From assembly GCA_947462335.1 (NCBI GenBank), contig OX381710.1, forward strand, positions 63,793,303 through 63,857,302: a stretch of DNA of 64,000 nucleotides, given 5' to 3'. The notes under the pieces are model-generated. The model ran no database searches and was not told the origin of the DNA. It saw only the letters and a list, made by a program, of their open reading frames with translations. The translations under genes were made by a program, and so were the position numbers. Below, one piece after another: positions 1-64,000 of this stretch. The stretch comes from Harmothoe impar (Eukaryota > Annelida > Polychaeta > Phyllodocida > Polynoidae). Positions within the stretch are counted from its first letter, which is position 1, and each line of letters starts with the position of its first letter.

Positions 1-3000
1 AAAAAACGGTGACCGTAAAAATAACGGTGAAAGTCCGGCACCCACTGGTGCCAGTGAATCTCCGTTATCTTAACGGATTTTTTTTTACAGTGCAGTGTTA
101 CTGAGTAATGTGCTGGCACTGTGCTGCTGCATCATGGTGAAAATGTGGCACCGAGGCAGCATGCAGTCCTTAACGGCAGACGTAGGGTTATTAGATTGCT
201 TTGATTTAGACAAGGTCTGGTCTAACCCAGTTCACAGAAGTAACGTATCGGGGGTAGTGGGGAGGTGGGGGCCACTAGGTCTAGCACAGGGTTCCATGAA
301 GGAGAGGTCGGGGAATGCTGCGCTGCATACTCATTATATATCACAGACACAGACAGGATGGGGTCCCTGTCCCGCCCTGAGTGGTTAGCCATGGGAGGCG
401 GGGGTGGGCGGGCGGCACCGGGGGTTTCTCTCCCTGTCCAGCAATCTGGCAGATACTAGACAGAGAAAAAAGTGAGAGTCTGTGTTGCTAAAACTACTCC
501 CTTCTGGGCGTCAGGCAGGGTTTTTCCTCTGTGTAGATTAGACAGTAATAGGTGTGTAGTGGGCCAACCATTGAACCAACCCCACTGTGGTAGCGGCGGC
601 AGAGACTAGCTATTAATTTTGGTTGTTATCTCCGTTTTTAAGTGTTTCTGGTTCTCTCTTCTGTTATGTTGATGGCAACCGTCCACTGGAGAACTTCGCC
701 CATTAAACCCATACATTTCCTACATGACTTCGGCCGATTAGAGCCAAGTAGCAGTGGCCAGAAAGACAACAAAAAGGTTGTAAGGTGGGTAACTTGAATG
801 CAAATATTGAATTTTTTTAAATAGCTGAATCAAAAATAATCACTACACGAATCGTAATACAAATATGAATACGAATTATCAAAACAGGATACAAAATAAC
901 CATCGGCTATGTTACTCCCCACTTAGGTCAGGTCACCACGTTCACTTGTCCCACGTTCACCAGAAAGGCACTTTTGAACACCGATATCACCTTGAATCTT
1001 TTTCTTAAGACCAACACCCACAAGGCGTTCTATGGCATGGAACCCTTTGCATTCTATGTCTATTGTGATCTATGAGCCTTGCTTATACTTCAAAAGGCAA
1101 GGATTCTCAAATACTATTGGAAGTTCCAAATCCCACTGTACAGATGTACATAGTGGACTGCATTGAGGATTAAGTGTTGTATTTGAGGGGATCCGGAGTT
1201 ACTTCATAATAATTGTGCCTATAGTTGATTTAATATCTAGAAGGGATATTCATTAATTTATCATTTGAAATAATACATCATGCAGGGGTAGACACTAACG
1301 CTGGCCGGGGATCCAAAGGCCTGTAGTTTTTGGTCTGGGCCCGCCGTTTTCTCAAGAATTACCTTCCTTAGGGCCCGGGTGACCCACAGGTATGGATGAA
1401 GAAAGTTCTAGCACAATATATCGTTATCAACATATTGGTGTCACATGTCGTTGGAAAGCTAAAATCACTAGGAGGCATGTCTCTCTGGTTAGGTCTTGGT
1501 ATAGGTAGAACGTCTCTCTGGTTAGGTCTTGGTTGAACAGTGAAACAGTTTTAGGTGCGGGCAAGCAGATTTCTGAGGCTACGGGCCTGGTTGGCCTATG
1601 GCTGAAAAGGTAAGTTATACCTGATCATGTAGGTTGAGTGGTGGGCATATTGTATATATATATTATTCATAAAAAATGATTGTAAAATGCTGTCTGTGTA
1701 TTATTAGAAATAAGGAGTCCCCCCCTGACTTTCCAGATGATTGATATGTATTATGTGCATAATGGAATTGCAGAGATTGCCCTGTTAAGCAAGGACAAAT
1801 AAGTAATTATCTAGATCTTATTTTTGCCCTATTCGGAACAGATTCCTTGCAGTTATACCTCCCTCTTATAGTTACATATCCCCAATTCGCAGAGAGTTTC
1901 CAGCAGAGATCGCCCTGTGGGATTTGACCTTTAGAGAAACCTTCACCATAGATTCTGGTTTCTGTTCACTTGTTACAAGCTACCAGCAGGGATTGCCCAA
2001 ACACAGCAAAATCCAAGTTCAAGGTTATATATATTGTTGGTCATCAGAGCCTTCTGGGAACAAGAGTAGGTCCCACTGGTGGATGAAACTGTCTAATCTG
2101 TAGGCTGCCGGCCACCACCACGTGACCACTAGTGGTTACCTGACTGCTGAGGGAATTGCACCGTCTTCTAGAGTTGGGCTCCGGGACCCTGGGCTGCCAT
2201 CCACTCCACAGGATCCAGGCATCAGAGAGTCTGAATCAGAGGCCTGTATACATATAATCATATACCTGACCCCTACAAACAGTTCTAGGAATACTACGAC
2301 AAAGGAGGTAAACATCGAGGTTGGGTTTTAATTTGGAACTTTTCTATTGCCAACTTTTCATTTATATTTGATTAAAGTGCAACACTGGACCGACATGAAC
2401 CCTCGTGCTTATATCATTATATGGTATATTCAGTAGAGCTCAGTACGACGGCGTGTTTCCTTACAATATTAATGAAATAGAGAAATTGTGTAATATTTGA
2501 TGATCCGCTCTGGGGACAGTGAAGATATTCCTTGTCATCTTTGCCTGACAGGGTTTGGTAAATATAATCGCTTATCACACTGCTTGTATGTTTATTATCA
2601 ATGAACCATGTCTTACACGTAGCTTTATATGTAGCTCCTCACTACCTTCTAGTAAACATTTTTATGATGCAAATCTAAATACAAATCCATAAAGATGATA
2701 CACAAAATGACATAGGATGCACCGAAAACGATTAACATCTGGGATTGGTAGTCAGGAGGAGGGGTACAGAGGACATGTATGTACTATATAGCGATAATTC
2801 GGGTTTCTCCCCATGGGCGGCCATGTCAGTTCTGAACTCGGAATCCATCGTGAGATGTAGCAGAGACCAAACCCCTACATACCATAGTTTGCAAGTAACA
2901 AGCTAAGTGGCGAGAGCAGAGCCAAGGTCTTACGATATTGCCCGTGTAAGTGTAGGCTACACACAGAAATTGCGAGAACAAGTCCACACCAGTTAGACTG

Positions 3001-3330
3001 CTATATAAGACGCAGACTACATAGTACAGTGGGAGGAGGGGGACGTGTAGGACATTGTAGATGAAGTGCCCCTGCATCCCTGGTAATAAATGCAGCAACT
3101 TTCAGAAGCTGCCCCGTTGGTGGCGACACGGCAGGTGATTTAGCAGCACGTCTAGAGGTGTAAGTCAGACACGGCACTGATTATCTGTATACACAATAGA
3201 CCACTGGGATTAGTTCTGGGCGTTGACACCAGGAACTCTGCAGCTTTGCAAAGGGAGGGGAGCTGTGTAGAACTCGGCCCTGATATCTGTCACTGGTCCT
3301 TTAAGGGCAGCATACTGAGTATGTGGTCAA
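1..3330. other. Gene-free DNA with diverged repeats
   Basis: I see no convincing gene here. The interval holds a G-rich stretch near 250-440, a 22-bp phrase repeated at 33-bp spacing (1479-1500 and 1512-1533), and a worn relative of the palindromic element family described at 11,114 (about 1840-2065, recognised by the phrase AGCAGGGATTGCCC and the following AATCCAAGTTCAAGG). A sequence around 670-710 resembles 10,944-10,980, so another unnamed dispersed repeat is present. Confidence 0.6.
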
Positions 3331-3337
3331 TGCCTAA

Positions 3338-3634
3338 GGCCAAAAAAAAAGGCGTGTTTTAGGTTACCCGACCCTACCTAGCAAAACAGGGCCGACCCTA
3401 GAAATTTTTATCCAATTTTGAAAAAAAAGAGTAACTTTTGGGGCTATTTCAGAGTCAATTAGATTGTCCACGAGTCGACGCCAGTTTTGGCGAGTCAGCG
3501 CTGAAGTTTGCAAGTCAATTTTGGGTACTTTTCAGGCCAAGTTTTAAATAAAAATAGAAAAATAAAAAAATCCGACCAACCCTACCTAGATTTTCAGACT
3601 ATGTAACCTGAAACACAGCTTCTTTTTTTTGGCC
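3338..3634. mobile_element. Harbinger-like MITE with TAA target duplication
   Basis: A 297-bp non-coding element with terminal inverted repeats. The left end reads GGCCAAAAAAAA followed by a GGCGTGTTTTAGGTTAC arm. The right end is its complement (GTAACCTGAAACAC ... TTTTGGCC). It is flanked on both sides by TAA (3335-3337 and 3635-3637), the target duplication typical of PIF/Harbinger elements. A CCGACCCTACCTAG phrase follows each arm inward. A related fragment lies in the opposite orientation near 15,046-15,112. The family assignment rests on the target duplication and could be wrong; the element boundaries are well supported. Confidence 0.75.
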
Positions 3635-3639
3635 TAAGT

Positions 3640-4540
3640 CTCACGAGAGATTCCAAGCTCAGAACTAACATGGCCGCCCCTACGAAGAAAACCAAAATAT
3701 CGTTATACGTGGGCTTGTATTCATCATGCACCCTATGTTTTTGATTGGCATATGCAAGCCCCCCCCCCCCCCACGGGTCACTGTGGGTTGTGTTATGCAC
3801 CTATCAGCCTATGAGTGTAGTGAGATGTGACGAGGTAATTATTCCAGAATGGTGGGGGGTACTCATTCGCATTGAAATGCGTTATCATCTTACGCGGTTT
3901 CAATAGTACATTCAGTGCCAGATTAAAAGACGTGAGCTTAAACCTAAAGGCTCCATACTTATCGCAAGGCATTTTACCCTGAAGCTGGGAGGGGGTAAAT
4001 GAATCCCCCTCTCATGTGGAGAGATGACCACTCCCTAACCTCAGATGTCTCACCAGAAAAACACCAAAAAACAACCCACAATCCCACAGTGGCTGAGTCT
4101 ATCAGAGTCATCCAGACCCTCCCAAATGTAGCGCCACTTCCCCTTCAGACCATAATGAAGTCCAACGGACTGTAGAGGAAGGGCAGTTTTGGTGACGCAC
4201 CGAGAGCCTGGATGAAGCTGACTTTTATCCTCTGTACACGATAATACAACCTCTCCAAACGTCAATATTATGATGTCATAAATAAAGGTAAACTGACAAC
4301 TAAAAGATGAAAACATGAGTTTTAAAGAGCACATGTATTATGAAAAGTGGTTCAAGTAAAATACGTGTAAGATCTCCGCAGAAAGAGAACACTTTAACAA
4401 AATCTAAATAATTATCCAAAACCGTGTTCAGAGGATGTATATAGGAATATAGATAAGACTCATCAGGCATGAAGACGCCACAACACTCAGCCTGACAAGA
4501 ATAAAATAATGAGAAAGAAATGAGATGCAACAGAACGGGT
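3640..4540. other. Gene-free DNA
   Basis: No gene, no strong repeat. A C-rich run at about 3760-3771 is the only low-complexity tract. Confidence 0.5.
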
Positions 4541-4544
4541 TAAA

Positions 4545-4795
4545 AACGGCCCGACTCGGCGTGAGGCTGTAATCGATGGCAGGACCGACCATTCCCAGCC
4601 GGCGGCGTTTATTATTTCATTACTGCTTCTCCGGCCTCATTTCCCCCTCAAACATTCAGCCAAATATTAGATTAAAAAGCTGCGGCTGTCGCCTAAGTGA
4701 AGCACCATTAGGCTCATTTATAAATTACCGCCACGCGGCGTGAATGGGAGAGGAGCTGTCGCCGGTCCGGAGACATGGATTAAAAAACATACAGC
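4545..4795. promoter_or_regulatory. Candidate conserved non-coding element
   Basis: About 250 bp of non-repetitive, compositionally even sequence that differs from its AT-rich, repeat-laden surroundings. It contains several homeodomain-type ATTA/TAAT cores, GC-balanced blocks (GCCGGCGGCG, GCTGCGGCTGTCGCC) and the phrase CTCATTTATAAATTACCGCC. It has no open reading frame of note and no inverted-repeat ends. The texture is that of a vertebrate developmental enhancer, but this is an impression of style: I cannot align it here. Confidence 0.35.
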
Positions 4796-5250
4796 GCACT
4801 CATGAGCCGCACACACTGAGTGTATGGTGCATGATGTGGTTAGTGACGGAAACCACAGCACCGGGGTCTGCGACTGTTGCACCTCTCTATGTAGATATAT
4901 CAGCCACCAATTTCTATCAGAGGTTTCCTATTTGACTAAGAGGTAGATTTGTTCTTATGAGGGTTATATGGAACATAGATCATTAAGGGTTCAGGCTTTA
5001 TCATCCTCTAAGGCAAAGCCTGGACTACCCTTCAAGAGACTTGCTTTAAATCTAAAGGTAAATGTCAAAATTTCGCGGCGGAGTCCATCTCTGGCAACTT
5101 TATTGCAAGATGTGTGTACATTTATCATAATGACAGAGGGGATATGGTACATCAACGTACTTTGCGGTCCTTAAAGGGTTAAAAGACATGGACAGTTTGA
5201 CGCATGAGGAATAACACTAGGCCTATATTCCAGTGACTACACAGTGAAAG

Positions 5251-5442
5251 GAAACAGTGACGAAAGGGAGTCCAGGTTGCGTCCAGAATGACGCCCCTCT
5301 TTAGGGGAGCCTAGGTCGCCTAAGGGAGCCTAGGTGACTCTCTGGCTGCCATACGGAGGTCACCTGGGGGAGTCATGTAGCTCTCTGGGTCAAGAGGGGA
5401 GTCATTCTGGAGGAAACCTGGACTCCCTTTTGACACTGTTTC
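5251..5442. mobile_element. Palindromic MITE (192 bp)
   Basis: An imperfect palindrome with arms of about 60-80 bp. The left arm begins GAAACAGTGACGAAAGGGAG and continues GTCCAGGTTGCGTCCAGAATG. The right arm is its complement, ending in CTCCCTTTTGACACTGTTTC. The arms meet near 5350 around short GGGAGCCTAGGT repeats. No protein is encoded. The target duplication is not clear, so the superfamily is left open. Confidence 0.6.
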
Positions 5443-5449
5443 TTTTCTC

Positions 5450-6588
5450 TGTGTACTAAGGTTGTGCAACATCATGATGGAAGCCTGTCGCAGCGGTGTG
5501 TGCACTCCCTATGTCCATCAACCACTCATGTCCTACCCCACTGCATCTGGCCTCTGAAGGATAAATACACTTACATGGAGATTATGAAAGATGACGAGAA
5601 TGGCTCTATACCTTGTGTTTAAGTTGGGTGGCCATCAGTGCTGATTTGTCAGGGGGTATGGGCCTGCCCTGGTACTGTTATTAAAGTAATGGCCTAAGTT
5701 AAGTGAATATAAACCATAACATGGATCATAACAAGGATGGAACTCAATAACTGGACCCCAGCAGGCTATGACGTTATCATCTTCCAAGGCCACTTTGGTT
5801 ATCAAACTAAATGTATGCACTTGATGATGATAAATTATTGAATTGATCCATGATAAACAAAATTATGTTGAAACGTGAGCACTTTCTGCACTAGCCAAGA
5901 AACAGGCAATTAACCTTGACATAGACGACTTACACCAAAGAATTTCAAAATATTCAAGTGGCTCTATGTATATGCCAATGTCAATCGAATTGGATAATAA
6001 GGCTTTGGTGTGTAATTACAATAATGTAATATATCTAAAAGTTCACCATGTCTTTTTAAAGCACCAACCATTCATAAAGGGAGTTGCTTTACTGTATACA
6101 ATATCGGATCCCAATAAAAAAAAAAGTGGACTAACCCATCAGATCACACTCGTAGCTTCGCTGCAGTAGACGGAGAATGTTATTGCAAAGTACTTCAAAA
6201 CTAATTCCAGAATATGTTGGTAAGCCGACACGAGGTTATTAGCAAAGGCATGATGGTTGATGATGATATATCAAATCTCGGATCAGGAGTGTAGGAATTC
6301 GACGTTATTTCTTTCGCATTTTAACACATTAATCCAGGATATTGGAGACTGTTGGCAGCAATACCGTTCTAGCACAGTCAGCACACAGATAGCGTCCAGA
6401 CTGAATTCCTAAACAAGTACATCCAGATGGGTGTTTGTATAGGCACAGGGAGATGAAATCCTCTCCTGATTGGAAGTCATTTGCACCGTGTCCTGTTGCA
6501 CTGCATTTAAAATAAACGTGTCCAGGCAACTTGAAGTTTGTGGTTTGAAGTTAGATTGATTCCCTACAAGTTCCTCATAATTGTTTCA

Positions 6589-6596
<8 letters not shown>
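5450..6596. other. Gene-free DNA
   Basis: I see no gene or regulatory signature. Short open frames occur on both strands but show no family resemblance or codon bias. Confidence 0.5.

Positions 6597-6658
<62 letters not shown>
6597..6658. repeat. (AT)n microsatellite
   Basis: Uninterrupted AT dinucleotide run of about 62 bp. Its length suggests it is polymorphic. Confidence 0.95.
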
Positions 6659-6661
<3 letters not shown>

Positions 6662-6857
6662 TTTGAAAACTATTTATTTAAGTCGGTTTCGATATAGAAG
6701 ATCCTTCCTATATTGTAAGCAATTGAATTGTCCCGAGTACACAGATCATATATCCCCACAGTCCCTAGATAGATGGGAAGGGTGCAATTAGACGTCGACT
6801 GAAGTTGTTTGACACCGAGTGAAACATAATGAGCAATTGAAGAGCTCTTACTAAACA

Positions 6858-6902
6858 ACATATGTGACCAGGCTAGGGAAAAGACCCATCCGGGGAGGAA
6901 TT
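6858..6902. repeat. 45-bp segment shared exactly with 51,463-51,507
   Basis: This 45-bp stretch (starting ACATATGTGACCAGGCTAGG and ending CCGGGGAGGAATT) is identical to one inside the 14.3-kb element, in the same orientation. Sequence on either side is unrelated at the two sites. The match is far too long for chance in 64 kb. No wider repeat structure explains it. Confidence 0.9.
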
Positions 6903-6909
6903 GGTATTT

Positions 6910-8360
6910 AAAGTTTGCGTCATATCCTTTAAAATGAGATATCATGAGGTAAAGAATTCCTGGTAGTTTTGTGGGAATTAATTATCAAAGATTGCTACAT
7001 ATCAATAACTGAAAATGGTAGATAAGCTCTAAAAGCATCACATCCCATAATAAATAGCGATAATTATGAAAAATCAGTTTTGTTGATAAATAACCAAATA
7101 AAATGGTATTTTTAGTCTAAATTTGGTTCTAGAAGGAATTTTTACAGTCTGTTTTCAGATTTTAGTAATTGATGTGATACTGAAGAAACGGTGACAATTA
7201 TCTCCAATTTTGTCTAATGGAATGGTTTCCATGGCAACCAAAAAATGTCTTATATGCTAATTTTCCATAGAAAACATTCTTTTTGCATTCCATATATGGA
7301 ATGGTTGCAGTAAAGATAAAACAAATATAATAAGTCTATTGTATTCTACACAAAAAAATAGCCTGGAGCATTTTTACTTGAATTATGCACTCTCTAGCCC
7401 TTCTGGTGCCCCCTGGTGTCCAAAGCCAGAACTAAAAATCCCCCGCAGATGGATCACATATATCATCATGATAAATAAAGATATAAGAGTGGTTTCATAT
7501 GGAAACCACTCATAACAGAGTATATTAGATTTACCGAATTCACCATTCTTGATGATTATTATTCAGAAACGGATGTCACTTTTATTACCATTGTATTGTA
7601 CCTTTATATTAACCTCATGAGAAAAATATACAATATGATGTACCTGCAGACCTACTTCATAAATATTTCAGAATCCTCTGGAAGTGTACGGCACGGTACT
7701 TGTGATATATGCCTACATTTATCCTGAATGTGTTTCTGTCCTGGGGATCATTTCTCAAGGTTGTACGATTCAGTTACTACCTGTATGATCAATTATCTCT
7801 GCAAACGCTTTACACTAGTAGACACTGTATCAATGATTGTGAAGTCGAGTACCCGTACAATCACCAACTATCTGGATGAGAACAATTCTGGCATGGGCTG
7901 TAGAAGTTGAGAAGATTGTTTATGTGACTCCTAGATCATTTGAACCGTACACACTTCAGGAATAAGCCCCAGGGAACAGTACAGTTTCTCACCCTTGTGC
8001 CTACATGGTTTGCTGCTGGAATGTGGAATGGGAGCCGACTCAGTTACGTTGATGTAGGTGAGTTTATGTGTGAGCCATTCAGACTTTCTATTTGTTTTAT
8101 ATTTTGGCTTTTCTGAAAAGCATAACTTGTGGAATGTGGTAAAAAGGTTGCCTTTAAACACAAAATTAAACTTGTATTCCAACACCCAAAGTACTTATGG
8201 TGCTGCTGATGGTAACATCAATATTACAATAGGACATCCCAGTTGTAAAACGTTAAAAACATTATTCTAGTATTTTTGTTAGCTGGAATGGCATATTACA
8301 GGTTACATCTATAGCTCTACTACATAGCTGCACAGCGAAAACTTGAGTTGACAGTGAGAG
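6910..8360. other. Gene-free DNA with one CTCF-like motif
   Basis: No gene is visible. At 7403-7421 the minus strand reads GGACACCAGGGGGCACCAG, a good match to the CTCF core CCASCAGGGGGCGC. Otherwise AT-rich, with no clear repeat. Confidence 0.45.
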
Positions 8361-8385
8361 TAGAGAGTCGACTCATGTTGACCCT

Positions 8386-8470
<85 letters not shown>

Positions 8471-8496
8471 ATGAGTCATTATCGGTTGACTCTCTA
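8361..8496. repeat. Inverted repeat centred on a (TA)n tract
   Basis: A TA dinucleotide run of about 78 bp (8390-8467) sits between inverted flanks: TAGAGAGTCGACTCATG on the left and CATGAGTCA...GACTCTCTA on the right. The whole can fold as one long hairpin. It may be a small palindromic element whose centre expanded as a microsatellite. Confidence 0.7.
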
Positions 8497-8499
8497 TTT

Positions 8500-9440
8500 T
8501 ACCACAGCCACGTGGGAGACACTGTTGACACCTTTACTTTTCTGTGTGTAGACCTACGACACATCACTCAACTGTATCATTTAATATAGAGCTCTGCTGA
8601 TGGGCGTCCCACACAGAGTTGGGTATATTTGGTTTATTCGTGCCCAAAATGGCTCCCTTGGAAGTCTGGGAGGGAGTCTACACGTTCCCCTACTCAGGTT
8701 TATGTGCGGCCCTGCCCCGACACCCTGACGGAACGAGGTGTGGCCACATCTTGGTCTTACTATAGCCGTATACATCAGTCCACCATGCATCTAGTTGTTA
8801 CCATATACTCTCTGGATCTTCTTGTTCCTGTATATCCCGACTCAAGCACCACCTCTCACTGTGCCATGCAGTATATGTCCCTGTCCGTTTGTCCGTTTAT
8901 CTATATGTGTCTGTCCCTGTCTCTGTCTTTCTCTGTCTGTCTCCGTCCCTCTCTCACTCTCTAGGGAGCAAACTCTTTGAAAGAGCAGGAGCGACAATCC
9001 AACAGGAAGGACCATGCTCGTTACCAAAGGTTGATCTTTAGGCAATTAAGGCGGAGCAGTGATCTTTTTTTAGACGGGGGTCGGGGTAGAGACTTCATTT
9101 CACGATATTTACTTCTCAAGGGAGGGGGCAGATTTGGATCCTGTACCCTTCTCGATTGGGAGGCCAAGATCATGTGCTGCCAACACCTTCCAACCACTCA
9201 CCCATCCGCCCACGGTGTGTCCGTACCTACATAACAACGAATAGCAGTAACGGCTTTCTGTTTTAAGTTATACCTTTGTAACTGTTCATGTAGCCAAGTC
9301 TGCCACTATGATGTGCCCCTATTGTTTCATATCTCGAAGAAAGGCAGGACATAATGCGCTCACTCGCTCATTTAATCATCGCCGAATAGACTCAGTCCTC
9401 CACGGTCACCCCCCCCCCCCCCACCCACACACACACCGGC
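8500..9440. other. Gene-free DNA with simple-sequence tracts
   Basis: Contains a CTGTCCGT/CTCTGTCT pyrimidine-rich tract (about 8880-8965) and a C-run followed by CA repeats (about 9410-9450). No gene is supported. Confidence 0.5.
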
Positions 9441-9454
9441 ACACACGGTACCTT

Positions 9455-9585
9455 CATCCATGATTAAAGGTGTGAAGGAGACAAAGACAGATGGCACCTT
9501 GTGATTAAGTGGACCAGGCCTCGTCAGGTGTACGCGGTGTCCGACCAATTAGCAGGTGACTCAGGTGCACTCTATACAGGTGGGC
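9455..9585. promoter_or_regulatory. Candidate enhancer-like motif cluster
   Basis: Within 130 bp there is a T-box half site AGGTGTGA (9468-9475), an NKX2-type site TTAAGTGG (9505-9512), four CAGGTG E-boxes (9525, 9553, 9562, 9577) and a CCAATTA homeodomain core near 9545. The motifs are directly visible. The idea that they form an enhancer is inference from their density and from the lack of any repeat structure here. Confidence 0.3.
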
Positions 9586-9589
9586 CGGG

Positions 9590-10676
9590 GTGGATCCGGC
9601 AAGGTTTATGTCATGCCGAATACGACAATGTCTAAAATGTGTAAAATATAGGCAATCTAATATTGCAACCCCTCTCCTGTGAAACCCATATTTACGAGGA
9701 CTCAGACATCATGCTAATTGAACGTATACATCATTATCGAATAGATTTTGCAGATCAATTATGCCCAAACTACCTTCTGAACTATGAATATATTGTCGAT
9801 TATCGCAAAGCACTGACTAGTATAATGTATACCGGTAAGCACCATTAAACCACAGCGGAGGGGTAAGACAAAGGAATTCACACCTTGATTGTTTCTACTA
9901 TAAGGGTGCCGACCAGTTCACTGTGGTTATTTTGAGTTAGCCTCTCATAACCATTGTCTATCTATTACGTATAAGTATTGGAATATGCTGTACCGGTAGC
10001 TATAATGTAGCAGACGACCAAATAGCAGAAAGGTTCACATGATATGATGTTACGGTTGGTGAACCGTTCAACATGTCTCCCTACCACCTCTCATGTCAAC
10101 AATACCCATATCATGTAAGAGGCAGATGTATGACCCCCTTAAGAAATCAGCATGGTGATAAAATGTGTCGGTTAGATTAATCTATGGCCAAGCAATATCC
10201 TGAGTAGGGAAATGCCCGATGGGCATGCAAGGCCTTGGGAAACAGATACCTCTGTGTGATCAATGTTATAAGTGTGCATATATCCCTTTACGGTCCATAT
10301 GAAATGATATATGGAAGATGGCTTAGTCTACGTAGATGGATTAGGAACAGATTTAGAATCCCAGCATACATTGACACAACCTCTCAGATCTAGGCCAGAT
10401 ACATTTGGATTTATCTGGCTTTATCAGCATTCAATCTCGCTCTCTTTCTCTCAGCCATATGCCACCTCTTATGTTTCCCCGAGGACATATTGAAAATTAA
10501 AATCTAACGGTTTTATATGTTATCTATTGTCTTTTGTCCCTCATATAACCTGGATATCTATGTAGACCTCTGAAATAGACAATATATTGTTGAGGTGTAT
10601 ATATGTAATGCGTTTTTAGATTTAAGAAAGACCCATAAAAAATATCAGGGTGATCAGCTGCTTCGTGACTCCCATT
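9590..10676. other. Gene-free DNA
   Basis: No gene or strong repeat seen. Confidence 0.5.
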
Positions 10677-10789
10677 AAAGGGTGAATCCACTGAGCTAAA
10701 TCCGTCGGATCGGGCGAGATTCGTCCATAGGTTTAACATTGTGAGGTCCATCCGATCCGACGGATTTTGCCTCAGTGGATTCACGCTTT
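10677..10789. mobile_element. Short hairpin element (113 bp)
   Basis: Near-perfect inverted arms of about 36 bp (10,677-10,712 and 10,752-10,789). The left arm carries GTGAATCCACTGAG and AAATCCGTCGGATCGG, and the right arm carries the complements. The roughly 39-bp centre is unrelated. Size and shape fit a tiny non-autonomous DNA transposon; no target duplication was identified. Confidence 0.6.
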
Positions 10790-11113
10790 TAGAACGATGA
10801 CTCTAGTTAGAATTGGAGGAAGAACAATCCGAGATCTTTTTCGTCGTAAAAGCCCTCAATGAACCTGTAAGCTACCATTGGTTTGGGTGGGGATCAGAAT
10901 TGTTTTGAGGGAGGGCAACTAAAATACAGTAAAGGGTCTCTAATGGCCATCGTCCACTGGAGACCTTCGGTCGATTAAAGATGGTGTGCCAGCTAAGACT
11001 TTTTAATCATGCCATATTACTATTGCATATCCTATCTTATACATACTCCCTACATTTTAAAATAATTGGCAGTCTAAATCCGTAAGATTAACACATGTAG
11101 TGCAATCATTTTT

Positions 11114-11327
11114 GCCAAATGACCTTGAACTTGGAATTTTGCTGGGTCTGGGCAACCCCTGCTGGTAGCCTGGAACCAGTGGACAGGAACCAGAATGTAT
11201 GATGGTAGTTTTACTGTATTTTACCATCAGACTTTCTAGTACAATTTCCTGTTCCTGTCCACTGGTTCCAGGCTACCAGCAGGGGTTGCCCAGAACCAGC
11301 AAAATTCCAAGTTCAAGGTCATTTGGC
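11114..11327. mobile_element. Palindromic MITE (214 bp), best copy of a local family
   Basis: Arms of about 90-95 bp run GCCAAATGACCTTGAACTTG through GTGGACAGGAAC on the left and the near-exact complement on the right, leaving a 30-40 bp loop. Diverged relatives are at about 1840-2065 and 19,570-19,790, recognised by the AAGGTCA...CAGCAGGGGTTGCCC phrases. Arm identity is high, so this copy is younger than the others. Confidence 0.75.
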
Positions 11328-11329
11328 TG

Positions 11330-12626
11330 TTACCAGAGCCTTCCTTCGGAAGGATTTGGGAACGAGAGTATAAGCGGCCGAAGCTACAAAGGAACGGTGG
11401 CCCGCAAACAGGTTAATGAGAAAACTAGAACTGACAATCAGGGAACATAGATGTGACATAGGATAGAAATGCTGAGCCGTAGTTAGTGTAGACATCTAGT
11501 GGGAGAGCTGGGTAAGACATGGTTCATTCAAGGTTGATATCGCAACAATTAATGTTGAAATATGTGTTGGTTCACAATGTTGAAACATAACCGCATATAT
11601 ATCAACCAGTTAAAAACGTTGAATCATTGTTTTGTGCCCACTGGGTTTGAGTCCAAGGACAAACATAGAGCCAATGACACTGGGAGAATAATCACAGGTT
11701 GGCTGTGGATTGTAACATTTGGTGCCAGCTCTAGTGTAAATCACTGGGTACAGGCAGGTGCTCCTCAACTCGAGTGAAGGCAAAGTTCTGTGGTCAGTGA
11801 CACATAAACGATGTCCATGTTGTTAGACGGCAGCGGTGACAAAGCTGCATAATCACAGGGTACTCATTTGATACACCCCCTATTATCAATGTATACAAGT
11901 GTGTGGTGTTTGGTAAAGCTACTATGTCAGCTAATTTTAGGTGATTTTCTCATTTTCGGTTCATTACATGATCCAAATAATTGTATATGCAGGTATGGAA
12001 AGTTGGAAGGCTCTTATTCCTCATTTAGCATAATGAAATTACAATATATATTGTCACAAATGAATAACTGTCTACTCACATAAAGCAATACCTGGCGCAT
12101 CATAACACCATTGGATTTAGCCTGCAATCACAACACAAATACCTGTATAGCCTACAACCACAGTATTCCTACCTGCAAATCACAATAAAGAGAAAATCAG
12201 TTGAAACCATGAAGAATGAAACACAGGGCAAATGGTTAATAAAAGCAATTGCAATGATAATTCATAACTCAATTCTGGGGCGTTTTAACTGATATCGTAT
12301 CTTTAATAGGCCCTTCTCCATCGGTGAACACACCGCATAGCTGTACTCAGATGTGGGGCGCTCATCACATGCCAGAGTTAGAAATATGACAGCCATGCTC
12401 TTGGTCTCTCCATGGGGCAGTACACAAAAGGACCCCAATATCCAGACAGCCAGTAGACCGTGGTATATGTCTCCCCTGACCATAACCACCCCATCCCTCA
12501 CTGGGCCACTCTAGGGGCTCGTCCCATCCTGCTATCAATAGACACTGTATAGAGATTCCATACCCTCTATATACCATGACGGGACCGTAAGCCCAACCCT
12601 TACTATAGATGTTGCCAAAACGACAA
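11330..12626. other. Gene-free DNA
   Basis: No convincing gene. Short frames on both strands lack family features. Confidence 0.5.
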
Positions 12627-12687
12627 TTCTTCCAGTATCAGCAATGCTAGACTCTCCAGGGTCTAGCATTGCCTGATTCTGGAAGAA
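12627..12687. other. 26-bp hairpin with 8-nt loop
   Basis: The arms 12,627-12,652 and 12,661-12,687 pair along about 26 positions with one mismatch and one bulged base. The loop is TCTCCAGG. The stem begins TTCTTCCAG and closes with ATGCTAGAC. It could be a microRNA-like hairpin, a recombination product or a relic of a palindromic element. The loop is short for a typical animal pre-miRNA. Confidence 0.6.
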
Positions 12688-12699
12688 AGTCCAGCAATA

Positions 12700-14060
12700 G
12701 CTATGATGGACTCTTCTGGACTCTTACAGTGCTGGAGTTTAGAGTCATGAAAGTAAGTTGGAAATTGCCTGGTATGGTAATGGTACCGCCGTCTCACTGC
12801 CACAGTTCCCCCCAAGTCTATTCCCACAGGGAGAAGATATCCCATTGTCACTGACCACGGTTACATAAAACTTTAAACATCCCATCGAAATTTGGATGAA
12901 GCTATACACAAAACATATGAGACTGGCCTGCCCCAACATATAATGAGTTCTTTTCTTTGAGGTAATCGTTGGGTAGCTTCTACCACAAATGTAATATATG
13001 TTATCGACACAGTCTTCTGCTCGTAGACCAAAACCTCGAAGCATTCCTTTCAACAAAATGTTCCGAGGGGCAACCACACAATCCCATTTTCTTCCCACAT
13101 CTCTCAATCGTGTCACAAAGGCCACCACTGCTCAGAGAAGAAAATGAAATTATAGATCAGTGGCCATGGCTTGACCTGAATCAATTTTTCCTATATTGGT
13201 TTCAGAGCGGTCTGGCTCCAACATAGGAAACATAATTTCAAAGGGCGTTCAACCAAATCCCCATTTATACCTCGTTCAATCAGGTTTATGGGGTTGGTTG
13301 GACATGGATTACGCCAGCCTTATGACTTTCTATTGATATTCCTTGATGCCTGACGTTGGCTGGGGTCATAATGGTCAAGGGAACTGAGATAGTTCAGAAA
13401 TCACTTTATAGAACTGGACAGTGCTGTAGTAGGAAGCAACCTCCGATAGGGATTTCAGATACCTTCCAATACCAACTGAGCGGTCGTTCTGCAAAAAATG
13501 TAATCAAACGTTATCAGAATAGCTAGTGCATTGTCATAGAATAAACATGTATATACAGCACTTTGATGTTTCTTAGCCCTATTGAGAAGAGAACACACTA
13601 CGCCTTCAATTATATGTCCTCCTAGACCCAACACCTCTTGGATTTCTAGGCATACAAAGTGGAAAAATGTCATTTGTATACAGACTGGCTGAGTTACATT
13701 TGCAATATCCTCACATCAGTGTATAGTCATGAATTTATGAACATATATATATATATACACATATGTGTCCATAGCTGTCCAAAATAATAAGAGATTATAA
13801 CCCATAGGTGGGTCTGGCTAAGGATCTCCGCTTGCATAGCAATGTAATGAGATGATAACCACAGAACCTTATCTCGTTAACCTTGTGTACTGCTAATATC
13901 CCTGGATGACTAGCCACTCAGATATGCAAATTAGATAACCCGTTTATAATGATTGTCCTCTTTGATCTGTTTGATTGTCCTCGTTTTCCTAACCATGGCT
14001 GGCGGGCAGGATGAGGACCGCTCAGATGGATCGGTAATAAACTACTTATTGATGTTAGCT
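12700..14060. other. Gene-free DNA
   Basis: No gene is supported. A minus-strand frame of 127 codons (12,745-13,128) lacks an ATG start and any recognisable feature. Confidence 0.45.
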
Positions 14061-14067
14061 TTCCAAG

Positions 14068-14496
14068 ACAGCTGCTCACAGGGCAGTTCACATGGCAGCG
14101 CACAGGGGAGAGCACAGGGCAGCACACACAACAGCACACACAGTAGAACACATTAAACACACAGCAGCTCACACAGCAGCTCACACAGCAGCACACATGC
14201 ACAGCAGCACACAGTGGCACATAAAAGCCCAGACAGCAGCGCACAGAGAACTCACAGAACAGCTCACAGTGCAGTACACAGAACAGCTGACAAAGCAGAA
14301 CACATAAAACACACCGCAGCTCACACAGCAGCACATGCAGCAGAACATATAAAAACACACCGCAGCTCACACAGCAGCACATACAACAGCACACACAGCA
14401 GCACATAAAAGCACACACAGCAGCGCACAGAGCAACTCACAGAGCAGCTCACAGAGCAGCTCGCAGTGCAGTACACAGTGCAGTACACAGAGCTGA
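14068..14496. repeat. CAGCACACA-type minisatellite
   Basis: Imperfect tandem repetition of CACAGCAGCTCA/CACAGCAGCACA units over about 430 bp, with several ACATAAAA interruptions. The repetition opens long cysteine-rich or His/Thr-rich frames on both strands, which are by-products of the repeat. Confidence 0.9.
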
Positions 14497-14499
14497 CCT

Positions 14500-15990
14500 C
14501 TATAGTTGCACAGACACATCACAAGTACTTCAGGAGGAAACACCCAACAAAACCGTTTGTAGAAAACACGACATTATAAGTGCACAGCAGCGGTTGCAAC
14601 ACAGCTCTATCAAAAGCTTCCACATCACACCGATGTGGGTTTCACTGCAATCTAGTTTTTCGAATGTCCCCTACACGGACTGGTCAGCTGGCTCTGTGGT
14701 GTGGTTGATCTACCCGCAGACTGACCACAACCCTCAGCCCTCCTTCACCACCACAGCACAACAGTTATATTCTGCCTCCATGCTGTTGGCGACATTAACA
14801 AACATGGTGTCTTACAAAAGGTATTATCATGGGCTCCTGGACCCAGGACCCATAAAAATGGAACCGATTGTAGCACTATTTGGTATCTATTTACAATGAA
14901 TAAGGCCTCTTATGTCCTAGCTTTCTTGAGCTAAAGGATGTCCCGACGACACACGACATAGTGCACTGTTATACATTGGTGAACTGCTTGGTTTGTAATT
15001 CAGCATTGCAGAAGTAAATCTGATTTACTAAAAAAGCCCCAAATGGCCCAAGCATTTCTACAATAGGGTCGGCTCTGTTTTGCTAGATAGGGTTTGGTTA
15101 CCTGAACACGCCAAATATGTATTTTCTCTTTTTTTAATTTTTAGACTTAATACATTAATATTGCAATGATCTAAAATGTTCACGTGTAGCAATTGGTTAT
15201 TTGCCGTTTACCAAATCCTGAGAAATTTATTATAGTACTATCCTACCCCATGCCCTTACCAACCCCTGTCCTGCCCTTTGCTTGCTGCCCACTGGATAAC
15301 ACTTGATGTTTAGGGCTTTAATGTGCTATGTCCTTTGTTGACATGATGCATTAAAGCAGCCATGGAGAGTAGGGGTGCTATGATTCAATACGTCTTTTGA
15401 AGAGCTGAAATGAGTGCAGTACTGGGAAGATAGCGATGCATTTGGGACAAGAAAAGGACAGAGCTCATTAAGACGCATTGTGGAGCATAAGGGTTAAGAC
15501 AGAAAGACAACTTTGATCCCGAGGTGAGCCGGCAGGGTGAAGGGGCAGTGTGTGCAGGACACAGTATATGATCACAAAGCCAGATCAGGAGCTGAGATAT
15601 CATCTGAGGGTCTAGATGGTCATTGGTTACTCTCTGAATTGTGGGTGGGAAACTCAAAAGTATAGTGGCAGAGGACGGATACATAGATGGGAAACCTTCT
15701 TGTTGTTTTGTCAACCTTGCTTCACAGTTCATTATTACCCATCTATCGCAAGAAGCTACAAATTAAAAGGGGGAAAAAGGGAGGAGTCGGAAAGCAAATA
15801 GACGTGTGCACTAAAAATGTAATTATCAGCTTTTCCAAATATGTGCAGCCTTGGCAAAAATTATTGTTTGTCAAATGAGGGAAGTTCCGTAAGATACAGG
15901 CCTGTACCACGCAAGACGATAGCTGGAGTGGAATGGATTTCACCTTAGGGCATTTCTCTAATGATGTCTGGTTCATAGGACCAAGGATTC
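14500..15990. other. Gene-free DNA with fragment of a Harbinger-like MITE
   Basis: About 15,046-15,112 is a reverse-oriented fragment of the element at 3338 (GGTTACCTGAACACGCC and TAGGGTCGGCTCTGTTTTGC). About 15,310-15,360 resembles the piggyBac-like MITE family (TTTAATGTGCTATG, GATGCATTAAAG). Nothing else stands out. Confidence 0.5.
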
Positions 15991-16019
15991 CTCAAGTCAA
16001 CAGTCAATCCTGCTCTTTT

Positions 16020-16760
16020 TTTTAATTGACGCTAACGTCAAGTCTATGTTTAAGATAAATCGGCGACAGCCAGAGATGGATATTGGCTCATGCTAAAAGA
16101 TCATTTCAAATGATCCATTACCTGCATGCTATTCTTGGATTTCACCATGGATATACCTGCAAGAAAACAGACCCAGTTACTAGGTGATATTCTCTCTAAG
16201 TCTCTTGAAAAGGCATATATGTATGCTGCAGTGCCCCTGATAAACATACTACTCAAGGTTATAGGGTTAAAGTTAAGAAAGCAGCAGACTTTTAAGGCTG
16301 GGGGATTTGGGCATCAATCTCCACCCCATCACCAGCTGACAAGCTCCATCCCAGCACGCTGGCCGCTCTCCAGCCAAGCTGATGCTCATTCTGTTTTCTG
16401 GGAAAAATCGCCCGAAGATGGTGACAGGAATATGGAGAAAAGATGAATGATGGTCCATAAAAAATTCTCAAGATTTCAGAATGGTAATTTTCTTTCCTGG
16501 TGTAAGGGATCTACGATAGAAAATGTCTGACCGAGAAGTACTTTGTCCAGCCCTAAAGTATTAACGCAAACACCAAGGCCAAATACCCGCTCCACAATTG
16601 ATGAGGATTGCTAACTTTTTGTCTGAATAAAAAAGGAGATCAGCGCTCTAAAAACTTATCAGCTGTGCCAATTCCTAGCGGGACCAGATTTATCTGTGCA
16701 GGTAATTCTCAGGGTGTTTCTGCAATCAGCATTGTTCAACATGACCAACGCTGCAATCTA
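16020..16760. promoter_or_regulatory. Candidate conserved non-coding region
   Basis: Non-repetitive, even-composition sequence, most suggestive at 16,020-16,145 (ATTTCAAATGATCCATTACC) and 16,560-16,760 (ATCAGCTGTGCCAATTCC, GTGCAGGTAATTCTCAGG). It contains homeodomain-type and E-box cores and no transposon ends. The call rests on texture only. Confidence 0.25.
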
Positions 16761-16769
16761 TAGAAGTGT

Positions 16770-17280
16770 AACGAGTCAACTACAACACCACTGCTGTGGG
16801 AATTGTATCGGAATGAGTTTATTCTAATCAACTTGCACACCGTATAGGGTAGATTCACATTGAGTCGCACACATACCCTGAGACGGACAGCGAAATTTAA
16901 GGTTATTTATATACACTACTACTTCAAGTGTTTGTTTATCGGAGAGACTTTACTATCATTCACGAATTTAGGGCTCAAAATGCTTGAATAGCCACAAAAC
17001 CAAGGTCTCAATGTATGTGTCCGTCCTGAGGTGAATTTACCCTACGGGCAAGACGGTGCTCTGCATGACATATCATTTTGATGGTATTAACATGTCATTA
17101 GTGGAACGAGAGGTAGTTATTAGTACTTCACTTAGTGCCACTTCACACATGCCCGTTCTATAAACCTGTGCTTGTTCTGAACACCCGTCAAAATCCACGA
17201 ATACCACATTTGCATCATATAAGATATGGTATAAGTCAGTCTGACCTAAGAAACTTGTCCTCCTGTGTTCTATATTGAAA
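16770..17280. other. Gene-free DNA
   Basis: Nothing recognised. Confidence 0.45.
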
Positions 17281-17850
17281 TTAATATTCATGAGGTACTA
17301 AAGGCCCCTGGAGGTCACTGACACCCATGGAGGCCACTTGGGGTCCTGTATCTGGAGGCCCCTGATACCAACGGAGGCCTCTTGGGGTCATGGGGCTACT
17401 GGAGCCTCCTTGGTCTGGAGGCCCCTGGAGCTTGTGGAGGCCCATGGAAGTCATAGGTCCCTGGGGGCCCGGAATCATTGTAGTCATGGAAGCCCCTGGA
17501 TGTCCTGGAGGACCCTGGAGATCGGGTAGGCCCCTGCATGTCATGGGGTCCTGGAGGTTTTTGAAGCCTCTGCAGGTCCTGGATGTCATGGAGTCCCGAA
17601 GGCTCTTGAAGCCTCTGGAGGCCCTTTGAGGCCTCTGGAGGCCCTGGAGGCCCCTGGATGTCATGGAGTCCTGGCGGTCCCGGTGGTCCTGGAGGCCCCT
17701 AAATGGCCCTGGAGGTCCCTGGATGTCATGGAGTCCTGGCGGTCCCGGTGGTCCTGGAGGCCCCTAAATGGCCCTGGAGGTCCCTGGATGTCATGGCGTC
17801 CTGGCGGTCCTGGAGGCCCCTAAATGGCCCTGGAGGCCCCTGGGGATCCT
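17281..17850. repeat. CCTGGAGGC minisatellite
   Basis: A GC-rich tandem array built from a 9-bp module (CCTGGAGGC and variants) organised into larger units. The phrase CCTAAATGGCCCTGGAGG recurs near 17,698, 17,763 and 17,819, spacings of about 65 and 56 bp that differ by one 9-bp module. The repetition gives Gly/Pro-rich frames that superficially look like collagen. Confidence 0.9.
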
Positions 17851-17859
17851 GTAAGGATG

Positions 17860-18670
17860 GCGGCGTATGCAGAGTGAGGCATTACAGCATTATAGGGTGG
17901 CAATAAGAACTGATGTCAATCTGCAGTATGCTTGGAGCCATGGACGATGAGTTATGGTGTCATATAATGTGGTCAAATCATGTCGTGGCTCATGTAACGA
18001 CCTATCACGACCCGCCCCCAGCAAGGTGCACTTGTATGGGATACATGTGGATCTACATGTCTTCTCTATGTGATATGTACTGAGGAAATGGACCTTAGTG
18101 TAGCCTGCAGAAAGGTTCGTAGATCCTGTTATACATTATTTCAAAGTGTGTGTCCTTATATATTATGTATTTAAGGGAATGTCCAAGTGGCAGATTAATG
18201 CAACATTGATTTTGGTAAATCAATCAAGTAAGTGGTACAGCGGTTTGCATGCACATAGCATAATATACCATAAAACGTGGCCCAATAATGATAATTATAT
18301 CAGAAGCATACATGTATCGGTATGCGTATATTAGCCATGCAATTGACCTCATCATCCATAGCTATAGAAACTAGGAGACTTTAGTAGAAAAGAAACCCAC
18401 TAAAAGACCCGTCAATGCAATAAGCTGCTAACGTCGCATACGGATAAACTCCTGAAATGTCTGTGAAAGCTGGGGCTGTATCCCCCTCTCTACTGCATAT
18501 AGGTAGGCTCTTAAATAAAACGCCGAATATAAAGCCGGGCTCCCCTCCTATATTGGTTCCGTGTCTGTATAATAACCACTATCCAAGTCTCCCTTTGTAA
18601 GCAGGGCCCATAACATGGCCATACGTTACGTTTACTGTCACGTGTTACGCCTATTGCCACATACGTAGAG
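17860..18670. other. Gene-free DNA
   Basis: No gene or clear repeat recognised. Confidence 0.45.
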
Positions 18671-18675
18671 CTTAA

Positions 18676-18913
18676 CCCTGTCAGGGCCGCATAGTGCTTT
18701 AATGTGCCATGTTATTTGTAGTTTACCGTTATGATGCATGGATACAGCTCTAGTAAATCTATTCATCACCGCTGCATTCATGCATCATACCTTAAGGAGT
18801 GTATCAACCCTGTACGTTGAACGCATCCCTGATGAGTTTACCCCCAGAGCTGCATTACTGCATCATGACGGCAAAGGAGTAGCACAATAAAGCGTGATGC
18901 GGCCCTTAAAGGG
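18676..18913. mobile_element. piggyBac-like MITE
   Basis: Starts CCCTGTCAGGGCCGCATAGTG after TTAA (18,672-18,675) and ends GCGGCCCTTAAAGGG before TTGA, a decayed TTAA. TTAA duplication with CCC...GGG ends is the hallmark of piggyBac elements. The interior carries the family phrase GATGCATGAATGCAG-like sequence in both orientations. About 238 bp, non-coding. Confidence 0.7.
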
Positions 18914-18919
18914 TTGATA

Positions 18920-19565
18920 ATCTGCCGCTCCGCCTGCTACAATGGCCCATTTGGCGGACTGTGCGCCGGGGGGAGGGGCAGGAGGAGTGGAGCTGGGCAA
19001 CCTCTTGCCGGGGACTCCCTTGGAATAAGTGGAGTGTGTTCAACTAGGTGGTTAGTCGTTGAAATACATATTCAAGTTGTGTCTATAGAGTTCTACATAT
19101 ATATACGTTAAACAAAAAATAATACTGTGAATAATTTTCTCTTTTTTCCATTTCAACTTTCTTCTAAATCTTTGCAAGGTTTACACACTTGCAAGGTTTA
19201 GTATAGCTAAATGCTGCTTACCAATCACGGATAAGCTAAATATTCTGTTTTCGTATTAATCGCTATGGTTAAAGGGATACCTGGGATAAGAAATGCTTGA
19301 GTACCCATCCTTGCTCCCTTCAGACTGCTGGTGGAGGTCCTGTAACCTGTGGGACTTTGAGACTAGAGGGATCCACACGCCAAGGCAAGCTTGACCTCAA
19401 CTTTGGGCAGTCCAAGCTTCATCGCTCGTATTTGAGGGACCATAACGGCATGACCGCTTCATATTCCCCATCCGCTGGACGGGGGGGGGGGGGTTCATAC
19501 GCTACTAGCTGCCTATATTTATGATATATCACCCAGTGTGCCGGAACATCTTGAGTGAAAAAGTC
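18920..19565. other. Gene-free DNA
   Basis: GC-rich patch at 18,930-19,020 with few CpG, then AT-rich sequence and a G-run near 19,480-19,492. No gene seen. Confidence 0.45.
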
Positions 19566-19569
19566 TGTT

Positions 19570-19800
19570 GGCGATCACCATCAGCTTGAATTTGGATTTT
19601 GCAGAGTTTGGCCTTTGGGCAATCTCTGCTGGTAGGTTGGAACCAGTGAACAGGAACTAGAATGTATGATGGGAGCTCTTTCATCATACTTTCTGGTTCC
19701 AGTTCCAGTTTCTGTGCGCTGCTTCTATGCTAATCAGAGGAACTGCCTAAACCCAGAAAAACTCAATTTCAAGGTCATAGTGATGTTTCCAAGTGCAATT
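19570..19800. mobile_element. Diverged copy of the palindromic MITE at 11,114
   Basis: Recognised from TTGGGCAATCTCTGCTGGTAG, GGAACCAGTGAACAGGAAC and the inverted TTTCAAGGTCATAG side. The arms have drifted much more than in the 11,114 copy. Confidence 0.6.
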
Positions 19801-19902
19801 CTGTGTCAGAATGGCGTGTGGGACAATTGTAGAAGTCTAGGTGCCAGCGATGACACTTTGGTTCCCCGATTTCAAGATGGTATATGTATGAGCTTGCTAG
19901 TG

Positions 19903-22900
19903 CTACACAGAAAATCTAGTCCTTAGTCTCAAGTGGCTATCCCAGGTTAGTCATAGGCCCATTGGTCAGGCATTACAACATATGACTACGGTAGTGCCTT
20001 ATTCAAAAGCACTTAGCCTAAAACTTATTGAAATGGAGAAGACTAAGGTGAATTGGTCAGTACTGACTAACTTGACAAACCGGTCGGTCGTATAGGGATC
20101 CAATAAATGACTAACTTGGCTAGGCTGTAGTGACTGTGAGATTGGCCATCGTAGGGAGCCAAAGAATATCAATGTACCAAGGTAGTGCAACAGGCGGCGT
20201 CCCCTGCAGTACACATAGTGGACTCGTCCATCAACACGTGGTGCCGTGACCAATGGCGGTAAGGAGAGGTTAGCGACCAATCACCGCCCCTGTTTATGGT
20301 TACATATATGTTACAACCCCGCCCTGAGACAAATCACCTGATTTTCTACAAGACCATGTTTACTGCCCCTAGTGTGGCGCTTATTACACAGGAGGCTACA
20401 GGCCCCGGCAAGGCAACGCTCCGGGTGTGAAGGCAGCTAGCCCTTTAAGGCCAGCAAAGTGCTTAATATCATTTGTCATCGTCATACATGAATGCAGACG
20501 TAGCGAGTAACTCGCCAGTGATGCATTCAAGGGTTACATCGATGCATTATGTTGACCCTATATGGGTTGGTTACACTCTAGATGAGCCAGCGCTGAGTTG
20601 GTGCATCATGATGACAAATGAACATGAGCTGTTGAGGCATATTATACAGTTCTAAATGGAAACGTCATAGAAATAGCTATGTCTGTTGTCTGTATTGGCT
20701 AGATGTTTTGCGCTCTATCCAAAGGTGAAGGTCATATAAGACTAATATAGGCTTGCTCTTACACATGTAATTACATAAATTAATGTTATTTCATTTCTTA
20801 CACCATTGTGCAAATGTCAGTCACGGGGGGATAAGAAAATGATACTTAAAAGAAAGGATTGGCGCAAATTTGACAAGCAATCACTTTCCCCCACCTTGCT
20901 ATCCTCCTTTGTAATAATCAGCAGGTTATGGGCAGTAAACACCGTCCAATAATGTGATTTGCCGCCAGCCCTTGTGATCTGAAGCAAGTAGAACTGATGG
21001 TTGTGGGCATGAGGACGGGAAGGGCACATATAAGCAAGGCTACCCTTTGCCGGCCGCATAGTGCTTTAATGTATTACACCCTTTATCTTCATGGTGAACG
21101 AATACAGCAATGGCGAGTAAATTGTCAGGGCTGCATTCAGGTAGCCCGCCCACCCTTGACATGTACCTGAACATTCGGCATTATGAATGAATGCAGCACT
21201 GGAGAGTTACTCACCTCTGCTGCATTCATGCATTAAATCAGTATACTGGCCTTGAAGGGTTAAGAAAGATGGGGCCAAGAAGGATCTAGAAGCCTGTAGA
21301 AGGAGTCGGCCTTAGAGAAGGCGTAGATAAAGCCGGAGAATTAGAAACGATGATGGCTGGCCATTCTTCTCCATCAAGTGGCGTGTACAAGAAACCCCAA
21401 AGTCACATATGGTATTCATGGAACTCGTGCTGCCTCGGCAAGGTGGGGGCTCACTTTGGGAGGGGGGGGGTTATAGGGGTGTAGTACGTTGGTCGCAGTG
21501 CTCTGGTGTTAAAACCAGTTGTATCTTGGTGCACCATATTAGCACAATAGAATAAGATATCCACTGAAATCTTCTTCAAGCAAAAGATGGTTGGTATCTT
21601 TTCCATCAAGATTCATTGCATTCTTAGGATCATGTTCTCTGGAAGCCATTATATCTACGTTGGACACTGGTGGAGAAAGGTCTCAAGATTAGCAGTAGTG
21701 TACTTGTGCTCTATTACAATGTAGTACAGCTTTAGCCTGACTGGGATTAAAATAATGCTTCCATGGTCTGTGGTTGGACCATATCTCACTTATAGTATAC
21801 GGGTGATTGTTTCCTTTAAATGTAGCATCAATATTACTGCAAATCACTACACAATCTAATATTCTGAGCAGTTTGGCAATGTAATTAGATCTTTTATGGA
21901 TAACTAACATAGCCGTGCCGCATTGGGTCCCTAGAATTAGGTTCCCTGCACTGATATTCTTTGGCTCCCTATACGACCAATCTCTCAATCATTGGTGCCT
22001 AACCAAGTTGGTCATTTTTAGCTCCCTAGAGTTTGCACTAAGGCGGTTCCATGAAAATCTGAAAAATATGAATTTTGCAAAGGGAAGATTGACGGTTCGT
22101 AATCATCTTGGAGCTATTGAGGGGGGAAATTTGTTGGAGATTGCTGGATAAGGATCACCGACTGTTTGACCTCTCCTACCGTATGGGAGATTGCTGGATA
22201 AAAGAATCACCTATAGGTATGGTAAAGAAGTGAACATGATTTTTGGTGCCGCCTGGTGTTACCTTGGGAGATATATACCTTGGTTATTATACATCTACCA
22301 CTCCTGCTGGAGTTAAAAATCAAATGATAAACTGTGGATGCCTGTCATGCTAATTGTAAACTGTTTGGAGGGTGACTCACTAATTTGCTGACAAATGTGA
22401 AGCTAGTATATGTCCGGCGCTCTGATATGTGATGTTGTCCAAATGCCATGATGATGTCCGGGTTCTCTCATCCTACACTTTACATATATACGACAAGATA
22501 TGATTGTTTACAATCTGAACATGACATGATTGATGGACTATTTGTATAAATTTTGTAGCTAAAACTTGCTAAAATGCAACCTGATATAGGTTCATTTCTG
22601 AATGGTGATATGGGTGTATCAACCCTGTTATCGACAGCCGTATTGCTCTATTTTGGACTCCTCTGTATATTATCACATCTTTTTTCGTCTCAAACTGGCT
22701 TGTGTATCTTTCGTTATTGTCTAGTCCAGCCATGTATGTCTCTGTAAATGCCGTCCTGTCCGTGTACTTTTTCATCTGTTCATCATTTCGTTAACTCATA
22801 TCCATAGATTATATTGTCTTTACACATGTGCAACTGATGACCTAGATATTGTATGATATTTTTGATTATCATTGTGCTTCAACTATCCACTTTTCTGTAT

Positions 22901-23173
22901 ATTGTGAGAGGCTCAATAAATCGACACTCAAAACGTTAAAAAAATATGACCAACCTATGTTAGATAACTATTGTCTGGTTGGTCAATACTGACCAACTCA
23001 TCTTTGTCTTCTCATTTTCAATGAGTTTCAGTCCTTTTGAGTAAGGCGTTAGTCATGTTTGTTTTGCCTCAGTCATTTTGAGTAGCCCTTGGTCATGCCT
23101 GACCAATGTGCCTATGGCTAATCTGGGATAGCCACTTCAGACTAAGGGCCGGGCATTTAGATTTTCTGTGTAG
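19903..23173. mobile_element. 3.3-kb inverted-repeat element with nested insertions
   Basis: The two ends are mutually inverted: CTACACAGAAAATCTA (19,903-19,918) and TAGATTTTCTGTGTAG (23,158-23,173). Similarity continues inward for about 150-200 bp through GTGGCTATCCCAG, CATTGGTCAGGCAT and TTGGTCAGTACTGAC. The interior has no transposase that I can see. At least one piggyBac-like MITE is nested inside (21,043-21,259), and a shorter relative may lie at about 20,443-20,533. A partial copy of the same end occurs at 33,527-33,860. No target duplication was identified. Confidence 0.65.
21043..21259. mobile_element. piggyBac-like MITE nested in the 3.3-kb element
   Basis: Begins CCCTTTGCCGGCCGCATAG and ends GGCCTTGAAGGG before TTAA (21,260-21,263). 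The left target site has decayed to GCTA. The interior shares AGTGCTTTAATGTATTACAC and the inverted CTGCATTCATGCATTAAATC with other family members. Confidence 0.65.
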
Positions 23174-23179
23174 GGGACA

Positions 23180-23540
23180 GAATGGCGCGCTGTGCAGCGT
23201 TTACCATGTACACCCGTGCCGTACTGGGGGTGTGAGGAGGAGGGATGGGTGCTGGCTGTAGGAGGGATGAGGTACAACTGGTGGAGCCTCACCCGCCGCC
23301 GCACCCTGACGTCCAAACCCTCCTGTATAAGCACCCAGCGCCGCCACGCCACCTGGCGGCAGCCCAGGCCGCATGCGCACAGCGATTAGAATGCACCACT
23401 TCCGGCGGAAGTAATGATGACTCCATCAGCGCCGATAACTGTATTATCGACACCAGGGGGCGGGAGCGATCAGAGGTCAGGGGCGACAACTAGCGGCGGA
23501 TGCCGGTACTACTACTATACCCGCCCCCTCCTCCCGCCTC
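23180..23540. promoter_or_regulatory. CpG-rich promoter-like island
   Basis: A short CpG-rich block between two transposons. It holds an NRF1-like GCATGCGCA near 23,370, back-to-back ETS sites CACTTCCGGCGGAAGT near 23,396-23,411, and two CTCF-like sequences: CCACCTGGCGGCAG near 23,349 and CACCAGGGGGCGGGAGC near 23,451. ETS plus NRF1 in CpG-rich DNA is typical of vertebrate housekeeping promoters, often bidirectional. I found no first exon that I can defend on either strand, so the transcript, if any, is unknown. Confidence 0.5.
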
Positions 23541-23609
23541 GATCTACACTGCTGCCCGAGGGTGGCTTTATGCAGACACATCATCTATAACTGCCGCAGT
23601 TAGCATTAA

Positions 23610-23794
23610 CCCTTTACGGCCTGCGGAGTGCGTTAATGCATCATGCCCTTTGTCGTCATGATGCATGAATGCAGTCCTGGCGAGTGAGTACCCAGACATT
23701 GAGTACCGCTTTGATGCAGCTCTGGTGGGTAGCATTCATTCATCATAACTACAATAGGTATAATGCATTAAATCACTACGCGGCCTCTGAAGGG
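23610..23794. mobile_element. piggyBac-like MITE with intact TTAA sites
   Basis: A 185-bp element exactly flanked by TTAA (23,606-23,609 and 23,795-23,798). The ends are CCCTTTACGGCCTGCGGAGTG and the complement of CCCTTCAGAGGCCGCGTAGTG, each followed by TTAATGCAT. It is the best-preserved member of a family with copies at 18,676 and 21,043. Confidence 0.85.
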
Positions 23795-23799
23795 TTAAG

Positions 23800-24466
23800 T
23801 GGGTGAAGGGGGCAGTGGATGGGAGAGGGGGATAGAGTAGGAGATGTAAGAGGGGGGAGCAGAAAATTGGCAGCCTGAGATATTGCCTCAGTCGGAGCAG
23901 GGTGATTCGCACCAAATCAAGTCCATCGGAGAGGAATAAAATCGGCAGCTAAACGAGGATGTGGTGGATACAGTGGAATGACCAGAATTGCACTGTTAAC
24001 CGTCTCGGCAAATACTTACTTAGAAATTAATCATCAGTGACAGAGATGTTGTGGGACGGGAGAGTCGGGTATACCAGTATATTGGTGATGTAGGGAATAT
24101 ATGAAAGTATCTGTGAGGAAGGGGCGGGTGCCTCTCAGAATTAGTGAGGGGATATCTCGGGGGCGGGAGGCTCTCAGTGTCAGTGATGGGGAAATGTCGA
24201 TGTTGACAGTTTGGGTGAGGAATTGCATGAATTGTCAACAACAGGAATATCTACCGCTATTGTCAATTAGAAGTGCCAGTAAGGTAATAACTTACACTAC
24301 TGTAGATGTATTGGAAGTTAACTTCCAAAGATATTTGGACTTATTGCGACTTATACTTATACCGGTAATTACTTATGATTAAATGAATTTGAAAATATGT
24401 AAACGGATATAGTAATACATGGGGTTTGAGCTTCTGTAATTTAGGTCTGAATTTAAAACCAGTAAC
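23800..24466. other. Gene-free DNA
   Basis: Purine-rich GGGAGAGGGGG stretch near 23,810-23,860, then unremarkable sequence with no gene. Confidence 0.45.
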
Positions 24467-24468
24467 TA

Positions 24469-27400
24469 CAGTGGCCCAGGAGGGTCAAATCTTTTTGTAA
24501 TTTTGAAATTTCAAATTCACTTCAACTTGCAAAAAATCAACTTGAGTTGAAAGTGAAAACTCTAACTTCAACCATTTACTGTCACCTGTCAACTGTCAAT
24601 TCAAGTAAATCAACTTGTGACTGCTATCTTTCAACACTACATTAAACCAAAAACAATGCAAATGTCAAAGTTGAAAGTGAAAACTCCAACTTCAGTCACT
24701 TACTGTCAACTGTCAACTGTCAATTCAGGAACAACAGCTTGTGACAGGTATCTTTTAGAACTGTAGGTCACTCCATGTGTCCTATGGTATGTTGCAAAGG
24801 GTTCTACAAAGAGTTCTGCCACACAGTGTGTGACAAGTTTCATACAAGTGTATGACAAGCATGTGACAAGTGTGCGACAAGTGTGACAAGCATGTGACAA
24901 GTGGGTGACAAGTGGTACACAAGTGTGTGACAAGTATAACACATACATATGAGAGCATGTGATAAGCATGTGACAAGGATGTGACAAGCATGTGACAAGC
25001 ATGTAACAAGTGTGTGACAAGTATGTGACAAGCATTTGACAAGTGTGTGACAAAATATGTGACAGGCATGTGACAAGCATGTGACAAGCATGTAACAAGC
25101 ATGTAACAAGCATGTGACAAACATGTGAAATGCATGTGACAGGCATGTGACAAGCATGTGACAAGTATGTGACAAGTATGTGGCAAGTATGTGACAAGTG
25201 TGTGACAAGCATGTGACAAGCATTTGACAAGTATGTGACAAGTGTGTGACAAGTCGGTGACAAGTCGGTGACAAGTCGGTGACAAGCATGTGACAAGCAT
25301 GTGACAAGTATATTACAAGTGTGTAACAAGTATGTGACAAGTGTGTGACAAGCATGTGACAAGCATGTGACAAGCATGTGACAAGTCGGTGACAAGCATA
25401 TGACAAGGATGTGACAAGTGTGTGAGAAGTAGGTGACAAGTGTGTGACAAGCATGTGAAAAGCAGGTGACAAGTAGGTGACAAGCAAGTGATAAGTATGT
25501 GGCAAGTGTTTGACACATTTGTATACTTTTTTCATATAATTGTCACCTACTTGTCACCTACTTGTCACCTACTTGACACATGCTTGTCACATGCTTGTCA
25601 CATGCTTGTCATATGCTTGTCACACACTTGTCACCTACTTGTCACATGCTTGTCACATGCTTGTCACATGCTTGTCACATGCTTGTCACATGCTTGTCAC
25701 CTACTTGTCACACGCTTGTCACAAGCTTGTCATACACTTGTCACCTACTTGTCACATGCTTGTCACATGCTTGTCACACACTGCTATCTTTCAACACTAC
25801 ATTAAACCAAAAACAATGCAAATGTCAAAGTTGAAAGTGAAAACTCCAACTTCAGTCACTTACTGTCAACTGTCAACTGTCAATTCAGGAACTACAGTTC
25901 GTGACAGGTATCTTTTAGCACTGTAGGTCACTCCATGTGTCCTATGGTATGTTGCCAAGGGTTCTGCAAAGGGTTCTGCCACACAGTATGTGACATGTTT
26001 CATACAAATGTGTGACAAGTTTGTGACAAGTTTGTGACATTGTGTGACAAGTGTGTGACAAGTGTGACAAGCATGTGACAAGTATTTGAAAAATGGTATA
26101 TGAGTGTGTGACAAATATTATACATACATATGTAACAAGTATATAAGAGCATGTGGCAAGTATGTGACAAGTATGTGACAAGTATGTGGTAATTGTGTGA
26201 CAAGCATCTGACAAACATGTGACAGCATATGACAAGTATGTGATAGGTGTGTGACAAGCATGTGACAAACATGTGACTGATTAGGTGACAAGCAGGTGAC
26301 AAGTGTGACAAGCATGTGACAGGTATGTGACAGGTATGTGACAAGTGTGTGACAAGCATGTGACAAGCATGTGAAAAGCATGTGACAAGTGTGTGACAAG
26401 CATGTGACAAGCATGTGACAAGTGTGTGACAAAGATATCACAAACATGTGACAAGTCGGTGACAAGCATGTGACAAGTGTATGACAAGCATGTGACAAGT
26501 CGGTGACAAGTATGTGACAAGTATGTGACAAGCATGTGACAAGTCGGTGACAAGTATGTGACAAGTATGTGACAAGCATGTGACAAGCATATGACAAGCA
26601 TGTGACAAGCATGTGACAAGCAAGTGACAAGTGTGTGACAAGCATGTGACAAGTAGGTGACAAACATGTGACAAGTATGTGACAAGCATGTGACAAGTAT
26701 GTGACAAGCATGTGAAAAACATGTGACAAGTAGGTGACAAGCATGTGACAAGTATGTGACAAGTATGTGACAAGTATGTGACAAGTGTGTGAGAAGTAGG
26801 TGACAAGTGTGTGACAAGCATGTGACAAGTGTGTGACAAGCATGTGACAAGCATGTGACAAGTAGGTGACAAGTAGGTGACAAGTAGGTGACAAGCATGT
26901 TACAAGCATGTAACAAGCTTGTGTGTGACAAGTTGTCACATACTTGTCACATACTTGTCACATGCTTGTCACCTACTTGTCACATGTTTTTCACATGCAT
27001 TTCACATGTTTGTCACATGCTTGTTACATGCTTGTTACATGCTTGTCACATGCTTGTCACATGCCTGTCACATATTTTGTCACACACTTGTCAAATGCTT
27101 GTCACATACTTGTCACACACTTGTTACATGCTTGTCACATGCTTGTCACATCCTTGTCACATGCTTGTCACATGCTCTCATATGTATGTGTTATACTTGT
27201 CACACACTTGTGTACCACTTGTCACCCACTTGTCACATGCTTGTCACACTTGTCGCACACTTGTCACATGCTTGTCATACACTTGTATGAAACTTGTCAC
27301 ACACTGTGTGGCAGAACTCTTTGTAGAACCCTTTGCAACATACCATAGGACACATGGAGTGACCTACAGTGCTAAAAGATACCTGTCACAAGCTGTTGTT

Positions 27401-27661
27401 CCTGAATTGACAGTTGACAGTTGACAGTAAGTGACTGAAGTTGGAGTTTTCACTTTCAACTTTGACATTTGCATTGTTTTTGGTTTAATGTAGTGTTGAA
27501 AGATAGCAGTCACAAGTTGATTTACTTGAATTGACAGTTGACAGGTGACAGTAAATGGTTGAAGTTAGAGTTTTCACTTTCAACTCAAGTTGATTTTTTG
27601 CAAGTTGAAGTGAATTTGAAATTTCAAAATTACAAAAAGATTTGACCCTCCTGGGCCACTG
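24469..27661. mobile_element. Tc1/mariner-like element with 670-bp inverted ends and satellite interior
   Basis: Both ends read CAGTGGCCCAGGAGGGTCAA on opposite strands and sit next to TA (24,467-24,468 and 27,662-27,663), as in Tc1/mariner insertions. The left 24,469 to about 25,140 and right about 26,992-27,661 segments are inverted copies with only a few differences. The interior is 11-bp tandem repeats (core GTGACAAG with variable CAT, TAT, TGT, TCG or TAG) that switch strand near 25,535 and 26,934. A direct extra copy of the subterminal region lies at about 25,782-26,130. No transposase is present, so it is non-autonomous. Confidence 0.85.
24840..27310. repeat. 11-bp GTGACAAG tandem arrays, alternating orientation
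   Basis: Forward arrays (NNNGTGACAAG) at about 24,840-25,520 and 26,000-26,932; reverse arrays (CTTGTCACNNN) at about 25,542-25,780 and 26,935-27,310. Because 11 is not a multiple of three, any frame without a stop spells an 11-residue peptide repeat. This explains the very long open frames on both strands; they are not genes. Confidence 0.9.
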
Positions 27662-27663
27662 TA

Positions 27664-27780
27664 AGCAACACCTACACAATTCTGACCAAAGTAAGCTCAC
27701 GTCACGTGTACTTTTTATACCTGGTACTGTCTATGGCCTCCCTATACCTCTCTACGTCTCTAATCACTCATGACTATCCT
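27664..27780. other. Short spacer between two mobile elements
   Basis: Unique sequence with no feature. Confidence 0.5.
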
Positions 27781-29706
27781 CCCAGGTAAAAAAATACCAC
27801 AGTAAATATCATGATGTACTCTAATAAACCGGAATACATCATGGTATACCATAATGTACCATAGTATACCCTGTTATTTTGTGGTATATATAACCATAGT
27901 TTACTGTGATATACCAAACCCATGATCTATAATGATTCTAAAATCATAGTATTCCATAATCTATCAAGATACTACAATATTCCTCTTATATCATGATAAT
28001 ATTATCATAGCCATTACTCCCATTTATTATGGTACATTAGACTGATGATAAACCACGGTTCAGATAATATAGTTAACTATGATATACTAGAGTAAATTGT
28101 GATATTTACATTTAAGGTATATATATGATCTACCATAGTTTTATAATAATATTGGATACCATACTTCCTCTGTATCATGGTAAAACCATGCCTTTGAACC
28201 ATAATTTATCAGGATATACCAGAACAAACCACACTATTTTACCCCACTCATGTATCATGGTAAACCATGGTATACCATGGTAAACTATAGTAACATAGTC
28301 CAATTCTCTCACACTAGGTGGCAGCATGGTCTGTGCAAAGTACAACATCTATAAATGCTGAAATAATTAAGAATTCTAAATAATTTCATACATTCAATGA
28401 TCAGCTATCTAATCTCTGGTAATTTTCACAAAATATGCCTAATTATTGCCTAAATAATCAATCAGTCTATTCTAAGTAGGGACAGCCTACAGCTAGTCCT
28501 ATGTCTGCCATAGTAGTTTTAGTCCAAGAACAGATAGTTAATGGAAGTAATTAATTGACTCATAAATGATCAGATTTTCCTGTCCTAGTTTAACAAACTA
28601 GTAACCAGGCACTACCTGGACATCCAAATATTTATATTCAGGTCCTTTTTTAAGTGATTATTAGCATTTCGGTCTGTCTATGGGGATTAACACTGTAGGA
28701 CAATTTTGTGGATATTATGCATTATCTAGACAGAAATAGGTCTGGATAATATAAAATACACAAAATGTAAAGGTTAGAGCATAAAATGGCAGTATTTCAC
28801 ATGATATAATACAGTAGATTGCTTGCACACAGAAGAAATAGAATGTGCACTGGTCGATAATAGGGGATATAGAAAGCACATGGTGCCATGGTAAACCATG
28901 GTATACCATTGTAAACTATAGTAACATAGTTCAATTCTCTCACACTAGGTGGTATTTTGTATATGAGATGACTTTTCTGGGGTGCTCAAATCATAAATGA
29001 TATCTATAATTGTTAAAATGATAATAATTTTGAAATACTTGAAACATTAAAGCCATGAACAATTTGATCTAGATGTACTTTTGACAAAACTTGCCAAATA
29101 AATTGACAATATACTGAAGGAAGCACTTGAAAAGATATGAACACCCATTTGTGATAAATGGGACTTGCATATAGCCACAGAGATGGAGAGCTACCATTAT
29201 AAAAATCCTATAGGAACTGAGAACTATGATAATGTACCTGGAATCATGTTCTAAGTTCCAGGATGACACATGTGTCTTGGTACTAGGATACTTTGTGAAA
29301 ATTGATGTGGAACCAAATTGGAATTAAATCAAATGGATTCCCTTTGGACATAATCAATACTATGATATACAAGCATAGAGATCATGATAATATCGCAGTA
29401 CAATAACCATAGTTAGTTCCAAAGTACCACAGTAAATTTACCGTGGTGTACCACATGTTGATATCATAGTATATCTGTGAAGCTTGGTTAATATTATAGT
29501 ATACAGAACTCAGAATATCATGATATATCACATATCAGAACCATATAAAATCATAGTTTATATCATGGTATTGAAAATACTCTAGTATATTATAATGCTA
29601 GGTATGATGAACTATCACAGTATAGAAACCATGATTGGTTCCAAAGTACCCCAGTAAATTTACTATGATTTATACCATGATAAACCCTGGTATTTTTTTA
29701 CCTGGG
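27781..29706. mobile_element. 1.9-kb inverted-repeat element rich in CCATGGTA motifs
   Basis: Ends CCCAGGTAAAAAAATACC and its complement GGTATTTTTTTACCTGGG. For several hundred bases inward from each end the sequence is a degenerate series of TACCATGGTA/TAAACCATGG motifs. A block containing CAATTCTCTCACACTAGGTGG occurs twice in direct orientation (about 28,303 and 28,931). The first copy contains CACTAGGTGGCAG, a CTCF-like core. No protein is encoded, and a target duplication longer than two bases was not found. Confidence 0.7.
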
Positions 29707-29799
29707 CTACCTCTAAGGTGACCAAGCACACATCCCTAGACTGGGTTACAGGAGGTGCCTACACTGTAAATAGTTAGTGTTGGTACACAGTCGAGTCTG

Positions 29800-29935
29800 C
29801 TGTAGATCTACAGTATAATCTACTGTATAATGGATCTACAGTAGAATCTATTCTGTAGATTTACAGTAGATTCTACTGTTTGCCTACAATAATCTGTACA
29901 GCTACAGTAGAATTTACTGAACACCTACAAAAATG
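29800..29935. repeat. Repeated CTGTAGATCTACAG motifs
   Basis: A short tract of alternating TACTGTAGA and TCTACAGTA phrases, many of them self-complementary. It adjoins the element ending at 29,706 but is a separate sequence. Confidence 0.7.
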
Positions 29936-30425
29936 GCAGCCAACTTTTCAGTGTACCCAGACAGCCTACAAGTATCATATCCATATATCAGTTGGCACTA
30001 CTCACTGCCAGGTCATTCTGCCTTCAAGGATCGGACATTGGAAAGCGCCGGGGCACAGGACTATTGCATTAAACTTTTAAAATCACTAAACCATCTGTCT
30101 TGAATAAGAGCCGGAATTCCAATAGTATTTAAATATATGAGCCCCTGGCCACCTAAACGAGCCCCTACTGCTAGTATATGGTGAGGAGGCTACGGCATGC
30201 GGTGCCCCGTAACCTTTGCCAGGCACCGTTTCTATGGCAGGAACGTTGTGGCAGCTATAACATCTTTCACTTCATGGAGTCCCCAGCGATGGACACTATA
30301 GACGGGGGAGTTTTGCAATTTCCTAGCTTTATATAAGTAGGAAATAGAAGCTCACTGTACAGGGCAATAACCGTTTATGTATGGAAAACATATTTGGTAC
30401 ATGCTGTCATGCATGTGTGTGACTA
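29936..30425. other. Gene-free DNA
   Basis: Nothing recognised. Confidence 0.45.
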
Positions 30426-30428
30426 ACT

Positions 30429-30570
30429 TTAAGCTCACTCACTCACTTACTTGGTCGCTTGATCACTCATTCATTCACTCACTCAACTACTCACTTACTT
30501 ACTCACTCACTTGCTCACTCACTCACTCACTCACTCACTCATTCATTAACTTACCCACACACTTACCCAC
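30429..30570. repeat. (CACT)n-type microsatellite
   Basis: Imperfect CACT/TACT tetranucleotide run, degenerating into ACTTACCCAC repeats to about 30,580. Confidence 0.85.
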
Positions 30571-30759
30571 TTACCCACTCGGTCCCTCTTTCGTTCCCTC
30601 CCTCAATTGCTCACTCAAACGCTCACTATCATAGCACTTTAGCACTTTTCTCCCCTCCCTCCTTTCTTCCCTTTAGTGGGATTGCTGGATATTGGTGTAC
30701 ATTGTGAGGAGGGAATATAGAGAGGAGAAGGTAGGAGAGAGGCAAGGGAGACCACCACT

Positions 30760-31090
30760 CCATGTCCTCCTACAAAGTCACGTCTCGTCACGTCCAGTCT
30801 CGTCAATGGCCACGTGGACAGGCTGGACGCTGGTTCCCGGTCATGTGACCATCTCCATCAGCGTCCTCCAATATGGCCGCCAAATCCCCGGATGAGAAAA
30901 CGCACTGGACTGTGTTGGAGATAGGCAGCCACACAAAAGATCTCCAACCTAGCTCTGCGGCCACGCTTTTTCAATAAACTCTATGGGTCCTTTTCCTCCC
31001 GTTTTTTCTCTGGATCCTTTCCCCTATAGTTTGCTGCTCTTTCAATAGTGGTTGTGATGGCGGGTGAGCAGCTCAGCGGGGAGCAGCTCA
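30760..31090 (+). promoter_or_regulatory. Promoter-like island with E-box palindromes and YY1 site
   Basis: Contains GTCACGT repeats and CCACGTGG (30,780-30,815), the perfect 12-bp palindrome GGTCATGTGACC (an M-box/CLEAR-type E-box, about 30,839-30,850) and AATATGGCCGCC at 30,870, matching the YY1 start-site element AANATGGCNGCC. YY1 elements of this kind usually overlap the transcription start and first codon of plus-strand genes. The two short frames below could be part of such a transcript. Confidence 0.45.
30873..30977 (+). CDS. Possible first coding exon or uORF (34 codons)
   Basis: An ATG inside the YY1-like element opens a 34-codon frame starting MAAKSPDEKTHWTVLEIGS and ending at TAA. 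Its start context and promoter neighbourhood resemble a real first exon. However, no strong splice donor is visible inside it, and the peptide matches nothing I can name. The middle has a faint likeness to the start of a leucine-rich repeat, which is not enough for a call. Confidence 0.25.
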   Translation: MAAKSPDEKTHWTVLEIGSHTKDLQPSSAATLFQ

Positions 31091-31203
31091 AAGAGGTGTA
31101 TAGCAGGGCTGAGCCCTACTTCTCCTCCTGTAGGATAAAGCCCTTTATAATCTTCACAGACTGCAGGAACAAAGACACACTTACCCCCGTGCTGCTTTAT
31201 TAA
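31057..31203 (+). CDS. Possible short ORF downstream of the promoter-like island (48 codons)
   Basis: ATG in the context TTGTGATGGCGG opens 48 codons beginning MAGEQLSGEQLKEVYSRAEP, with a Cys-containing, mixed-charge composition plausible for protein. It is in a different block from the frame at 30,873, about 80 bp downstream of it. GGGTGAGC just after the ATG could also be a splice donor, in which case the frame is intronic. Function unknown. Confidence 0.25.
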   Translation: MAGEQLSGEQLKEVYSRAEPYFSSCRIKPFIIFTDCRNKDTLTPVLLY

Positions 31204-31209
31204 AGACCC

Positions 31210-32280
31210 TGTTTTTGCTGCCCCTCCAGCAGCATTCCCAGTGGGACCAGGACGGGTAGCCTAGACCTTATATAGGGGAGGAGGGGATTAATATACCTCC
31301 CCCCCTAAGGACAGGCTTCCTGAATAGCACCAGGAGACAGTCATATGCTTCATGCTAACGTTTTTGGACTATATCTAATCATTTCTTTTCAAATTGTTAT
31401 TAACCTTTGAAGGGCCCTATGGTGCTATCATCACACGACCACACTGCAAACGTACACAGCCGCTAAACGTTGCAGTGCCCATGTGGCAATGGCGAGCGGC
31501 TGTTTTACCTCGGTGGGAGGAGCGTCAGCAAAAAAAAGGTTTGGCATAGAAATGTAGAGCAGACAGGCATATCAGACTGTCCCCGAACATATTCTGATAG
31601 GTCCTGAGCCTAGGGAGGAGCGTCCCTGAACGGACAACTCCAACATCAGGTGTTCAACAAGTCCCGTGGCTAAACATGGGCTACTAGGGCGGGCCCTACA
31701 CCATCTTCTAATCAGAAATATGATACAAATCACCTTACACTTGGAATCACAGGTCATTTATCATTTCGTCATAGCGACGCTCTATATATATATGATGAAT
31801 TTATACAATATTTTCAAAATATCCGTCACCATGGAAATTTGAGATCTCCCTGCAAGGCATATCTAACAAATCATGTACAATCGTGTTCTTTTTTTCAGAT
31901 CATGCTTATGTGATATGACTCGATATATTTCTATATCTAAGAATGCATCTTCAAACCTTTTGGTCACAAAAAGGAAATTAAAAGTACCCGGGCTCTGGGA
32001 CTAAATATTTTACAATAGTGATCTTGCTACAGATAACATTGCAAGTACGGTAATAGACGTGTCCAAATTATTGGCATATTGTCTCCACACCTTGGTCCAC
32101 AAGAACAGCAGAAGCACCGTTAACACAACTGTGATATCAATAACAGCAACATAATTATATTCATTATCTCTATAAGCAACAATTACCCCCAACAACAACA
32201 GCAACAACACCAGTATGAAGACATATTGTGTTTGACGTATACGTGATGCCGCCTATACCCGCCAGGTGACGCCTCTATAC
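31210..32280. other. Gene-free DNA
   Basis: No gene or strong repeat recognised. A short sequence near 31,403 (AACCTTTGAAGGGCCC) recalls the piggyBac-like ends. Confidence 0.45.
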
Positions 32281-32284
32281 ATAG

Positions 32285-32331
32285 CCAGTAGAGGGGGCGA
32301 CATTGGCTCCGACTGACGCCGGAACCGGAAG
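32285..32331. promoter_or_regulatory. CTCF-like and ETS-like motifs
   Basis: CCAGTAGAGGGGGCGAC (32,285-32,301) is a close match to the CTCF core, and ACCGGAAG (32,324-32,331) to an ETS site, 23 bp apart. There is no associated gene start in view. Confidence 0.45.
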
Positions 32332-32339
32332 AGCTAGGT

Positions 32340-33520
32340 GCTACAGGGGTCCGTATCCACAGCTGAATTATTTAGGTCTCATTTAAGTCTAATCTCATTG
32401 CAGGCCGTCTAGAATACGAACCAGCCTACCCCATGAAGTATATGTCCCCTCAGGGGCCTGCTACGCTTTACCCAGCCTCTTATCAAATATACACAGCCAT
32501 CAAAACTCATGGCTTCATAGTAACCGCTCATGGACGTCGTAAATTGCCATTTGTCACCTTTTCTGTGGCCTGCCCCTGCCCGGCCTGCCTCTCCGCACCC
32601 CTACACACCGTGCCGCACACATGAGCAGTCGGTACGGTCGTGCTGCGTGGTACATGGCCGTAAAACGGACAGAGCATGGCCGGGGATGGGTTGACAGTAG
32701 TTATGTTGTGCTATACAGTTAGCGACCAAATGTATCAATAGGTGTGTGCATGAGCGTGGTCAATAGACAGAAAGAGCCATCATACTACATTCCGACCATC
32801 TCCACAGTTATCTTCTTCATGTGAATTTGCATTGTCATTGTACAAGGGGAATCATATTCAATATGGATGCGCCCATTACCTAAAGGACTGTTACCAAATA
32901 TATTTCATATTTCGTAATTCATATATATGAATTCCTCTGCTGCATTGTGCACAGCATCTCCTGGCACAACACAAGGCATGAGTTGAATTTATGTTTCTCT
33001 TCTTCTCTCCCAAACTACCATTTTGCGATCCAACTGCCATGCTTCTGTTAACATGCATGAAGGCAAGTTCTCAATGCGATCCCCTAAATGCTTGTTCTGA
33101 TAAGCCTCAGCCTGTTAAATAACCCGTAAGGCAAGAGATACAACCCATTAACCCTGTCCTCAGCATTAGGGGACGCGTCATTAATTAAGAGCTGTGGTTG
33201 ATTTGTGCATTTTTAACATGTAATCCGCCATGTAGCGCGGCGTGAAATGATATGTGGCCAAGTGGATCATATTCCTTTTTGAGCTCCACAACCCACCGTG
33301 TTGAGGTATATATTGGCATATGGGCCCTCCTTTATGCAATAAATGACTGGTCCCTACCAACCAAGCCTGTACAACGGGCCACATGACATGCTGTGTGTGT
33401 GGGGGGTGAAATGGGCCGTACATGGCTGGCGTGACGTACCCACTTGGTGGGAACCAGCATTTAGACGTCATTACACGTCATACAGCCATGTCACTAAGTC
33501 GCTGTGACATGACAACTCCA
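32340..33520. other. Gene-free DNA
   Basis: Nothing recognised. Confidence 0.45.
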
Positions 33521-33526
33521 CCTCTC

Positions 33527-33860
33527 CCCTACACAGAAACTCTAAATGCTCCATCCATTAGTCTGTAGTGGCTATCACAGGTTATTCATAGGGACATTGG
33601 TGAGGCATAACAAAGTACTACTCAAAAATGACGGAGGCAAAACGACATTATGACTAATGCCTTACTGAAAAGGACTTAGTCTAATACTTATTGAATTGGA
33701 GAAGACTCAGGTGAGTTGGTTAGTACTTGCCGCCCTGACAGTATTAATTAACTTAAGTTGGTCAGATAATGAGCCAAAAAAATTAACTAGTCAAGGTGCT
33801 ATTGACAGATTTGTTAGCCAGTACTGACTAAATTCTGGAGTCTAAATATTATCAGTGTAC
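33527..33860. mobile_element. Partial copy of the 3.3-kb inverted-repeat element
   Basis: Begins CCCCTACACAGAAACTCTAA and continues with GTGGCTATCACAGG, CATTGGTGAGGCAT and TTGGTTAGTACTTG, matching the left end of the element at 19,903 with moderate drift. No opposing end is found, so it is a truncated or solo copy. Confidence 0.65.
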
Positions 33861-33990
33861 ACACCAGCAGCCGTCTTGCTACCACAGCCGGCACTGACAT
33901 GATAACTGGGATTACATTTCACCCACTAAGCACCAGTCACCTGAGGATGGAGGTCCATGTAATCCTATTGCCTGCCACTATGTGGTGGGG

Positions 33991-34053
33991 TCTGGGTGTG
34001 TGGGTGTGTGGGTGTGTGGGTGTGTGGGGGTGTGGGGGTGTGGGGGTATGGGT
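33991..34053 (+). repeat. (GGGTGTGT)n tract with G-quadruplex potential
   Basis: At least six GGG runs spaced by TGTGT or TGT. Four or more evenly spaced G3 runs fit the usual quadruplex pattern. Confidence 0.8.
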
Positions 34054-34109
34054 ATGGCTAAGGGGGTACTACACCGCTTCCACTAAACCCTAGTTTCAGG
34101 CAAAATATA

Positions 34110-34700
34110 ATGGCACAGTATTGGATGGCACCCAACAAAATCGGAGAGCTTCAGACAGAGTTGGATATGTCACAAGACGGCATTGGCTGGTATCGTAAAG
34201 AATAGTATCAGGCAGAATTGCATGGTGTCAAATTTGAATGGCATTGGAAGGATTGGATTGGATCAGACAGAACTAGATGGCATTAGACAGAATGGCATCT
34301 GATAGAACTGGATAGCTTCAGACAGAATTAGATGGCATAAAACGGAATTGGATTCAGAAAGAATGGTATCGGACAGTTGTATGGTGTGAGAATCGGATGG
34401 CATCACACAAAATCGGATGGCAGCAGACAGAATTGGAGGGCAGCAGACAGAATTGGAGGGCAGCAGACAAAAATAGGCATCAGACATACATATAGTATTT
34501 ATATATCGTGCATGTTCATTTCACCGACGGTGACATCATAAGAATAGATATGAATCCCATCTTCAGGGGACGCATTTGTATACAGCAAACTAACAGTTTT
34601 CTTTACTCGTTTAGCCAAATATGGCACCAAACACAATTGCTTGGCATCAGGCAGAATCGGATGGCATCGGACAGGACATGGTAATTTATCCGATGCCATC
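34110..34700. repeat. Degenerate ~20-bp minisatellite (GGCATCAGACAGAATTGGAT)
   Basis: Roughly 20-bp units with many substitutions cover 34,110-34,485, then resume at about 34,625-34,700 after a 135-bp unrelated insertion. Confidence 0.85.
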
Positions 34701-35940
34701 TAACCGGTTTGGTTATAGAAGCAGCTCCCGTGGACCTTATCCTGAAGACGGCTATTTGGGGACAGAGACATGATGGACGAGGGAGTGGTTTTATGTGACA
34801 CGCCGGCACCAGGCATTCATGGCTTGGTGGTCTCTGATTGTCGTGTATAATGATTTGTAGCTTGTTGTCCCATATAAGATCGTTTCTTCCATTGATAACA
34901 GGCCATCCCACTCTCCCTGCCCTTGCACCTTGGGGGTGATAGGTTTATTCAGAACTGACGTCTGCCGCGCATTAATACTCCTGTATAGGACGCCATTTTG
35001 TCCCCCAGAAACACAACTGGGCTCTGCAGACACTGCAGACAGGTATCACTGTTAGAACTATTATATTACTTTTTCTAACAGAGAACACACAGTACAGTTC
35101 ATTTAAGGTATAATTATTATAGTTTACCCTTCTCCTGCTCCTATGGCAGCCAGGGCGCTGCAGTGGACGTGTTCCTCCTGTATACAGGAGGACCCAGCGC
35201 ATCCCTCAGTCAGACAGTGGTGCAGGGCTGCTAGTGGGTGGTAGGAGGAATCCGGGCATGGCTTCCCTTGGTAATTAGATGTAGGTGATGGCTGGGCCCA
35301 CCCAGGAGGACAGGTCCTGTGATAGACCTGCCAGATAGGTGTTGGTCAGTGGAGGAGAGAATCTGGGGCTACAGGTAGGGAGACACCTGTAGCAGGAGGC
35401 ACTATAGCTCATTTAGATACATTGGGTTAATTTATATTCAGACATCTAGGGCATGCTATATATAAGTAAGCTATAATATGAGTAGTAGTCAGAATCAGAA
35501 AATCAGAAAATTAAGTGGCTGGATGAAACCTCACCCCTAAGCCCATACGGAACCAGTTCTTAATTTTATCAAAGTCACTTTCAGTTTAGTGTGTTAATGT
35601 ACACACATCTGGACAATGGCAAAGGTGGCTCGCCTGTCCAGTCCTTCTTTGCATACTAATCTGTCTAGATTTTTTTAATCTAAATTATGATGTAATGGTA
35701 TTACATATATATTGAAAAGAAAATGCGCATCCTGTATTTATTCATCGATATACCACTCTGAACCTGGAACTTATTCGTGACCAGCACTCATTCAAAGAAC
35801 TGAAGTTTATTATATAGCATATTGGTGGTCTATGCGATATTCGTTGCCAAAGTAGATTATTCTTACCGTGATATTCAGCTGCCATCATGTATTGCCATCT
35901 GTCATGGTCGGAAGGTGGTATTTCCTAACTCCTCCAACTC
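34701..35940. other. Gene-free DNA with a perfect 20-bp palindrome
   Basis: The only notable site is TCCTCCTGTATACAGGAGGA at 35,173-35,192, perfectly self-complementary. No gene is supported. Confidence 0.45.
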
Positions 35941-36324
35941 TTTTATTTTATCCAATAGCACTCACATACAAAAGAAACCTTGCAAGTGCAGCTCTAGCAG
36001 ACAGACACTCATCACTCCAGGCGTGTTTATAGAATATGTTCAATTCCCCCTGCACTCATCCCTCACCGTGTGCAGCAAATTACTTTTAGCCACCACATTA
36101 TTGCTGACTGCTGGGGACTGATTTTATTCTAGTTGGGGCTGTATCAAATTACAAGCAGAAATAGTCATTCATATTGGCTGCATTCTCTCTCATCATGACA
36201 TCAGGGCACACTAACATGGCCCATAATGAATCATTTATGGAAGCCATCTTGGGATATGTAAAGCTGTGCTCATAAGTACCAGTGCTGAGGGTGTTCACAA
36301 CCTGCGTTGTAAGGCTCAGTGTAC

Positions 36325-36450
36325 CCCAGCTAACAAAAATACGTTATTTTACGTCAAAATGACGTTTCTATCGTTATATGACGTTTTGGCACATTATGGA
36401 GCCACAGAGAAACGTTATACAACGTTGTATAACGTTTTATGTTTACTGGG
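36325..36450. mobile_element. AACGTT-rich MITE (126 bp)
   Basis: Ends CCCAGCTAACAAAAATACG and the complement of CCCAGTAAACATAAAACG. The interior is a run of ACGTTAT/ATGACGTTTT phrases. Non-coding. Superfamily left open because no target duplication is clear. Confidence 0.65.
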
Positions 36451-38305
36451 ACTTGGTTAAGATGTTAGTGACATATCGTGCTATATAATTTTAATGTCCT
36501 CTTTTCTGCAAAGCGTCTTAAAGATGGTATATAAGCTAATAGACTTCCCAAACCTTTTCTTCAAAATGGATATGATTTTAATGTCAAGGGTTTTGTTATT
36601 ATTTTAGCTGATATGCAGTGCTCAATGTTAAACACATTTGTCTATAAATGCATGATTTGAGATAGAAAACAATGTTGCTTATTCACCTCACTGACTCAGT
36701 GTCCCCCCTATGTGAGCATACCGGGAACTAAGCTAATAGGGAAAGCACTGAGCCATGCAGTATAAACACATAGGGAGTTTTAGTGTCGACCTACAGTAAG
36801 AAATAGTGCACTGCATGTGCTCATCTAATAGACTAAGACACTGCCAATAATTTTAAAAGTTAGGGAAGACATATGGGATAGGATATACGATAGGAATATG
36901 ATAAGACTAAAAATTCTCCAAACATTTAGCTGACACACCATCTTTAACCTGAATGTGGCTGAAAGATGACATTTGTCATCATGCTGGACCAATGCAGCTC
37001 CGGCGACCAAGGACATGATGCATTAATATATTACGTCTTTAAAGGGGTAAGAGGATTAAAGTTCAAGATATTGTTATCTCTATAAGGATAGACAGCAACT
37101 GATAATGGGGAAACTAAGACTAGTGACAACCTCACTTATTTAGTTTATCATAATGGCAACTTCAGATGTTCTCTATTGTCCATCCCAATTGCCTTCCTCT
37201 CCTACTTCCATCATCCATCCTTCCCCTTTAGCATCTCCATCCTTCCCAACTTGTTGCGTCCTCCTTCCATATCCACCCTTTCTACTCTGGCCTGGGTTTC
37301 CCTTGGAGTTTTGATAGTTCATTCAGGCCTGCCTTCCTTCCTTAAAGCCATCCTTCTCTTGATCCTTTGTTACTGGCATTCTCTCCTTCCCTCCCACCCC
37401 ACTCCCACCATTCTTCCCTGCCTCTCCTACCCAACCAACGCTTCCCTTCTGCTCTCCCCTCCTAAGTTCATGAGTAAAGAAAACCCTCTTCTCTGCCGAC
37501 CCTTCCAGTTGGTTTCCTGCTGGTTCCCCTACCTTTCTGTATATTCAAGGTGCAGGATTGATCTCTTGTCATTCTGGCTAATTCCCACCTGAGACTTTCA
37601 ACCCACCTACAAGAGGAGCAGCTTAATGAATTACTCACTCACCAGGGGCGACACAGGAGCTGCTTCCTCCTGCTTCCCAAAGTTCTCCTCATCACCACCA
37701 GGGACGGATATCACACCGAGGACAATATTCAAAATCTTCAAATTTTGGACTGATTAAGGAGAGGTTAGCTATCAAAACAATCACCCTGTTGATGGATGAG
37801 TTGGGAGGTGGGCAGATAACCGTTAATTGCTACACACGCCACAAAGGATGGAGTCTTCAGATAACCATTGGGTGGTATTCATTGGACATTGTTTTATTTA
37901 CTCATAACCAATATCCAAGTTGTAAAGTTAGAGCCAGCATTTGACTGAGGATAACTTTCAGCTGGGGAGATGGGGGTCTCAGCAAATGGTCTACATTTTT
38001 AGGAATACTAAGTAACACCGTAATAGAGAGGCATCAATATCTGCTGAGTATTGTGTGATGGCTAAATTCTATGGCTGGACTATGATCACAAGATAGAAAC
38101 CAGATACTTTTTAATGCCGAAGTGGTAGCGTAGCCACCTGGTGGTGCCGCCAGGCACCACCAGGACGAGGTATTTGATGTTTGCACTTTACCAAAAGTCA
38201 GTACGGGTGCCACCATCTTGGATTGCACCGCCGTCTTGGATTAAGGAGTCACAACACAAATTTATGCTATGTGATAACAATAATATAAGTCAACCATTGA
38301 TAGAT

Positions 38306-38735
38306 CCTGAGGTTGATTATAATCATACCTACCCCCCCCCCAATATTGACCCAAGGAATTCTATGGTTCTATTGGTTTGTTGCTAATACAGCTGGTTGCC
38401 AAGCAACAGCTATTCTAATTGTTTATCTGCCTAGCAACACACAATTCCATGGTCCTGAGGTTGATTATAATCATACCTACCCCCCCCCCTAATATCAATC
38501 CAAGGAATTCAAGGGTTCTATTGGTCTGTTGCTAATACATCTGGTTGCCTAGCAACAGCTATTCTTATTGTTTATCTGCCTAGCAACACACATTTCAATG
38601 GTCCTGAGGTTGATTATAATTATACCTACCCCCCCTAATATGGACCCAAGGAATTCAATGGTTCTACTAGTTTGTTGCTACTACAGCTGGTTGCCTAGCA
38701 ACATCTATTAGAATTGTTTATCTGCCTGAGGCATT
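38306..38735. repeat. Three tandem ~148-bp repeats
   Basis: Units start CCTGAGGTTGATTATAAT at 38,306, 38,454 and 38,603. Each contains a C-run, GACCCAAGGAATTC-like sequence, GTTGCTAATACAGCTGG and TTTATCTGCCTAGCAACA. Spacing is 148-149 bp and the units remain very similar. Confidence 0.9.
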
Positions 38736-40390
38736 TTCTTACGCGGCAACAACCGCAATTCTTGTTTCAAGTTTATTGACTAAAGGCTCATGGTGACAAA
38801 TCCAGACAGTGCATTGATATCACCTTTTATAGTATGTAATACTAGTATGCCAAAACCTGACTACCAACGCAGTAAATAAATGCATTAGTGCCTTATGTAC
38901 ACCATTTTTCAGTAGTTCATGTGTTGTTTGTGCACCAGGAAATGCTTTTCTGTAGGAGAAGTGAATGAATCTTCCTAAATATTTTAAACATGGTAGAAAG
39001 GACAGGCCTGCCAGTGTAATGAGATTTGTCACTCTGTGCTTGCCCCAGAGTCTCAGAGTGAAATACTACATATTTTATTTTCATGATAATGTGGGGGGGG
39101 GGGATATGAACCAACAACCTAACATTTGCTGTAAACCTGTTGTAGTTCATCAACAATATATATGCCTGCCTCTGAAAATAGCATAGGCCTGTGAGGAGAA
39201 TATGATTACGTAATTGTGGCTGGTATATTCCTTTTAGAATGTGTATATAGCCTGCAAAGCTAGCAACTGAATTTCAATGAGAGCATGCTATCATGTGCCC
39301 CGTTCACAAGTGAAGGAGTCAGTTCTCATAAACTGTTGCCCATATGATCCAAACTTGAAAATCACTTGTGTATCAAATGCAAATGGGTTTAAAATGAAAA
39401 AGACAAAACTTACACCTCTTACATAGTTATTGAGATTGATCCTAGACATTATAAAAGAACGTGTATTATGTGACTTCATGAATTGAATCCCAATTTATTT
39501 AAAGATAGTGTAGCTTAGAATATGAATGTACGACTGTGAATACTTCCTCAGGGATAGTATATGCCTAGAACTACCTCTTCAGTAACCAGCTGTGGAAAGC
39601 TATGAGTTACTATGACTTTGTCTGCCACCGTTTTCCATAATGAACTAAGTGATGAATTACAAGCTACGCTACTAGATATCCACTGCAATAGTAATTATAT
39701 AAATGTGTGAGAAGCGCTATGGGTGCTAAAACAAAGAGGATCATTATAACTTTTAAAAATATCATGGGCAAGACAACAACTCAAGAAGTATCAACTGTTA
39801 GGAAATATTGTATCTTCTACACACTTATGATGTATGATATATTTTTCTTGTAACACCCTCCCTATTCTGTGGGTTAATATTCCTGATTGATGACTGGTAA
39901 TTGCTTGTTCAGTGAATCTATGGAACGTCCAAAGTTTATGGGACCCTATTTTGTAACTATGTCTTAGAGGACATACTTTCAAAACCAGGGATTGAGTCAA
40001 ATGACCACATTTCTTTGTTTACCTTTTTCCCTGTATAAATATGTTACAGAAATGTATTGATGCCAAGAAAGATCATCCCAATTACTGTTCCCAAACAATT
40101 GCTGTCTGCACCAAAATCCATTTGCGCTACATTTAAACTCTATTATCATACTCACCAGGGGTAGTTCCAGCTGTGGACCATCACCATAGCTCCAAAAAGC
40201 CCAAGATCTGTTGGCAAATGGACAAATAAAGTTGTTTTCTTAATGAGAATGAAACATGTATATTCCTGATTGGTCTGTGATAGATTGGAACCAATACAAT
40301 TAATCCGAGCACATTTCCCTCTTTCCAATGATAATATGTGGATCAACAAGGGAAAAGGGACCTCCGCGGGGGATTTTTAGTACCAACTTT

Positions 40391-40408
40391 GGCCACCAGG
40401 GGGCTCCA
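40391..40408 (+). promoter_or_regulatory. CTCF-like motif
   Basis: GGCCACCAGGGGGCTCCA matches the CTCF core well. It lies in sequence inserted into copy 1 of the triplication. Confidence 0.45.
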
Positions 40409-41836
40409 TATAGCCAACAATGTTCAAAATATCATAAAAATTGTTCTATACTACTTTGTGATGGGGAATACAATTAGCCACTTTAGAAAATTCCAACTTT
40501 AGTGAAAACCTTCCATATTTGGAATGTAAAAAGAACGTTTTTGGGCCTAAATTGGTGTTTTTGCACTTGTTGGTTGCCATGGAAACATAATTTTCATTCT
40601 AAATTGAATTTTTCAAGAAATTAATGATTACAGGCCCCACAAAGATTTCTATGTTGAAGACGGAATGTAAATCCCATTTTAGGTTTAAAAGCTGTGGCCA
40701 AATGTTTGAAAAAGTTTGGATATTTGGGAATTTTCATAATTATGCTAATTAGATAGAGATATCTCTAAAACAAAGTGAGATAGAGCTTATTGGCATCTGA
40801 GATTGGACAGTGTCTACACATATTCAAGGAGCCAGTTCTCAAAAACTAAAAGTGGTACCTGCTAATGAAATATATCAGTGGAAAGCTGATGACCTCAATT
40901 TTATAATTGAGTTTAACCTTTGGAGGACCCTTTTCCCTCGACCGTCCACATATATTGCATGACTACACCCTAAGAACTGTGTGTTACAGGAACATGCATA
41001 AGGAGTATACACACAAATATGCAACACACTTCTGAGATCAACACACTTTTGGCAAAGAGGCCATAGTGTATAGTGTGTCACATAGTGTAGTGTGTTAAAA
41101 GTGGCTGCACAAAAGCGTTTTGATAAGTGCATAAACGTAACACACTGTTCTTAGAGTGTAACGTTGTCAGGGAAACCTTCTTTAAACCTTCTTTCAAATA
41201 CTCCTGTGGGTCAACCTGGCCTGTGAGAATGTTACTTTGCAGAACATCAAGGGCCCAAACCCAAAACTACAGGCCATTGGCTCCCGGGCCACTCATTTTG
41301 TCTAGGGGAGCTTTCCAAGCTCCTGGTACTAAGTTTCTAGTGTTCTGTAGTTAATTGAAATCCTGACCCCTCAGTAGACCCTGGGTCATTGAATGAAAGG
41401 ATATTTACATCATTAGGCCATGAGAAATAATGATGCATGCCATGCATAAATCAAGTGTGAGAGGCAGCGGCCCTTAGTGGTATATTATAAAGCTAGAATA
41501 GAATGGAAACCAGATTATCTATGGTAGGGACCCCAGAATCCGCTAGGTGCGCCCCTGTACACAGTGCACACAGCAGTTGGGTATTTTGGTGCAGCTATCT
41601 ATATAAGAAATAGGTGAAACCCTATGAAGTTATAAATGGCTCTTGTTGGCTCTTGGTATGTAATATTGTCCAGTATGTTGTTATAATTATGATGTTAAAG
41701 AATGGAAGCAATCAGAGGATGCTCTCACCTGCTCCTAGGCCTAAAACATCAAAATGATTATGATTGGGTCATTAAGGCAATTTTTTTACTCTTGTTGGGA
41801 TGACGGATAATTGAGGGTCGTGGGCCTAGGTGTAGA

Positions 41837-42540
41837 TTAGTCTAGTAAATTTAACCCATTTGGTGTGATGCTACATAGTCGGTGCATCCACCTTCGTTCC
41901 TCCACGTTAAGTTCCATTTTTCCAGCTGGGCATCTAGGGGGGCTCTTTATGAAACTTAGTACTGTTATTTCGAAGCCTTTCCATCTTGCTGGTTTCTGTG
42001 GAGGAGGGGAGCATAGATTGAAGTGTCTGCCGACCGGTTTATCCTGGTTGTTGTCTATGTCCCCGCTGTGTCCCTGGAATCTGTCCATTAAGCGTTCCAG
42101 AGTTTGGCCAACATACTGTATGCCGCAGGATGTGCATGTTATGGCATAGATGATATTGGCACTTTGACAGTTGACAGAAGTTAAAGTCCTGAACTTCCTG
42201 CCTGTAGTGGTCGATTGAATGAAGCCACTTTTGTTGAGTTTTGGGCAGTAACGACAATTCACAGGAGTGTTGCACGGGTACTTTTCTAATGTGTGGGACC
42301 TTGGTGGTGGGAGTCTTTTGGCTGGTGGATGCTCTCACCAATTCATCACCCAGACTTTTGTTGCATCTGTTGCCAAAGACGAGTTTGTGCTCGTGGAACT
42401 CTCGTGTGGTTTTTGTCTTTTTCATCTGGTCCTTAGTTCTCAGTGAGAATTTGTTTAATGGGGGGATTGTGAGGGTTGTGGGTAGTGATGCAGTAAAATG
42501 CTTTAGGTCTACCAGTGCTGGGGAGTTTTATTTTTGGTTT
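41837..42540 (-). pseudogene. Penelope-like element fragment: end of reverse transcriptase plus GIY-YIG nuclease
   Basis: On the minus strand the 3' end of a Penelope-like retroelement is readable. First comes an RT tail with NPPIKQI and a GDELVRA segment. Then, after a frameshift near 42,250-42,300, a Cys-rich linker (CRYCPKLNKSG) leads into the GIY-YIG domain: NIIYAITCTSCGIQYVGQT, then LMDRFQGHSGDI and PVGRHFN. The nuclease part is open to its natural stop. The RT core and 5' part are absent, so this is a 5'-truncated, frameshifted, inactive copy inserted in copy 1 of the tandem triplication. Confidence 0.85.
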
Positions 42541-42959
42541 GATTAGTTCAGCTATTGTATGGTAGGGACAAGAGACAAATAGGCACCACCACCTTTCAGA
42601 TTGACTCCAACAATTATATAAAAGATGTACTGGGGAAACTTGGTGGATTTTGTTGGCACATATCTGATGATTGCCCAGGTTCTATGATAGATAGAAAGAA
42701 AATTCCAAAAGATTTACATAATGTTTCTTATGTTCAAGATAATAGAAGAAAAAACATTGACTTTTTAATAATTCTCGATTTTTTCTGGAGTCCCTATTTA
42801 TGGGCCTACTGCTATAAAGGTTATGTTATATAGGATGGGTATTAACCCAAGAACCATCTCATCAAAATGGCAATCTCTCACTAGTTAATGGAAAATAGGT
42901 CTAGTTCCTATACATTTTATTCAAGAAGGTCTTTAACTCCAAGAAATTTGCCTATAGGA

Positions 42960-45510
42960 ATTATATTGGCTTTTGTGTTACAAAGCAGCACACACGCATG
43001 AGAGAAACCTTGTAAAGGACAGCTCTAGCAGACAGACACTCATCACTCTGGTTTTGTTTAGAAAATATGTTCAATTCCCCATGCACTCATCGCTCACTGT
43101 CTGCAGCAAATTATTTTTAGCCACCACATTATTGCTGCCTACTAGAGTATTTCGTTCTTGTTGGGGCTGTATCAAATCTGTGGTTGGTATTATTAAACTT
43201 TGTTTGCTTTCAGCAACTATCCTTTCATCCTTCTGTCTCTCTCCCTTGCATTATCATCTCTTTTCAACTCTTTTCAACTATCCTTCCCCCTTTGCTTCCA
43301 TCCTTCCGATCCATCCCATCCTGCCCCTTCCTTATTCCCAATGCAATGTTTCTTCTCCCTACAAGCCTCTGTCCCTCATAGGTGTGCTGGCTCATTCTGG
43401 ACTGCCTATCTTCCTTCCAGTTCCATATATGCCCTTCCTCATTCAGTCTGTAACTTCTTTATTGCTCCCACCAATTGCCCATCTTCCCATAATGATTATG
43501 TGCCTCCCTCCTTCCTCTTCCCGCCTAACTTCCTCTCCTTCTGCTTCCCTGTCTCATGCCAACTTACAAATATAAAGATCTGCACCTCTGCCTTTCCATT
43601 AGTTTCCTGATGGTTCTGCCATCCTGTGTTTTCACGGTGCAGGATAGATCTTTTGCTGTTCTGGTGAATTCTGACCTGAGTCTTTCATCCCACCTACAAG
43701 AGGAGCAGCTGAATGAGTTACTCACTCACCAGGGGGCGACACAGGAGCTGCTTCCTCCTGCTTCCCAAAGTTCTCCTCACTTCCACCAGGGACGGATATC
43801 ATACCGAGGACAATATTCAAAATCTTCTAATTTTGGACTGATTAAGGAGAGGTTAGCTGTCAAAACAATCACCCTGTTGATGGATGAGTTGGGAGGTGGG
43901 CAGATAACCATTAATTACTCCAGACGCCACAAAGGATGGAGTCTTCTGTGCAGGAAGTCAGAGTGGGTGAGGTCCAAAGGGGATTCATGAAAGGGGAAAG
44001 TTGTAAACTGGGTAATGGACTCCAATGCTTTTGAGAGGAGAAATTATAAGCCGACATGACATGCCGAAGTCAGTCATATAATTAGGTTGATTCTTTATAA
44101 TGTTTTGAATAATCCATGGAATACTGGTGTCTGTGTTTTCAGACTACGCCTCGGAGGTTTTACAGCAAATACTACAGGTCCGCGGAGGTTTTGCATCACA
44201 AAAAGCTGTAGGAAATACGATCCTCATATTTGGCAAGTCTTTTAAATCATTTAAGGAATATTATCAATAGAGCGCCAGAATAATAATTGGTGAATATTTT
44301 ATAAAATGCAAGTGAGCTATTAATCTGTTGATTCATGAGAATTACAAAGTTTTGACAAAAATAACATAATGCCAATCTGTTGGCATTATCATCTCGTCCA
44401 TGGAAACTATTTGTTACATTTTCTAGAAAAAAGATACTGACATCAAAAGCAAACCTCAATGATAAATGGTAAAGTTAAAGAGGCCCTTAACACTGCTGAA
44501 GAAGGGAATTATATACCGAAATCCATAGTCAATTCTGCATGAGAAAATCTTGAAAATATAGAACTATTGACTTTGATAATTAACCAGTTTTATTCACTCA
44601 TAACCAATAACCAAGGTGTAAAGTTAGAGTCAGCATTTAACCGAGCATCACTTTCAGCTCAAGAGATGGCGGTCACAGAAAACAGTCTAAAGTGAGGGGA
44701 ATACTAATTAACAATGTAATAGAGTGGCATCAATATCTGCTGAGCGAGGTTGCAGATACCATTAGTATTACCTGGATTACAAATCAGGTAACATATTAGG
44801 TATCTGTTAATGTCCTTAATCCTTAGCTACAAGAAAATGATACAAGCCATGATCGGCTTATGGTAATTAGAATAAGATCTTTTAATGGGATACACCAAGG
44901 AACTATTGTATTATGGCTAAAGTTTCTGGAACCTGGGACTGTGCTCACATGAGGTCACAGATATCTTTTCTTTATGTTTAATGGACTCAAGAATTTATAC
45001 TCATGGTGGGGAATCTCCAGAGTGCATTGATAACACTTTTTACGGGGTGTAATATAAGTCCAACTGTGATTACAAACACAGTCATGAAATCCATCAGTGC
45101 ACCATACACAACCTTTTGTAGTACTTCATTTGTTGTTTGTGTTCCAGGAAATGAATTCACATGCGAGAAGAGAATCTTGCTCATATGTATATCCCTGAAT
45201 CTCTTATATTTTTTGACATGATAGAAAGGACAGAGCACACAATTTGCCCGCTAGTGTAATGGGATTTATCACTGAGTACTTGCCCCAGAGTCTAACAGTT
45301 TATTGAAAGCCTAATCCCTCAGTAGACCCTGGCTCATTGATAGAAAGGATATTTACATGATCAGACCATGAGAGTGATGATGCAAACCATGCATGAACTA
45401 GGCATGAGAGACAGGCCTTGTGGTGGTATAATTATTATGAAGCCAGAATAGGACCCAAGGCAGATTATCTATGGGTCTACTGCTATGAGGCATATATTAT
45501 ATAGCAAGCG
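42960..45510. repeat. Tandem triplication, copy 2 (most compact)
   Basis: All modules named for copy 1 are present in order within 2.5 kb: the AGCTCTAGCAGACAG block at 43,020, module B at 43,585-44,030, the TCACTTTCAGCT block at 44,585-44,760, the CCAGGAAATG block at 44,980-45,300, the CAGTAGACCCTGG block at 45,320 and the GGTCTACTGCTATGAGGC block at 45,475. This gives the best view of the ancestral unit. Confidence 0.75.
43556..43990 (+). CDS. Conserved 144-codon ORF of the triplicated unit (copy 2)
   Basis: ATG-initiated frame whose last about 130 residues are nearly the same as those at 48,176-48,583. The shared segment starts near VLPSCVFTVQDRSFAVLV and ends SEWVRSKGDS. It is Ser/Gln-rich in the middle (LQEEQLNELLTHQGATQELL) and mixed later (KTITLLMDELGGGQITINYS). 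I recognise no domain. The underlying DNA is about 98% identical between the two copies while the next 50 bp downstream falls to roughly 85%. This may mean coding constraint, gene conversion, or simply a younger repeat. The matching segment in copy 1 has lost a base. Confidence 0.3.
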   Translation: MPTYKYKDLHLCLSISFLMVLPSCVFTVQDRSFAVLVNSDLSLSSHLQEEQLNELLTHQGATQELLPPASQSSPHFHQGRISYRGQYSKSSNFGLIKERLAVKTITLLMDELGGGQITINYSRRHKGWSLLCRKSEWVRSKGDS

Positions 45511-45883
45511 TATTTACCCAAGTTACATACTTCTATTTTTTATGATGGGAATAGAATATTCCTCAAAAGCCTATTCCTCAAAAAAAATTACACTTTACTC
45601 CAAATCAAACATTTTGAGATGAAAAGCACATTATTAATTTCCTTTCCCAAGCAAGTAACATCTTTGTCAAAATGAGCCTTATACTTACGGAAAATAGTTC
45701 TTGCTACTATACCTCTATGTGTTAATTAAAATCCACATATTGATACAGGAACTATACATATGTAGGGGCTTAGTAATTCATGCACCTGAGAGGTAGGCCC
45801 GCCGAGGTGGACCGCTCAGGTAATCACTGCGCCCCTCCCGTATCGATCCAGTAATGTGAGACACAGTCTATCCGATAGGACAA

Positions 45884-45954
45884 GGGGATGTAGCTCAGTG
45901 GTAGAGCAATCGCTTGGGAAGCGGGAGGCCCCGGGTTTGAGTCCCAGTGTCTCC
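45884..45954 (+). tRNA. tRNA-like gene, anticodon GGG (Pro?) or tRNA-derived SINE head
   Basis: A 71-nt cloverleaf. The acceptor GGGGATG pairs with TGTCTCC (with G-U pairs), the D arm GCTC-AGTGGTA-GAGC is perfect, the anticodon loop is TTGGGAA, and the T arm is CCGGG-TTTGAGT-CCCAG with one mismatch. The A box (TAGCTCAGTGGTAGAGC) and B box (GGTTTGAGTCC) are close to consensus. The anticodon reads Pro CCC, but eukaryotes normally decode this with AGG, and the body resembles tRNA-Ala. The anticodon stem has weak outer pairs. Short inverted repeats (GTGAGACACAG / CTGTGTCCCTCAC) flank it. Confidence 0.6.
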
Positions 45955-46097
45955 TAAAATATCATTTTGGAGAAACTGTGTCCCTCACACATATTTCACC
46001 ACAAGACATTCAGCTAAAAATGATATTCTTTAAATTTAAAACATTTGCAAAAGTGTGTTTATATGTGTCAATGTATCATAATCCACACATGATAATT

Positions 46098-48760
46098 AAT
46101 TTGGCCTTTGTTTTACAAAGCGGCACACACATACATACATACCACTTATGAAAAAACACTTATAAAGGACAGCTCAAGTAGACACAGACTCTTCACTCCA
46201 CTCTAGTTCATTGAATATGTTCAATTCCCTCTGTGCTCATTCCTCACCCTCTGCAGCAAATTATCTTTAGCCACTACATAATAGCCGCCTGCTGGAGTCT
46301 GATTTTGTTCCTATTGGAGCTATATCAAATGACAAGAGCAATAGTCATTCCCATTGGCTGTATGTAATTGATATAGTTTATATTATAGCACTTTTACATT
46401 GCTACTACAAATGTACCTGCATCAGTCGATATCTTGGGATATATACTACTTCGTTCTCAAGTACCTGTATTGATCCTGTTAATTGCAACTTTCATTACAA
46501 AGTAGTGAAGATGTTAGCGACTTATCGTGCAATATAATGTTAATTTTCTTCTTTTTTTAAATGTTTTATTGGTTAAATAACATAGTTAATCATAAGATTC
46601 GGCACATTGCCAATCAGCCTCTAAGACCTCTTGATCTTTTGCAAGGATCTTGAAGTACGGAGAGCTCACAGTCATGCCAGTAAGATGATGCATTACATTA
46701 ATTATGGTATATTACTCGATATATTACTATTAATTACAACAAGTGGTAGTTGATGAGATTTACAGATTCAATTACTACAATGGAATATCTAATAAAGTTC
46801 ATATTTTAACATGAAACAGTTCTTGTAGTTCTTTTTTATCTCAATTTTAAAAGTATTGAGATCTTCAATTAACGTGTACTCGGCCTTTTTAAAAAAATAT
46901 TTTTGCAAAGCCCATGAGATTGTAAAAATGTTAATATTGTATTTCGCTCATCTCCATGATAATAGTGAAAATGGGTAATCTATGATTGCTATTAAACCGC
47001 ATACAATAAAGTTTTCATGTCGTACACAGATTCTCTTCATGATCCATCCAAATCACCTTGATTGCTTCAATATAAAAAAAACAACGTTGATTCACTAGCA
47101 ACTTTCAGCACATTACTTTCACTGATTTTGAACAATGACGGTCACAGAGAATTTTACGTAGAATCATTGTTCCAAATATACAGAGATTCAGTGTTTTTGC
47201 CAGTGCTATTACAGGCTTTGGAAATTTTCTATAAGCCTCACAGGAGGTCTGATTATGATGACCTTAGTACTGTAGTATACATCTAAAAGCTCGCGGATAA
47301 GCCATACCTTTACTTTATCCTGATCCTATATAAGCCGCAACTGGTAATCTGACTTGTGTACTAGTAGAGTTTCCAGGGGTGGGGATATATTTATAATATA
47401 TTACCACAAATAGGTGCATAGACCCATACAGCTACTTTCTTCTGAATATTATCAACTGATCAGGGTATTTCTTTTATCAAAGCTATCATAAGACTGAATT
47501 GTTCAATTGTCAAACATATAGATTAATTGAATATTACCATTTTTCCAACATGTATACTCCACTTTAAGGGCTCACACTCTCAAGAAATTTTTCTTACAAA
47601 CAAGGCCACCCATCTACGGCAGGACACATTATATGTAGCTCCCACTGAGATTAGACATAAGAAGATAAGTTTACGGTGAGTCAGGCTACATGAAGCACTT
47701 AACAAGGCTCCACTGTGAAATGGCTGATATTTACAATGCTTCATTGTATTCCAAATAACAGTGAATCAGCATTGAGTTTTACAGGGTACACCCGTAAAGA
47801 GTACATCTATATTTTTCAGTGTTGTCTCCACGATCCATCCTTTCCTCTTCTTCCTCCCTCATTCTTCTTTAATATCCTTCCCCCTTTGCTTCGGTCCTTC
47901 TAATCATCCCTATCCACCCCATCCTGTTCCCTCCTTGTTCCCATGCAATGCATCATTTCTTCTCCCTACCAGCCTCTTTCGCTTATAAGTTTGTTGGCTC
48001 ATTCTGGACTGCTTAACTTTCTTCCATATATCCTTCCTCATTCACTCTGTAACTCCTATCTCGCCCCCACTAGTTCACCTGCTTCCCATGATGATTCTGC
48101 TACCTAACCACATTTCCTCAGTTTCCCCTGTCACATACCAACCTGAAAATATGAATCCATGCACCTCTGTCTTCTATGCCCACCCCAGCCATTAGTTTCC
48201 TGCTGGTTCTGCCATCCTGTGTTTTCACGGTGCAGGATAGATCTTTTGCTGTTCTGGTGAATTCTGACCTGAGTCTTTCATCCCACCTACAAGAGGAGCA
48301 GCTGAATGAGTTACTCACTCACCAGGGGGCGACACAGGAGCTGCTTCCTCCTGCTTCCCAAAGTTCTCCTCATCTCCACCAGGGACGGATATCATACCGA
48401 GGACAATATTCAAAATCTTCTAATTTTGGACTGATTAAGGAGGGGTTAGCTGTCAAAACAATCACCCTGTTGATGGATGAGTTGGGAGGTGGCCAGATAA
48501 CCATTAATTACTCCAGACGCCACAAAGGATGGAGTCTTCTGTGCAGGAAGTCGGAGTGGGTGAGGTCCAAAGGGGATTCGTGAAAGGGGAAAGTTGTAAA
48601 CTGGGTAATGGACTCCAGTGCTTTTGTGAGGAGAAATTATTGGCCAGCATGACATGCCAAAGTCAGTCATATAATTAGGTTCATTCTTTGTAATCTTTTG
48701 AAAAATCCATGGAGTACAGGTGTCTGTGTTATCGGACTCAGTTATTATGGATTACAGGTA
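46098..48760. repeat. Tandem triplication, copy 3
   Basis: Starts with GGCACACACATACAT and the AGCTCAAGTAGACACAGAC block, matching 42,990-43,190. After about 1.5 kb of unrelated or inserted sequence it reaches the pyrimidine-rich tract (47,820) and module B (48,187-48,690). The later modules seen in copies 1 and 2 are not evident. A 74-codon frame at 47,062-47,286 lies in the inserted part and lacks an ATG. Confidence 0.7.
48176..48583 (+). CDS. Conserved 135-codon ORF of the triplicated unit (copy 3)
   Basis: Starts MPTPAISFLLVLPSCVFTVQ, a hydrophobic N terminus that could pass for a signal peptide, and then follows the copy 2 protein almost residue for residue (about seven base differences over roughly 405 bp). 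Different upstream DNA supplies the ATG in each copy, which argues against an old, selected start codon. It contains a CTCF-like CACCAGGGGGCGAC at 48,320-48,333, shared with copy 2. No known family; could be non-coding repeat. Confidence 0.3.
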   Translation: MPTPAISFLLVLPSCVFTVQDRSFAVLVNSDLSLSSHLQEEQLNELLTHQGATQELLPPASQSSPHLHQGRISYRGQYSKSSNFGLIKEGLAVKTITLLMDELGGGQITINYSRRHKGWSLLCRKSEWVRSKGDS

Positions 48761-48764
48761 GTGT

Positions 48765-49122
48765 CTAACAACAGACTTCCTTTTAGGATTGGGGCCTCCT
48801 GGTGTGATTTCTGACTAATGAACATGCAATCACAAAATGAAAACTGCTCATTGCTGACTATCATAAGTGTTTTGTAAATCATTGAATGAATAGCAACAAT
48901 AGAATAATGTGGGGTGAATATCCCGGTGGTTCGGCAAGTTTACAAAGTCTGGATTGAAATCATATGCTCCAAGTTGTATTCCATGTATTAGCATCACATC
49001 CTAGTTTATGAATTCTAATGGTTTTATATTGCACTGATATCTGTCAGGCATTGACATTTGTCTGATGATGTCATTGACAATGGCCTTGTCAATTACCAAT
49101 ATCCGAGACAACACCCCATTGG
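48765..49122. other. Gene-free DNA next to the 14.3-kb element
   Basis: Unique-looking sequence. It ends ACACCCCATTGG, immediately before the direct repeat; if the element has a target duplication it should be drawn from this ending. Confidence 0.45.
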
Positions 49123-50926
49123 TGTACTGTTAAAGTACAGCAAGCCTGTCTCTCCTTACTTTTACAATGGCGCAGGTAGTTTTAATTAATAAAGTAAACA
49201 AAAGACTAGGTTCAAGCAGGCAGGTTTAATTAGGTACTAAAGTTATATGAAAATACATAGTGGTGGAAACAGTCCTTTAGGAAAGGAGCTTTTAGTAACT
49301 GCGTCGCAAGTAAACATATGCCCTGTGTTTAACTCATTAGGGGAAGGTTGTTTGTTTGGATAAGCCAGCGTCCAGTCCCGTGTATGAAAAAGAATCAAAT
49401 GTCCTATTGTGTGGAGGATAATGACTAATATGGTGATGTCCATTAATTATGGACTGACATCTGTAGGATTTAGAAAAAACTATTGTTGTGATGTACATGT
49501 ACATAACAGATATAAGTTCATGTGGAAACGGGCCTTTAGGCAGCAAGAGATGAGGAATTGCGTCTCCAGAAAACATGTCCCCCTGTGTAATCCATTAGGA
49601 GGGGGTATAGTCTGTTGTTGGTTTGGTTAAGGATGAGAGCTTGTGCAGTGAACGGGAAAAAGCAACAATAGGGCTTTGTGAGGAATAACATTATTGTTCC
49701 AAATTGCAAAAATATAGTCCGTTAAATATATGAGTGTTTTGAAAGTCCAGGCAGAATAAATCACTGTAGAACATCTGGTGGCCGTCCATGAAGGGAAAAA
49801 GAGGACGTTCAGTCGTCACTTTCTGGAAGAAATAAAGAAAAGAAAGAAGGGTAATAAAACAGTGGTTTTATTTCTTAAGGTATTACGTAGTGGGAAAGAT
49901 GAAATGGCAACATATATAATCCCTATTGGTTGAACAGAGAAGTTAGTTGGGAGAGAGCCTACCTGCCATGCAGAGATAGAGTGAGGAACAGTCAGCAGTT
50001 GTTGGGGGGGTTGGGGATTGATGCCCCATGCTGAGGACAGGGCTGGTATCCAGGCACTAAGTTGCAACAAGCAAACATTCAGCATTGTCAGGAACCCTTA
50101 TCACTATCTAAACACCTCACACCTCACTGACCTACAGGAATTGAAAGGAAGGTACACTACCATGTTAGTGGATGAACTTACCTCCTTTATTGTAAGTAGA
50201 AACCTTTTATATACTCCATGAAGGCACCGCCTGGTTACTGTGGAGAATCATTTTGAAGGTCTGAAGGAGTGGACTTTTACCAAACCGTTTAAACACTGCC
50301 AATCAGTTAGATATGTTATAGACATTTAGGTACTGCCGCCTGTGCCACCACTGTATTATGGTCTATTGTTGTTTATTCACGAAGTATTATAATCCCAGAT
50401 GTACATGCGAAATGTTCTGTAAACTAAAAGGAGAATCTACCAACTGTTTGATATAACATGCCCAAGGAAGAGGAACAATCATTCTACCTCAGAAATACAA
50501 TGGTACTTTAAGCATTTACCAAATGAGTGTGACTATGGAATAATTTGGGTGAGCCTCTGTTGTCACCATCCTAAGAAGGTGGTGACGGATACCTGAAGAG
50601 TATTGAGTAAGGAACTGAAACCCATATGGGATTTGACTCAGGGCTCACCCAAGTCTTACAATGTCTAAGTATGGAAAACCTTCTAATCTGACTGACTTGT
50701 GAACTCTACTACTACACACTGTTTGCACTGTGCTTACCTCATCTGCATAACTGAGTGAATTATTGACTGTGTTTTCCGGGATGATTGGCTAAGCACTACT
50801 TAACATCTAGAGTGCATTATATTGGAGAAGCCTGAGATGCTCATCTGTCAATTATGAATAAACTCTTTTGCCTGTATCTGACTCTCATGTTTATGTTTGA
50901 GTAGGATATGTACGGCTATTCTTACA
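49123..50926 (+). repeat. Left long terminal direct repeat (LTR-like)
   Basis: The first 553 bp match 63,448-64,000 with two differences, which proves a direct repeat. The remaining length is inferred. The sequence begins TGTACTGTTAAAGTACAG. At 50,857-50,862 there is AATAAA followed by a CTCTTTTGCCTG stretch like retroviral R-U5, and a TTACA at 50,926 gives TGTA...TACA ends. Within it, a segment of about 110 bp near 49,258-49,370 is imperfectly repeated at 49,518-49,640 (GGAAACGGGCCTTTAGG; AACATGTCCCCCTGTGT), as in enhancer-bearing U3 regions. No convincing primer-binding site follows. Confidence 0.65.
50857..50862 (+). terminator. Polyadenylation signal AATAAA in the left terminal repeat
   Basis: AATAAA followed by a T-rich, TCTGACTCTC sequence, in the position expected for the end of R in an LTR read on the plus strand. 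Confidence 0.5.
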
Positions 50927-50980
50927 TTACGCGAGTGACTCTACCTGAGACTTAGAACTTTTACTGATTGCCAAGCGAGT

Positions 50981-51376
50981 ATGAATACAACTATATCGTC
51001 TAAAGTAGTTTCCCCTCCATCACTTAAAACCAACAAAATTACACCCCCTACCGTACAGACTGGTGGAGAACCTCAGAGCTGCGTCCCGTCTTTAGATTGG
51101 AGGTACATCGCTCTCCGTACCGGATGGGCTCCGAGCTCAGTTAGGACCGCCCGCGGGAGACACAGTAATGACAGTGTCACAGACAAGGATATCCCAATAG
51201 TACCAGTACAGGTAGGTGGTCTGATGGTGGTAATGGCAGTGGTGTTGGCAGTGTGCATGGCAGTGAAAATGTGGGTGACATTAGATGTGATAAGTGAACA
51301 GTTCAATATGGAAGCTGAAGGGACTGCGCACCCCGGACGTCTCCTGAGATCCGAAGACAAGGCTGCCCCAGTCTAA
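50981..51376 (+). CDS. Predicted single-pass membrane protein (131 aa), unknown family
   Basis: The first open frame after the left repeat, starting at ATG in AGTATGAAT. The N-terminal 75 residues are hydrophilic (MNTTISSKVVSPPSLKTNK...). A single hydrophobic stretch follows at about residues 78-96 (GGLMVVMAVVLAVCMAVKM) and then a charged tail of about 35 residues. No cleavable signal peptide is seen, so if expressed it would be a membrane-anchored protein. A 45-bp sequence shared with 6,858 lies 87 bp after the stop. No resemblance to retroviral matrix or envelope proteins. It could be a chance frame, but the helix and the ATG context favour a gene. Confidence 0.4.
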   Translation: MNTTISSKVVSPPSLKTNKITPPTVQTGGEPQSCVPSLDWRYIALRTGWAPSSVRTARGRHSNDSVTDKDIPIVPVQVGGLMVVMAVVLAVCMAVKMWVTLDVISEQFNMEAEGTAHPGRLLRSEDKAAPV

Positions 51377-51462
51377 CTGGGTAGCGACAATAGGATACAG
51401 CCTGCAATGGGGCATGGTGACCAGGTTGGGGTCCCCAACCCTCACATATAGTACAAAGGATC

Positions 51463-51507
51463 ACATATGTGACCAGGCTAGGGAAAAGACCCATCCGGGG
51501 AGGAATT
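51463..51507 (+). repeat. 45-bp segment identical to 6,858-6,902
   Basis: Exact 45-bp match (ACATATGTGACCAGG...GGAGGAATT), then one mismatch and GTAT again shared. It lies just downstream of the 131-aa frame. Confidence 0.9.
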
Positions 51508-51589
51508 AGTATGTAAAAGAGAAGACTAGGGAGAAGACTTCTTGGAAACCCCAAATATAGCACGGATGGTTAACCAACAGTGATAAGCA

Positions 51590-51930
51590 GACACACAAAT
51601 AGATACCTTTCGGGAGAAAATTACCCTGGAAGAGATAGATACCTTTCGGGAGAAGAAATTACCCTGGAAGAGATAGATTCCTTTTGGGAGAAAAAATGCC
51701 CTAAAAGAGATAAATACCTTTCGGGAGAAAAAATTACCCTGGAAGAGATAGATACCTTTCGGGAGAAAATTACCCTGGAAGAGATAGATTACCCTGGAAG
51801 AGATAGATTCCTTTTGGGAGAAAAATGCCCTAAAAGAGATAGGTTCCTTTCAGGAAGAAGATACTTTGAAAGAGGTGGATCTCTTTGGGGAGGAAATTTC
51901 CTTCAAGGAAGAAATACCCTAGAAAATAAA
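51590..51930 (+). repeat. Purine-rich 36-bp minisatellite
   Basis: About nine units of AGATAGATACCTTTCGGGAG plus AAAATTACCCTGGAAG, lengths 36-39 bp with one 19-bp short unit. Unit length changes break any single frame, although one 120-codon frame (LEEIDTFREK repeats) survives. The strand stays strongly purine-rich to about 52,110. Confidence 0.85.
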
Positions 51931-52745
51931 AAGAATGAATAATTCCAGAAGAAGAAAAGAAGATAAGAAATAAAAAAAATTCCTTGCAAGAAGTAAAAGA
52001 AGAAGAGAATAGTTCCCTGAAAGAGGCCGTTCCTTTCAGGAAGAAACCATTACAAGAAGTACAAGAAGTAAATGTTCCTTCAAAGAGATTGTGCCTTTGA
52101 GGAAGAAGCAGAGAGTCACTGTATATAGGCCATAGGAGAAGTAACATTAGAAGGAACCGAGGGACTTGTGCTGCAGAACAAGTTCCCTAGCATATGGTCC
52201 ACATTATATCAAAAGAAGAATTAAGACAGTAATATTCAAAAGGCCGCAAATAAGAAGAATTTTGAGAAGGCAGAAGAAATAGAGTATTAATAGGACAAGC
52301 ACTAGAGGATGCGTGGTCACGTTCCGATACATTATATACTACTGAGGGCTCAGCAATTAAATCAATGAGAAGAAGGGATAGTTCAAAGATGGTTGGAAAA
52401 GGATGCTGAGGCCCGGCGATTTATCAAGCAAGACGATGAAGAAAGTACCGCCAGATAGGCGAGAATTGAATAAGCAGGATAAACTATGGCTAACTCAATA
52501 ATGGCACTTCACCAGAAATCTAAGATCGACCAATGGACTTTTTACAACAACCCTATGAATAACTTGGAATCCTCAGAAATTTAAATAGCAATCTGAAAAT
52601 TCTACAAAATATCCATGGACAATTTGGAGTGTGCCAAATATCAAATGACAACTTACCACCAACCAATTATAGTTAAACAATAAGTAGAATTGGAACTTTT
52701 TTAGAACTGACCATCTTGAACTAATAATTTGAATATATATAATAG
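51931..52745. other. Spacer inside the 14.3-kb element
   Basis: Holds a TATA-like CTGTATATAGG near 52,110, the first copy of the 32-bp box (52,315-52,346) and a 32-codon ATG frame at 52,485-52,583 (MANSIMALHQKSKIDQWTF...). This frame is too short to judge. Confidence 0.45.
52315..52346 (+). promoter_or_regulatory. 32-bp box, copy a
   Basis: GGTCACGTTCCGATACAT followed by TATATACTACTGAG. Two more copies lie at 53,029-53,060 and 55,981-56,012, while the flanking DNA is unrelated. Conserved core: CCGATACA, three variable bases, TATACTACT. It resembles a TATA-type promoter or a protein-binding site; role unknown. Confidence 0.6.
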
Positions 52746-52747
52746 AA

Positions 52748-53720
52748 CTGGCAAGAAATTGTGATGGGTGACTTTGATTGACAATTATAAATTACTGGAA
52801 GTGTGATCGACCGTCTGGGATTTTCAGGGTGAATCGACACAACTTCAAACGACACCACTTTAATTGACACAACTTGAATTGACACAATTTTAATCGACAC
52901 AACTTTTAATTGACACAACTTTAATTGACACAACCTTAATCAACACAACTTTAATCGACACAACTTGAATCGACGCCACTTGAATCAAACAACCTAAGGT
53001 CCAATGAGTGATGGGAGTGCTTGGGCATGGTCCTGTTCCGATACACAGTATACTACTGAGACGGTATGATCAGGGTTGGAAAAAACCCACGATGATAATC
53101 CGGGAGTGTCTAAGTGCACAGAGATAAGAAATCTAGGACTTCAAAATCTACGACCTCAAAATCTACGACCTTAAAATCTACGACCTCAAAATCTACGACC
53201 TCAAAATCTACTACCTTAAAATCTACGACCTCAAAATCTACGACCTCAAAAATCTACGACCTCAAAAATCTACGACCTCAAAATCTATAACTTGGGAAAC
53301 TTATCACTTAATAAGTCTACGACTGGGAGATCTATGACCTAGGAAATCGCCAACGTAAGAAAAATCTACGTCTTAAGAAAGTCTACGACCAAAAAATCGA
53401 TGACCCTAACAGTCTACGGCCTAACAATCTATAACCTCAACAATCTACGATTCTAAAAGAAAGCCCTTGGAAGTCGGGACTGACCCTCTCCAATTAACAC
53501 CTTGGAATCTACCCAAGAGAATTGGCAAGTAATTATGGTTGGTGATTTTGAACTGACAATTTGAACTTAGGGAAAATATGATAGACTATTCAGGATTTCA
53601 GAGGTGAATCAATGTAACCTGAATTAAACCAACTCCAATCGCCACAATTTTAATTGGCATACCTTTAAATGACACCACGTTGAAGTACACAATGTTATTC
53701 GGTTAAACTAAGGCTGATAC
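52748..53720. repeat. Twin tandem arrays with a duplicated leader
   Basis: A leader (GGCAAGAAATTGTGATGGGTGA ... ATTTTCAGGGTGAATCGAC, shortened here) at 52,748-52,850 recurs diverged at 53,522-53,620. After the first leader comes a 15-bp array TTTAATTGACACAAC (about 11 units, 52,835-52,990). After the second copy the same array is present but decayed (53,600-53,700). Between them is another 15-17 bp array, AAAATCTACGACCTC (about ten good units at 53,130-53,290, decaying to 53,460). Confidence 0.8.
53029..53060 (+). promoter_or_regulatory. 32-bp box, copy b
   Basis: GGTCCTGTTCCGATACAC then AGTATACTACTGAG. Same 32-bp length as copy a with a handful of substitutions. Lies between the two 15-bp arrays. 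Confidence 0.6.
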
Positions 53721-55000
53721 AAAAAAAAGCTGGCTGGGGAAGACAATTGTAAGGCCTTGAGTAATATGTATACATGATGACAAAACGACTGGAAATATCT
53801 ATGGTAATGAACAATTACACTAGTGGGAAATGAGTAATTACAGGAATAGGAGTGGCCTAGTGTGGAATTAAAAGAGATACATATATATTCATTTTTGGAG
53901 ATCTGGGAGGAGTATTTAATATAAAATGCATAGGACCGGCGAGTTCAAGATGCATGGTCATGAGTTTGGCCCTTATAAAAAAGCATCGGATTAATAAAAA
54001 ATAAGGACTAGATGGGGATGTAGGGATATGGAAACCTGCACGCCCTGGAGATCTAAGTTGAGTTAATACGGACGCTAAAGATAATGTGACGTCCAGAGGG
54101 GCACATTGATAATTACATTTAAGTGAATAATGACTCATGATGTCACCACAGGAGAGTGGAATAGACTGGAATTATTTGTGAATTACCCCTTTAAATTGAG
54201 AGGTATGTACTAACTATAACACTGTATTGAGACTATTGGTGTTTCTCTACGAGTAAAGGACCCAGGACACTCATCTGCAATTACAGATTCATCTCCGTTC
54301 GGGTATGGAATTTGGACATTTTCTGATATAGAGATTACAACCAGAATCATACTGCGCAGTTTGACGCTGAAGACACACATGAAGGGGTGTTTACCTGTTA
54401 TGGCTAACAAGAAATATATCTGATGTCAGGATCATACATTGACACCAGAATGACGCAGGGATAATAAAAGGGGCACAATGATGGTAGTATGGAGACCATC
54501 TGGAGGAGATTAAAAGCCGCCCGTCACGGATGTTAAGTGACGTAGCAGGCTCCTCCAGGGTTGAGACCCTGTCCTCCAGGGCAGACGTCGGCACAATGAA
54601 ACCCTGTAGGGGTGATTGTGTCAGAATTTATGGCCTGATGACAGCGGCTTGAGTGTGATGAGCTAAACTGATGTGCACAGAACGACAAACAAGTTGATGA
54701 GATAACCAAGAGATGTAATTGGCGTCCGCCATTTTAAAATGACACTAGACAAAGGAGAGGAGTGATGGGCACATCATAATGGCAGCCCTTGTTAGTGGTC
54801 AGCTGAAGTGGACATGTTTGTTGACATGGGACAGAACATGTTGTTATTGTGATAGGCGCAGGATATCTGGACGACAGATTAGTGTGAATGTCTGGGGACA
54901 ATGAACAGAGAGGGAAAGGGGGAGGGGGGGGGGGCAAGCATGATACATAAGATCCAGCGCGTAGCGCACATCTCCACAACCATCTAGTTAACGTTGATTA
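53721..55000 (-). other. Possible minus-strand coding pieces, unassigned
   Basis: Three minus-strand frames are suggestive. 53,857-54,138 has an ATG (MSHYSLKCNYQCAPLDVTLS). The second, about 54,210-54,330, is preceded by an acceptor-like ATCTCTATATCAG and reads ENVQIPYPNGDESVIADECP. The third, about 54,391-54,594, contains ALEDRVSTLEE, a short coiled-coil-like run, and ends at a CATAACAG/GTAAAC donor-like site. They could be exons of the minus-strand gene described at 60.4-62.6 kb. None is recognisable and chance is possible. A G-run lies near 54,920-54,933. Confidence 0.25.
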
Positions 55001-55003
55001 ACC

Positions 55004-55264
55004 ATGCCGCCTGATGCTCGACGTGTGAGTACCCCGACCAGTGTAACTGCCGACCTTGAAGGAACTGAAGATGACATCAGTGGGAAAGTGATACAGGCCC
55101 GTATCATTAACCCTGGAGTAATTAAATGGGAGCTATACATAAATGGTGTGAAGTTTGAAGGACAGAGCTTCATCAAAGACTCTCAACGTTGTATATTACT
55201 AGTGGACATTGGAGTGGCCCAACCTGGAGATAGGGCGCAACCTCCTATATACCTTCATAATTAG
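55004..55264 (+). CDS. 86-aa protein of unknown function
   Basis: ATG in a good context (TAACCATGC). Residues 1-25 are polar (MPPDARRVSTPTSVTADLEG). Residues 26-80 alternate hydrophobic and polar residues as in a small beta-rich domain (VIQARIINPGVIKWELYING ... CILLVDIGVAQPGD). The phrase SQRCILLVD faintly recalls SRRCIVVPY in the neighbouring 162-aa protein, so the two may share a fold; this is weak. It lies on the same strand 197 bp before the next gene and may share the polyadenylation signal at 56,545. Confidence 0.5.
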   Translation: MPPDARRVSTPTSVTADLEGTEDDISGKVIQARIINPGVIKWELYINGVKFEGQSFIKDSQRCILLVDIGVAQPGDRAQPPIYLHN

Positions 55265-55421
55265 AAGGGGAGTTAATGATACAAGTTAATCAATACAGGT
55301 GACTTCACATGAAGGTAGGGCGTGCATTGTTATTAAGGTGGAGAAAAGTCTGCCATGGCAATCTCAATCTGACAAGCACTGGAGGATAGTCGTGCATCAT
55401 TCAGGCTATACTGGCTAAGAG

Positions 55422-55428
55422 TATAAAG
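55422..55428 (+). promoter_or_regulatory. TATA box for the 162-aa gene
   Basis: TATAAAG 33 bp upstream of the ATG at 55,461. It implies a start of transcription near 55,450 and therefore favours this ATG. Confidence 0.5.
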
Positions 55429-55460
55429 TGATATGTGTATATATATGGGAATTTCACAAT

Positions 55461-55949
55461 ATGGCCTCTACGTCAGCGTTACAGGCTCTAGAGAAATTAG
55501 CAATAAACCCCACGGGTGAAAGTGTAGTCTCTCCACCACGTGCATGTAGTACGGCACTCCCAATGGTATATTCTACCAACATACAATTTGCTCATCTTAC
55601 GGATATAATTACTGTGATTTACGTACCCGTTACCAATAGATCCCAGAGGGAGGCAACAGAAACAGAAAGTGAACATTTCAGCCTCATGATTACACCTGTT
55701 AGAGTGCCCCCTAATAGCAGACGTTGTATAGTAGTACCGTACAAGCTTGCAGGTCCATGCACAGAACTTAGGATGATTGGACTTACCAACAAGTGTGTGT
55801 GTTTTGGCTGCCTCCAGATAGCTGTCAGCTATGCTAAAACCAACAAAATAGATCCCATCACTTATTTGAAACCAATTACTACAGCGGGGACTGTGGTGAT
55901 GCCTATCCACATGTCACACCTGGTAGCAGGAGGAACTACCTTGGTGTGA
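55461..55949 (+). CDS. 162-aa protein, founder of a two-member local family
   Basis: Starts MASTSALQALEKLAINPTGE at the first ATG after a TATA box. A disordered N terminus of about 40 residues is followed by a compact region: HLTDIITVIYVPV, an acidic EATETESEHFSL segment, ITPVRVPPNSRRCIVVPY, LAGP, then GLTNKCVCFGCL with a C-x-C-x-x-C pattern, TNKIDP, and a final AGTVVMPIHMSHL. A frameshifted paralogue at 58,369 keeps the same landmarks, so the frame is real and was under selection. No family known to me fits. The Cys cluster could bind metal. No signal peptide or membrane segment is seen. Virus-like context. Confidence 0.7.
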   Translation: MASTSALQALEKLAINPTGESVVSPPRACSTALPMVYSTNIQFAHLTDIITVIYVPVTNRSQREATETESEHFSLMITPVRVPPNSRRCIVVPYKLAGPCTELRMIGLTNKCVCFGCLQIAVSYAKTNKIDPITYLKPITTAGTVVMPIHMSHLVAGGTTLV

Positions 55950-55980
55950 GCATTATGTTACGTGCCAGTGGCTGGGCTAT

Positions 55981-56012
55981 GGTCCCATCCCGATACATAC
56001 TATACTACTTGT
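55981..56012 (+). promoter_or_regulatory. 32-bp box, copy c
   Basis: GGTCCCATCCCGATACAT then ACTATACTACTTGTGAG, 32 bp after the stop codon of the 162-aa gene and about 290 bp before the 69-aa gene. Slightly more diverged than copies a and b. Confidence 0.55.
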
Positions 56013-56304
56013 GAGTGTCCGTGCCACAGAAGATATTACCCAGCAGATGCTGGAGGAGACATTAACTGACGCTGGGGTATTGGGGTGACCCCCGGCGACC
56101 ATGGTATACGGGGAACCATTGAGACGACCCCTGAACGACACGCTCACACATTTTACAGTGTCAGGAATGTTATTATAGGTCCAATACTTAGTTTGGACTA
56201 TATATGTGTGTATATATATATATGTGTATGTAAAAAATGGTTTGATTCACCGTTATAATGACCACTATATGGCTATCAATTCGGATATGGAAATATGAGG
56301 GACA

Positions 56305-56514
56305 ATGGGTCAGTTATTTTCATGTGTACAGTCAGAGCGCCCCACGCGCCGAGTAGTCTATAATCCGCCAGGAGCTGGAAATAGTATGACACTCCACACT
56401 AATGCAATTAAAAGACAATTACGACAAAGACGTCATATTGGGCCCAAGGCGGGATTTGTGCCAGGGGTTTTGAATCAAGCGTTTGTGTCTCAACCCCAGA
56501 AAATACATGGCTGA
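56305..56514 (+). CDS. 69-aa protein with acylation-type N terminus
   Basis: Starts MGQLFSCVQSERPTRR: Gly2 with Ser6 matches the N-myristoylation pattern, and Cys7 could be palmitoylated. A basic cluster (KRQLRQRRH) at residues 36-44 would support membrane or nucleic-acid contact. The rest is Pro/Gly-rich and short. Many viruses use small acylated proteins of this kind at membranes, but I cannot assign a family. ATG context ACAATGG is good, and an AATAAA lies 31 bp beyond the stop. Transcribed toward the minus-strand 375-aa gene. Confidence 0.55.
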   Translation: MGQLFSCVQSERPTRRVVYNPPGAGNSMTLHTNAIKRQLRQRRHIGPKAGFVPGVLNQAFVSQPQKIHG

Positions 56515-56544
56515 ATATTGGGGGATGTGTCTGCTTAGGATGAT

Positions 56545-56550
56545 AATAAA
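56545..56550 (+). terminator. Polyadenylation signal AATAAA
   Basis: AATAAA 31 bp after the stop of the 69-aa frame, just before the convergent minus-strand frame ends. It could end transcripts for the 86-, 162- and 69-aa genes. Confidence 0.5.
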
Positions 56551-56559
56551 ACTAAATAC

Positions 56560-57687
56560 TCACGACACTGAGACGCTCTCCCCGGAGGCTGGTTGAGTAT
56601 AGGTGTAGACCTGCCGGGGTAGACTCCTTAGAGGGTACCTGGAGGCCCCCACGCCAGAGGTGCCAGCAGAGGGCTCACGACGGTAAGGATGATCGCGCGA
56701 CGGGGAGGCCGATACCAGACGTGGACCGGATCCCAAATCGGCTGAAGGGGTCCAGGTAACCGCCGACACCGGGCAAGGATCATCTGCACCGGAAGTGGGA
56801 ATGCGCCCCCAACTCACGCTGTAGCCAGGCACCCTGACCAACAGGGGTGGGGCGCGAGCCTCACTGACCGGAAGTGATGTAATAGACGGCGAGACCGTGG
56901 GTGTAGGAACACTCGCTGACCGGAAGTGATTCCCTGCGGCCTGCTGGGGATCCACCCACACCTGACGCGGCGACTGAACATCGACAGCTCCTGAGACCGA
57001 GCTGCAGGGCTTCACCTCCGTTGCCTGAGTGGCAGTTACGGCGGCGGAGATGAGCTCCGAGGACACCGGGACGATGTGATCCGTGACCGTCTCAGGGGTG
57101 TAGTGTAGCGTGCCGGCCATGGGAGGTGACCGCAGTGCCCTGAGTACCTGGCCTGCTATGGGCAACATTGGACTGACCGGAAGTGACGGGGGCGGAGCCA
57201 CCACCGAACACGCAGGAGGCGCCGACGGCGCGCTGATGGTGGAGCTTAACTGAGACAGGGGGATCCCTCCCACACCAGGGATGGGTCCCGACACGGTGCG
57301 CACTTGAATGGAGAAATCCGGTACCATCTGTTGGTAACTTCCGTAGGACGCTGAGGGCGCAGGATTCTGATACATATGGGGAATGTGAGCAGCCACCTCA
57401 TAATCCAGCTCCATTACCACATCAGTGACGTCGTGGGGGGACCTGTTCGGTAGGAGGTTCCGTCGGGACAGTGCTTCGCGGAATTGTCCCTCCGGGGGCG
57501 ATGAACCGTCCCAGTTACTGCTGACCCATACCAGCTGTGCTGAGAAGTCGTGTGTAGCAATACCATTCACGTTATAGATGGGAGTAGGAATTAATAGATA
57601 ATTTCCCTGTGTTTCTAATCTATCAAAGGGAACCAAAATCCGAACGGCACGGTGGACGACGGAGTTGAACACAATGGGGTCAGACAT
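56560..57687 (-). CDS. 375-aa protein with N-terminal domain and Pro/Ser-rich tail
   Basis: Longest frame in the window, GC-rich compared with its neighbours. From ATG at 57,687 (context CAAGATGTC) it reads MSDPIVFNSVVHRAVRILVP. Residues 1 to about 140 look folded (YLLIPTPIYNVNG, FSAQLVWVSSNWDG, DVVMELDYEVAAHIPHMY). Residues 140-375 are Pro/Ser/Val-rich and probably disordered. A few in-frame codons extend upstream of this ATG. At its end the last codons overlap GTGAGTATTT, a strong splice-donor consensus, so the real protein may continue into another exon rather than stop at the TGA. No recognised family. Confidence 0.6.
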   Translation of the reverse strand: MSDPIVFNSVVHRAVRILVPFDRLETQGNYLLIPTPIYNVNGIATHDFSAQLVWVSSNWDGSSPPEGQFREALSRRNLLPNRSPHDVTDVVMELDYEVAAHIPHMYQNPAPSASYGSYQQMVPDFSIQVRTVSGPIPGVGGIPLSQLSSTISAPSAPPACSVVAPPPSLPVSPMLPIAGQVLRALRSPPMAGTLHYTPETVTDHIVPVSSELISAAVTATQATEVKPCSSVSGAVDVQSPRQVWVDPQQAAGNHFRSASVPTPTVSPSITSLPVSEARAPPLLVRVPGYSVSWGRIPTSGADDPCPVSAVTWTPSADLGSGPRLVSASPSRDHPYRREPSAGTSGVGASRYPLRSLPRQVYTYTQPASGESVSVS

Positions 57688-57689
57688 CT

Positions 57690-58365
57690 TGATGGCACAG
57701 GAGCAACTCAAGAACTGAGCAAGATGGAGGATTGAAATTTAGAGTGGGGCAGAAGTATATGTACAGGAGGAATGAGAAATCAATTAAACTATAAATTCAA
57801 CCTTGAATGTGGCCGGAGAAACATTAGGGTCCAGACTGCGACGCGCTACCCAGAAGGAACAGTAATCAGTGTGAAGAGTTATTGTAGTGGGATAAAAGAA
57901 ACAGGGTTTTATAGTATGACGCCAGGACAGAGGGTTCGGTGAACATGAAGCCAGGATGACGCACTTATATGTTGTGTGGGCTGTATGGATATATATATAT
58001 ATATATAGTATCAATATAAAAGATACCTGTCAAATTAAAGGAGAATAGATTTGAGAAATCTGAAGAACTCTATGTGTGGTATTGATGTGATTTTGTACAT
58101 CATGTGGATAGGAATTATGATGGACAGTATTATTATTAAGAGAACGCGGAATTATGGGAACATAAGCCATGATGGCTCTCTAGGAGAATGAAAAGCAAAA
58201 TATTAATATACAAAACAGGGCTTCAATCACGGACTCTGGAACTGACCTCGATTTGCAGCATTATTGCTTGAAGGGTGGTGTGATTGACACACCTCTACAG
58301 TCAGGATTATTTCAAAGCCACAGTGGCACTGGTGCATATTAACACGGGGCACCTGCCTATGACAT
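57690..58365. other. Spacer between divergent genes
   Basis: Contains a short AT run near 57,990 and separates the minus-strand 375-aa gene from the plus-strand paralogue, so it may hold promoters for both. No clear TATA box for the latter. Confidence 0.4.
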
Positions 58366-58368
58366 AAT

Positions 58369-58841
58369 ATGGCGAGCTCTCCCGCCAGCGTAGACAAGGA
58401 ACCGCCGGAACCACCCGCAGCGGGAGGGGAATCTGGTATAGACGTTTGTGGCTATGATGGGGTGCCATTGTCGTTGTACGCAAATACTCTGCAATACGTT
58501 CACCTTACTGACAGTATAACTGCTGTTTATATGCCAGTGTCTCATCGACCTATAGGAGGTTCGTCTAGTATAGAGACAGAACCGTTTAGTCTTTTAGTAA
58601 CACCTGTTCGGCTAACTCCCAAGGATAGAAAGTGTTTCGTGATACCTTATGCTCTTGCCGGACCTGACAGGCAGGACAAATGATAGGACTAACCAACAGG
58701 TGTGTTTGCCCGGCTTGTCTCCGAGAAGCTTTGCGGCACGCTGTAACAAATGATATGGATCCGGTGAGTTGTTTGCGACCAATGAGTGTGGCGGGGACTG
58801 TCATAAAACCTGCTCCCATGCCTCATATCGTTTTGACATGA
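58369..58841 (+). pseudogene. Frameshifted paralogue of the 162-aa protein
   Basis: Starts MASSPASVDKEPPEPPAAGG and shares the landmarks of the gene at 55,461: HLTDSITAVYMPV, FSLLVTPVRLTP, RKCFVIPYALAGP. Close to position 58,670, between the LAGP motif and the following Met, there is one base fewer than in the paralogue. Reading in frame 1 therefore stops early at 58,683, while the homologous C-terminal part (GLTNRCVCPACL, TNDMDP, AGTVI) is open in another frame to the TGA at 58,839-58,841. The N-terminal 40 residues differ fully from the paralogue. It could be a decayed gene, a sequencing error or, less likely, a frameshifting site. Confidence 0.7.
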
Positions 58842-58844
58842 AAG

Positions 58845-59840
58845 GGTGCGAGCCATAACCAAGGAATAGTGGTATAGGAATGACAATACTACCAGTACAG
58901 TACTGACAGATGTGGAGATATGGACATGTATACAGGTGTATATTGTACGACTTGATAAAAACCCCAGTGGATATATTGGGCTTATGTAAATGAATGAATA
59001 GGTATAACATGGCCGGCCCTACCCAGTATGCCTCAGGGGACTGAGTGTCAGGTCGGGGGGGTTGCAAGAATATACCCTAAGACTATGTTATGATAAATGC
59101 CCGTCTCAGCGGACAAGGTGTACACACCTTGCGAAAAAACGAAATTGGACAAACCTACAATTTTTAAGTGACACCAATCACTTTGCATTTTTTAAAAATT
59201 TGTAATGATACCCCGGGACAGGCCACATTGATAAGGGTTACTTAGTGGTCTATAAGGTGATAGGGTCAAGATACAGAAGACGTTGTGTTTGGAGAGTGTA
59301 CCATACTTTATGCACGGATGACAGTGTGTATTATGTGATGGACTGTGTATGATATAAATATACATAATTATATATTTGCGAAAGTTGGGACTTTGGAGAC
59401 TGATCCTCGATTAATGAGATGTATAATGGACGTCGTATAGACGTGGATAGATATGTGTGTATAACCGGGAGTGCAGCATTGTGGGACATAAATAGACAAG
59501 TGGTGTCTCCCAAAAAGAAAGACAATCGACAAAGCAAAAGGCTGCAGTGCCACAAAGAGACTGTACAAGTAGAGACACGTGGCTGTGTGTAGGTCACGTG
59601 CTCACCACGATGTTGTGTTGACATGAAGGACATTGAGTCAGAAAGTAGCCAAGCAGCAATGAAGAAAGAGACGACCTCAGCACGAACAACGGTCATCAGG
59701 TTACTGACATTATATATATGTGTGGTGCTTATACATTAGCGACACGAGACCGTGTGTAGGTCACATGTGGAACTATAGCTTGGGTGTTTGGCATGGAGTA
59801 CGTTAGTCAAAACAAGCTAAGTAGCAGGACAAGAATAGAC
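58845..59840. other. Spacer with a duplicated upstream motif
   Basis: The phrase GTGTGTAGGTCACGTG (about 59,585) recurs as GTGTGTAGGTCACATG (about 59,752), each in a similar neighbourhood and about 170 bp apart, upstream of the 68-aa gene. TATATATA occurs near 59,712. A 121-codon ATG frame on the minus strand (59,331-59,696, starting MTVVRAEVVSFFIAAWLL) is hydrophobic at the start but otherwise unconvincing. Confidence 0.4.
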
Positions 59841-59841
59841 A

Positions 59842-60048
59842 ATGACATCTAGTATTAATCTACAACAAGAACGGGACAGTGTCATTGTATGTGGTGCTCA
59901 TTGCATGTGTTGTGCTCATAATGTTGAATTGTTGGTAATGATGACTTGCGGTAAAATGAGGGTAATTATTGTTGTGAATAATGATACTGTACACGTAGAT
60001 GACATGTGCTTGCTTTGCGGCTTGGTATATGATTGGGAATGTGAGTGA
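59842..60048 (+). CDS. 68-aa Cys/His-rich protein, probable metal binder
   Basis: Starts MTSSINLQQERDSVIVCGAH. Cysteines and histidines cluster at both ends: CGAHCMCCAH at residues 17-26 and CLLCGLVYDWEC at residues 56-67, with a beta-like stretch between (MRVIIVVNNDTVHVDDM). Two Cys pairs 35 residues apart are what a small zinc-binding fold would need. No named family recognised. An AATAAA lies at 60,165-60,170, 117 bp after the stop, and a duplicated motif with TATATATA lies upstream. Confidence 0.55.
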   Translation: MTSSINLQQERDSVIVCGAHCMCCAHNVELLVMMTCGKMRVIIVVNNDTVHVDDMCLLCGLVYDWECE

Positions 60049-60164
60049 AAGCAGGAGTGTGTTGACGTGATTGAGGGTATTAAATGGACAAAGGTTGCTA
60101 GTTGGAGGGGCTGTTCAGAAAGACGGACGGCTGCTCTGGGCGGTAAACCGGGGCATGGGTTTAT

Positions 60165-60170
60165 AATAAA
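60165..60170 (+). terminator. Polyadenylation signal AATAAA
   Basis: AATAAA followed by a purine-rich stretch, suitably placed for the 68-aa gene. Confidence 0.4.
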
Positions 60171-60455
60171 AAGGGGGAGGGGGGTAGTAAGAAAAGGAGA
60201 AGTGGGATAGGAATACAGAGACACATGACCAGGCGGGGAGATAGATAACTGATGCTACTGTAAGGGACAGAGGGCTTCCCTAGCCCATCTTAAAAGGGTC
60301 TTATTTGTTTGGACACTCTATAAATCATATTTCATATCAAACCCAGTATAATTCGGGAACAGAAAGAATATGAATGCTAAAAGAAACTGACTATTAAATA
60401 ATCTCTTCTCATCAGACATTGGCCGTACTATTAAAGGGATTGATAGTAGTAAAAT

Positions 60456-62635
60456 ACTTACCGAATCAGAACGATTAACTGTTGATGAGTTATGATAGTT
60501 TGGTATACCATTTCTACAGTAAAAATCTGCGTTTTTAGGCCAGACAACAGTAATCCTATAAACAAGAATAGGGGGCAATGACTTAATGATGAGGAAACTA
60601 CTTACCAGGGAGACTCACTAATAGTGTGGTCTACCACAAAAACCTCAATGAGGTTAACAAGGCAGGGTCAAACCCTGAAATAAAGGACCCGGTACTATTG
60701 TAATATCCTTACTCGTGACACCCTATTGGAGTGATGGGTGGAGATAATGCAGCAGAAATTTGTTGGAGTTGAGACGCTTGTGTCAGGGAAAAGAATAGAT
60801 TAGAAATCAACTTACCGTAAAGGAACTGTAGAAGAGCCTGTTACAGAGTGAGTTGTTGTTAGTATTATCAGTTATAGTAAAGAACACCTCGGTCATGGAG
60901 GAGAGGTCTGATACCTCCTCCCTATCCGACTTTATGTATGAGGGGTTTGTGTTCCTGCTACACTTAAGATTTTGGGTAGACATGAATGAGGGTGGAAGAT
61001 GTTGCTTACCTGACTCCAGAGAATGACATCTTATAATTAGTGGACAGCATGAATCTGGTGGTTAATGCATCAGGAGGTATTTGAGAGGTGCCATGGAGAG
61101 AATGTGAGAGAAAGGTACGGATGCATATTTATCAGCATTCTTTTATTATCCTTTTATAACGCTTTGTTGGTTACTTTATGAGGGTATATGTATAGACATA
61201 TATGACTTACTTGGTGGTACGTGTACAATGGTACCTCCCACTGTGAACGCTTTATCACAGTCTGGGCATGAGGTGACTGTAGGGGATAAAATGAGATGCA
61301 TAGGTCAGTAAATCATTAATCCCTATGACCTGACTATCCGATTTATTTACTTGAGGGTCATAGGACAGAAATGTATAAACAAAAGTTTATATTTGCTTAC
61401 CGGAGTGAGTATATCTGTGCCATTTCTCAAGACTTTCTCTGGCACATTGATACTTATTTTAATTGTAGAACTGTTGGGTTTCATAGATGCCTGATGGTGT
61501 CCTCCGTGACCTCCTGGGGTCCTGATCTAACAGGTGAAATGCTTACCAGGAACAGTGAACAACTGTGACACCTTTCAGGAGAGGAAGTGTTTTTAGAGCA
61601 TCGAAGAGATGGTTTATTGTTTTGTTGGGCATAAGAATGATGTCTTATTCTATTTTACTTACCAGGTAAGGGCTATTGAGTCAGAAGGCCCAAACCAATC
61701 ACTCTCCGAATAGCTGATGGATAACACGTACAATTTGATTGCATGAGACTGGGTCTGTTTGTGGTTATTTAAGCCCGAACTTAAGATTACTTACCTGAAA
61801 CATCCACCGTCAGGAAGGTTCCGAACTGTGTCAGGGAATCCTTCAGAGGATAGTCTAATCTAAGTGGCATGTACTTGAGAACGTGTCGTTATTGTCTTTG
61901 TTCTTTTTGGTGTATATATATATGTACATACATATTTTATTTAATTTTTTACGTATCCATATATAGGTAAAATGCAGTGAAAAAATTCTCACTGAACCGG
62001 ATGATATAGGTTGAATAAAATGCCGAGAAAGAAAGGAGATCTGGCGGACTTACCCTGAGGGGAAGAGCGCAGCGGACCCCTAAATCACCTCTACCAGCCA
62101 CTTGCTCTAGGGGCGTTGTGACTCATAGCATGCGAAGTCCCCTCGTGATCAAAGTCAATGAGGAAATGCCTGAATGTGTACATGCATGATCCAACGAGGT
62201 GAATCCAATACATTGTTGACTATGTATGTCCAGAATTTTATATTGTCTACGATTTCTTATTTTGTATGAATATGCTGGGGTTTTGATGACTTATCTGTTG
62301 AGGGTGGGACTGACCGACATGCTGCTTTTAACGCTCCGGTGCTTTCATGTTATAACTGTGTCATAGGAACTTACCTGAAGGCGATCGTAATTGATCATGT
62401 TTAAATTCGCTGGTTTGCTGATACCATTTATTGCCATATGGAGTGTGTGTGTTATCTAGGCATGTGCTAAAACGTAAGTGTCTACTCTGAAGATAGCTAC
62501 CTGAAGGTGTATCTTTCAAGAATATTGTCATGTAGGTTACCTGCCCTCGTTACAAGGTACCGGGAAAATCCCTGTATAAGCAGGGGAATAACTGGACTTA
62601 CTCACTTCGACTTGGAAGGTAGATAATACCGCCAT
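60456..62635 (-). CDS. Candidate multi-exon minus-strand gene, many short exons
   Basis: On the minus strand, GTAAGT or GTAAGC occurs at 12 places: plus-strand hexamers starting 60,456, 60,600, 60,810, 61,004, 61,205, 61,395, 61,541, 61,657, 61,789, 62,048, 62,369 and 62,596. About one would be expected by chance. Most follow an open stretch of 25-100 bases, and several have good acceptors (for example CCCCTACAG before the segment 61,211-61,276). A first exon may start at ATG 62,635 (MAVLSTFQVE). Some segments look protein-like (SCPDCDKAFTVGGTIVHVPP at 61,211-61,276; FFTITDNTNNNSLCNRLFY at 60,816-60,907). Exon phases do not all agree and some implied introns are very short, so the gene model is provisional. 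Family unknown. Confidence 0.4.
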
Positions 62636-62639
62636 GTCG

Positions 62640-62971
62640 ACAGATCATTGTTTCGGGAACTGAATTTGTATAACCTGAAATTGAGGGTCCGCATGAACCC
62701 ACGCTTAATTTGTAGAGGGTGAAATTCTAGCAAAAGACAGTGGATCACAAGGAAGAAATATATGCTGTAGTGTTACCCCATACAAGCTTGCTTGTATTAA
62801 CAATTACAGGCTAGTAGGTGGAAAGGCAGTAACAAGAGAATAGAAAGAAAGGGAATCCCTGAATAGGAATTAGGATCCCAGCAGATGAGCCTAGGAGGAC
62901 TTTTAATTACCTTTGACAATGAAGAGAGTATAGTGGAACCCGTAAGTAGGTAGTCAGTAGAAATTAGCAGG
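62640..62971. other. Spacer
   Basis: If the minus-strand gene is real its promoter should lie here. No TATA box stands out. Confidence 0.35.
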
Positions 62972-62974
62972 TAA

Positions 62975-63296
62975 GGGAGTGTCCATTTATTAATTACAGG
63001 GGGGGGGTGGTGAGATTTCGCGCGGAGGGGCGAAAATTTTTTACGCCCCCCCCTCGAGAGCGCGTGTAACGTTTTGCGCCCCCCTCGCCGAAGGCGCCGA
63101 AAATTTTTCGCCCCCCCCCCCTTTGAACTATAGTAACGCGCGGGCTTTTTGGCTAAAAAGGGGCTTAAATTTTTACGCCCCCCCCTCAAGAGAGGTCAGA
63201 ATTTTTTACGCCCCCCCCTCAGAAGGGGTCGGAAATTTTTACGCCCCCCCCCCCAAACCCACCACCCCCCCCTGTAAATAATAAATGAACACTCCC
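62975..63296. mobile_element. Harbinger-like MITE with G/C-run interior
   Basis: Ends GGGAGTGTCCATTTATTA and the complement of GGGAGTGTTCATTTATTA, flanked by TAA on both sides (62,972-62,974 and 63,297-63,299), as in PIF/Harbinger elements. The interior from 62,997 to 63,274 has its own inverted ends (CAGGGGGGG...CCCCCCCTG) next to TA dinucleotides. It consists of repeated AATTTTTTACGCCCCCC units, so it may be a second element nested in the first. Confidence 0.75.
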
Positions 63297-63299
63297 TAA

Positions 63300-63447
63300 G
63301 ATTGATAGGTTGAGAAGACCAATGATAGGAAAACTTTCGAAATATTAAAATAAATTGGAATTATGATGGATGAGAGACAGGGCTTGAAATCAGCCAATAA
63401 ATGAACACGACTAGCGTGCCGCTAGTCTGAGTAAACCCCCCAGTAGC
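63300..63447. other. Spacer before the right repeat, with a small hairpin
   Basis: GACTAGC-GTGCC-GCTAGTC (63,409-63,427) is a 7-bp hairpin 20 bp before the right repeat. The last bases, GTAAACCCCCCAGTAGC, are not the polypurine tract expected of a plus-strand retroelement. On the minus strand TGGGGGGTTTACTC starts five bases from the repeat and is only loosely like a primer-binding site. Confidence 0.5.
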
Positions 63448-64000
63448 TGTACTGTTAAAGTACAGCAAGCCTGTCTCTCCTTACTTTTACAATGGCGCAG
63501 GTAGTTTTAATTAATAAAGTAAACAAAAGACTAGGTTCAAGCAGGCAGGTTTAATTAGGTACTAAAGTTATATGAAAATACATAGTGGTGGAAACAGTCC
63601 TTTAGGAAAGGAGCTTTTAGTAACTACGTCGCAAGTAAACATATGCCCTGTGTTTAACTCATCAGGGGAAGGTTGTTTGTTTGGATAAGCCAGCGTCCAG
63701 TCCCGTGTATGAAAAAGAATCAAATGTCCTATTGTGTGGAGGATAATGACTAATATGGTGATGTCCATTAATTATGGACTGACATCTGTAGGATTTAGAA
63801 AAAACTATTGTTGTGATGTACATGTACATAACAGATATAAGTTCATGTGGAAACGGGCCTTTAGGCAGCAAGAGATGAGGAATTGCGTCTCCAGAAAACA
63901 TGTCCCCCTGTGTAATCCATTAGGAGGGGGTATAGTCTGTTGTTGGTTTGGTTAAGGATGAGAGCTTGTGCAGTGAACGGGAAAAAGCAACAATAGGGCT
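63448..64000 (+). repeat. Right terminal direct repeat (cut by window end)
   Basis: Matches 49,123-49,675 with two substitutions in 553 bp (at the positions equivalent to the ACTGCGTCGC and CTCATTAGGG phrases of the left copy). The repeat continues past the window, so its full length and what follows are unknown. The near identity shows the duplication is very young. Confidence 0.9.

What the first reader, a model, noticed from the sequence alone, without database searches (positions are those of the whole stretch)
49123..64000. A 14.3-kb unit bounded by near-identical long direct repeats but with no recognisable polymerase or integrase
Seen: 553 bp at each end with two differences, TG start, possible 1.8-kb length with AATAAA and TACA end. 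Seen: small intronless genes on both strands inside. Known: LTR retroelements carry gag-pol and use a primer-binding site and polypurine tract; neither is found. Inference: either a non-autonomous LTR element loaded with accessory genes, an integrated DNA virus or large transposon with terminal direct repeats, or a tandem duplication of such a unit.
Basis: partly seen in the sequence, partly recalled or inferred. Interest (0 to 1): 0.88.

Follow-up and report, generated by a model that had tools for sequence, protein, structure and literature searches.

The report
Satellite-like retroelement keeping only accessory genes
This is a mobile retrovirus-like element that has lost its replication genes but still carries small accessory genes, and it probably spreads by borrowing the machinery of larger relatives in the same genome.

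Summary
The direct repeats are LTRs of 1,935 bp (TGTAC...GTACA; window 49123-51057, and from 63448 past the window end) flanked by a 4-bp target duplication (TTGG). Related elements with their own duplications, and solo LTRs, are dispersed in the same 1.51-Gb genome. The unit is no DNA virus or tandem duplication. It is a non-autonomous relative of a ~23-kb env-bearing Ty3/gypsy element found in about 30 copies, whose pol and env-like frames are mostly open. In the unit gag-pol and env are replaced by unrelated segments, but an 86-aa gene, a 162-aa gene (A) and a 375-aa antisense gene (AS) remain open, with dN/dS 0.19-0.27 against the relative. A paralogue of A (gene B) sits in the env position. 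B was found in four elements, all without RT; in one (C18) A and B have swapped positions. Helper dependence and the role of the accessory genes are inferred. Close precedents exist (rotifer TelKA2n, plant Retand), so this is a new variant of a known kind. Novel points: the A/B/AS family, the reciprocal A/B arrangement and a conserved 3' end without a purine tract.

The parts
49119..49122 (.). left copy of the 4-bp target-site duplication (TTGG); right copy lies outside the window at C7:63858685-63858688
49123..51057 (+). 5' LTR, 1,935 bp, TGTACTG...CCGTACA; AATAAA at 50857
   Evidence: 99.4% identical to the 3' LTR
51061..51069 (+). PBS-like TGGTGGAGA, 3 nt after the LTR; TGGTGGAG(A/C)ACC in most relatives read; tRNA not established
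50981..51376 (+). 131-aa ORF: first ~26 codons in the LTR, remainder matches the N-terminus of the relative's gag; truncated
51470..54494 (.). 3.0 kb with tandem repeats, lying where the 23-kb relative has about 9.1 kb of gag, protease, RT and integrase
55004..55264 (+). 86-aa gene, homologue in the 23-kb relative (54% aa)
55461..55949 (+). gene A, 162 aa, MIGLTNxCVCxxC motif; dN/dS 0.19 against the 23-kb relative
56560..57687 (-). antisense gene AS, 375 aa; 38 of 39 genome matches without internal stop in the matched stretch
57688..58368 (.). divergent region between AS and B; its first ~210 bp align with the 23-kb relative
58369..58841 (+). gene B, paralogue of A in the env position; broken by one frameshift in this copy, open in three sister elements
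60599..63447 (+). 3' presumed non-coding region, partly shared with the 23-kb relative (e.g. 61789-62979 at 79%)
63409..63447 (+). conserved 3' internal terminus: 7-bp hairpin then TGAGTAAACCCCCCAGTAGC directly before the LTR; no polypurine tract
63448..64000 (+). 3' LTR, cut by the window end; continues to C7:63858684

Best explanation
A non-autonomous ('satellite-like') LTR retroelement. SHOWN: LTR structure, 4-bp target duplication, dispersed relatives and solo LTRs; absence of gag (beyond its N-terminus), protease, RT, integrase and env; presence in the same genome of ~23-kb Ty3/gypsy relatives with mostly open pol and env-like frames and with a related leader, 3' terminus and accessory genes; low dN/dS in A, B, AS and the 86-aa gene between diverged copies; A and B in opposite positions in different non-autonomous elements. 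INFERRED: the RNA is packaged, copied and integrated in trans by proteins of the 23-kb family (or of a close relative not in this assembly), because LTR ends, leader and 3' terminus are conserved. The element keeps A, B and AS because they act as regulators matched to its own LTR, which is about 78% identical to the relative's over the longest stretch that aligns; helper regulators may not serve it, whereas Gag-Pol does.
For: Target duplications in 9 of 10 testable elements or solo LTRs (11 examined), and LTR pairs 99-100% identical, i.e. recent insertions. 29 of 33 A-type copies have an RT 6.2-7.4 kb upstream on the same strand; the 4 without are the four B-bearing elements, in which tblastn with the relative's protease, RT and env pieces also finds nothing at E 1e-5. 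RT close to Ty3-G (7q5b, E 4e-68); gag, protease, RT-RNaseH and integrase domains in the one 23-kb copy examined. dN/dS against that copy 0.19 (A), 0.22 (AS), 0.27 (86-aa gene); three presumed non-coding blocks compared between non-autonomous copies gave w 0.54-1.62 in 18 frames. The 20 nt before the 3' LTR are identical in eight of nine elements and differ by one base in the ninth.
Against: No expression, packaging or mobilisation data. Only four elements of this type were found. Much of the A and B divergence predates assembly of these mosaics: the backbone differs by 4-6% while A and B differ far more at synonymous sites, so the low dN/dS may have arisen in autonomous donors. The signal at or near backbone divergence is thin: ours vs C4b, AS 11 synonymous vs 7 nonsynonymous (w 0.23, p 2.5e-3) and A 12 vs 8 (w 0.21, p 7.5e-4), but the 86-aa gene has 2 nonsynonymous and no synonymous change there, and A ours vs C4a has w 0.66 on three changes. 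Two of 18 control frames reached p 0.02-0.03. B is broken in the window copy. Two shorter elements (C3, C4short) lack the accessory genes, so these are not strictly needed in cis.
Confidence: 0.75

Rival explanations
1. The four elements are simply defective proviruses of an unseen autonomous element carrying both A and B (extinct, exogenous or in other individuals); the genes were selected there and are now passengers.
For: A and B are more diverged than the backbone and show a recombination tract; B in the window copy is broken by a frameshift. The LTR search scored only 40 of 121 candidates, so an autonomous copy with this LTR type could have been missed; none was seen.
Against: The four share replacement segments as well as the losses, fully (C4a, C4b) or in part (C18), so they share a non-autonomous ancestry or recombine with each other; B was found only in elements without RT; C18 has A and B in reversed positions, which a single parent would hardly give.
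Confidence: 0.35
2. Large retrotransposon derivative of the plant LARD type: genes are relics without function and only cis signals matter.
For: C3 and C4short, with 4.3 and 5.1 kb between LTR starts, lack A, AS and B and have identical or nearly identical LTRs; C4short also has a target duplication, C3 does not.
Against: Open genes with dN/dS 0.19-0.39 between diverged copies; 112 of 116 (A family) and 38 of 39 (AS) genome matches have no internal stop in the matched stretch.
Confidence: 0.15
3. Integrated DNA virus or transposon with terminal direct repeats, or a tandem or segmental duplication.
For: No replication domain found inside the unit; genes on both strands.
Against: Right repeat ends at the LTR terminus and is followed by TTGG and unrelated DNA; solo LTRs with target duplications; gypsy relative with homologous leader and 3' end.
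Confidence: 0.01

Closest known systems
TelKA2n, non-autonomous LTR family of bdelloid rotifers (PMC5408684, passages read)
   Same: [quoted passage not shown] related to the TelKA2 family
   Different: keeps env; here env is lost too, and what is kept is an accessory gene set with an antisense gene and a second paralogue in the env position. That paper saw mostly neutral variation in such ORFs within the genome
Retand-lineage gypsy elements of plants (PMC11963269, abstract and passages read; review PMC7264820, passages read)
   Same: long internal region, tandem repeats, conserved antisense ORF between pol and 3' LTR, some non-autonomous members
   Different: the antisense protein there is mostly TRP28 (PF04195), not matched by AS here; its sense ORFs showed no env features; here an env-like gene is present in the relatives
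Burro giant gypsy elements of planarians (review PMC6431247, passages read)
   Same: giant animal gypsy element with env-like region and extra coding
   Different: Burro puts extra domains mainly in one huge polyprotein; here they are separate small genes, one antisense, and non-autonomous derivatives keep them
Helper-dependent non-autonomous endogenous pararetroviruses of grasses (PMC5491270, abstract and outline read)
   Same: defective elements proposed to rely on partners through shared non-coding signals kept alike by recombination
   Different: pararetroviruses without LTRs (recalled)

Membership tests
LTR retroelement | long direct terminal repeats beginning TG and ending CA | tested here: met
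LTR retroelement | short target-site duplication and solo LTRs | tested here: met
   TTGG here; 9 of 10 testable (11 examined; C3 lacks it, C4b right LTR runs into N); solo LTRs L017, L024
LTR retroelement | tRNA primer-binding site after 5' LTR | tested here: inconclusive
   TGGTGGAGA 3 nt inside, conserved; a scan of 21 recalled PBS sequences at 13 of 18 or more gave nothing at this place
LTR retroelement | polypurine tract before 3' LTR | tested here: not met
   conserved AAACCCCCCAGTAGC instead, also in the 23-kb relative
Ty3/gypsy (Metaviridae), the 23-kb relative | gag, protease, RT-RNaseH then integrase; RT close to Ty3 | tested here: met
   one copy examined; 7q5b Ty3-G among the two best PDB matches
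Ty3/gypsy (Metaviridae), the window unit itself | own gag-pol | tested here: not met
   affiliation only through its relative
Errantivirus | recognisable baculovirus-F-type env (recalled definition) | tested here: not met
   relative's 892-aa env-like frame: no Pfam match at E 0.1 or better and no convincing PDB match (best E 0.051); RDRR site and two hydrophobic segments
LARD (large retrotransposon derivative) | non-coding internal region (recalled definition) | tested here: not met
   open genes with low dN/dS

The most novel reading that the evidence does not exclude
A retroelement 'satellite' with its own selected gene complement: it discarded gag, pol and env, filled the env position with a second member of the accessory gene family, and is retained because A and B together, in either order, give it control of its own LTR or a hold over helper elements of two lineages. 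The reciprocal arrangement (p86-A-AS-B against p86'-B-AS'-A) would mean that carrying both paralogues arose more than once.
Probability: 0.35. Interest if true: 0.85.

Novelty: new variant of a known kind. Interest (0 to 1): 0.62.

Why it matters
Non-autonomous LTR elements are usually thought of as non-coding passengers. Here a small group keeps, recombines and perhaps depends on accessory genes while lacking the replication genes, as satellite viruses do. It also points to a giant env-bearing gypsy lineage with conserved sense and antisense accessory genes of unknown function, in many recent copies with open frames, so the question of what antisense and accessory ORFs in gypsy elements do becomes testable.

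Tried and rejected
Pfam scans of unit ORFs: nothing credible. Protein searches with A and AS alone: no homologues at E 0.001. IMG/VR scans with A, AS and the A3 alignment: no relative confirmed. Structure predictions of A and AS: mean pLDDT 35.7 and 33.1, not used. Rfam on the window: one tRNA only. The similarity of the left flank to the sequence before the right LTR is weak (35 of 2000 random pairs as good) and is not read as a longer repeat. A tree of 12 A/B proteins was poorly resolved; only the B group was firm (98/99), and the tool warned that this branch meets another long one. Host identification failed: the PF00129 search did not complete. The 25-bp profile was set up wrongly and gave no result; the script failed and was corrected, where minus-strand loci were not turned, so its short ORFs for those loci were not used. 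One paper search returned nothing.

My first idea, that dN/dS of A and B proved selection in the non-autonomous phase, was weakened after the backbone control showed that A and B come from more diverged donors.
Full report
The observation. The two 553-bp copies differ at two positions and start 14,325 bp apart. The window is G000:C7:63793303-63857302 of a 1.51-Gb assembly in 736 contigs. Beyond 64,000 (L009) the right copy continues for the full 1,935 bp of the left copy (99.4% identity) and ends in GTACA; the following bases are TTGG, the same as the four bases before 49123. This makes it an insertion with a 4-bp target duplication, not a tandem array. The LTR is 49123-51057, not 49123-50926.

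Dispersed relatives. A genome search with the 553 bp gave 40 scored matches (121 candidates), many as same-strand pairs 4-23 kb apart. Eleven elements or solo LTRs were examined at their ends. Nine have perfect 4-bp duplications (ours TTGG, C4a CTAT, C18 TTAC, C8 GGTC, C6 AAAT, C4short GTAG, the 23-kb C7 element GGAG, solo LTRs L017 GTGA and L024 ATAC); C3 does not; C4b cannot be tested because its right LTR runs into N. In C6 the right LTR begins TATACTG, not TGTACTG. LTR pairs within the nine two-LTR elements are 99-100% identical (for C4b over 1,336 bp only), so the insertions are young.

The autonomous-looking relative. A pair 23 kb apart on C7 (L020-L022) holds, in order: a 1,007-aa gag frame with Retrotrans_gag, protease, RT-RNaseH, integrase, homologues of our 86-aa, 162-aa (A) and antisense 375-aa (AS) genes, and an env-like frame of at least 892 aa with an RDRR site and two hydrophobic segments but no Pfam match. 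The best PDB matches of its RT are 4ol8 and Ty3-G (7q5b, E 4e-68). In that copy AS has one internal stop. A 400-aa RT piece gives 105 rows (104 of 10,818 candidates scored): 30 at 98-100% (family 1), four at 87-90% from three places (family 2), and 71 at 63-68%. Of the 30 family-1 rows, 26 lie in open frames of 1,700 aa or more; 7 of the 105 rows have an internal stop. The env-like piece gives 66 rows (64 of 1,097 candidates scored), 30 of them family 1 (97-100%), three of those with a stop. Gag and protease were examined in one copy only.

What the window unit kept and lost. Against the 23-kb element our internal region aligns at 51058-51442 (leader and gag N-terminus), in five blocks between 54495 and 57897 (86-aa gene, A, AS), and in five blocks between 60272 and 63447. 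About 9.1 kb of gag-pol is replaced by 3.0 kb with tandem repeats, and 4.3-4.6 kb with env by 2.4-2.7 kb containing gene B, a paralogue of A (lengths worked out from the coordinates). tblastn at E 1e-5 with the relative's RT and protease finds neither in the window nor in the 16 other stretches among L010-L026 (all but L022, their source); C4b and C8 keep a 3' piece of the integrase frame, C6 a short one, and C8 a short env piece. Of 33 A-type copies at 67% identity or more, 29 have an RT 6.2-7.4 kb upstream; the four without it are ours, C4a, C4b and C18. These four are also the only places where B was found; three further short matches at 30-38% were not classed.

The accessory genes. The A search gave 116 rows from 124 candidates, 112 without internal stop in the matched stretch; they fall into the four elements above, family-1 copies (67-74%), gene B (46-51%), a 164-aa type (36-38%), a large group mostly with 207-236-aa frames (26-29%) and a few others. 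The AS search gave 39 rows from 50 candidates, 38 without stop; two of the rows are second pieces of listed copies. The profile A3 (7 rows) found two further proteins from ENA, P0003 and P0004 (195 aa, no name), which resemble the 236-aa type by eye. Invariant residues in A3 include MxGLTxxCV and a second cysteine, possibly a metal-binding site (inference). dN/dS: A 0.19 (ours vs C18 and vs the 23-kb relative), AS 0.22 (vs relative), 86-aa gene 0.27 (vs relative) and 0.42 (vs C18), B 0.27-0.39 among intact copies over the full length. Very close pairs carry too few changes to say anything. Three presumed non-coding blocks, compared between non-autonomous copies and read in six frames, gave w 0.54-1.62; two of these 18 frames reached p 0.02-0.03. 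For A and AS the true frame gives the strongest signal; one antisense frame of each also shows a weaker one (A 0.29, AS 0.37), as expected where third positions coincide.

Mosaic structure. In ours, C4a and C4b the order is p86-A-AS-B. In C18 it is p86'-B-AS'-A, with p86' at 41% and AS' at 42-45% identity to ours (coordinates). So B stands in the first position and A in the env position there. Ours and C4b are 93-100% alike across AS and B except a ~300-bp tract inside B at 76-84%. Recombination has therefore moved these genes between elements. This cuts both ways: both paralogues are present in all four, but much of their divergence need not have accumulated in non-autonomous elements.

How it most likely works. 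Shown: structure, losses, conservation. Inferred: transcription from its LTR, packaging and integration in trans by the 23-kb family (LTR ends, leader and 3' terminus conserved), and accessory proteins acting on its own LTR. The 20 nt before the 3' LTR, next to a small hairpin, are the same in eight of nine elements including the 23-kb one; one base differs in C4short. The nine were located by an 11-base piece of this end, which all nine contain. There is no polypurine tract; how the plus strand is primed is open.

Comparison with known systems. Rotifer TelKA2n (PMC5408684) is the closest precedent for a non-autonomous element that keeps an extra ORF. Retand elements (PMC11963269) are the closest for antisense ORFs, tandem repeats and non-autonomous members. 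Burro (PMC6431247) is a giant animal gypsy with env.

Limits. Genome searches score only the best candidates, so counts are lower bounds and absences rest on the fetched stretches. The host was not identified. The folding jobs were uninformative. No expression data were available.

Noticed in passing
C4:60269000-60271500 (L057) and one search list: A second giant element group (RT 63-68% to family 1, 71 rows, mostly open pol frames) has a 236-aa A-like gene, an open S/T/P-rich frame on the opposite strand (seen in one copy) and an env-like gene at 35% identity.
   Followed up: partly
C1:107928344-107942147, C20:31757406, C8:72755652: Family 2 of giant elements (RT 87-90%) with a 164-aa A-like gene, an AS-like gene at 26% and, in two of the three, an env-like match at 65%.
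   Followed up: partly
window 62976-63296: About 320 bp present in our copy but absent from C4a, C18, C4b and C3; ends look like inverted repeats (GGGAGTGT.CATTTATTA), next to a repeated TAAG: probably a small DNA transposon nested in the unit.
   Followed up: partly
window 63409-63447: 7-bp hairpin followed by AAACCCCCCAGTAGC at the 3' end of the internal region instead of a polypurine tract; the seventh pair is not kept in the 23-kb relative.
   Followed up: partly
L016 (C3:58543600-58552500): Short element with 100% identical LTRs but no matching target duplication (TAGC/TTGC) and an inverted copy of flanking sequence on the right.
   Followed up: no
window 24467-27663: 731-bp inverted repeat, 99% complementary, around long 11-bp minisatellite arrays (AGTATGTGACA).
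   Followed up: no
window 41840-42334, minus strand: ORF that looks by eye like the GIY-YIG part of a Penelope-like element (not tested).
   Followed up: no
window 45883-45956: tRNA-Pro with anticodon GGG (ARAGORN), possibly a tRNA-derived repeat.
   Followed up: no
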